Source of the DNA: a virus
Reading direction: 5' to 3' (one strand)
Length of the DNA stretch: 50,985 bases
IMG/VR virus record: IMGVR_UViG_3300022752_002748
Location: 1-50,985 of that record
Within the stretch, counting starts at the first letter, position 1, and each line of letters opens with the position of its first letter. Positions 1 through 50,985 of this stretch are shown piece after piece. The translations under genes and the position numbers were made by a program. The notes beneath the pieces are model-generated. The model was given only the letters and a program-made list of their open reading frames with translations, made no database searches and was not told the origin of the DNA.

Positions 1-47
1 AACCAGTAGTTAAAGAAGAACCCAAAAAAGAACCAGCCAAAAAGTAG
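1..47 (+). CDS. C-terminal tail of an upstream gene (partial)
   Basis: Only the last 14 codons and a TAG stop (45-47) are inside the window. The readable end is PVVKEEPKKEPAKK, a Lys/Glu/Pro-rich charged tail. The frame is supported by the intrinsic terminator that begins seven bases after the stop. The function cannot be told from this fragment. Confidence 0.6.
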   Translation, partial: PVVKEEPKKEPAKK

Positions 48-53
48 TAGTAA

Positions 54-79
54 CAAGCCCGTCCAAAACGGGCTTTTTT
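54..79 (+). terminator. Rho-independent terminator
   Basis: The arms AAGCCCGT (55-62) and ACGGGCTT (68-75) pair perfectly around a five-base loop and are followed by a T run (74-79). It lies directly after the stop of the upstream gene and just before a promoter, so it separates two transcription units. Confidence 0.9.
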
Positions 80-82
80 GTC

Positions 83-111
83 TTGACAAGGTTCCTGTTT
101 GAATATATAAT
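83..111 (+). promoter_or_regulatory. Consensus sigma70-type promoter
   Basis: TTGACA (83-88) and TATAAT (106-111) are both exact matches to the bacterial housekeeping consensus, with a 17-base spacer. Transcription should start near 118, giving a leader of about 27 nt before the ATG at 145. A host-type promoter fits early expression in a T4-like phage. The other promoters seen in the window are of the late type. Confidence 0.85.
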
Positions 112-144
112 AGCTACATTGTAAACGTATTAGGAGCACAAATT

Positions 145-1314
145 ATGGCCAAGGCTAAAGTCAAGAAACTCAATGTAACTGCACCAAAAAAAGATAATAC
201 ACCAAATTGGGATGGTGCAGACACTATGACCACTGATGAGTTCTTGGTAAAATTTCGTAGTGCCATGAGCCACTACAATATGAACTTTTCAGGAAAAGAC
301 CTAAAACCCAATGTAATAAAATGGATGAGTCAAAATGGCTATACCAAAAAGCAAGTCGAGGCGTTCAAGAGCACAAAAGATTGGCGTTGCACTGTTACCA
401 CTGGTGCTATTGCCAGTTGTCTTAGCCGCGGTATGCCTGCTATTAGGGAAGACTTTAACAATGGTCGTTCGTCAGAAGCTTGGCTCAGAACCGAAATTGA
501 AAAGATTCTAAACGAAGGTGCCAACGACGCACCTAAAGAAACCGACGATTGTAAAGTTTGTGGTCCTGTAGTTAGTATCCAAGATCGTGTTCGCGATGCC
601 GGTCTTTCAATGACATCAGAGATTGAAGAGGCCATCGAACAGTGGCAAACGGATCCAGAAAGCTTTGATCCTAAGAGTGTAAAAATTGCCAGTATTCTGC
701 GTGGTCGTGAAGCCAAGGCCGCTCATGCTCGTGTTATTAAAGACTTTTATGGTCGTCAACTTGTAGAATTACAAGAGCTTGCTGGTGGTAACCCTGATCC
801 CCAATTACGTGAGGCATATAGTCATCGTCCCCGTAAACATGTTCGCAAATTGATTGAGTTCTTAACTGAAGTGGATAATGTCTGCACTATGTTACAACAA
901 GAGGCCAAGGCTACTAAGAAGCCTCGCAAACCCAAGGCCATTAATAAAGAAAAGGTTGTTGCCAATCTCAAGTACAAGAAAACAGACGAGCCTCTCAAAC
1001 TTGTCAGTATTAATCCTGCTGACATTATTGGCACAAAGGAACTATGGGTCTATAACACTAAGACTCGTAAGTTGGGCAAGTATGTGGCCGCAGAGTATCA
1101 AGAACTTGGAGTTAAAGGAACTACAATCACAGGATTTAACGAGAATCTAAGCGTATGTAAGACTCTACGCAAACCAGCTGAACAGCTCAAGAGTTTTGCG
1201 AGTGCAGGCAAAGTCGCTTTACGCAAGTTTCTAGATAACATCAACTCGGTCGATACTAAAATGAATGGTCGACTTAATGAGGAAATAATATTATTAAAAA
1301 CTAATTTATTCTAG
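145..1314 (+). CDS. Conserved-looking phage protein of unknown function, 389 aa
   Basis: The ATG at 145 has AGGAG at 132-136 (8-nt spacing) and a perfect sigma70 promoter upstream. The protein is soluble-looking and rich in Lys, Arg and Glu, with a very basic N-terminus (MAKAKVKKLNV) and a second basic patch near residues 250-275 (KATKKPRKPKAINKEK). A CxxC pair (DDCKVCGP) lies around residues 135-140, followed by a probably helical stretch rich in charged residues. No signal peptide or membrane segment is seen. I do not recognise a family. The basic patches would allow nucleic-acid binding, but that is only a guess. It stands alone on the + strand, and its last 14 bases overlap the 3' end of the convergent glycine-rich fibre gene. 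The strong host-type promoter suggests early expression. Confidence 0.85.
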   Translation: MAKAKVKKLNVTAPKKDNTPNWDGADTMTTDEFLVKFRSAMSHYNMNFSGKDLKPNVIKWMSQNGYTKKQVEAFKSTKDWRCTVTTGAIASCLSRGMPAIREDFNNGRSSEAWLRTEIEKILNEGANDAPKETDDCKVCGPVVSIQDRVRDAGLSMTSEIEEAIEQWQTDPESFDPKSVKIASILRGREAKAAHARVIKDFYGRQLVELQELAGGNPDPQLREAYSHRPRKHVRKLIEFLTEVDNVCTMLQQEAKATKKPRKPKAINKEKVVANLKYKKTDEPLKLVSINPADIIGTKELWVYNTKTRKLGKYVAAEYQELGVKGTTITGFNENLSVCKTLRKPAEQLKSFASAGKVALRKFLDNINSVDTKMNGRLNEEIILLKTNLF

Positions 1315-3001
1315 TTATTGTAACAGAACCATTGGAGGCATCAGTTATATTGATGCCATCTTGTCCTGATGTTAAAGATGGTTCTATTCCTGTAGCGTAA
1401 GATCCTCCCCCGGCACCACCACCCCAATATACCCCTGTCCAACCCTTACCTGCTCCGCCGCCAGTGTAGCCACCTCCCCCGCCTCCGGCATTTCCATTTC
1501 CGTCTGAGCCGCCGCCGCCTCCCCAGCCTCCGTATAAATTGAATCCGTCATTCGAATTCTGACCGCCCCTAAATCTATTTGTTCCGCCGCCGCCCGAGCT
1601 ACCTCCTGCTAAAGTTCCGCCTCCATAACCATTATAAAAACCACCTGATTGATTATTTTGTCCATCACCTTTCCACCCAGCTCCGCCGCCCGACCCTCCA
1701 TAACTACTTGTCTGTGTTCCTCTTCCACCAAAACCTATTCCTTGGTTTCCTTCTGACCCTGCACCTTGTTTTGGATTTATTCCAAAAGATTCACCTGCAA
1801 GGGATTCTCTACTATTAGTATTATTACTACCACCTTTACCATTTCCTCCAGTAGTTGAGCTAGAACCGTGCCCTGTTCCACCGCCACCGCCGGCAATCAT
1901 AATAATTTTAGTATCGTCACCTACTCCTGAGCTCGGTGAAGTTCCCCTATAAACGAAAGTTCCACCACCGCCTGCTGACCCATAAAAATTACTTTGATTC
2001 GTAGCAGATGAAGGACGTTGGCCTACAACGATGTATATTTTTTCATCTTTAGTTAAAGATACTGTACCTGAAACAGTTGCACCACCACCTGCATACCCAA
2101 TATAATAATATGTACCAGCAAATATACCTCCATCTCCTCCTCTTGCAGTTACACGGTAACTGCCAGTTTGAGGAACAGTCCATTCTTGTATTCCTTGTAC
2201 TGTAACATTAAAAAATGCAGTATTTGTTAACCAAGGATAGGCTACGGTGTCATAAGCGGCTAGTAATTCCGATAATGTTGGGCCTTCACTACCTGTTTTA
2301 TTTCCACTAGTAAATGTAAAAGTTGTAAATGGAAAATTAGCAGCAACAAAAGGCATGCTTATGCTTATACTTAGAGAAGGTATACTAAAAACAAAAGTTC
2401 TAACTGCACTACCCGTAGATATAAAGTCAATCGCTCCATTAATACCAATAGTTCCTGTTAAAGATGCTCCGTTAATTTCTGCACTGGTTACTCCTGATAT
2501 AGAATAAGGAAAAGTAGTTCCTGGAAGATGACCTTCACTTTTAAGATATATCGTGAACGATCCATTAGAAAATCCTACTTCTACTTTATTAGAATATAAG
2601 CCATTAACTGTATGTGTATAATTAAAATCTGATTCAGATAATATCTGAAAGTTAGCATCAAGATGAACTGTATTACTTGTTCCAGATGAAGCAAATAGTA
2701 TATCGCCTTCATTTAAATATATGGCTATCATATCACTTATTACTGTGATAGTATTATTCTGTGTAATACCAACAGTGTAGGCTAGATATCTTATTACACC
2801 ACCTCTGTTAATACCTATACTAACTGTTTGCTCTGTTATTCCTTCAGTTTTATCTAAATTAGAACAGGTTAGACTTGTTAATTTTATAACATACTGAGAG
2901 TTTACTGGATTTACAATAATGTTTCTACTAACTGTATCTAAAAGATAGCTAACTTTTTTAGTTTTTATAAATTCACAGAGGGTTAAATTAGGATTCGCCA
3001 T
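1301..3001 (-). CDS. Glycine-rich adhesin-like protein with ALK/LTK-type Gly-rich domain
   Basis: The gene can be extended to a TTG at 3031, but ATG at 3001 (MANPNLTL) is the better start: it matches the MANPNIVQ start of the paralogous small protein at 6113-6466 and reduces the overlap with the upstream gene to 14 bp. That gives 566 residues. Residues 1-115 form a beta-rich module related to that small protein. From about residue 270 the sequence reads like the glycine-rich domain known from ALK/LTK receptors: GIQEWTVPQTGSYRVTARGG, then a beta-strand with YIVVGQ, then IAGGGGG, and finally many GGGG/GGxGGG runs ending in GGGGGGYTGGGAGKG. Such glycine tracts pack as polyglycine-II helices in phage adhesins such as T-even gp38. 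It is the last gene of the minus block, after two chaperone-like genes. A receptor-binding tip role is inferred. Confidence 0.8.
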   Translation of the reverse strand: MANPNLTLCEFIKTKKVSYLLDTVSRNIIVNPVNSQYVIKLTSLTCSNLDKTEGITEQTVSIGINRGGVIRYLAYTVGITQNNTITVISDMIAIYLNEGDILFASSGTSNTVHLDANFQILSESDFNYTHTVNGLYSNKVEVGFSNGSFTIYLKSEGHLPGTTFPYSISGVTSAEINGASLTGTIGINGAIDFISTGSAVRTFVFSIPSLSISISMPFVAANFPFTTFTFTSGNKTGSEGPTLSELLAAYDTVAYPWLTNTAFFNVTVQGIQEWTVPQTGSYRVTARGGDGGIFAGTYYYIGYAGGGATVSGTVSLTKDEKIYIVVGQRPSSATNQSNFYGSAGGGGTFVYRGTSPSSGVGDDTKIIMIAGGGGGTGHGSSSTTGGNGKGGSNNTNSRESLAGESFGINPKQGAGSEGNQGIGFGGRGTQTSSYGGSGGGAGWKGDGQNNQSGGFYNGYGGGTLAGGSSGGGGTNRFRGGQNSNDGFNLYGGWGGGGGSDGNGNAGGGGGGYTGGGAGKGWTGVYWGGGAGGGSYATGIEPSLTSGQDGINITDASNGSVTITRIN

Positions 3002-3458
3002 GAGTACTAAGACCTTTAATCTTAAAATCAACAGGATAGATCACTAAGTATGGATAATTCTCCTGTTGATCTATTGCCTCTAATTGAACTATATAATTTT
3101 TAAGTTCATCTAAATTATAATTTGGAACTATGCCTGCTCTTATATCTCTGTCATAATTTTCTATACATTTATCTATTATCTTTAATAAATTAGACTTATA
3201 AATGTTTACTTCATTTAGCCTAGATTGATAATCGTATTGGGCTATTAACCAGGATCTAGTAGTTTCATCCCAGTCTAGGTAATTTCTATTTAAATCAACA
3301 ATTTCAGGAGGATCTTCAACCGGAGCATAACCTGCATCTAAAATTTCATCTTCGGTAAATGTTGTCTTATCTGTTCTTGTAAACCCAGACGATAATCTTA
3401 TTCTATCTGGAAAATCTTCCCAAGAAACAGGTCTTTCTCCTTTAAATGAATAATACAC
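2988..3458 (-). CDS. Tail-fibre assembly chaperone-like protein (copy 2)
   Basis: The start is GTG at 3458, with a strong GAGGAG six bases upstream inside the preceding gene's end. No in-frame ATG would keep the conserved N-terminus YYSFKGERP. The 156-residue protein resembles the phage tail assembly chaperone family (Phage_tail_APC type). It has an N-terminal 'PDRIRLSSGFTRT' segment, then a helical region, and ends in the family-like LEAIDQQENYPYLVIYP. It is a diverged paralogue of the adjacent gene at 3462-3986, with matching PDRIR, DAGY/SAGY and '...YPxxIxWP/YP' elements. It overlaps the start of the glycine-rich adhesin gene by 14 bp, which fits a dedicated chaperone encoded next to its fibre client. 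The client is inferred. Confidence 0.75.
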   Translation of the reverse strand: MYYSFKGERPVSWEDFPDRIRLSSGFTRTDKTTFTEDEILDAGYAPVEDPPEIVDLNRNYLDWDETTRSWLIAQYDYQSRLNEVNIYKSNLLKIIDKCIENYDRDIRAGIVPNYNLDELKNYIVQLEAIDQQENYPYLVIYPVDFKIKGLSTHGES

Positions 3459-3461
3459 TCA

Positions 3462-3986
3462 TTACTCCTCAAAAACAGGCCAGTTTATATTGTAAGGAAA
3501 TCCTTCTTGTTCTGGAACATCGCATAATGCCTGTATATATTCATCTAATTTGGCTATATCATCTGTGGTAGGAAGGCCTAGACGACTTTGACGTTGATGT
3601 CTGTAAACTCGCCACATTATTTCATCTATACGTATATCTCTTAGCTGTCTCATTTCTAAAGATTTTTGCTCAATAGGTATATCAGTAACTTTCCAATCAT
3701 AATGAACAATATTAGAAGAAATATCTGTACTACTATCAGTAACAACTACTTCTGTTGAAAAAGCTAAAGACTCTCCAACTAATTCGTATGTTAAAATTTG
3801 CCTATTAGGATCGTAATAGGGAGGAGGCAAAACCTTTTTATATCCAGCTGATATTAAATCTTCAAGACTATAATTATCGTTAATACCTACAGTTCTTGTT
3901 GAGCCATCAGGCATTCTAATTCTATCAGGCCTTGGGTAACCGACTTCTGGATAACCGTTTTTAAAAGAAAAATATTCTATAGCCAT
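3462..3986 (-). CDS. Tail-fibre assembly chaperone-like protein (copy 1)
   Basis: ATG start at 3986 with AGGAA just upstream; 174 residues. The C-terminal third (LRDIRIDEIMWRVYRHQRQSR...YIQALCDVPEQEGFPYNINWP) has the typical pattern of phage tail assembly chaperones: a basic helix, a second helix, and a closing 'EGFPxxIxWP' strand. The N-terminus holds PDRIRMPDGSTRT, shared with the next gene. Its stop (3462-3464) lies directly before the GTG start of the neighbour, so the two are probably translationally coupled. Proteins of this family fold or trimerise fibre proteins and are not normally in the virion. That role is family knowledge and was not shown here. Confidence 0.8.
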   Translation of the reverse strand: MAIEYFSFKNGYPEVGYPRPDRIRMPDGSTRTVGINDNYSLEDLISAGYKKVLPPPYYDPNRQILTYELVGESLAFSTEVVVTDSSTDISSNIVHYDWKVTDIPIEQKSLEMRQLRDIRIDEIMWRVYRHQRQSRLGLPTTDDIAKLDEYIQALCDVPEQEGFPYNINWPVFEE

Positions 3987-3995
3987 AACATTCCT

Positions 3996-5444
3996 TTAGT
4001 TCCATCTCTTAGCAGACCAATAACAAGAATTTAAAAGGCATCTTAAAATATTATTGTCCACAGCGGGGTTATCATCCCAGCCACCACCTATCCAAGCATT
4101 GATGTCTACTCGTCTTGACAACTGTCCAAAATCTTTATAGATCGCAAGTCGATAAGTAGAATTAGTATTTGTTTGATCTGCATATGCACCTCCGTTAACA
4201 GGTGAAAATCCTGTAGCTAAATACCCCTGAGCCGACTGCTCTGTTACACCTTTCATGATCCCTATAACTCCATTTACTTGCCCGTAGGCATCACCGGGCG
4301 TCCATCCTCCTGCGGCAGTAATTTGCCATTGAGAACCGATATTATCATAAGCCTGCTGAGCGTTCCAATAGGTATGGGCAAAATTACACCATACTACTCC
4401 TTTATTATTATTTAAAAATCCTATTAATGTTTGCCAAACATTTGAGCCTCCTCTATAATTATTACTCCAAATACAAACATCATAAGGAGTATGATCTACA
4501 GGAGCACTAAGATCACCAGCAGCCTGAGTTACATTCGTAAAGGTCGATGAATTGGTGTAAAATTGTGGTTGAGAATTAGCTAAATTATCATTTAATGTTT
4601 TTAAATTAGCTGTAGGTGCAGTTACGTAATCATTAGCTATCCATAATACTCTAACAGCTAGATTAGCACTACCTTCACTTCCACCTACAGATGTATCATT
4701 AATAGTGACGGTATTACTAGCTGCTATAACAGTTCCTGTGGTTCCATACAATATTAATCTAAAACTCTCAGTTCCTTCTGTAAATGTATCAGCTAAAACT
4801 TCTATACTTACTGTTCCTGTACTACCACTAATAACAACCGAGCCTGTATCTGATGCATAATCAGTTATGGTTTTAGTTCCAGACATCTGCTCTATTGACC
4901 AGTTTAATGTACCACTAGTAAAATCCACTGTAGTAATTGTAAAGGTAGCAGTTTGTCCTTCATTTATACTGGAAGGACCAGTTACTGAGGCGGAAGGTTC
5001 AAGAATCTGTATTACCCCAGTCTGAAGAACAACAGCTGCATTGACATTATTTTGTTCCCTGAGTTGAACTCTAAATTGCCGATTAGGCTCTGAGATAGTA
5101 TCGCTTGTTAAAGTAACGCTGAAACTGCCAAGATTACTACTAATTAAAAAACTTCCACTCGTTGCTCCTCCTACAAAATCACTGCTAGTAACACCGTTAA
5201 TATTAAATATAAACCAATATACACGGGTATTATTCGACACACCGATTGTACTTACATTAAAAACTAAGGTATCACCTTCAAATACTTGAGCACCCCTATC
5301 ATAGGTTATAGAATTATAACCAGCCGATCTAGTCCATAAATCATAAAGTGTACTATTATATTGGTCAAATGAATCATAGATACCTACAGTAGAATTTGGA
5401 GAAGGTTCTCTGTTGGGTCCAATGATACCTCCATTTCTCTTCAT
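3996..5444 (-). CDS. Structural protein with Calx-beta repeats and a ThuA-like C-terminal domain
   Basis: 482 residues, ATG at 5444. Two Calx-beta-like modules can be read: about residues 50-150 (VFEGDTLVFNVST...SEPNRQFRVQLRE) and about 150-250 (SINEGQTATFTITT...FTEGTESFRLILYG...VTINDTS). The second has the classical 'EGTESFxLxLYG...TVxIxDT' signature. From about 262 the character changes to an alpha/beta domain (LAVRVLWIANDYV; TPYDVCIWSNNYRGGSNVWQ; IGFLNNNKGVVWCNFAHTYW). It resembles the class-I amidotransferase-like or ThuA-like fold, without an obvious catalytic Cys-His-Glu triad that I can assign. It sits one base from the upstream gene in the fibre operon. Calx-beta modules bind Ca2+ and sugars or act as spacers in adhesins. 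The fold assignment of the C-terminal domain is tentative. Confidence 0.75.
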   Translation of the reverse strand: MKRNGGIIGPNREPSPNSTVGIYDSFDQYNSTLYDLWTRSAGYNSITYDRGAQVFEGDTLVFNVSTIGVSNNTRVYWFIFNINGVTSSDFVGGATSGSFLISSNLGSFSVTLTSDTISEPNRQFRVQLREQNNVNAAVVLQTGVIQILEPSASVTGPSSINEGQTATFTITTVDFTSGTLNWSIEQMSGTKTITDYASDTGSVVISGSTGTVSIEVLADTFTEGTESFRLILYGTTGTVIAASNTVTINDTSVGGSEGSANLAVRVLWIANDYVTAPTANLKTLNDNLANSQPQFYTNSSTFTNVTQAAGDLSAPVDHTPYDVCIWSNNYRGGSNVWQTLIGFLNNNKGVVWCNFAHTYWNAQQAYDNIGSQWQITAAGGWTPGDAYGQVNGVIGIMKGVTEQSAQGYLATGFSPVNGGAYADQTNTNSTYRLAIYKDFGQLSRRVDINAWIGGGWDDNPAVDNNILRCLLNSCYWSAKRWN

Positions 5445-5445
5445 T

Positions 5446-6111
5446 TTATGATCCTATAATTCTAATTTTTTCTAATCTAGAAAAACCGGTATTTCCAGAC
5501 CGTCTAAAAATAAACATCCTAGCACTTCTATTAATAGCAACACTGACTAAACTTCTATTAGTAGGCAAATTGGCACTTCCTATAAATTGCCATTCAGTTA
5601 CTTGATTGCCATCAGCTTTTGTAACTACAGTAACATCACAAGTACCCTGCCCGCCAGCACTATAAGCTTCTCTTGTAGATCCTATTTCTACACGTAGTAT
5701 AAAAATAGTTGTAGCTAACTCTACAATTAATGCATCTGTGGGACTACTAGTTTGTAACCACCAAGCTGATTGAAAATTATTTCCGCCATAAGGCCAACTT
5801 GTTTGATTGTTTCCTCGATTTAATAAAACACAAGTACAAGGAGCATATGTACGACCTAAGTAGGATGATTTACTCCAGGCACGAATAATAGTTGCATTCG
5901 CTCCTTCATTCATACTACCATAAACTAGGCCTGGAACACTATTAGGTACATAATAACTTAAAGTTTGCCCAGTTTCATCAATAACATCTGTAGGAGGTAA
6001 AGTAGGTAAGGCTGTTCTAGCAGTTCTAGAATTTTCCATATTAAAATTTGCCTGCTTACCAACTTTTCCTGAACCTACTAGAGATCCATTATAAGGATAA
6101 TGAAAAGCCAT
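5446..6111 (-). CDS. Putative virion protein with galactose-binding-like beta domain
   Basis: 221 residues, ATG at 6111. The first 60 residues are Gly/Asn/Pro-rich. The rest (about 65-221) reads as a beta-sandwich: ATIIRAWSKSSYLGRTYAP..., NFQSAWWLQTSSPTDALIVE, TIFILRVEIGSTR, CDVTVVTKADGN...WQFIGSANL, and a final RLEKIRIIGS. The order of a surface-loop region, 'W.L' strand, internal strands and closing 'KIRIIG' strand resembles discoidin/F5-8C carbohydrate-binding domains, but no diagnostic motif is certain. It lies 1 bp from both neighbours in the fibre operon, so a virion or receptor-binding role is likely from context. Confidence 0.65.
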   Translation of the reverse strand: MAFHYPYNGSLVGSGKVGKQANFNMENSRTARTALPTLPPTDVIDETGQTLSYYVPNSVPGLVYGSMNEGANATIIRAWSKSSYLGRTYAPCTCVLLNRGNNQTSWPYGGNNFQSAWWLQTSSPTDALIVELATTIFILRVEIGSTREAYSAGGQGTCDVTVVTKADGNQVTEWQFIGSANLPTNRSLVSVAINRSARMFIFRRSGNTGFSRLEKIRIIGS

Positions 6112-6112
6112 A

Positions 6113-6466
6113 TTATGCTATCTCTTCATAACTAGCAATACAATGTATCACACTATTAGAACTTGCTAAAGCAACTAAGCTATCATTCTCTTCTAAATAT
6201 ACTGCTGTATCTTTACTGACAACAACTAAAGTAGCATCACCAGGAACGCTTATAGTGTAACTTAAATAATAATCAACACCACTTCTTCTTAATGCTACAG
6301 AAATATCGTGAGTACTTGTACCAGTAATGTTTGTAGCAAACACAGAATTTATCTTTAAAATCTTATTAGCAACTCCTGATACAAGTGTTTGAGCACTAGT
6401 TGTAACAGCTAAAAAAGCAGTTTTTCCTAAAATCGAAGATACTTGAACTATATTTGGATTTGCCAT
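6113..6466 (-). CDS. Small beta-rich structural protein (paralogue family member)
   Basis: 117 residues, ATG at 6466 with AAGGAT upstream. The sequence is a run of short beta strands: ILKINSVFATNI, HDISVALRRSGVDYYLSYT, TLVVVSKDTAVYLEENDSLVALAS. The same pattern ('...I.SV...N.......ISVAI...........Y........A......I......D.L.V..S') recurs in the 110-residue protein at 9037-9369 and in the first 115 residues of the glycine-rich protein at 1301-3001. The family looks like a compact beta-sandwich virion module. The exact virion position is unknown. Confidence 0.7.
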   Translation of the reverse strand: MANPNIVQVSSILGKTAFLAVTTSAQTLVSGVANKILKINSVFATNITGTSTHDISVALRRSGVDYYLSYTISVPGDATLVVVSKDTAVYLEENDSLVALASSNSVIHCIASYEEIA

Positions 6467-6475
6467 ATTTTATCC

Positions 6476-6799
6476 TTAACCAAATACTATTGCCATAGCA
6501 ATAGCCTTTCCTGTAGTTATCCCTCCTGATATATTGGCAGTACCACCTAGGGAAACTACTGTACCATTTATTGTGATTGAACTATTTGCAAGTTTGGTAT
6601 TATCTATACTACCAGCTAACATATCATTACTGACTATATTAGTATCATTTGCAAATATAGCATCTGTATCACTAATAGCCGAATTTAACTGAGCTTTAGT
6701 GAAACTAAATGTGTTGTCGGTAGCACTTACTGTTTTGTTTGTAAGAGTTTGGGTAGCAGCTAATGTAACAATGCCCTGACCACTAATTGTTAAAGCCAT
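6476..6799 (-). CDS. Short fibre-like protein with TLTNKT motif
   Basis: 107 residues, ATG at 6799 preceded by AGGAAAG. It contains AATQTLTNKTVSA near the N-terminus, a motif repeated in the 477-, 968- and 2478-residue fibre proteins of this window. It then has DTKLANSSITING-type strands and a Gly-rich end. It looks like a short, self-contained fibre shaft segment, and could be a remnant or a building block of a longer fibre gene. It lies between two small structural genes with 9-12 bp spacing. Confidence 0.6.
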   Translation of the reverse strand: MALTISGQGIVTLAATQTLTNKTVSATDNTFSFTKAQLNSAISDTDAIFANDTNIVSNDMLAGSIDNTKLANSSITINGTVVSLGGTANISGGITTGKAIAMAIVFG

Positions 6800-6811
6800 T
6801 TATATCTTTCC

Positions 6812-9037
6812 TTATTTAAATTGTGCATCTACCCATATGGTACCAATGGTTATTATTGTTTTAGTGGCAAATGTTGATGACCCGCAGACATATATACCTG
6901 TGCTAAAATACCTTCCCCATGATCCCCAGTCAAAACTATAGTTACTATTTGCAGGCACACTGAACGTGACAACAGGAGCTGTTCCATCAGCAGGAGCAGA
7001 AGTAGCATTATGTAATTGTACAAAAATATTATTAGAGGAATTATTATAGCCACTTACTAAAAACAAGTTACCTGCGCTATTTTTAATAACTCCTCCTGTT
7101 ACTGCACCGAGAGTAGAGTTACTATTGACTAAAGTACTACTAGCAGTAGAAACAGCAACGACATTACCAATCGTGCTGCTACCTGTCACTAATCCTACGT
7201 TACCAATAGTGTTTGTTCCAGTTGGTATTGATGGCAAACTTAATACATCTACATCACCTATATTATTAGTACCTGCATTTAATCCTACATTACCAATCGT
7301 GTTACTGCCTGTGGGTATAGAATTTACTGAAACTGTACCCGTTATAGTAACGGTATTATTAACAGTTACATCACCAATATCTACTCCATCATTCGCACTA
7401 AGTTTACCAATTGCATTGGTTCCTGCTACTAGTCCTACATTACCAATAGTATTTGATCCAGCTGGTAATGCAGTATCAATCGCTGCGCTAGCGTATAATC
7501 TTCCTAGACTTGTGGTCTTTAACCAAGTATAATCTCCATCATTGCTGGTAGAACTTGCTAAAACATCCTGTCTGACTGCACCTATTGGAATTAAAGTATC
7601 ACCATCAGCAGAAGCAGCATCTTCTGCCTTTGCTCCGACAATATTTACACTACCAATAGTATTCGATCCTGCTGCTAATGCAGGTAAACTTAATACGTCT
7701 ACATCACCTATATTATTAGTACCTGCTGGTAAAGCATCTCTCACAGCAATTACAAGAGCAGTATCAGTGGCGGCAGCTGCTGTGCTTGCTGCCTTAACTA
7801 CTACATCGCTAAACGACGTGCTTGCAGGAGTGTTTCTTCCGTTCAAAACAGATCTAGTCAGTTGTGCAAAGTCTGTTGATAAAACACTATCATTAAATTT
7901 TCTCAGTGTTCCGTTTGCTGAATGTCTATGTAATCTTGTTTGTAATCTAAAAGTAGTGGTAGTAGTAGTACCATTAGTATATATAACTCTAAAATATCGT
8001 AAATGAGTAGGAAATCTCGCTCCACTTTCCACATTCGAAGTTATAATTAAAGTATTGATTACATCCCACGAAACTGCATCTTGTGAAAATTGAATCTGCA
8101 ATCCGTTACTAGCAGAAGAATGAGATGCATATATAGCTACGCTTATTTCAGCGAATTCACTAATATCTATAGCTAATCCTGAAAAATTACCGTTTGCAGG
8201 GAGGTTGGATGTATGACTATTGTAAGGATCAGTAACTGAACTTAGCTCTTTATTTCTGGATCCATAAGCAGTTGTAGTGGAAGGAATAGCAGCACTACCA
8301 CTAGAAGTTAAACTTGTCAGCACAGACAGGTGACTATTCAATCGTATATAAGACGTAGTTTGACCATTTGAACTGTTCGCATAGTGCAATCTAAAATGAT
8401 CTATTCCTGGAATATTTCCCGTATATGAAGCTATTTGAAAACTTATGGCAACATTACCTGATGTATTATTAAATACGGCTTCTGCACTTGGTAAAGTAGT
8501 ATTACCGAAACTATCAACTCCAACTAGTTTAAAATAGTAAGTTCCGTTAGAAATACTTCCGACAAATCCTGCGGCTGCTGCTACACTAGATATTGTAGGA
8601 GCAGGCATAGGATCTGCTGTTCCTAAGGCATACCATGGCGTGGTGTTTTGTGTATTTCCTGGTTGAACAGTCCATGTGCCACTTTGACTAGCCGGGGCAG
8701 CGGCACTGCTTGGATGCACTGTGACAACCAATGATTGATCAGTTGCTAGAGCAGCAGTACTGGCTGCTTTAACTGTTGCTGTGTTAGTACCATCTGTTAT
8801 TCTATGGTATATACCGCTACTTGCGGCATCGCCAGCGGGCATTGTGTTAGTACCATCAGTAACACGAACATAGGCTCCTGATCCTATAGCATTGTTTACA
8901 CTTACACCAACATTAGGTTGGTTAGAGGCTATGACAATTCTTTGTGTTCCAGCATCTGCATTTCCGGTATTGACAGCAACTGCGGTTCCTGCTACCTTTT
9001 TAAGGTTAGTGGTTGGGTTTGATGATCCAGCAGCCAT
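6812..9037 (-). CDS. Repetitive tail-fibre-like protein, 741 aa
   Basis: ATG at 9037 overlaps the upstream stop as TAATG, so translation is probably coupled. The first 120 residues hold repeated 'V.DGTNT.P' and 'VKAASTAALATDQSLVVTV' elements. A beta domain follows at about 150-370 (ISSVAAAAGFVGSISNGTYYFKLVGVDSFGNTT resembles a fibronectin-III-like strand pattern). From about 410 a repeated shaft of 'LPAGTNNIGDVDVLSLP' and 'GSNTIGNVGL' units occurs at least eight times. The last 90 residues (GNLFLVSGYNNSSNNIFVQLHN...FDWGSWGRYFSTGIYVCGSS) form a separate terminal beta domain. No enzyme motif is seen. Fibre or baseplate-decoration function is inferred from repeats and context. Confidence 0.75.
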   Translation of the reverse strand: MAAGSSNPTTNLKKVAGTAVAVNTGNADAGTQRIVIASNQPNVGVSVNNAIGSGAYVRVTDGTNTMPAGDAASSGIYHRITDGTNTATVKAASTAALATDQSLVVTVHPSSAAAPASQSGTWTVQPGNTQNTTPWYALGTADPMPAPTISSVAAAAGFVGSISNGTYYFKLVGVDSFGNTTLPSAEAVFNNTSGNVAISFQIASYTGNIPGIDHFRLHYANSSNGQTTSYIRLNSHLSVLTSLTSSGSAAIPSTTTAYGSRNKELSSVTDPYNSHTSNLPANGNFSGLAIDISEFAEISVAIYASHSSASNGLQIQFSQDAVSWDVINTLIITSNVESGARFPTHLRYFRVIYTNGTTTTTTFRLQTRLHRHSANGTLRKFNDSVLSTDFAQLTRSVLNGRNTPASTSFSDVVVKAASTAAAATDTALVIAVRDALPAGTNNIGDVDVLSLPALAAGSNTIGSVNIVGAKAEDAASADGDTLIPIGAVRQDVLASSTSNDGDYTWLKTTSLGRLYASAAIDTALPAGSNTIGNVGLVAGTNAIGKLSANDGVDIGDVTVNNTVTITGTVSVNSIPTGSNTIGNVGLNAGTNNIGDVDVLSLPSIPTGTNTIGNVGLVTGSSTIGNVVAVSTASSTLVNSNSTLGAVTGGVIKNSAGNLFLVSGYNNSSNNIFVQLHNATSAPADGTAPVVTFSVPANSNYSFDWGSWGRYFSTGIYVCGSSTFATKTIITIGTIWVDAQFK

Positions 9038-9369
9038 TAGCTCACCTCTATTCCAAATACATTAAATGACAATGCACTTGCTTGACTAGTTTGTACTCTA
9101 AGAACGTCTGTAGCCGCCATTGTTATTCCAATTGTAGCACTAAAATTACTAAATGCTTCTATTTCTTGATCATAGAATATATACTGTTTGTTGGTATCCG
9201 CAGCACCTGCTATGGCCACTGAGATCCTAAATGTTTTCACAGCATTTGTTAAATTACAGACACTAACACTGCTGATAGTTGCCGATGAACCAGCAGGAAC
9301 AGTGTAGCAATCTGTTAGAGTTGTGTTAGCTGGTAGAAGCTGACCTAAAATTTTAAGTGACTCTGGCAT
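9037..9369 (-). CDS. Small beta-rich structural protein (paralogue family member)
   Basis: 110 residues, ATG at 9369. The strand pattern (LTDCYTVPAGSSATISSVSVCN, FRISVAIAGAADTNKQYIFYD, AATDVLRVQTSQASALSFNVFG) matches the protein at 6113-6466 and the N-terminal module of the glycine-rich protein. It starts 3 bp after the stop of the 477-residue gene, and its stop overlaps the start of the 741-residue gene by one base. A virion role is likely from context. No specific function is recognised. Confidence 0.7.
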   Translation of the reverse strand: MPESLKILGQLLPANTTLTDCYTVPAGSSATISSVSVCNLTNAVKTFRISVAIAGAADTNKQYIFYDQEIEAFSNFSATIGITMAATDVLRVQTSQASALSFNVFGIEVS

Positions 9370-9372
9370 AAG

Positions 9373-10806
9373 TTATGTCCCCATAAAGGCAAAAGTTCTT
9401 GACCAAAAGCTTCCACTTGTAACAACATTACCAGTTCCAGTTAGACTAACTCCTAAAACCTTTGTTGAGCTTAAAACTTCTGTGCCATTTATTCTGTAGA
9501 CTTGGCCTGCTGCCAAGTTAATATTTTCTGATGATGTCCAACCAACAGTTGGTTGCCATGAAATTGTTTTGTCTGTGGTGCCTTTTAATGTAATTCCACC
9601 GCCTGTAGCTGACGAATCAGACGCACCTTCTACATTAAAAGTTACCGATCCAGCAGTATTACTTGTAGTGGATAGAATAGTTAGTTGCGTATGCCCATCT
9701 ATGCTGACTATCTTTGTAAAACCGCCAAATGCTCCAACTCCTCCTGTTTGAGCTAAAACTTGTCCTACAATTAATCCTGCTGTAGAAGTTATATTAGTTA
9801 TCGTAGTAGTTGTTGCTGTACTTGTAATATTTCCTGTAAGACCTGTTTTAGCCACTACAGATCCTAATTCTAGATTTTTATCATCTACTGTAATTGTATT
9901 AGAATTTACTGTGGTTGTTAGTCCATTTACAGTTAAATTTCTAGCTATTACCACATCATTATTAAATGTAGTTGTACCCGAAGTAGTTGAGGCACTTGAT
10001 CCAAAATTTATATTTGTTGTGCTTGTTCCTACTCCTCCGGTACCAATGTTTATTGTTTTTACAACATTGTCCGTATTGGCTGCTGTAGAAATATTTAAAG
10101 TACTAGCAGTACCAATTGAATTATATCCTATGGTTAGCAAAGTTGAGCTGGCAAATGCTCCGAATGTTGCTGAACCATCCATACTAGTACTAAATGTAGG
10201 ACCAGTGGCAAATACTAATGCACCTGATCCTGTATCATCGCTGACTACAGTGGCTAATTCACTACTGGTTGTAGAAGCGAAAAATCCTAAGGTATTAGTT
10301 GATAAAGCCACTGTTCCTGTTTTATCGGCAAATGTTACAGTCCGATCTTGACTAGGATTAGTAAATGTTACTGTAGTTTCAAAATTATCATCAGTAGAAC
10401 CTTCTACTGTAAATCCACTATCACTGATAGCCAACCCGGTGACTTTAGGACTGGTCAACGTTTTATTTGTCAATGTTTGAGTAGCAGTAGTACCAACTAA
10501 TGTAGTATTCTCATCAGGTACAGCTATGGTTCTGGTTGTTTCTGTTGTTATCAAACCTACATCAAATTTAAATCTTTTAGTGGTATCGTTAAAATCTACA
10601 AAATAATTTTTTTCATCATTAAATTGCTTATCAGATACTGTTTGTGTTCCCTGAGATGTTACTACCTCCCCTGCACTTGCATCAGGTAATGTAAGTGTGG
10701 CACTAGGCCTGTCTCCTGCTTGTATAGTTATGGAACCGCTAACTGCTCCCTGTAGTGTAATACTAGGAGAGACTATACCGTTCTTTACTCTAAACTCATT
10801 TGCCAT
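9373..10806 (-). CDS. Tail-fibre-like structural protein, 477 aa
   Basis: ATG at 10806 with a purine-rich ribosome site (GGAAAGGG). The N-terminus (MANEFRVKNGIVSPSITLQG) is typical of marine T4-like fibre proteins. Fibre motifs follow: TLPDASAGEVVTSQGTQTVSDK, TTATQTLTNKTLTSPK, FADKTGTVAL, then TINIGTGGVGTSTTNINFGS and VVIARNLTVNGLTTTVNSNT with a closing beta region. The TINIGTGGVG / TTNINFGS segment is shared with the 3441-residue protein, where similar units are repeated many times. The ribosome site could be presented in the loop of a short CCGT/ACGG stem (10808-10811 with 10822-10825). Confidence 0.75.
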   Translation of the reverse strand: MANEFRVKNGIVSPSITLQGAVSGSITIQAGDRPSATLTLPDASAGEVVTSQGTQTVSDKQFNDEKNYFVDFNDTTKRFKFDVGLITTETTRTIAVPDENTTLVGTTATQTLTNKTLTSPKVTGLAISDSGFTVEGSTDDNFETTVTFTNPSQDRTVTFADKTGTVALSTNTLGFFASTTSSELATVVSDDTGSGALVFATGPTFSTSMDGSATFGAFASSTLLTIGYNSIGTASTLNISTAANTDNVVKTINIGTGGVGTSTTNINFGSSASTTSGTTTFNNDVVIARNLTVNGLTTTVNSNTITVDDKNLELGSVVAKTGLTGNITSTATTTTITNITSTAGLIVGQVLAQTGGVGAFGGFTKIVSIDGHTQLTILSTTSNTAGSVTFNVEGASDSSATGGGITLKGTTDKTISWQPTVGWTSSENINLAAGQVYRINGTEVLSSTKVLGVSLTGTGNVVTSGSFWSRTFAFMGT

Positions 10807-10830
10807 ACCGTTTCCCTTTCCACGGATACT

Positions 10831-13800
10831 TTAAATATTCATTAATTTTTTGAAAACTTTTATTGTTGCCGAATTAGAAGACCCCATTTGTATTCTTAAA
10901 CGAACTTCATTTGTATTTATAACAACAGTATAAGTTCCTAATGCCTGATTATTATATAATAATGCATATTCACTAAACTGGGCCTGCGATCCATTATGTA
11001 AAACCATAAGTTCTGAAACTTGATAATTATTATCTTGTGTGATCTGTATCATATATTTGGCACTTCGATATAGTGTTTTATCCCAAGTATCTATAATAAA
11101 AACGTTTGTTGTACTGACAACAAGAAAAAATCCTGTATCTAAGCTAATACCTGTACCTTGGCTTATAATACTTACATTACCTTCGATGGCAACATTTATA
11201 AATGTTTTATTAGTAAATGTTTGCTCACCTGTTGTAGTTACAAGTGTGCCGGTGGTAGGTAGTGTTAAACTAGTGTCATCAGTAAGAGTAAATTGTAAAT
11301 TTCTACTTTGATTTGTAATATTACTAACAGTGTATAATCTTCCTACTGTTGATATTTCACCCCCAACTGCAATTGCGAAATTATTATTAACTCCTGTACC
11401 ACCTTTACTGCTAGGTACTACTCCAGTATAATTAGTAGGATCTAAGTAATAGCTTCCCGGCTGTCCGTTTAATTTTATAGCATCAACTACACCATCTTTA
11501 ACAAGAACAGCACCTGAGCCATCTGTGGACACATCAAATTGATCTTTTAAGAATCTTGCTACACCTAAATTTGTGTAAATTGCATCCCCAAGATCGCCTG
11601 CTACTCTTTCTATATCAATTTCTACATTTCCGTAATAGCCACTGCTGTCACCACTGGCTAAAAAGAAAAGAGGTCCATCTGCTGCTTCTCGTATAGATTG
11701 TACTGCCGGAACCCAATTACTATCACCTCGTAGGAATGTATCTGTATTAGCATAACCTGCTGCGGCTAAACGAGAAGTTGATATAACTCCACTTACTATA
11801 TTACCAGCATCTATGTCGGTTGTACTGATAACTGTCCAATTATTGGCATCGCCTGACGCAGTGTTGACCGTAGAGATAATACTAACATCATAGACAAGAA
11901 TATTTGTATTACCTGTAGCAGCACTAAGATTTAAAGGATTGATGGTCAATCCATTTATACTATCAAGTGCATCCGATTTAAGTACATGTAAGCTAAAATT
12001 ATTAGCAGTAACACTACCTACATAATAAAAATTATTTAGAAACTTTACGGCTGTTCCAGTGTCGAGTCCGTGATTAGCTACTCTTATGGATTCGAGCTGC
12101 GTACTTAGAATTTTTCTAATAAAATACTGCGTTCTAGCTGAATCCACAGGAGCTACAATATCTATTATACTAGATAATGCATAATTGGTAGATAACTGAA
12201 AAGTATTAGCTGTTAAAACACTGACATAGTATTCTGTAGAATTTACCAGTCCTTGTATAGGTAAAGAAAAATTTGTATCATATGTAACTATGTCTCCATC
12301 TGTAAGTCCATGACTTGTTATAGTGAAAATATTATTAGTGTAATCTACATTAGACACAGTATTAAAACTACTTGTAGTCGAACCTCCTTGGTCAATAGTT
12401 AAAGTACTACTTGTATTATCTCTAATATAATCTATATTAGTGCTGGAAGCTGTGAAAGAAGAGCTTGACGAGTCACGTATTACATACAGTCTACTTTCAA
12501 CAACTGTTACCGTTATAAAGGCCTGTACTCCTCCAGCAGACTTTCCTCCTATACTAGCATTGGGTAAATTTATTGTAGAGTTAACAGCATATCCTTTACC
12601 TCCTCTAACAATATCAACACTTGTGACTGAATTATTAGATACAGTTATATCAGCAAAAACTCCAGATCCAGCTACTAATTCTACATTATAATAAACGCCA
12701 TTGGTTGTATACCCATTACCTTGACTTGTCAAAGCTATAGCAATAATAATACCTGTTCTATAATCATAAATTCGCCCAATACTGCCATTCAAAGAATTGA
12801 CTTGACCGTTATAGGTAAAATCATAAGTTCTTCCGCTGGCTAATACCAAGTACTGTGAATCCGAATCTTTTTTGAGGAAATAAGGTAAGCTGGAAGATAC
12901 AGGGCTGGCAACAGAATTTACAGTATAAGTTAAATTTTTACTTAAATTAACTATAGATCCAGCAGTGAAAATATAGTTATAATTTGAACTACTGTTAAAG
13001 TTATAAAGCCCTAATTCAGTGACACCACCAAGACCTACAAAAACAGGAGTACCAAAAGAAAACAAATAAGTTACTTGAAAAGAAAATGCACTAATTAAAT
13101 TAGATGCACTACGAATTTTGTACAAAACATATCTGCTGGGACTATTCTTCATCCTTATGCTAATAGTATGTCCTACTGCAATGGTTGATAGTAAAGCAGT
13201 ACGATCAACACCATCATAATCAGTGACATTAAAAAGCAGTTCATTTGCACCACCTATAAATTTTTGGTCGACATTGTTGAAAGTTCCAGGAGGGGCATAA
13301 TAGCTGCTGATTGAAGTATAAAACCAAGATCCTAAAATAACATTACTAGAATTTCCAAAAATTCCCAATGAGTTACCCTTGGTCACTGTAATTGTATTAG
13401 AACTAGTTACAGTACCTTTAAGCAATCCATAAGCGCCAGTAGATGCTTGATAAATTACATCTCCATCACTACCTGTTAAATTAGTAGATAAAGTCAAAGT
13501 TTGTTGTGTAAATTCTTCTGTAACTAAATCTCCGCTGTTTAAATTATTAGCCGGAATATCTTCGTATTCAAGGAATCTTGAATTATACCCTTCTGTGATA
13601 ATACTTTGGAAACTATTTGGTATAGGCAATAAATCACTGTTAATCTGTCCTTGGGCGTTTAATTGAACCACAGCACCAGGTTCACTATTAGTGCTGACCT
13701 TTTTACCAATGAATGTACCTAGGTTGTTGGTAATAAAACTACGAATGGCCTTTTGAGTAGTAAGTCTATTATTACCAGGACCACCTATTTCATTTCCGCC

Positions 13801-16800
13801 TAAATCTGGATCAATACTAATAGTATCAATTACTACATCACTAAACGCCAATTTAATAACAGCAAGTTCAGCGATGTTAACCTGATTCTTAAATGTAATA
13901 GTTCCTGTTCTGTTAAAAGCAACAATAAAGTCTCCAACTTTAAAGTCACCTAATTCATTGGTTCCTGAACTGTAAACCCGACCAGGTAATTCTACATATT
14001 GTTCATAGATAACATTGCCTTTACCTCCGTTTTGAGGTAAAGCATTATAGTCTATACCACTACCTGCATATTCCCAAGTATGACTACTACTGTTAACAAT
14101 ACTGGGTCTATGTAAAAAACTAACCTTACCTTTAAGGTCTTGACTGTTATCAAAACTACTGCCCGCTTTTGTAGACAATACTTTAATTTTATTTGTATAA
14201 TATTGTGTAGTGCTTAAAACATTTGTAACAGAAACATTTACAGTTGGTATTGGAGCATGATCAGCTAAAATAGTACTACTGGAAGTATCATTAAACGGAC
14301 TTCTATAAGTTATGCTGCCTATGGTTACTAATTCAATACTGACAATAAGTTTATAATTAGTAGGATCCCAATAATACACATAGGCCTTTACTGGACTACC
14401 TCCACTTATAGCGTCGATAGATCGCCCTCTTACAAACGTATAAGACCCAGCATTAAGTGTTAATATTTGATATGTGTTGTGACTTTCTAGTAATCCTTCC
14501 ACAAATAGTTCTTCTACATTACTCAAGAACTTATGTGTACCTGAACCTAATTGAAAGAAATCAACTCGTACTTTGAAACTTTCATCAAAATATAATCTTA
14601 TGGTATTAGGAGTTAAGACTTCGGCATAATATGTCTGTCCTGCATCTAACCCGGCTATTTTAACATTACCATTAGGATCATATTCTAAACTATCGCCCGA
14701 AGTCAAATTATGATCTGTACTAAATGTAATAATATCAGTGGCTGTATTAATATCAACCGCAGCATCAACTAAGTACTCAGTAGGAATATCTTTATAATTT
14801 CCTGTTATCTCAGCTGTATCAGTATGAGTTGCGTAGATTGTGCATGACGCAGTTGTATTTGTATAATTTACACGGTATGTTCCAAGACCATTAGAACCTG
14901 TTAACACTCCGGGCTCTTCAGCGGCTGTGGCCACGATAGTAGTTCCTGGCCTTATAGTATGAGCACTAAGTATAGATCCCACGCTGAGTCCTGGTCCTAT
15001 GACTTGTATTGAACTGACCGTTAAAATATCGTCGGCGATACTGCCGGTAAATTGAACTTGATTTTCTCTAACTCGTATAATATAGTGTTCAATAGCTTCA
15101 TGACCCATGCCAACCATAGTCAAAGTCTGCTGAAAATTACCTCCGGTGGTACCAACATCAGCAAAAATACCTCTATCAATCACGAAAGCATTTGGACTAT
15201 AACCACTGGCTCTCAAAGCGTATATACCAAAGTTTGTAGCACTGTTAGTTACTGATAGATATCCACCACTTTGAGCAAAACATCCATTTAACATAAAGAT
15301 TTGGAAGCAGCTAACTATCTGTGCATAAGCATCATTGATTAATCGCCAACCTGTACCTCCAAAACTTAACATAGTAAAGGCATTGGCCACAAACGATTTA
15401 CCCTGTTCAGGTATACTGCCAACTACTGGTCTTTCTTGTTCTTCAGGAATTCCTGGTGTAAGATTAGGCACTGCTACTAAATTACCATCAATAATAGCTC
15501 CATTACCACCCATGAAACTTATTACAGAAACATTCTGAATATATGGACTTTGTGTAATAATAGGTTTGGATAACGGTAAACGGTCGTAGGTCCATCTATC
15601 TATGCTAGGGTCATTGACATCATCAAAGGCAGTGGCGTAATCAAAAGTTCTAACTGGCACACCACCTACAATACCGTCTCTAAAAGTGAACTCTCCGAAG
15701 TAAGCTCCATTACGACAGTTTAGCATGTTTAGTCCAGGATTTAAAGGACGCATAATAACGCTACGCAAACTATCTCCGACCACGGTGACATTATCAGGCA
15801 CAATTAGAGGATTGTCTTCTTCGTAATCACCAGCAGTTACACATACAGTGATTTTGGTGCTATTAGGTTTATAATTACTTGCCGTAGCGACTACTCTATA
15901 TTTGATCTTGGCTAAGTTAGAGGTTTGAATTAAAATCTGTCGTAGAGCATATTCATTTTCAGTGGCAGTTGGAAGTACCGGAGCAGGTATACTAGACGGT
16001 CCTTCTCTTAGACCAGTAATTATTATATTGAATAAGGTATTTACAGTATCAGTTTCTAAACTACTTACAGGAGTTGCTGCTACTCTTGTTTCACTGCTGA
16101 ATGTCTCAGCAGGTCCCAGATTCATTATAACTCTTTTAACTAGGTAATTAGCATATTCATAGGCTACAGCAGAGGCTTCTGCTTCTCCAGGATTGACTAA
16201 AGCTCCGACTCCATAGGCATAATATTTTCTTGCGGCATCTGTAGTTTGACTATCACCTCCGTAGATTATATCGTATGCTATACCTCTTAAAATAAACTCT
16301 ATATCTCTTTGACACTTAGCAACATCATAGGTAAATTGATCGAAAGCAGTATAGATATAACTGCTTACATCTTCAACAATTACTGCTGTATTATCACTAA
16401 TTGCTTCATAGTCTTGTTGTAAAGCAGCAGTAGTCCAAGTTATCACAGGGTATTGTGTAGTAGGCAGACCAGATAAACTTGCTGCATTAATAACATTGAT
16501 TGTGATGCTAATTAAACTATTAGCAACATTGGCCTCTGTTATCGAAGCTGTGAGATGTGTTGTATTATCTTGTGTTAGGGCATTACCAGAAGTTTTTGTA
16601 ATTAAAATACCTCTAACAACATTACTGACCACTGATGCTAAATGTGTAAAAGCTTGCACAGTGGCAGAAATTTCGCCAGCTTGAGAGATAACAGGAGCAG
16701 TTCCTACAAAATATGCTGTAGCAACTTCTATGGATGCAGAGTTCCCTCCATAAAGAATGTCATAACATAGAGCATCGACAATATAACCAGTATCTCTACC

Positions 16801-18267
16801 ACAGACATTTATATCTATTCCTGGAGGTGGATTATTGGCAGTTACGAATGCTACAACCTCGGCCTTTATAAATTCTTTGTTTATAATTAGCTGATTCTTA
16901 GCATTTATTGCATTATTACTTGCATTACTAGGATTAGTATAAACAAGACTGTTTGCCGCTAGTGCTCCATTATCAAAAATGTCAACAACTTCATTAATAG
17001 CATTAGTATATCTTGTTTGAAATATAGTATTTTGAGTATAAGGTAAAGATAATTCTATTATCTTTTTAATAGCATATCTAGTTTGAATATTTTGACTGCC
17101 TAATACATAGGCACTATTTTCTCTTGTATATGCTAACCCAGCTGTTATTGAATTATAATTTGTATTGAGTACGCTATCGTATATAGCAGCCTTAATGATC
17201 TTTGTTACATCTCGTTCACACTTAACTACAGTCGGCCCATTATATACAAAACCAACTAACTTGTCATTAATCCATCCTGCTACTTCTTCTGTTATATAAG
17301 GAACATTTGCTAGTATAGCATTTTTAGCATTTTGTTGATCCACAGTGCTACCTGTTGGATTAGGCATTGACAAATATGTTTGTACATTATATTGATTAAC
17401 TCCATTATCAAATATATTGATAATTTCATCTAATCTATTACTTAAAAAAGTTTCAGCTGCACCAGTAATACCGGGTAAAGCTAAAGTCAATGTTTTTAGT
17501 TGTTCTAATGCGGCAAGAGTCACAGCTTTTTGTGTAGTTGTAACTGCACTAGCGGTAGCATTATAATAAGTCAATCCTGCTTTTAAGCTTTGCCAGTTTC
17601 CGCCATAAGTAAGATCATAGCCTATACCTCTAAGTATTAATTCAATATCTCGTCGACAAGTATCTTCATTGTAAACAAATGTCTGGTCATAAACTAGACC
17701 ACTAGCAATCTGTAGTCCTCTTTTTACAGTTCGAACCGGAGCAGTTATTCCATCATTGTTATCGTTGCCTTTGAGAAAACTTACATAAATTCTGTTACCA
17801 CCAAACGTGTCAGCATCTTCAAAAGTAAACCCACCTTGACCGTCACTTACCAAAGTCTGGCCAAGAGTAGCAGGAGCATTAGGTAATACAAAAGTGTAAG
17901 ACTGACTAAGATCGTCTGGTACCTTAAACTGTACAAAATTTTGGCCGTTATCTGGATCTTCTTGTAACTTTATTGACTCATTTACAATAATCTCTTTATT
18001 AAATGTAGTTTTATCAATTGTAGAATTAAAAACTGCTACACCATCAACAATATTATCAATTCGACCATCATTTCCTGTATCAGTTACAAGAACCTTTGTA
18101 TTTCTTTGAAATATACTTTGTGTTATATCGCTTACACTATTATCATCTTTTCTTAGATAAATTTTTCCATCAGCGGTGTTAACTGCTAATTCACCAGGTT
18201 CAAGCTGATTAGGTGTAGGTACATTACCTGATATACTACTGCGTTTATGTTTAATCTTAGTTGCCAT
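10831..18267 (-). CDS. Giant fibre/structural protein, 2478 aa, with CxRD repeats and beta-helix
   Basis: ATG at 18267 with AGGAAAG upstream. The N-terminus (KIKHKRSSISGNVPTPNQLEPGELAVNTAD...KIYLRKDD) has the phage fibre N-terminal pattern also seen in Mtd-like proteins. Four copies of a CxRD...YD..YGG...A..YY module lie at about residues 200, 350, 489 and 652. A beta-helix entry follows at about 805-840 (ITVCVTAGDYEEDNPLIVPD). Next come a 'TGSIADDILTVSS...GTYRVNYT' module (about 1075-1140), a GRVYSSGTNELGDFKVGDF module (about 1428) and TTQKAIRSFI (about 1500). Then there are 'HGL..GD' repeats, LNGQPGSYYLDPTN, and LPTTGTLVTTTGEQTFTNKT near the end. No signal peptide or enzyme active site is evident. 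Most of these modules recur in the 3922-residue protein on the other strand. It is likely a long tail fibre or other large virion component. Confidence 0.85.
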   Translation of the reverse strand: MATKIKHKRSSISGNVPTPNQLEPGELAVNTADGKIYLRKDDNSVSDITQSIFQRNTKVLVTDTGNDGRIDNIVDGVAVFNSTIDKTTFNKEIIVNESIKLQEDPDNGQNFVQFKVPDDLSQSYTFVLPNAPATLGQTLVSDGQGGFTFEDADTFGGNRIYVSFLKGNDNNDGITAPVRTVKRGLQIASGLVYDQTFVYNEDTCRRDIELILRGIGYDLTYGGNWQSLKAGLTYYNATASAVTTTQKAVTLAALEQLKTLTLALPGITGAAETFLSNRLDEIINIFDNGVNQYNVQTYLSMPNPTGSTVDQQNAKNAILANVPYITEEVAGWINDKLVGFVYNGPTVVKCERDVTKIIKAAIYDSVLNTNYNSITAGLAYTRENSAYVLGSQNIQTRYAIKKIIELSLPYTQNTIFQTRYTNAINEVVDIFDNGALAANSLVYTNPSNASNNAINAKNQLIINKEFIKAEVVAFVTANNPPPGIDINVCGRDTGYIVDALCYDILYGGNSASIEVATAYFVGTAPVISQAGEISATVQAFTHLASVVSNVVRGILITKTSGNALTQDNTTHLTASITEANVANSLISITINVINAASLSGLPTTQYPVITWTTAALQQDYEAISDNTAVIVEDVSSYIYTAFDQFTYDVAKCQRDIEFILRGIAYDIIYGGDSQTTDAARKYYAYGVGALVNPGEAEASAVAYEYANYLVKRVIMNLGPAETFSSETRVAATPVSSLETDTVNTLFNIIITGLREGPSSIPAPVLPTATENEYALRQILIQTSNLAKIKYRVVATASNYKPNSTKITVCVTAGDYEEDNPLIVPDNVTVVGDSLRSVIMRPLNPGLNMLNCRNGAYFGEFTFRDGIVGGVPVRTFDYATAFDDVNDPSIDRWTYDRLPLSKPIITQSPYIQNVSVISFMGGNGAIIDGNLVAVPNLTPGIPEEQERPVVGSIPEQGKSFVANAFTMLSFGGTGWRLINDAYAQIVSCFQIFMLNGCFAQSGGYLSVTNSATNFGIYALRASGYSPNAFVIDRGIFADVGTTGGNFQQTLTMVGMGHEAIEHYIIRVRENQVQFTGSIADDILTVSSIQVIGPGLSVGSILSAHTIRPGTTIVATAAEEPGVLTGSNGLGTYRVNYTNTTASCTIYATHTDTAEITGNYKDIPTEYLVDAAVDINTATDIITFSTDHNLTSGDSLEYDPNGNVKIAGLDAGQTYYAEVLTPNTIRLYFDESFKVRVDFFQLGSGTHKFLSNVEELFVEGLLESHNTYQILTLNAGSYTFVRGRSIDAISGGSPVKAYVYYWDPTNYKLIVSIELVTIGSITYRSPFNDTSSSTILADHAPIPTVNVSVTNVLSTTQYYTNKIKVLSTKAGSSFDNSQDLKGKVSFLHRPSIVNSSSHTWEYAGSGIDYNALPQNGGKGNVIYEQYVELPGRVYSSGTNELGDFKVGDFIVAFNRTGTITFKNQVNIAELAVIKLAFSDVVIDTISIDPDLGGNEIGGPGNNRLTTQKAIRSFITNNLGTFIGKKVSTNSEPGAVVQLNAQGQINSDLLPIPNSFQSIITEGYNSRFLEYEDIPANNLNSGDLVTEEFTQQTLTLSTNLTGSDGDVIYQASTGAYGLLKGTVTSSNTITVTKGNSLGIFGNSSNVILGSWFYTSISSYYAPPGTFNNVDQKFIGGANELLFNVTDYDGVDRTALLSTIAVGHTISIRMKNSPSRYVLYKIRSASNLISAFSFQVTYLFSFGTPVFVGLGGVTELGLYNFNSSSNYNYIFTAGSIVNLSKNLTYTVNSVASPVSSSLPYFLKKDSDSQYLVLASGRTYDFTYNGQVNSLNGSIGRIYDYRTGIIIAIALTSQGNGYTTNGVYYNVELVAGSGVFADITVSNNSVTSVDIVRGGKGYAVNSTINLPNASIGGKSAGGVQAFITVTVVESRLYVIRDSSSSSFTASSTNIDYIRDNTSSTLTIDQGGSTTSSFNTVSNVDYTNNIFTITSHGLTDGDIVTYDTNFSLPIQGLVNSTEYYVSVLTANTFQLSTNYALSSIIDIVAPVDSARTQYFIRKILSTQLESIRVANHGLDTGTAVKFLNNFYYVGSVTANNFSLHVLKSDALDSINGLTINPLNLSAATGNTNILVYDVSIISTVNTASGDANNWTVISTTDIDAGNIVSGVISTSRLAAAGYANTDTFLRGDSNWVPAVQSIREAADGPLFFLASGDSSGYYGNVEIDIERVAGDLGDAIYTNLGVARFLKDQFDVSTDGSGAVLVKDGVVDAIKLNGQPGSYYLDPTNYTGVVPSSKGGTGVNNNFAIAVGGEISTVGRLYTVSNITNQSRNLQFTLTDDTSLTLPTTGTLVTTTGEQTFTNKTFINVAIEGNVSIISQGTGISLDTGFFLVVSTTNVFIIDTWDKTLYRSAKYMIQITQDNNYQVSELMVLHNGSQAQFSEYALLYNNQALGTYTVVINTNEVRLRIQMGSSNSATIKVFKKLMNI

Positions 18268-18287
18268 GTTACTTTCCTATATAGGGT

Positions 18288-18333
18288 GGGTCAGACCTTT
18301 CGGTGCCCAAGGGTCAAGACTTTTGTCGCCCAA
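18288..18333 (-). promoter_or_regulatory. Two tandem, covarying RNA hairpins between giant genes
   Basis: Two abutting 23-bp units (18288-18310 and 18311-18333) start right after the stop codon of the 3441-residue gene. In the transcript each unit can fold as GGGC, a 3-bp inner stem, an AAAA or GAAA loop, then YUGA and CCC. The inner stems are GAC/GUC in one unit and ACC/GGU in the other, so two base pairs are changed on both sides while pairing is kept. The ribosome site of the 2478-residue gene lies just downstream. There is no U tract, so it is not a standard terminator. Candidate roles are a protein-binding site, an mRNA processing or stability element, or translational control. Confidence 0.55.
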
Positions 18334-21300
18334 TTAATAACTTCCGCCATCTATCACATCTGTCCAGATTGGTACATTATTTACATCTGTTGTTAATACT
18401 CCATAACTTGTTGTCTGATTTGAAACTCCTGGATCGCTTGCTGCTGTAACTTGTAAAGGATTGCTTCCATTACCATATAAAATGCCTTTAGAAGTGAAAG
18501 AACTTACACCTGTTCCACCATATTCGACTAGTAAATCAGTAACTAATGTTACTTCTCCAAAGTGCCCTTTGGCAAATCTCTTGGTTAGTTCACCAAGGTT
18601 ATGTGTCATATTAACATTAGGAACAATATTAGCTCTTGTAATAATGCCATTTTCAGCGATAATGTCTGATTCAAAATTTACGCTTGGAGTAATACTGATA
18701 CCTGAACTGTCAGTAGTATCAATATTGTTGCCTGAAATAGCAACTGTTTCTAAATTAATCCTTCCTGTTCCGTGTGCAGTAAACACAAGATCTGTGTTAC
18801 CTGACACTGTTGTAATAGAATTAGTATTAATGGTTAGTTGACTGTTAACTTGTATAGTACCAGTTTGCTTGGTATCAGCAAGTAGTAATATATTACCAAC
18901 ACCCTGTGTATTAATTTCAAAGTCACTATTACTAGCAGTGGTTTCTATTCTATTACCGACAATTTGTATATCATCTGTTCTTAAAGGACCACCATTAATA
19001 TCACCTGTAAGATTTAACGAACCTCTAATTTCCACATCTCGCTTGGCAATTATATTACCTTCGATAACCATACCTCTAGCAATGTTTACACTACCTAGGT
19101 TTGATGTTCCTAGATAATTTAATTGTGTATTAAAATTAGCAATGTTTATTGTGCTAGCGGCTCCGACGAAATTTAATGTTTGTACAGTATTATTAAGTAG
19201 ATTAAAAGTTGTTTTATTAGTCGTTAAATCACCACCCTTGACCTGTAGGTCGCCTAGCAATACTACATTATCGTTATTAATAGTATAAACACCGTTGTTT
19301 CCAGCTGCTCCAGTATTAATTGTTTCAGCTGCTCCAAAAGCATTCACTGTTGTAGCCACAGTATTAAAAACATTTTGTGTAGTTTGAGATCCTACTACGG
19401 TGGGATTATTAATTTCTAAAGTACCACTATCAGCACCTATCTCTATAGTTGTAGCTGCCAAGAAAGCATTAACTGTTATTGCAGTTGTAGCAAACACATT
19501 CTGTAAAGTTGACGATCCTACTAGTGTTCCACTATTAATAGTTGTTGTACCACCTGCGTTACTGCCAATGTTTACATTTGTTGTACTACCAGCAGCTCCA
19601 CTAGTACCAAGGTTTATAGTTTTAGTAGTAGCACTTGCTGTAATTCCTGTACCAAAATTATATGTACTTGCTGCTGTACTTGCATTACCAATGTTTATTG
19701 TCTGTGCCGCAGCAGCATTACCTAGATTTAAAGTAGTAGCAGCATTACTTAAATTTAATGTAGTAATATTAGTATTGAAAATGTTAGCAGTTCCACTAGC
19801 TTGATCACTTGTTATGGTAGGAGTTGGGCCATTCATATTGAATGTAACACTAGTGGCATTTGATTGCGTAATTACAGGATTACTAATTGTCACTGTGCCT
19901 GTGCTGGCACCAATATTAATACTAGTTGCAGCTCTAAACGCATTCACAGTGGTAGAATTTGTGTCAAATACATTAGCAGTAGCAGCATTTGTTACCACTG
20001 TTGCGGTGCCTGAAGTGGAATTTCCTCTAATTGTTAATGTAGAATTACCTGTAGTAGTTCCAATATTAACTAAGGCAGCAGCACCGCCTATGTTAGTAGT
20101 ACTTGCTCCACCTGTTGCTAGATTGACTGTACCAGTGGTTACTCCTGTATAAAGATTCACCGTACCAGTAGTAATATCACTGGTTAAATTTATAGCCCCA
20201 GCTTGAGTACTATTAATTTCAAATGTGTTATTTGAATTGAGACTTGAACCTAAAGTTAGTGTAGTAGCAGTAGTAGCATTTAATGCAATATTAATAGCAG
20301 TACCAACACCAAATAAATTAGCTGTTAATATCTCTGTATTGAACAAGTTTGCTGTAGTAACACCAGCATTAGTTCTTATAGTTGTTATACCTGTAGTAGC
20401 ACTACCTCGGACTTCTAATACACTATTCGCTGTAGTAGTTCCAATATTAACTAAGGCAGCAGCACCGCCTATGTTAGTAGTACTTGCTCCACCTGTGGCT
20501 AAGTTGACCGTACCAGTAGTAACTCCTGTATAAAGATTTACAGTACCAGTAGTAACATCACTGGTTAAGTTTATAGTACCACTACCATCAGTTCTACTGT
20601 TAATCTTAAATATGTTACCTGTGATATTAGCACCACCAAACGTCAATGTGCCTGCACTAGTAGCAGCTATACCGACATTTACACCAGTGCTTGCTCCAAA
20701 TATATTTCCTGTAGTAACATATGTGTTTAATAAATTACCAGTTGTTACTCCAGTATTGGTCCTAAGTTCTACAGTTCCAGTAGTACCATTACCTCTCAAC
20801 TCTATGATACTATTGCCTGTAGTAGTTCCAATGTTGAGTATAGCAGCAGCACCGCCTATGTTAGTAGTACTTGCTCCACCTGTGGCAAGGTTGACTGTAC
20901 CAGTGGTTACTCCTGTATAAAGATTTACAGTACCAGTAGTAACATCACTGGTTAAGTTTATAGTACCAGCTGCGGTACTATTAATTTCAAAAATATTACC
21001 TGTTATAGTAGGACCAAATGTCAATGTACTTGCACTTGCTGCACTTACTCCAACATTAACTGCTGTAGCCGCTCCTCCTAAGTTTAAAGTAGTAGCATTA
21101 GTATTAGCTAGATTAAAGGTGGTGGTGCTTACTATTAGATCACCACCGTCAATATTCACATCGCCGTCTACATCTAAATTGTGATTTATATTGGTAGTAC
21201 CTGTACTTGCACCAATTTCAACAATGGTAGCAGCACCACCAAAATTAATTGTAGTAGCAGTTGTATTAAATAAATTCTGTGTGGTCAAAGCACCGACAAT

Positions 21301-24300
21301 AGTCCCACTATTGATTGTAGTTGTTCCTGCTACACTGCTACCAATATTAACATTAGTTGTACTTGCTGTAACTCCACCAGTACCAAGGTTTACTGTTTTT
21401 GTTTTACTACTAGCGGCAGGAGCAGTAGCAAAATTATATGTACTTGTATCAGTACTAGCATTACCAATACTAATTGTCTGAGCAGCAGTAGAATTACCTA
21501 TGTTTAATGTAGTGGCTGCACCAACAAAGTTTACTGTGGTAGCTGTTGAATTAAACAAGTTAGCTGTAGTCATTGCTGTGACTAAGTCTAGTGTTGTATT
21601 TGTACTGCTTGGACTTATGCTCATTCTATCGGTGCCGGTTTGAAGAACAGTTCCAGTTGTCAGTGTTGTACCTGTAGTAAATGTAATTGATCCACCTGTG
21701 GCATTTCCAGTACTAAGTCCACCTTGCAACAGTAAATTAGCAGCACTGACATTAGTTCCTGCCCCGTCCGTTCCTCTAAGTATTCTAGCACTTGGAGTAG
21801 CAGAACTAGCATCATTTCCTAAAACTATATCAGTTCCTGGATTTAATACTAGATTTGCTGTACCATTAGTTATCAAGTAGGCCGTGAGGTTATTATCTCC
21901 TAGCCTAAAAGTATCTGCATTAACTTGGAAATCTCCAGTTCCATGAGGTTCTACTACAATATTACCATTGGTTCCTTGATTTATTAAAATATAGCCTGCA
22001 CTAACTTTAGTTGTAGTTCCTATATTTGTAGTGTATGTAGCTGCTGTTAAGGCTGTTGATATTACAAATGTAAATGAATTAGCACTGGCGGTAGCTACTG
22101 TCCATGTTCCGTTCAGCTTAGATTGTTCAGTGGTTGTTGCCCCACTAATAGTAATAATATCACCTGCCACTAATCCGTGAGCATTAAGGTTGCCTGTAAC
22201 CGTGGTTGTACCAGCACCAACATAACTTGTAATAGCTAATACAATACTATTACCTGTTTTTAATGTTAGGTTCGATTCTCCATTACTAGTTATATATGTA
22301 TCACTATTACTATCCCCTACTCGCAGTGTATCTGCATCAAGATATACATCACCTGTTCCATTTGGAGTTAACACAATATTACCGTTCACGCCATTGTTAA
22401 TTACAATAGTTCCACTATTAGTTCCATTATTAGTGCTTAATGTAAGATTAGAATTTCCTTGAGTAGTTATTGTAGAAGCAATGTTATTTGCTCCAACTTG
22501 TAGTGTGGTACTATTTAATTTTAGTGTTTGAACGGCAGCATTACCTGCTATCATTTGTCTAATAACAAAGTCAAAATCTTCTGTGCTAGAATTAATATCA
22601 GTGGTTATAGATTCTATAGTAGCACCAATCCTATTAACACCATCAGTGGTTTCAGTAATTAATTGTATGCCTGTGCCGATTCCTAATTGAGGAGTACCTG
22701 TTGTACTATGTACTAGTTTTATAGGAAAACTAACGGTATTAGTATTTGCATCATTAGTAGTAAAGGTTAAAGTGTTTGGTATGGCCACCGAATCGGCATT
22801 AATAGTAACTGTGTCAGTACTTGCATTGCCCAAGGTTGTATTACCATCTACTGTTAAACTGTGATTAATACTGGTTGTACCATTAGTAGAGCCAATCTCA
22901 ATATTTGTAGCGGCACCAAATAAATTAGCTGTAGTAGCTTGTGTATCGAAAACATTTACAGTGGCCACTCCGCTATTAGTTCTAATAGTAGCTATACCCG
23001 TAGTAGCATTACCTCGAACCTCTAAAACTGTATTTCCACTAGTATTTCCTAAATTAATTGTGCTTCCACCACCACCTATGTTAGTAGTACTTGCTCCACT
23101 TGTGGCAAGGTTGACTGTACCAGTGGTCACTCCTGTATAAAGATTCACAGTACCAGTAGTAACATCACTGGTCAAGCTTGTAGTACCTCCTGCTATACCG
23201 CTTATTTTAAATATATTGCCTGTTATAGTAGGACCAAATGTCAATGTACTAGATGCAGTGGCACTTTTTCCTAGATTTAAAGTTGTTGCTATGTCAGCAA
23301 AGTTTACAGTGGTTGCACTAGTAGGTAATAGATTAAATACTGTTTGATTGGTGGTAAGATCTCCGCCTTTTACTTGTAGGTCACCGTCAAGTGTTACATT
23401 ATCATTTTTAATAGTCAAAACACCGCTACTACCACTATTTCCAATATTAATAGTTCTAGCATTTCCAAATAAATTACCAACTAGATTGTTTGTATTAAAC
23501 AGGTTAACAGTTTCTACGCCTAGAGTAGTTCTAATAGTAACATTACCTGATATAGTATTTCCAACTAGTTCTAGTGTAGAATCAAGAGTGTTTCCACCAA
23601 TAGAAACTAAAGTTCCACTCCCACCAATATTAATTGTAGCAGCACCACCATTGGCAATATTGACTGTTCCTGTGGTAATACTAGGAAACAAATTAACAAC
23701 ACCGGTTATTACATCAGTGGTCAAAGAAATGTTACCGCTAGGAACTGAACTTATCTTGATTTGATTATCACTTACACCATTACCAAAAGTTAAAGTGCAA
23801 GCTGCTGATGCATCTCTAGCTAGATCAATAGTAGTAGCTTCTCCAAACAATTTTCCTACTGTAACATACTCATTGAAGATTCTAGCTTCTGTTCCATATT
23901 CATTAGTAGAGAGTTCAGCAACACCTGTTCCGTCTGATTTAGAAGAAATTAAAAGAGTACTATTACCTGAAGTTGTTCCCACTGTTAAGACAGAATTAGC
24001 TCCTCCTATGTAAGTAGAACTAGCTCCACCATCTGCTATATAAAGTGAACCAGTAGTAACACTTCTAAAAATATTAACGTCCCCAGTTGTTACATTTGTA
24101 GTAAGATTTACAGTACCTGAGGATGTACTTGCTATTTTTATTGTATTACCTGGAGTTACTGCTGTACCTATAACAAATACTAAATCGTTCAATGGAGTTG
24201 ATCCTCCCAAATCAGATCCTAATAAAGTTATTGTATCACCGACTTTGTATCCAAAACCTCTTTGTACAAGAGTAATTGTTACATTACCGAAATAGTTGGT

Positions 24301-27300
24301 ATCGTTTCCAGTCTTAACAATATTAAATGTTGCTCCCCCTCCGGTACCACCTGATGTGCCGCCGCCAATTGCTCCTCCTGAGCTATCTACTACATTATTA
24401 TATGTGCCTGGAGAAGATATACTAATACCGGCAGGAGAATCAAATGTAGTTACACCTGGTATTAAAGCACCACCTGATAAAATATTACCGAAAATAAATT
24501 GTCCGTCAAGTGCAGCACCAGAAGCAATATTCAATGTTTGTGATGTGCCTGCAAAATTTACTGTGGTAGCATTAGTCTGTAGTAAATTAAAAGTGGTCTG
24601 GTTAGTAGTTAAATCTCCACCATTTACTGCTAAATCACCGGCAAGTAATGTATTTCCACTAGCCACATATACAGCATAAGGATTTGTAATTGTAGTGTTT
24701 GTGCCTGCAAGAGGAGCATTCGCAACATATAGTGTAGCAGCATTAGTTAATGTTACAGCATTAGTACTAGCAAAAGTAGGTTGACCTAGGCTATTTGATA
24801 CTCGTATTGGTATAGTAGTACTAGCAGTTGACGAAGTATCAGTAAATGTAGATCCAATATCAGCAATACTAATACCTGTGGTAGTCCAACTACTAGTGGA
24901 TATTGCACCTGTCCTCGCTAGACTACCGCCAATGTAGGTGTTTTTCGCTATACCAAGACCGCCATCTATGACCACACCTCCGGTGGTAACACTGGTGCTG
25001 TCTTTAGTTGAATTTAAATTGATAACTGCTGTGGCTCCAGTTGAGCCAATGTCCATCGTAGTAGCAGCAGCAGCAAAATTTACTGTGGTAGCATTAGTCT
25101 GTAGTAAATTAAAAGTGGTCTGGTTAGTAGTTAAATCTCCACCTTTTACTTGTAAGTCACCTTCTATAACTGTATCACCTACACTGCTTACACTGAACTT
25201 GGTACTAGCAGCAGCACCAGCAGCCATAAGTTTAAGGTTAAAGCTAAAATCTTCACTGCCGCTGGTCACATCAGTAGAAGCAGCTTCTAATATCATACCG
25301 GTACGATTAGTGTCATTGGCTGTTTCAGTTACAAAAGTAATACCTGTTCCAATACCATTGGCTGGAGTACCTGAAGTAGTATGTCTTACAGTAAGTGGAG
25401 ATGACACACTGCTATTCGACGCATCATCTATGGTTAAAGCACCACCTAATACAAAGTCTCCAGATAATGTAGTTGATCCATTAATTGTAATTGTGTTATT
25501 GCCAGTAGGATCAATTGTAATTCCGCCAGCCTGAGTAGAAATAGTATTACCAGATATAATAATATTACCAGTGGCAACCTGTGTAGGATCAATTACTGTA
25601 GTGTTTGAACCGCTGGTAAAATTAATACCAGTTAGACTAGAAACATCAAAATTAGCTCCGCTGAATGTAACCGCTCCTGTTTCAAAGTCTACACTAAAAA
25701 AATCTCCAATTCTAAAATTACCTTCTTGGTCTACACTTTCATAAAATACTCTACCAGTATTAACTTCAATAACTTCATTAGCCTGATTAACTGTGGCCTT
25801 GTTATTGGTCAAATCATATCCTGTACCTATGTAGGCAAAATTATGAGCCATTAACTGTATAACAACATCGGCTCCATCTGCTTTTACACCTTGATTACCA
25901 TAAACATTAGCACTGCTTATACTACGCATTTCAGCAGCAAATTCTTTACGATCGTAGCGAGTAATACCTGTGGCTGTTCCACCACCACTGGATCTAATAT
26001 CTTGAATAGTAACTCCATCATCAACAATCACTGTACTACCATTAGACCCATTAAGATGTAATAACAATACAGTATTAGAATCACCAACAAAAGCTGAAGC
26101 AGGCTGTGTAAAATTACTTGTTCCGTACTTGGCTACACCCTTGACGATCCTTACTTCATCAAAGTACCCTGTTGTTGTAAAACTTGTAGCAGTGTAACTA
26201 GTCCCTAATTTAAATGGTTTTGAACTACCATAGTCTCCTGAATCTGTATATGTAGTAGACACTGTTCCATTCAAAGCCACTCTAGTATCAGTTCCAGATC
26301 TGTATATTGCCACATGATTCCATGCTGCTGCGGTGCAGGTGTTTGAGCTTGTAATACGATAAGATCCATTTACAAATAATCTTAAATTACCAGCACTATT
26401 CATTTCAATATAAAGACTAACTTCCGTAGCTGTGGTTCTCATGTCTAATAAAACTTGTTGCGTACCTATAGCATCTGGCTTCCAAAAGAATTCTACAGTG
26501 AAGTTGCCTGTTCCGAACCCAAAATCAGGATCATTTATTAGACTAATATAATCACTGCTGGCTGAGGCAATTCTTAAACTACTTGCACCAAATTTAGGAG
26601 AAGTTGTGCTTAACTGGGCACTGCCATGGACCAAAACAGTTTTATTATCACGATTAGCATTGGTTTTAAAACCGCTTACACTACCGTCTAAAGTGTAGGT
26701 ATTTCCACTAATAGCTTCTATCACTCCTTGAGCTAGAATAGTTGTTCCGTCATTGGCGTAGTATCTCAGTGAGTTACCAACATTCCATGTGCCTGTAGTG
26801 CCTGTGAGACTGATATAAGTTTTACCATCGGCTCCACGACCACTGGCTCCTACTACACCTTCTATGGCTAGATCAGCAAAATATGTAAAACAGTTTAACC
26901 ATTCGGTACGAGCTCCGTTAGTCATAATACAAGCACGACTATTAGGTACAATAAAGGTACACTCATTAAAAAGTATAGCTGCTTCTAAACTGGCACGAGT
27001 GACACGACTACCATCTATATACACTCCGCGACCTGCATTAGCACTAACGAAACCATAAGGGTCACTTGCTGTTACTGTAGATCCTTTATTAATCACAGTA
27101 ACACGTTGAATGTAAGGACTACGACTTGCAACAGTTACAGTGGCAGCGGTATTAAATCTAAAAGCATAACCTGTATTAGCTCCGCTGTTATAGAACATGT
27201 CAGCAATAGTTAATTCTTCGACTGTAGTTTCTCCGTTAAGCAAAAAGCAATCATTAGAGTTTGTTCCCGCAGTAGGTTTAAGCATAGTGCTACGTATACC

Positions 27301-28659
27301 ACTTCCTCTAACTGTTACACCCTGAGGAATTGTCAAAGGAAATACTTCTGTATAAGTTCCTGGTAAAATCTGAATGGTATCACCGCTGGCTGCTTGACTA
27401 AGTGCATATGCCACTGTAGCAAACGCAGTATTCATTCTACGGCCATCATTTGTGTTACTACCATTAGTAGCACTTACGAAAAATGTGTCTGTGTTTGCTG
27501 CTAACCAATTTTGTGTTCCTATTATTAAAGTACCTGTACCGTTAGGAACTATTTCTATGTTAGCATTAGCACCATCAAAAATCTTAACATAACCACTATT
27601 TGTTCCGCTGTTAGTGTTTAATGTAAGGTCACCTGTACCATTTGTAGTTAATACTGCATCACTATTGCTGTCCCCGATTCTAACTGTATCGCCGTCTAAG
27701 TTGACATTTCCAGTTCCGTTAGGAGTCAATGTAATATCACTATTAGCTGCGATGCTGCTGATTGTTGTGGTATTAACATTAAGTCCATCAATAATAAGAT
27801 TGCCGGTACCGTTAGGAACTATTTCTATGTTAGCATTAGTACCATCAAAAATCTTTATATAACCACTGTTTGTTCCACTGTTGGTGTCAATAGTAAGATC
27901 ACTAGTTCCTTGAGTTGTCAGTCTTAAATCAGTATTATTAGCACCTACTTGAATAGTATTAAAATTTAACTTCAATGTTTGAGCAGGAGCAGCACCTGCT
28001 ATCATTTGTCTTATGACAAAATCAAAATCTTCACTGGCAGCTGTGGTATCAGTGACCACACTGGCAATCTGTAATCCTATTTCATTATTGTTTGCAGTTG
28101 TTTCTGTAATAAACTGAATACCAGTGCCTATACCGTTAGCTGGTGTTGCTGTTGTAGTATGACTAAAAGATACAGGATAAATGATACCGTTATTAGTTGC
28201 ATCATCTTTGGTCAAAGTAATAGTATTAGGCGTACTGATAGCTGTACCATTAATTGTTATTGTATCTGCTGCGGTATTTCCTAATATGGTATTTCCATCT
28301 ACTGTTAAATTATCTTGCACTCTTAAAGAGTCTGTAATATAAACTTGGCCAGATCCATTGGCACGAATCTCTAAATCAGCATTACTATCTGTTAGTTGTA
28401 TAACATTGGTATCAATATTGAATCCATCGATTTGTATGGCTCTAATAGACAATGTGGCATTCTCATCACCGAAATCATTAAAAATTACTATCTGATCCCC
28501 TGCATTACCTGTGCCAAAACTTATTCCCGGTCCTGCTACTAAAGTTAGCGTATCCGTTACAGCATTGGCAGTAAGCGTAGTTAGCGGAGAGGCTTGTTCA
28601 TTCTGTTTTAGAGTAATATTTCTATAGGTATCTGCTAGAGCTACAGGTTGTAGAGGCAT
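18334..28659 (-). CDS. Giant fibre/structural protein, 3441 aa, with beta-helix, LamG domain and tandem repeats
   Basis: ATG at 28659 with AAGGAT upstream. Layout: an N-terminal beta region (1-380) with 'NGTGNLIIDG' / 'TLRLGDSNSD' type units. A pectate-lyase-like beta-helix follows at about 383-600 (FFVSATNGSNTNDGRRMNTA...TIQILPGTYTE...IPQGVTVRGSG). A concanavalin/LamG-like lectin domain lies at about 673-885 (GASSLRIASASSDYISL...FTVEFFWKPD...WNHVAIYRSG...YFDEVRIVKG...LLLHLNG). The module GRVFYESVDQEGNFRIGDFF is at about 970. Residues about 1450-2950 hold six units of roughly 125 residues with 'TSDVTTGTVNLYTGVTTGTV' and 'NLATGGASTTNIGG', plus five 'LQVKGGDLTTNQTTFNLL' units. The C-terminus is a conserved-looking fibre end (GGTGVSSFTSKGILYGNGSN...WTDVIDGGSY). 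It is the first gene of the minus block. Host binding by the LamG-like domain is inferred. Confidence 0.85.
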   Translation of the reverse strand: MPLQPVALADTYRNITLKQNEQASPLTTLTANAVTDTLTLVAGPGISFGTGNAGDQIVIFNDFGDENATLSIRAIQIDGFNIDTNVIQLTDSNADLEIRANGSGQVYITDSLRVQDNLTVDGNTILGNTAADTITINGTAISTPNTITLTKDDATNNGIIYPVSFSHTTTATPANGIGTGIQFITETTANNNEIGLQIASVVTDTTAASEDFDFVIRQMIAGAAPAQTLKLNFNTIQVGANNTDLRLTTQGTSDLTIDTNSGTNSGYIKIFDGTNANIEIVPNGTGNLIIDGLNVNTTTISSIAANSDITLTPNGTGNVNLDGDTVRIGDSNSDAVLTTNGTGDLTLNTNSGTNSGYVKIFDGANANIEIVPNGTGTLIIGTQNWLAANTDTFFVSATNGSNTNDGRRMNTAFATVAYALSQAASGDTIQILPGTYTEVFPLTIPQGVTVRGSGIRSTMLKPTAGTNSNDCFLLNGETTVEELTIADMFYNSGANTGYAFRFNTAATVTVASRSPYIQRVTVINKGSTVTASDPYGFVSANAGRGVYIDGSRVTRASLEAAILFNECTFIVPNSRACIMTNGARTEWLNCFTYFADLAIEGVVGASGRGADGKTYISLTGTTGTWNVGNSLRYYANDGTTILAQGVIEAISGNTYTLDGSVSGFKTNANRDNKTVLVHGSAQLSTTSPKFGASSLRIASASSDYISLINDPDFGFGTGNFTVEFFWKPDAIGTQQVLLDMRTTATEVSLYIEMNSAGNLRLFVNGSYRITSSNTCTAAAWNHVAIYRSGTDTRVALNGTVSTTYTDSGDYGSSKPFKLGTSYTATSFTTTGYFDEVRIVKGVAKYGTSNFTQPASAFVGDSNTVLLLHLNGSNGSTVIVDDGVTIQDIRSSGGGTATGITRYDRKEFAAEMRSISSANVYGNQGVKADGADVVIQLMAHNFAYIGTGYDLTNNKATVNQANEVIEVNTGRVFYESVDQEGNFRIGDFFSVDFETGAVTFSGANFDVSSLTGINFTSGSNTTVIDPTQVATGNIIISGNTISTQAGGITIDPTGNNTITINGSTTLSGDFVLGGALTIDDASNSSVSSPLTVRHTTSGTPANGIGTGITFVTETANDTNRTGMILEAASTDVTSGSEDFSFNLKLMAAGAAASTKFSVSSVGDTVIEGDLQVKGGDLTTNQTTFNLLQTNATTVNFAAAATTMDIGSTGATAVINLNSTKDSTSVTTGGVVIDGGLGIAKNTYIGGSLARTGAISTSSWTTTGISIADIGSTFTDTSSTASTTIPIRVSNSLGQPTFASTNAVTLTNAATLYVANAPLAGTNTTITNPYAVYVASGNTLLAGDLAVNGGDLTTNQTTFNLLQTNATTVNFAGTSQTLNIASGAALDGQFIFGNILSGGALIPGVTTFDSPAGISISSPGTYNNVVDSSGGAIGGGTSGGTGGGATFNIVKTGNDTNYFGNVTITLVQRGFGYKVGDTITLLGSDLGGSTPLNDLVFVIGTAVTPGNTIKIASTSSGTVNLTTNVTTGDVNIFRSVTTGSLYIADGGASSTYIGGANSVLTVGTTSGNSTLLISSKSDGTGVAELSTNEYGTEARIFNEYVTVGKLFGEATTIDLARDASAACTLTFGNGVSDNQIKISSVPSGNISLTTDVITGVVNLFPSITTGTVNIANGGAATINIGGSGTLVSIGGNTLDSTLELVGNTISGNVTIRTTLGVETVNLFNTNNLVGNLFGNARTINIGNSGSSGVLTIKNDNVTLDGDLQVKGGDLTTNQTVFNLLPTSATTVNFADIATTLNLGKSATASSTLTFGPTITGNIFKISGIAGGTTSLTSDVTTGTVNLYTGVTTGTVNLATSGASTTNIGGGGSTINLGNTSGNTVLEVRGNATTGIATIRTNSGVATVNVFDTQATTANLFGAATNIEIGSTNGTTSINHSLTVDGNTTLGNASTDTVTINADSVAIPNTLTFTTNDANTNTVSFPIKLVHSTTGTPQLGIGTGIQLITETTDGVNRIGATIESITTDINSSTEDFDFVIRQMIAGNAAVQTLKLNSTTLQVGANNIASTITTQGNSNLTLSTNNGTNSGTIVINNGVNGNIVLTPNGTGDVYLDADTLRVGDSNSDTYITSNGESNLTLKTGNSIVLAITSYVGAGTTTVTGNLNAHGLVAGDIITISGATTTEQSKLNGTWTVATASANSFTFVISTALTAATYTTNIGTTTKVSAGYILINQGTNGNIVVEPHGTGDFQVNADTFRLGDNNLTAYLITNGTANLVLNPGTDIVLGNDASSATPSARILRGTDGAGTNVSAANLLLQGGLSTGNATGGSITFTTGTTLTTGTVLQTGTDRMSISPSSTNTTLDLVTAMTTANLFNSTATTVNFVGAATTLNIGNSTAAQTISIGNASTDTSTYNFATAPAASSKTKTVNLGTGGVTASTTNVNIGSSVAGTTTINSGTIVGALTTQNLFNTTATTINFGGAATIVEIGASTGTTNINHNLDVDGDVNIDGGDLIVSTTTFNLANTNATTLNLGGAATAVNVGVSAASASTLTFGPTITGNIFEINSTAAGTINLTSDVTTGTVNLYTGVTTGTVNLATGGASTTNIGGAAAILNIGTTTGNSIIELRGNGTTGTVELRTNTGVTTGNLLNTYVTTGNIFGASTGVNVGIAATSAGTLTFGGANITGNIFKINSRTDGSGTINLTSDVTTGTVNLYTGVTTGTVNLATGGASTTNIGGAAALVNIGTTTANSVLEVRGSATTGITTIRTNAGVTTANLFNTEILTANLFGVGTAINIALNATTATTLTLGSSLNSNNTFEINSTQAGAINLTSDITTGTVNLYTGVTTGTVNLATGGASTTNIGGAAALVNIGTTTGNSTLTIRGNSTSGTATVVTNAATANVFDTNSTTVNAFRAATSINIGASTGTVTISNPVITQSNATSVTFNMNGPTPTITSDQASGTANIFNTNITTLNLSNAATTLNLGNAAAAQTINIGNASTAASTYNFGTGITASATTKTINLGTSGAAGSTTNVNIGSNAGGTTTINSGTLVGSSTLQNVFATTAITVNAFLAATTIEIGADSGTLEINNPTVVGSQTTQNVFNTVATTVNAFGAAETINTGAAGNNGVYTINNDNVVLLGDLQVKGGDLTTNKTTFNLLNNTVQTLNFVGAASTINIANFNTQLNYLGTSNLGSVNIARGMVIEGNIIAKRDVEIRGSLNLTGDINGGPLRTDDIQIVGNRIETTASNSDFEINTQGVGNILLLADTKQTGTIQVNSQLTINTNSITTVSGNTDLVFTAHGTGRINLETVAISGNNIDTTDSSGISITPSVNFESDIIAENGIITRANIVPNVNMTHNLGELTKRFAKGHFGEVTLVTDLLVEYGGTGVSSFTSKGILYGNGSNPLQVTAASDPGVSNQTTSYGVLTTDVNNVPIWTDVIDGGSY
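19800..24170 (-). repeat. Long in-gene tandem repeat array (about 125-aa units)
   Basis: Six related units are encoded here; the centres of three adjacent ones lie near 20.1, 20.5 and 20.9 kb, about 385 bp apart. The most conserved DNA segments (20069-20190, 20449-20580, 20838-20970 and 23058-23180) encode GGASTTNIGG and the adjacent TGTVNLYTGVTTGTVNLAT and differ at only a few positions. Units near 23.4-24.1 kb are more diverged. The array can be expected to expand or shrink by recombination. Confidence 0.75.
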
Positions 28660-28679
28660 AAAATAATCCTTATTTGCTA

Positions 28680-28687
28680 TATTTATT
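28680..28687 (-). promoter_or_regulatory. Possible T4-type late promoter for the minus block
   Basis: On the minus strand the octamer reads AATAAATA, one mismatch from TATAAATA, 21 bases upstream of the ATG of the 3441-residue gene. It is placed as expected for a late promoter in this short divergent region, but with one mismatch in AT-rich DNA it is weak evidence. Confidence 0.4.
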
Positions 28688-28692
28688 TGGGT

Positions 28693-28700
28693 TATAAATA
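28693..28700 (+). promoter_or_regulatory. T4-type late promoter (TATAAATA)
   Basis: An exact TATAAATA octamer lies 20 bases before the ATG at 28721. This is the sequence used by the T4 sigma factor gp55. It would drive the accessory metabolic genes to its right with a leader of about 14 nt. There is only a weak ribosome site (GGAC) before the first gene. Confidence 0.7.
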
Positions 28701-28720
28701 TTTATTATTGGACAATTTCT

Positions 28721-29305
28721 ATGGAAATATGGGTTTTAGGCAATGGAGAAAGCAGAAAAAAGTTTAATTTAAGTAAAATAAATTCCTACAGTATAGGTTG
28801 TAACGCTATACACAGGGATTTTAATGCCAACATTTTTGTCGCTGTGGACCGTAAAATGGTAAAGGAAATTTTAAATAACCCTAATCAGCGTACTAAAACA
28901 ATATATACCAGACCCGATTGGTATAAAGAATTTGGTTCTAATCGAGTAATTAGCTTGCCTAGTTTATGGTACGAAGGAACAGACAAACAGGATCAAGGAT
29001 TTCACTGGAACTCCGGACCTTATGCTATTTTAGTAGCCTGCTATAGAAATCCTAAAACTGTGCATCTTGTGGGGTTCGACTTATATGGTGTCAAGGGACT
29101 ACAGAATAACATCTATAAAGATACAGAAAACTATGCTCCAGGCAGTCACAAAGAAGTTAGACCTGATTTCTGGATACATCAGCTTAAACAATTATTTGAA
29201 CATTTCGATAAAATCAATTTTATACAACATCAACTGAAAGATTGGCAAATTCCTCTTGAATGGCGTCACTTAGAGAACTTGACAGTTAAATACTTTCCTG
29301 TATAA
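28721..29305 (+). CDS. Sialyltransferase-like (GT29/DUF115-like) putative glycosyltransferase
   Basis: 194 residues, ATG at 28721. It opens with MEIWVLGNGESRKKFNL, a nucleotide-sugar-binding-like GNG(E)S turn after a first beta strand. Next come YSIGCNAIHRDFNANIFVAVD (the 'GCN' and 'VDRK' elements seen in sialyltransferase-like phage proteins) and HWNSGPYAILVACYR. The stretch PKTVHLVGFDLYG resembles the second sialyl motif (SGxxAxxxA...VxLxGFD). No membrane segment is present. It is the first gene of the metabolic block, behind a late promoter and upstream of queD, kdsA and a GT-A transferase, which supports a role with surface or nucleoside sugars. Donor and acceptor are unknown, and DUF115-like non-enzymatic proteins are an alternative. 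Confidence 0.65.
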   Translation: MEIWVLGNGESRKKFNLSKINSYSIGCNAIHRDFNANIFVAVDRKMVKEILNNPNQRTKTIYTRPDWYKEFGSNRVISLPSLWYEGTDKQDQGFHWNSGPYAILVACYRNPKTVHLVGFDLYGVKGLQNNIYKDTENYAPGSHKEVRPDFWIHQLKQLFEHFDKINFIQHQLKDWQIPLEWRHLENLTVKYFPV

Positions 29306-29374
29306 TTACAGTAGAGGACTTGACGCTCATCCCTCTATAAAAATTCTGCGTGTCATCAAACTTACTACTATAAC

Positions 29375-29380
29375 AGGAGG
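29375..29380 (+). promoter_or_regulatory. Full Shine-Dalgarno site deciding a GTG start
   Basis: AGGAGG lies six bases before the GTG at 29387. It is the strongest ribosome site in this region and supports GTG as the start of the QueD-like gene. Confidence 0.8.
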
Positions 29381-29386
29381 CAAGAG

Positions 29387-29875
29387 GTGGCAAAGTTTAT
29401 TAGCACTAAAACATACAGACACTTAGGACCGGTAGCATATCGTCAATGGCGGGCAGATAGTCATTGTAACCTAATCCACGGATATGCTCTTAGTTTTCAT
29501 TTCGAGTTCGAATGCGACACATTAGATGCTCGCAATTGGTGTATGGACTTCGGTGGATTAAAAAATCTAAAACATAATTTAGAAGATTGGTTTGATCATA
29601 CACTATTAGTTGCCCAAGACGATCCCCAGCGTGAAGAACTATTACGGTTGGGCTCATTAGGTTTGGCTAAAATCACTGAGGTAGAAAAAACAGGCTGCGA
29701 AGGTATTGCAGACTTTTTATACGAATATGTAAATACCATTTATCTTCCCAGCTTTGGCAAAGGTGAAGCAGAACGTGTTTGGTGCTGTCGAGTAGAAGTT
29801 CGCGAAACAGACTCAAACATGGCCATGCGTATAGGTCATAGAGAAGACAGAGAATATGATAACACAAATACATGA
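29387..29875 (+). CDS. queD: 6-carboxy-tetrahydropterin synthase-like protein (QueD/PTPS family)
   Basis: 162 residues from a GTG start. The sequence FISTKTYRHLGPVAYRQWRADSHCNLIHGY is followed by NWCMDFGGLKNLK, WFDHTLLV and VEVRETDSNMA. These are the family's Cys-x3-His-Gly segment, 'DFxxLK' element, catalytic 'DH' pair and C-terminal Glu motif. The second zinc-ligand His of canonical QueD (HGH) is Tyr here (HGY), and the first FxAAH motif is replaced by YRQWRADSH. I recall the 'FRQWRAxSHCxxLHGY' form from alphaproteobacterial members of this family. The expected role is conversion of dihydroneopterin triphosphate to carboxy-tetrahydropterin on the path to preQ0, used for queuosine or for phage DNA modification. 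No other preQ0 genes are in the window. Its end overlaps kdsA by 20 bp. Confidence 0.8.
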   Translation: MAKFISTKTYRHLGPVAYRQWRADSHCNLIHGYALSFHFEFECDTLDARNWCMDFGGLKNLKHNLEDWFDHTLLVAQDDPQREELLRLGSLGLAKITEVEKTGCEGIADFLYEYVNTIYLPSFGKGEAERVWCCRVEVRETDSNMAMRIGHREDREYDNTNT

Positions 29876-30677
29876 TATCCAGATAGGTAAAGGTCACCCG
29901 TTATGTGTAATAGCGGGCCCTTGCCAAATCGAATATCGTGCTCATGCCGAATTTATGGCTGTAGAAATTAAAAAAATCTGCGATAGCCTAAGTTTGCCTA
30001 TGATCTATAAGAGCAGTTTCGACAAGGCAAATCGCAGTAGCCATCGAACTGGTCGTGGTGTTGGCATGGAAAAAGGATTACAAATCCTCAATGACGTCAA
30101 GCTTAAGTTCAATATTCCAGTATTAACTGACATACACGAATCATATCAAGCTGATATTGTGGCCCAAGCTGGCATAGATGTCTTACAGATACCAGCATTC
30201 CTATGTCGTCAAACTGACCTATTATTAGCTGCTGGTAATACAGGCAAGGCTATCAATGTTAAAAAAGGTCAGTTTCTGGCGCCAAACGATATGGAGAATG
30301 TGGCTAAAAAAATTGCCAGCACAGGCAATGAAAACATATTATTATGTGAAAGAGGTGCGACTCATGGATATAACAATCTTGTTGTGGATATGCGTAGCCT
30401 GCCTATTATGGCAAGGACTGGTTACCCTGTTGTTTATGACTGTACTCATAGCGTCCAACAACCTGGAGGACTGGGAGAGAGTTCTGGCGGGGATCGCGGG
30501 ATGGTACCCTACCTCGCAAGAGCAGCAGTGGCCACCGGAGAAGTAAGTGCCGTTTTTATTGAATGCCATGAAAACCCAGATTATGCTCCTAGTGACGGTC
30601 CTAATATGATAGTCTTAGACAATCTCAAACCCTTACTAAAACAACTTAAAGATATACACACGCTCGTAAATGGATAA
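29856..30677 (+). CDS. kdsA: 3-deoxy-8-phosphooctulonate (Kdo-8-P) synthase, metal-dependent type
   Basis: 273 residues, close to the usual length of about 280. It is a TIM-barrel enzyme joining phosphoenolpyruvate and arabinose-5-phosphate to Kdo-8-phosphate for lipid A core synthesis. Seen motifs: VIAGPCQIE (residues 18-26), KSSFDKANRSS (52-62), TDIHE, IPAFLCRQTDLL, KKGQFLAP, CERGATHGYNNLVVDMR, DCTHSVQQPGG and IECHENPDYAPSDGPNM. Cys23 in AGPC, the His of DCTHS, the Glu of IECHE and a late Asp give the four ligands of the metal-dependent class; E. coli KdsA has Asn at the Cys position. The ATG at 29856 lies inside the end of queD (20-bp overlap), and its stop overlaps the start of the next gene by 8 bp. 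Phage carriage suggests support or alteration of host LPS during infection. NeuB-like sugar synthesis is less likely given the KdsA-specific motifs. Confidence 0.93.
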   Translation: MITQIHDIQIGKGHPLCVIAGPCQIEYRAHAEFMAVEIKKICDSLSLPMIYKSSFDKANRSSHRTGRGVGMEKGLQILNDVKLKFNIPVLTDIHESYQADIVAQAGIDVLQIPAFLCRQTDLLLAAGNTGKAINVKKGQFLAPNDMENVAKKIASTGNENILLCERGATHGYNNLVVDMRSLPIMARTGYPVVYDCTHSVQQPGGLGESSGGDRGMVPYLARAAVATGEVSAVFIECHENPDYAPSDGPNMIVLDNLKPLLKQLKDIHTLVNG

Positions 30678-31365
30678 GTGGATTGTATGTCTTAAACATG
30701 GGGACAAGTATTCGTCTGTTTATGTAAACAGATTGTATAATATGACTAGACGCCATAGCAAAACTGATTTTAAATTTGCCTGCTTGACTGAAAATAGTTC
30801 AGGATTAGATTCAAATATTGTTATTATTCCGCTACCACCAGTAGACTTAGTAGGGTGGTGGTACAAAGTTTGGATATTTGATAGTAATTTTCCATTAAAA
30901 GGGGAATTGCTATATATGGACTTAGATATTGTTATTATTAATAACTTTGATCATATGTGGAATTTCGAACCAGATAAATTTTGTATCATACGGGACTTTA
31001 ATAGAAAGTTTATAAGTAATTACGAAAAATTTAACAGCAGCATTTTTAAACTAAAAACTGGTTCATTCTCACATGTTTGGAACAATCTTAAAGTTAACCC
31101 AGACATGATGCGTAGACTTCATGGGGATCAAGATTGGATTTTTAAGCAGATTAAATCTAATTTTACCTTTTGGCCTGAAGATTGGATTCAAAGTTATAAA
31201 TGGGAAATAAGATCAAAAAATGATTTAATTGCAGAAAATGGCAAAAGAAAATTTAAAAATATAGCCGCACCATTTATTAAAAATGACACAAGTTTTCTCG
31301 TATTTCACGGAGACCCTAAACCTGAAGATGTAAAAGATCCAATTATTGTTGACAACTGGCAGTAA
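30670..31365 (+). CDS. GT-A fold glycosyltransferase-like protein
   Basis: 231 residues; ATG overlaps the kdsA stop by 8 bp, so the two are coupled. The N-terminal strand WIVCLKHGDKYSSVYVNRLYN is followed by FACLTENSSGL and VGWWYKVWIFDSNFP. The metal-binding DxD is in LLYMDLDIVII (Asp84-Leu-Asp86). FNSSIFKL and HGDQDWIF (about 149-156) fit the acceptor and catalytic elements of GT8-like enzymes, as does the late His in FLVFHGDPKP. No membrane segment. With KdsA directly upstream it could add a sugar to surface glycan or a virion protein. Donor and acceptor cannot be read from the sequence. Confidence 0.78.
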   Translation: MDKWIVCLKHGDKYSSVYVNRLYNMTRRHSKTDFKFACLTENSSGLDSNIVIIPLPPVDLVGWWYKVWIFDSNFPLKGELLYMDLDIVIINNFDHMWNFEPDKFCIIRDFNRKFISNYEKFNSSIFKLKTGSFSHVWNNLKVNPDMMRRLHGDQDWIFKQIKSNFTFWPEDWIQSYKWEIRSKNDLIAENGKRKFKNIAAPFIKNDTSFLVFHGDPKPEDVKDPIIVDNWQ

Positions 31366-31383
31366 ACTGTATATCATACAAAC

Positions 31384-32412
31384 ATGAATAAACGTATAGG
31401 CTTTGCCTGCAAATGGATTGACCATCCTGGTCAAGTCGATGGGATCAAACCCAAAGACGACTGTAAAAAATACAACACAGGTTCCACCACTGTGGCTTGG
31501 TTAAATAGACAGACCAAAGATCGTGCTGTAGAAAAACTTTGGGAATTAACAAAACAAAATATTGAATCTACGAGATTGCTAGTAGAAAAGGTAGGAAACT
31601 TAGACCATGGACTTAGAATGGTTCGTTTATCAAGCGATATATTACCAGTATATACAGAGCCTACTTGGTGTTGGTTTTGGCGTCAACCTGACGTTATCGC
31701 TTATGCTGAAAAACACTTTGCCAAGATTGGTGACCTTGCTCGTAGCCGTAGTGTGCGTCTGTCTTTTCATCCTGGTCAATTCACAGTTTTGGCTTCAGAT
31801 AATCCAGACATTGTTAATAGAAGTATAGAGGAGTTTGAATATCATGTGGATATGGCCCGTTGGATGGGATACGGTAAAGAATTTCAAGACTTTAAAATCA
31901 ATGTCCACATCTCGGGTCGCGCCGGTCCCCAAGGTATTCGAGCAGCACTTAAGAGACTCACTCCAGAAGCAAGAAACACCATTACCATCGAAAACGAGGA
32001 AATAAGTTATGGACTTGATGACTGTTTGGGCATCAGTGATATTGTGCCTATTGTTCTTGACATACATCATCATTGGGTTCGTGAAGGAGTATATATCCAA
32101 CGAACTGATGATCGTATCAAAAGGATTATTGATAGTTGGCGTGGCAGGCGCCCTGTGGCTCATTATTCCGTTAGTCGCGAAGATACCTTGGTTGACCACT
32201 GCGTTCGTACACTTCCCGATCATAAGGTTCTCTTAGAATCAGGTCACAAAAAACAACGCCTGCGGGCCCATAGTGATTTCTATTGGAACACCGCAGTTAA
32301 TGAGTGGGCACTTGGCTTTTTAGAGTCTCACGATATCATGTGCGAGTCTAAGGCTAAAAACTTAGCTAGCTTTGCTCTATATAAACAGGCAGAACGATTA
32401 GGCCTTAGTTGA
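31384..32412 (+). CDS. uvsE: UV damage endonuclease (UVDE)
   Basis: 342 residues, ATG at 31384. UvsE/UVDE is a TIM-barrel, multi-metal endonuclease that nicks 5' of UV photoproducts. Family motifs are clear: MRIGFxCK-like start (KRIGFACKWID), MVRLSSDILP, VRLSFHPGQFTVLAS, INVHISG, TITIENEE, IVLDIHHHW, VAHYSVSR and LRAHSDFYWNT. The His/Glu/Asp metal ligands in these motifs all appear to be present. The length is usual for the family (about 300-340). It follows the glycosyltransferase after 18 bp, and its last 15 bp overlap the end of a convergent EF-hand gene. In a sunlit-ocean phage it would repair the phage genome without light, complementing the T4 DenV or photolyase types. Confidence 0.92.
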   Translation: MNKRIGFACKWIDHPGQVDGIKPKDDCKKYNTGSTTVAWLNRQTKDRAVEKLWELTKQNIESTRLLVEKVGNLDHGLRMVRLSSDILPVYTEPTWCWFWRQPDVIAYAEKHFAKIGDLARSRSVRLSFHPGQFTVLASDNPDIVNRSIEEFEYHVDMARWMGYGKEFQDFKINVHISGRAGPQGIRAALKRLTPEARNTITIENEEISYGLDDCLGISDIVPIVLDIHHHWVREGVYIQRTDDRIKRIIDSWRGRRPVAHYSVSREDTLVDHCVRTLPDHKVLLESGHKKQRLRAHSDFYWNTAVNEWALGFLESHDIMCESKAKNLASFALYKQAERLGLS

Positions 32413-32724
32413 GGGCTTGCGGCCAGTACGCTTCTTCACTTCTGTTTTAACTTCTTCTACCTTGGCCTTAGCCTTAGCCTTGCCTCGCTTAACTGCTTCT
32501 TTAGCATCAGCAAGATCTACTTTACCATCTTGATTTAGGTCAAGTGGTTTAGCGGCTTCTTCTACCTTTTCTACTACCTTTTCTACAACAGGTTGAGCAG
32601 CAGCCTTGAGCTCTTCACCATCGATCTTACCATCTTTGTTGGTGTCAATCTTGTCTTTGCTGGTCAATACATAGGCAGCACCTACGCATACAGCAAGTAA
32701 TAAAATTCCAAATAGAACTTCCAT
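32398..32724 (-). CDS. Membrane-anchored protein with two EF-hand loops
   Basis: 108 residues, ATG at 32724 with AAGGAGAGG and an exact late promoter upstream. Residues 3-20 (VLFGILLLAVCVGAAYVL) form a single hydrophobic anchor or uncleaved signal. Two Ca2+-type loops follow: residues 27-38 (D-T-N-K-D-G-K-I-D-G-E-E) and 62-73 (D-L-N-Q-D-G-K-V-D-L-A-D). They have Asp/Asn at positions 1, 3, 5 and 9, Gly at 6, and Glu or Asp at 12. A Glu/Lys/Val helical linker joins them, and the C-terminus (about 78-108) is very Lys-rich. It overlaps uvsE tail to tail by 15 bp. No family is recognised. It may sense or buffer calcium at the inner membrane, with the basic tail contacting nucleic acid or lipid head groups. 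Confidence 0.8.
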   Translation of the reverse strand: MEVLFGILLLAVCVGAAYVLTSKDKIDTNKDGKIDGEELKAAAQPVVEKVVEKVEEAAKPLDLNQDGKVDLADAKEAVKRGKAKAKAKVEEVKTEVKKRTGRKPSTKA

Positions 32725-32742
32725 AGTCCTCTCCTTGTGGAT

Positions 32743-32750
32743 TATTTATA
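32743..32750 (-). promoter_or_regulatory. T4-type late promoter (TATAAATA), minus strand
   Basis: The minus strand reads TATAAATA exactly, 19 bases upstream of the ATG of the EF-hand gene. Transcription would start near 32737, leaving a short leader that carries AAGGAGAGG. The position and exact match make it convincing. Confidence 0.75.
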
Positions 32751-32763
32751 GTTAAATAATATT

Positions 32764-33330
32764 ATGCCTTATAATTTTATCAAAAATGTAATACTAAATG
32801 AAAATACACCTAGTAAAGAACTAGAACTACTGCCTTTACCATATAGTAAAACTGATTTAGAGCCTGTGCTCAGTGAAGATGCTCTATTTTATCACTACAA
32901 TAAACTGGCACAAGCTTATGTTGATCGTTATAATAAAAGAGAAGGTGACTTAGACTTTAATGAAGCTGGTGCTTTTTTACATAACCTATTATTTCCTCAA
33001 TTTCAAAGAGTGGTAACAAGCAATGAACCAAATGGTCCTGCTCTTGATTTTATTAATGAAAACTATAAAAGTTTCGACAACTTTAAAAATAAATTTCAAG
33101 AGACTTCTATGAGTATACAAGGTAGTGGATGGGTCTATTTGGCCAAAGACGGTGATATAAAAACTATCACTAATCATCAGATACGCCAAGATATTGTCCT
33201 ATTAATCGACTGGTGGGAACATGCCTGGGCACTTGATTACAAATGGGACAAAAAGAAATACTTAGAAAATCAATGGAAGATAATTAACTGGGTGGTAATT
33301 GGAGCTCGTTTACAGACGGCTAATATCTAA
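32764..33330 (+). CDS. sodB: Iron/manganese superoxide dismutase
   Basis: 188 residues, close to the usual 190-210. It dismutates superoxide to H2O2 and O2. Metal ligands can be placed: His44 (FYHYNK), His73 (FLHNLLF), Asp149 and His153 (LIDWWEHAWALDY). GSGWVYL and the gateway Tyr52 are also present. The second-sphere His30/His31 of E. coli SodB is Leu-Ala here, the Fe-type Gln69 position is Gly, and the TNHQ segment resembles the His-type arrangement of some archaeal Fe enzymes. Metal choice is therefore open. There is no signal peptide, so it is cytoplasmic. No clear ribosome site precedes the ATG (32764). The last 21 bp overlap the convergent zinc-ribbon gene. Confidence 0.9.
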   Translation: MPYNFIKNVILNENTPSKELELLPLPYSKTDLEPVLSEDALFYHYNKLAQAYVDRYNKREGDLDFNEAGAFLHNLLFPQFQRVVTSNEPNGPALDFINENYKSFDNFKNKFQETSMSIQGSGWVYLAKDGDIKTITNHQIRQDIVLLIDWWEHAWALDYKWDKKKYLENQWKIINWVVIGARLQTANI

Positions 33331-33597
33331 ATCACTATTAACACTTTTATCCCAAATAGTACGACGTTCAACACCTTTACGTTGAGCAAACTTTTTACTA
33401 TTACAGTCTTGACAACAATGAAAATAGTTATTGCTTAGTCTTCTAGGATCCATTTTTCCTATTTGCCGTGTAAAAATTACACTGCAATTGTCACATCGTA
33501 ATTTTGCCACTGTAGATTTTCTATAGTACTCATGTTCTCGACCCAACTTACTGATTCTTTTATAACTTCTGTACTCTACTTCAGTGCCAATATACAT
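33310..33597 (-). CDS. Small zinc-ribbon protein
   Basis: 95 residues, ATG at 33597. Cysteines at 35, 38 (RCDNC) and 61/62, 65 (HCCQDC) form a CxxC...CxxC zinc ribbon. The protein is basic overall ([33 protein letters not shown]), which fits DNA or RNA binding. It resembles small uncharacterised zinc-finger proteins common in T4-like marine phages, some near homing-endonuclease-like domains, but no nuclease motif is seen. It is encoded against the direction of its neighbours, with a 21-bp tail overlap with sod. Confidence 0.7.
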
Positions 33598-33616
33598 ATT
33601 TTATTTACATTAAGGT

Positions 33617-33624
33617 TATAAAAA
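33617..33624 (+). promoter_or_regulatory. Late-promoter-like octamer before the Fe-S carrier gene
   Basis: TATAAAAA (one mismatch from TATAAATA) lies 35 bases before the ATG at 33660, in the short divergent region after the zinc-ribbon gene. It would serve the Fe-S carrier and the coupled 3922-residue fibre gene. One mismatch in AT-rich DNA leaves doubt. Confidence 0.45.
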
Positions 33625-33659
33625 TATATGGTAAATATGTTAAAAGGATCTTAATATCT

Positions 33660-45782
<12,123 letters not shown>

Positions 45783-45783
<1 letters not shown>

Positions 45784-48689
45784 TGACAAAACAAGTAATT
45801 AATGTAGGCACAGCAGATAAAGGTAATGGTGATCCATTACGAACAGCATTTATTAAAGTCAATAGTAACTTTGATGAACTATATGCTGCACTAGGTGCGG
45901 ATCTAACAAGTTTAGCATCCCATATCATTCCTGAAACTGACGATACATATGATTTAGGCAGTGCTACACATAAATGGCGAAGCTTATATGTTAGTGGAAG
46001 TACTATCTACATTGATAATAACGAGTTAAAAGTAGAAGGAGGAGAGATCTTCTTTAACGATAACCGTATAGTACAACAAGATGGTACTTACATTAGCTTA
46101 AACACAAATGTACTAGATGTTATTGTAAGTAATCCTCAACACGGAGATACACTACAATGGGCAGGCAGTTTTTGGGTCAACGGCGCAACGGAAGGAATCA
46201 CATCATCAAGCTCAGACACTTTGACCAACAAAAGCATAAACATACAGGCAGGTCAGGGCAACACCTTACAAATACAGGGCAACAGCATCTCATCATATTC
46301 GGGATCGGGTGGTGTGGTATTGTTACAGAATATGCCAACCCTGAATGCCTTTAACATAGGCAACGGATCAAACCTCACAGTAGACGGGGGGTCGGGCAGT
46401 AACTATTGGTCCGGTCCTACTGGTGTAACACAGGCAGGCATAGACAAAGCAGGTGTTTATCGTTCCGATCCTTCTGCTACCAACAGCCTATTCACATTCG
46501 CTGCCAATGGCGCGGGCACTATGAGTGCTGCGATAGAAGGTAGCTTGTTTATTGGTAGTGAAATGCCTGCCAACAACGGTGGATTGAACACTAACTTTAG
46601 TGGATGGTTAGTAGTTCAAAGTGGCGGTAAGTTTGGTGGAGATCTCAATACTCGCGGTGCCCTAATATTTGATGATGCAGCCACTGGTGCTGTGGTATTC
46701 GCTGACGGCTCAAGACAGACCACAGCCTGGAACACAGGCTACTTATCGTTTGACGATGCTGCACTGCGAGGAACCAGCGGATATCAATATACATTCAACA
46801 CTGATGGGTATTTTTCCGGATCAACCAGTTCAGAAAGTACAAACTATTTCTTTGTCACATATAACTCTACTAATTTAAACATTTCCACAGGTTGGACCGT
46901 GGTAGGTGCTAACTGCGACACTACCGTCAGCAGTACTGTGTATCCTGTAGGTGGATATCCTGGTGTTATCAAAGTCAATCTAACAGCAGCAGCATCCTCT
47001 ACTTCAGGATTCTATCCTGTGACTGTGACCAGTCCAGATAGACTAAAGGTACAGATACAGCCTAATCCGGGCACAGCCAGCAAATACACATTTACTACAG
47101 CGAGTCTGACATTTCCAGAAGGCGGTGTTATCGCAGAAGGCATCGTTACGGGTAATCCTACTATAGAACTAACACCTGCTGGCCCACAGATAGAATCTCA
47201 AAGATTGATTATCAAAGGTGGATTTAACTTTAGCACTGAGGCTAATGGTATTACTCTAAATATGAACAACAATGTTTGGACCGTCGGCGACACCGTAACA
47301 GTTTATATATATTCTAATGCTAATACTAATCAAACATTATATTGGTGGATTTATCCAGAAGTAGGACAGGGTGAGATCAGTGAACCAGGATCTGGCACAG
47401 TGATGTTAGATGAGTACGGTTCGGGTCAGATAACATTCGAACTTGACAGCGACGACTACCAATTTACCGTTCGTGTATCCACAGTGGAAAATGTCTATGA
47501 CGGGAACACCGGTGTAGAAACAGTTACACTTAATAGTGAGTCTGGTCCAGCAAATATCTATCACTTACACTTAACCACAGGTGATCTAGAAGAAACCAGC
47601 ATCTTCTTGGGCACAGACGAACACAATGTTCGTACTACGATTAACGGAGCCGTTGAGATCTCAACCTACAACTACGTTAATGAATTGTCAAAAGTTTGGC
47701 AATTTGGTGAGGATGGTAGATTGTCGTTACCTGCCACCGAGTCTGGTTCAGGTCCTACCATAGAGACTGTAACAGTAGTCAACGCTGGCACAAATTATCA
47801 GGGCATCACTATCACCCCAGATCCGAGTTTTGATGTAGGGCAGGGACTACGCATATATCCTACACAGGCAGAAGGCGGACATCTACACGTCACTGCCAAC
47901 GATCCCGAAAATATTGATCTATTCCTCGGCACTGATTTCCAATATGTCAAGATAGCTGCAAGTGGCGACATAGGCATACGAGCGAGACGAGGAGAGGATG
48001 CAGACGGCCTGGGCGGACCAGCTACCAGTGGCGGACCAGCTACCAGTGGCGGGTCAGTGACCATAGAAGCCTGGGACGCTGGCAACAACGACGGGGACCC
48101 TGCCACCGGAGCCGTAGGTGGCAGTGTTTATATTAAGAGCGGGCAGGGAACTCTTGCCGGTCATACGGGCGGTGATGTTTGGTTGCAGACAGCCTTAGGT
48201 GTGGATGGATATGGCAGCGTATATATCAGCACAGATGGCACCCACGCCAACTGGACGTTTGACAAAAACGGCGATTTAACATTCCCAGATTCTACAGTTC
48301 AGACTACGGCATACGTATCTGTAACAGGTTCATGGACTGTCACAACAGGTACTAACAACTATAGTTTCACTGTACCCATAAATGGTACTTACACGATGTG
48401 GGTCAGAGGTAATATCCCTAACGGTATCATAGTGTGGAATGCCACACTTACAGTTACTAACAATAATGTACCGGTGATCGGACAGCAGTTCGCGTGGAAC
48501 TATACGGCCGCAGGATCTCCTTTGTTGCTTACATCTTTACCAAACCAGATTTTCGAATCCCAAGTTACAGCAGGAATAATAAACAGCTCTAATCCTTATT
48601 CAGGATCTACAGCAAATATATTTACATTTGGTATAAGCAATACCAGTGGATCCGTTCAAACTGTCTACTATGGATTCACTAGAATATAA
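45783..48689 (+). CDS. Tail-fibre-like protein, 968 aa, with internal GC-rich mosaic segments
   Basis: ATG at 45783 overlaps the previous stop as TAATG. Residues 1-40 (VINVGTADKGNGDPLRTAF, VNSNFDELYAALG) are the same N-terminal domain as the 3922-residue protein. Fibre motifs follow: YDLGSATHKWRSLYVSGSTI, SSSDTLTNKSINIQAGQGN, VVFADGSRQTTAW, VWQFGEDGRLSLP and NWTFDKNGDLTFPDSTVQTT. A Gly-rich patch holds GGPATSGGPATSGG, encoded by an 18-bp tandem duplication near 48020-48055. The C-terminal 110 residues form a separate beta domain (GSWTVTTGTNNYSFTVPI...MWVRGNIPNGIIVWNATL). From about 46140 to 48300 the DNA is visibly more GC-rich than the flanking fibre genes, which suggests a recombined segment. 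Confidence 0.82.
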
Positions 48690-48716
48690 AGGTAAATATA
48701 ATTAAGGAATTGAACA

Positions 48717-48776
48717 ATGACTAAACAAATAGTATTTCGGAACATATATAACTTATTTCAAAATGTAATAGGATAG
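48717..48776 (+). CDS. 19-residue mini-ORF, possible leader or remnant
   Basis: ATG at 48717 has AAGGA eight bases upstream and ends at TAG 48774-48776, four bases before the next gene's ATG. The peptide starts MTKQIVFRN, echoing MTKQVINVG of the 968-residue protein, then diverges. It may be a decayed duplicate of that start, a coupling leader, or chance. It lies within the 91-base gap between the two fibre genes. Confidence 0.3.
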   Translation: MTKQIVFRNIYNLFQNVIG

Positions 48777-48780
48777 AAAA

Positions 48781-50094
48781 ATGGCACTACAATTAAGAAG
48801 AGGAACTAATGGACAGCGACTAACAATTACGCCTGCTCAAGGCGAGTTAGTCTATGCTATAGACACTAAATTAGTCTATGTAGGCGACGGAACTACTGCT
48901 GGCGGCACACTGGTTGGTGGAACTGGTGGTGGATCAAATGGTTTCGCCACTATTGCAGTGGCTACTCAAAGTAGTGTAATTGCTGATCAGAGCTTAGACA
49001 CATTAACACTTGCCACTGGTACAGGATTATCAATTACTACAAATGCCAATACTGACACTATAACTTTTACGAATAGCGGTGTTACCAGTGCTGTAGCTGG
49101 TACAGGTATTAACGTGTCTAGTGCAACTGGTGCAGTAACTATTAGCTCAAATGCCCTGCTTAACATTGTAGAAGACACAACACCTCAACTAGGAGGCAAT
49201 TTAGATTTAAACGGTTTTGATATTATTTCCACTACTAATCGTGACATTAATATTAATCCAGATGGAATTGGCAGAATTATATTAAACGGTAGCTTAGAAA
49301 TTAACCAATCAGGCAGTATTCGTAAAACAGGCGAATTTAATATATCCCCTACTTCATTTACTAGTTTTGGACATAATGCTGACTTAATAGATGGCAATAT
49401 ATACATTGTACGAAACTCATATAATTCAACGTTTGGTTACGGTTTTACATTTGCACAACATCATTCTACGTCCGATGCTGTAAATTTTTGCTTTTATAGA
49501 ACAAGAGGAACAGGTTTGGCACCAAGTGCTGTTATTGATGGGGACGATATAGCAGATATTCAATTTCTTTGCTGGGACGGCTCGGACCGGAGAACGGCTG
49601 TACAAATTTCGGCAGATATTAGTGGCCCTGTTAGCACTGGACGAGTTCCTGGTAGATTGCAATTCTCATTACACGACGGGATTACATCAGGAAGTAGTGG
49701 AGTGAAAGTTAGAGCTGAAATAATAGCTGACGGCACATTTAAAACAAATAGACTAGGAGCTCTAACCGGTACAAATATTACAGTGCCAACAAACAATAGC
49801 ATAACAATAGGAGACATTAGATTAAACCAAAATGGATTATCTACAGTAAATTCTAATGCATCGCTAACTTTATCTGCTAATGGAACAGGAGTCGTTAATA
49901 TTTCTAACGATTTAATAGTAGACGGAACTATTACTATAAGTGATCTTCTAAAACTACCAATATCTAACATAGAACCAACTACTCCTGTCAACGGCACAGT
50001 AGCAATAAGTAGCGGCAGCGGCTGGAACCCATTGAGTGATAGTTTACAACATTTAATGGTTTATTTGAACGGATCATGGGTACAAGCAGCATAA
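48781..50094 (+). CDS. Fibre/adhesin protein with Mtd-like N-terminal domain, 437 aa
   Basis: ATG at 48781 with AGGAT upstream. The N-terminus MALQLRRGTNGQRLTITPAQ, followed by GELVYAIDTKLVYVGDGTTAGG, is a clear match to the N-terminal domain of phage major tropism determinants and many tail fibres ('LRRGTxxQxxxxxPxxGExxxxxDxxxxxxGDGxTxGG'). A shaft follows with INPDGIGRIILNGSLEINQSG, then a beta domain at about 200-330 (GYGFTFAQHHSTSDAVNFCFYRTRG...DDIADIQFLCWDGSD...GRLQFSLHDG). It ends in VDGTITISDLLKLPISNIEP...PLSDSLQHLMVYLNGSW. No C-type lectin variable region or template repeat is seen. A receptor-facing accessory fibre is likely. Confidence 0.82.
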   Translation: MALQLRRGTNGQRLTITPAQGELVYAIDTKLVYVGDGTTAGGTLVGGTGGGSNGFATIAVATQSSVIADQSLDTLTLATGTGLSITTNANTDTITFTNSGVTSAVAGTGINVSSATGAVTISSNALLNIVEDTTPQLGGNLDLNGFDIISTTNRDININPDGIGRIILNGSLEINQSGSIRKTGEFNISPTSFTSFGHNADLIDGNIYIVRNSYNSTFGYGFTFAQHHSTSDAVNFCFYRTRGTGLAPSAVIDGDDIADIQFLCWDGSDRRTAVQISADISGPVSTGRVPGRLQFSLHDGITSGSSGVKVRAEIIADGTFKTNRLGALTGTNITVPTNNSITIGDIRLNQNGLSTVNSNASLTLSANGTGVVNISNDLIVDGTITISDLLKLPISNIEPTTPVNGTVAISSGSGWNPLSDSLQHLMVYLNGSWVQAA

Positions 50095-50095
50095 T

Positions 50096-50103
50096 TATAA
50101 ATC
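50096..50103 (+). promoter_or_regulatory. Late-promoter-like octamer before the last fibre gene
   Basis: TATAAATC (one mismatch from TATAAATA) begins two bases after the stop of the 437-residue gene and 43 bases before the ATG at 50146. It could give the last fibre gene its own late transcript. Confidence 0.4.
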
Positions 50104-50145
50104 AGATAAAAAGTTTTACCTTTAACTATATTAAGAAATCGAGCA

Positions 50146-50985
50146 ATGACCATACAAACACTTAATCTTGGAACTTATGCTAACGATGGAACAGGCGACG
50201 ATCTACGCACCGCTTTTACTAAAGTTAACAGCAACTTCGCAGAATTAGACACACTCACCATTGTTGGTGGAACTAATCTTGGCAGCGGTAGTCCTGTATT
50301 TGCAAGTGTTGTACCAGATGCAGGAACCGGAAATAAACTAAGCTTTCGTAGCATTTTAGCGGGTACAAATATCGCAATCTCTAACGATAGTAATACAATA
50401 TCTATCACAACTACAGGAACAATAACTGCTAACCTAACTGGCAATGTCACAGGTAATGTTACAGGAAATCTTACTGGCAATGTCACAGGTAATGTTACAG
50501 GAAATCTTACTGGCAATGTCACCGGGCAAATTAGTGATATTACTAATCATAAACTAGCAGCATTAGAAGATGTTAGTAATTTCGAACCGGTAGATGGTCA
50601 ATTTTTAAGATACTCTTCAGGACTATGGAGTTATACTGGAATTAATAGCGACATGGTAGATGAGGGTACTAGTCGACTTTATTTCACTAATTACAGAGCT
50701 AGACAAAGTATAAGTGTATCCGGTAACTTAAGTTACGATAATATATCGGGCGTGATCAGTTATACTGCCCCACAATTGTCACCTGTAGCGACAAGTGGTA
50801 GTTATAGTGATCTCACTAACAAACCCAATCTGTTCAGTGGTAGTTATAGTGATCTCACTAACAAACCCAATCTGTTCAGTGGTAGTTATAGTGATCTCAC
50901 TAACAAACCCAATCTGTTCAGTGGTAGTTATAGTGATCTCACTAACAAACCCAATCTGTTCAGTGGTAGTTATAGTGATCTCACT
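50146..50985 (+). CDS. Tail-fibre-like protein, partial at the right edge
   Basis: ATG at 50146; the frame stays open to the window end (280 codons seen). Residues 1-35 (LNLGTYANDGTGDDLRTAF, VNSNFAELDT) repeat the N-terminal domain of the 3922- and 968-residue proteins, so three genes in this block share it. A LTGNVTG array lies at about residues 96-125, followed by DITNHKLAALEDV, FLRYSSGLWSYTGINSDMVD and GTSRLYFTNYRARQSIS, all fibre-like. From residue 218 the 14-residue unit GSYSDLTNKPNLFS repeats at least four and a half times and runs off the edge. Repeats of the 'SYSDLTNKP' type are common shafts in phage fibres. Confidence 0.8.
   Translation, partial: MTIQTLNLGTYANDGTGDDLRTAFTKVNSNFAELDTLTIVGGTNLGSGSPVFASVVPDAGTGNKLSFRSILAGTNIAISNDSNTISITTTGTITANLTGNVTGNVTGNLTGNVTGNVTGNLTGNVTGQISDITNHKLAALEDVSNFEPVDGQFLRYSSGLWSYTGINSDMVDEGTSRLYFTNYRARQSISVSGNLSYDNISGVISYTAPQLSPVATSGSYSDLTNKPNLFSGSYSDLTNKPNLFSGSYSDLTNKPNLFSGSYSDLTNKPNLFSGSYSDLT
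50431..50525 (+). repeat. Short in-gene repeat encoding LTGNVTG units
   Basis: A 36-bp unit encoding a 12-residue NLTGNVTGNVTG pattern occurs about two and a half times, with near-identical DNA, in the partial fibre gene. Confidence 0.75.
50797..50985 (+). repeat. Perfect 42-bp tandem repeat at the window edge
   Basis: Copies start at 50797, 50839, 50881, 50923 and 50965 (the last cut at 21 bases). All bases seen are identical between copies. Each encodes GSYSDLTNKPNLFS in frame, so copy number changes alter fibre length by 14 residues without a frameshift. Confidence 0.95.

Follow-up and report, generated by a model that had tools for sequence, protein, structure and literature searches.

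Two short tandem repeats lie between two giant fibre genes on a 50,985-nt stretch of viral DNA (IMG/VR record IMGVR_UViG_3300022752_002748, positions 1 to 50,985; hereafter the window). Are they a chance repeat or a selected RNA structure, and, if selected, which gene do they serve and at which step? A preliminary description placed two abutting 23-bp units here, and its coordinates and account of them hold. On the minus (mRNA) strand, the spacer carries two 21-nt hairpins, each preceded by UU, which gives the period of 23. The features of the locus are as follows.

28680-28686 and 28699-28705, minus strand: nearest ATAAATA late-promoter-like sites, upstream of the 3441-aa gene
18334..28659, minus strand: upstream giant fibre gene, 3441 aa, C-terminus ..VIDGGSY (ORF list; PHROG tail-fibre matches)
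18311..18331, minus strand: distal hairpin unit, GGGC GAC AAAA GUC UUGA CCC (exact motif match; covariance model R1, 30.2 bits)
18309..18310, minus strand: UU spacer of 2 nt separating the units (sequence)
18288..18308, minus strand: proximal hairpin unit, GGGC ACC GAAA GGU CUGA CCC (exact motif match; covariance model R1, 26.2 bits)
18275..18285, minus strand: Shine-Dalgarno hairpin CCUAUAUAGGA, 3 bp, CCU-AUAU-AGG, its 3' arm being the Shine-Dalgarno AGGA
10831..18267, minus strand: fibre gene downstream of the hairpins, the putatively controlled gene, 2478 aa (ORF list; homologues; PHROG)

The order in the window mRNA is UAA, UU, GGGCGACAAAAGUCUUGACCC, UU, GGGCACCGAAAGGUCUGACCC, ACCCUAUAUAGGAAAGUAAC, and AUG (18267). 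The distal unit begins 2 nt past the UAA (18336-18334) of the 3441-aa gene, and 20 nt separate the 3' end of the proximal unit from the ATG (18267) of the 2478-aa gene. No late promoter was found between the two giant genes, and no terminator-like site (a G+C-rich hairpin with a U tract) was found over 18150-18450; the 3441-aa gene is probably co-transcribed with the 2478-aa gene. The N-terminus of the 2478-aa protein (MATKIKHKRSS..GELAVNTADG) matches PHROG tail fibre and long tail fibre distal subunit N-termini. Elsewhere on the window, an auxiliary block lies amid the giant fibre genes (29387-33330, plus strand) and encodes a QueD-like PTPS, a DAHP synthase, a glycosyltransferase, a UvdE-type UV endonuclease, and an Fe/Mn superoxide dismutase. 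A 3922-aa protein is encoded at 34015-45783 (plus strand), and its N-terminus matches the T4 baseplate wedge and tail-fibre connector (phrog_677, phrog_958).

The two hairpins are the only exact matches in the window to the motif of the preliminary description. The predicted fold of the leader comprises both hairpins and a third, CCU-AUAU-AGG, on the Shine-Dalgarno sequence. Two inner pairs differ on both sides between the copies (G-C to A-U and A-U to C-G), as had been reported. The fold energy of the window leader is ordinary (z = +0.78 against shuffles). Two copies in one genome are therefore no proof of selection, stability is uninformative, and comparison must decide.

Relatives were sought in IMG/VR. 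The hairpin lies just upstream of the start codon in all 10 close homologues of the 2478-aa N-terminus. Homologous phages lacking the structure, named earlier as the outcome that would speak against it, proved to be the exception: in a protein-anchored sample with no condition on the RNA, the motif lies within about 60 nt of the ATG in 38 of 39 homologues, and in the lone exception (L215) the stop and start codons overlap. A DNA pattern without protein or pairing condition returned 93 stretches, every distinct one of which precedes a fibre gene whose protein has an M(A/S)TxIxHKRS-like N-terminus. With a tandem pattern that set no condition on the neighbouring genes, 35 viral stretches were returned, and both inner stems are present in 19 of the 27 distinct matches. 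All tandem-pattern stretches with paired inner stems lie between a fibre gene ending in (I/L)DGG(S/T)(Y/F), once TGGTY, and an HKRS-type fibre gene; the remaining viral stretches have no stems and were set aside as chance. When the same pattern was run on 84,980 cellular genomes (at least 118 distinct matches), both inner stems were found in none of the 118 listed, and these matches were likewise attributed to chance. Scans for the GAG variant and for a 2-nt spacer added one more real case, with the gene context unchanged. As far as sequence comparison reaches, specificity for this one fibre gene is established.

A separate observation concerns the ends of the consecutive fibre genes, which are conserved: (I/L)DGG(S/T/E)(Y/F) upstream and MxxxIxHKRS..GELA(I/L)NTADG downstream (window 18334-18360 and 18220-18267, both minus strand, and many loci in L182-L291). 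The pair is present also in phages without the hairpins and is perhaps a docking pair. The distal parts of the consecutive fibre genes differ widely among relatives.

The units found in the IMG/VR scans share the general form RRGC-[3-11 bp stem, any loop]-YUGA-YYY. We collected 65 real distinct units, leaving out one further listed unit that is a chance match; their inner stems are 3-11 bp long and change freely in sequence. The outer pairs covary as well: the helices GGG/CCC, GAG/CUC, and AGG/CCU occur, with GGG/CUC in one case. Loops are variable (GAAA, GCAA, GUAA, UUCG, UAUA, and others), many being the stable GNRA or UUCG types, so that the A-rich loop, at first given as a feature of the unit, is local to the window genome. 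The search motif proposed with it, with its NAAA loop and 3-bp inner stem, was too narrow. In L004 the distal copy is degenerate (GGGUGACGAAAGUGUUAGCCC), evidence that decay can affect distal copies and spare the proximal one.

Covariation was computed on an alignment of 32 sequences, with shuffles and slid partners as controls. In this alignment 100% of the pair cells are paired and five of the six pairs show changes on both sides. Paired substitutions no more frequent than chance had been the other adverse outcome named in advance; 28 double-change cells were counted vs. 6.3 in shuffles. The covariation score is 0.447 against 0.158 in shuffles, and the signal collapses once partners are slid. 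In all 93 stretches from the pattern without a pairing condition the inner stem is 3 bp or longer, and each of their 21 distinct inner sequences has three or more terminal pairs (shuffles: mean 1.5, maximum 6). Among close relatives with cleanly aligned flanks, whole inner stems are swapped (GUCUAG/CUAGAC, GCCAGG/UCUGGC, GGCAAG/CUUGCC) while GGGC, YUGACCC, and the GCA spacer stay unchanged. Non-Watson-Crick inner pairs comprise five G-U and three U-U and no A-C; since the irregular pairs are of these kinds and never A-C, the mRNA strand is the folded form. The internal loop, C opposite YUGA, is constant in all units found, but its invariance is less firmly supported than the helices because the search patterns demanded most of it. 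A kink-turn was considered and rejected, as YUGA has no tandem G.A partner. A chance or low-complexity repeat is ruled out by the relatives and the covariation. The claim that structure and not sequence is selected is borne out by covariation far above both shuffled and slid controls, and the hairpins are almost certainly a selected mRNA structure.

A covariance model built from the units was run on 41 records, some of them 330-383 kb long, and one locus per contig was found in 40. In G007 the unit seen by pattern fell below the model cut-off, and in G013 there was one extra marginal match (E 0.09). The major capsid gene gp23 is present in 24 of 34 contigs, including all of at least 56 kb; the carriers are therefore T4-type phages, as had been guessed. 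The three largest carriers (G016, G031, and G032, 330-383 kb) each encode a bS21-like ribosomal protein, and none above cut-off was found in the smaller fragments carrying the element. Eleven named isolate records with related fibre genes gave four weak matches to the covariance model and no convincing copy. The two better matches lie within CDS annotated as single-strand DNA-binding protein and as major capsid, the Mosig match overlaps an annotated small CDS, and the S-PRM1 match (14 bits), judged from the raw sequence alone, does not look like a real copy. A different leader occupies the equivalent place in S-CAM9, S-PRM1, and S-8S55 (L295-L297) and in three further loci (L244, L247, and L248), with CCGAUAAAUAUCGG followed by AGGUA..UACC; this leader of cyanophage isolates and IMG/VR contigs is possibly an analogous element.

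In a script count of 74 distinct fibre-gene starts, a single unit precedes 55, a pair 10, and a triplet 9. In 73 of the 74, 15-26 nt separate the proximal unit's 3' end from the ATG; the outlier at 59 nt is the L251/L262 leader, in which the script skipped a proximal unit visible in the sequence. The gap between units is 3 nt in 26 of 28 cases and 2 nt in the window. The first unit follows the upstream stop by 0-121 nt. Since the distance to the ATG is constant and that to the stop variable, the place of the element is tied to the downstream start codon and not to the upstream gene. The preliminary description had listed operator, processing site, and stability element as candidates, and this placement favours translation control. 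The stop-to-ATG distance is 64-167 nt with the element vs. a median of 11 nt without it, where many of the codons overlap.

Essentially all single-copy leaders open with a NATAAATA-type late promoter about 30-40 nt upstream of the hairpin, followed by a second covarying hairpin, the unit, and CCU-N4-AGG on the Shine-Dalgarno sequence. NATAAATA is the late promoter of cyanophage S-PM2 (PMC2984593). The second hairpin, GCGAUUUCUAUCGU, was noted in the single-unit leaders of L182-L220, downstream of the late promoter and ahead of the GGGC unit, close to where the late transcript is predicted to start; its variants are GCAAU..AUUGC, GUGAU..AUCAC, and CACUAU..AUAGUG. The Shine-Dalgarno hairpin shows a compensatory double change in L220, with CCA..UGG for CCU..AGG. 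It is kept in most two-unit leaders and missing from three-unit leaders; this helix is therefore not essential. Read-through of the upstream stop codon into the next gene was rejected, since the window has an in-frame UAG within CCUAUAUAG and others have a UGA within the hairpin.

How might such an element work? It consists of one to three hairpins. In each, a short outer helix is followed by the asymmetric internal loop (C opposite YUGA), which is constant, and by an inner helix of free sequence that would need only to pair. Protein-recognition sites are commonly built in this way, with a constant internal loop flanked by helices free to vary in sequence. The constant loop may be read by a partner, most likely an RNA-binding protein of the phage or host, and tandem copies at fixed spacing could provide cooperative or higher-avidity binding. 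At 15-26 nt upstream of the start codon, the proximal hairpin would stand where the upstream border of an initiating 30S subunit lies; many phages have it directly next to the small hairpin that would hold the Shine-Dalgarno sequence. Binding of the partner might then control the entry of ribosomes, so that the giant fibre gene would be translated at a rate and time of its own. Homologues without the element mostly have touching stop and start codons, so its role seems to be to exchange coupling to the upstream gene for separate control.

We infer protein binding and translation as the regulated step, with either repression or activation as the outcome. These parts differ in strength. An effect of the element on translation of the fibre gene downstream is likely. 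Whether a specific protein reads it is an even call, and the same balance applies to the full reading as a cis-acting leader element of the fibre mRNA, an operator for fibre-gene translation with a protein-read internal loop. A more specific form is put forward tentatively: a new RNA family in which a dedicated protein of the phage, perhaps a fibre, a fibre chaperone, or a ribosome-associated factor, recognizes the C / YUGA loop of the tandem hairpins and times translation of giant adhesin genes. No match to the RegA family (the T4 translational repressor) was found anywhere, a result that is uninformative. A mimic of an E. coli rRNA site was also sought, and nothing was found (best score 8.8 bits, E 0.9).

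Other readings account for part of the same evidence. The hairpins could direct an endonuclease to the spacer between the giant genes, or shield a new 5' or 3' end, and so allow separate decay. In the window and in the two- and three-copy groups, they do lie in the spacer of co-oriented giant genes, sometimes right after the stop, and the many stable GNRA or UUCG loops fit such a role. We nevertheless consider processing or stabilization unlikely, as the single-copy group keeps the hairpin behind its own late promoter, where cleavage is needless, the distance is kept to the ATG and not to the upstream stop, and a simple barrier would not need a constant asymmetric internal loop. Less probable is a standby site or insulator that works without protein, holding the initiation region open and apart from ribosomes that end the upstream gene. 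The constant ATG distance and the overlapping stop and start codons of homologues without the element agree with it, but any stable hairpin would serve, whereas recognition is suggested by the constancy of the outer bases, by the C / YUGA loop, by the spacing of 3 nt, and by the occurrence of copies in tandem.

The great length of the downstream genes, and the position of the element near the transcript head in the single-copy group, could also suggest a signal at the level of transcription, a put- or ops-like antitermination or pausing RNA that helps polymerase through 7-12 kb fibre genes. This is improbable: the position is tied to the start codon and not to the promoter, the window copies lie between genes with no promoter nearby, and no terminator is seen. 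The probability of these three readings falls in the order given. An element acting as DNA, a cruciform or single-strand hairpin for recombination or module exchange of fibre genes, would suit a junction of consecutive fibre genes with widely differing distal parts; it is very improbable given G-U but no A-C exceptions, which mark one strand, the mRNA, as well as RNA-type loops, the fixed distance to the ATG, and no copies elsewhere in the contigs. Least credible of all is a metabolite riboswitch. Small tandem leader hairpins beside a Shine-Dalgarno sequence are laid out like a small riboswitch, yet the element precedes one structural gene only and no metabolic genes, its constant core is a single short internal loop, and it has no Rfam match.

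With translation control of the downstream gene as the preferred reading, this widespread element of uncultivated T4-type phages would probably serve as a switch or landing site governing the timing and amount of fibre protein production. Post-transcriptional balancing of late structural genes in T4-type phages is poorly known, and the reviewed T4 operators (RegA, gp32, gp43) act on other genes. As an RNA motif the element is compact, strongly supported, and confined to a single defined position; since its natural variants differ in number of copies, stem, and loop, it lends itself directly to the design of binding and translation assays. Recognition by a protein would make it a new RNA-protein recognition module and would show how giant-fibre phages dose their host-recognition proteins. 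If that protein is a dedicated one, RNA would be the level at which a large uncultivated T4-type group sets its output of receptor-binding fibres late in infection. The element suggests, in addition, that Rfam covers the intergenic RNAs of uncultivated phages incompletely.

The earlier remark that no known element matches agrees with the Rfam 15 scan, which gave no match in the window at gathering thresholds and none at E values up to 10 over 18180-18450. No earlier description of the element was found in a literature search that had most subscription journals outside its reach. The Guanidine-II (mini-ykkC) riboswitch also has two small hairpins in a leader, with ACGR loops that form the binding site; here the loops vary freely and the Rfam scan is negative. 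Structured RNAs have been described in potential 5' UTRs of T4-like cyanophage genes (manA, wcaG, and PhotoRC-II; PMC2864571), but these have other structures and precede metabolic or photosynthesis genes, and Rfam detects none of them here. In the T4/RB69 gene 43 operator, too, a hairpin precedes the start codon of a gene in a T4-type phage, and the protein bound to it blocks initiation (PMC3014915). It is, however, a single hairpin read by its loop bases (UAAC) and precedes a DNA polymerase gene, whereas the present element has variable loops, a constant internal loop, and one to three copies before a fibre gene. The pan motif RNA (RF01749), proposed as a dimeric protein-binding motif, consists of leader stems, mostly in tandem, with two bulged A residues and precedes bacterial pantothenate genes (PMC2864571). 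It resembles our element in having short stems interrupted by conserved unpaired bases, arranged in tandem in gene leaders (two units in the window, one to three in relatives), but differs in the two bulged A residues per stem in place of C opposite YUGA, and in preceding pan genes where ours always precedes fibre genes. Because the defining features of the pan motif and the gene 43 operator are absent and Rfam gives no match, the element is best regarded as a new RNA family, though one of a general kind already known, the leader hairpin of operator type.
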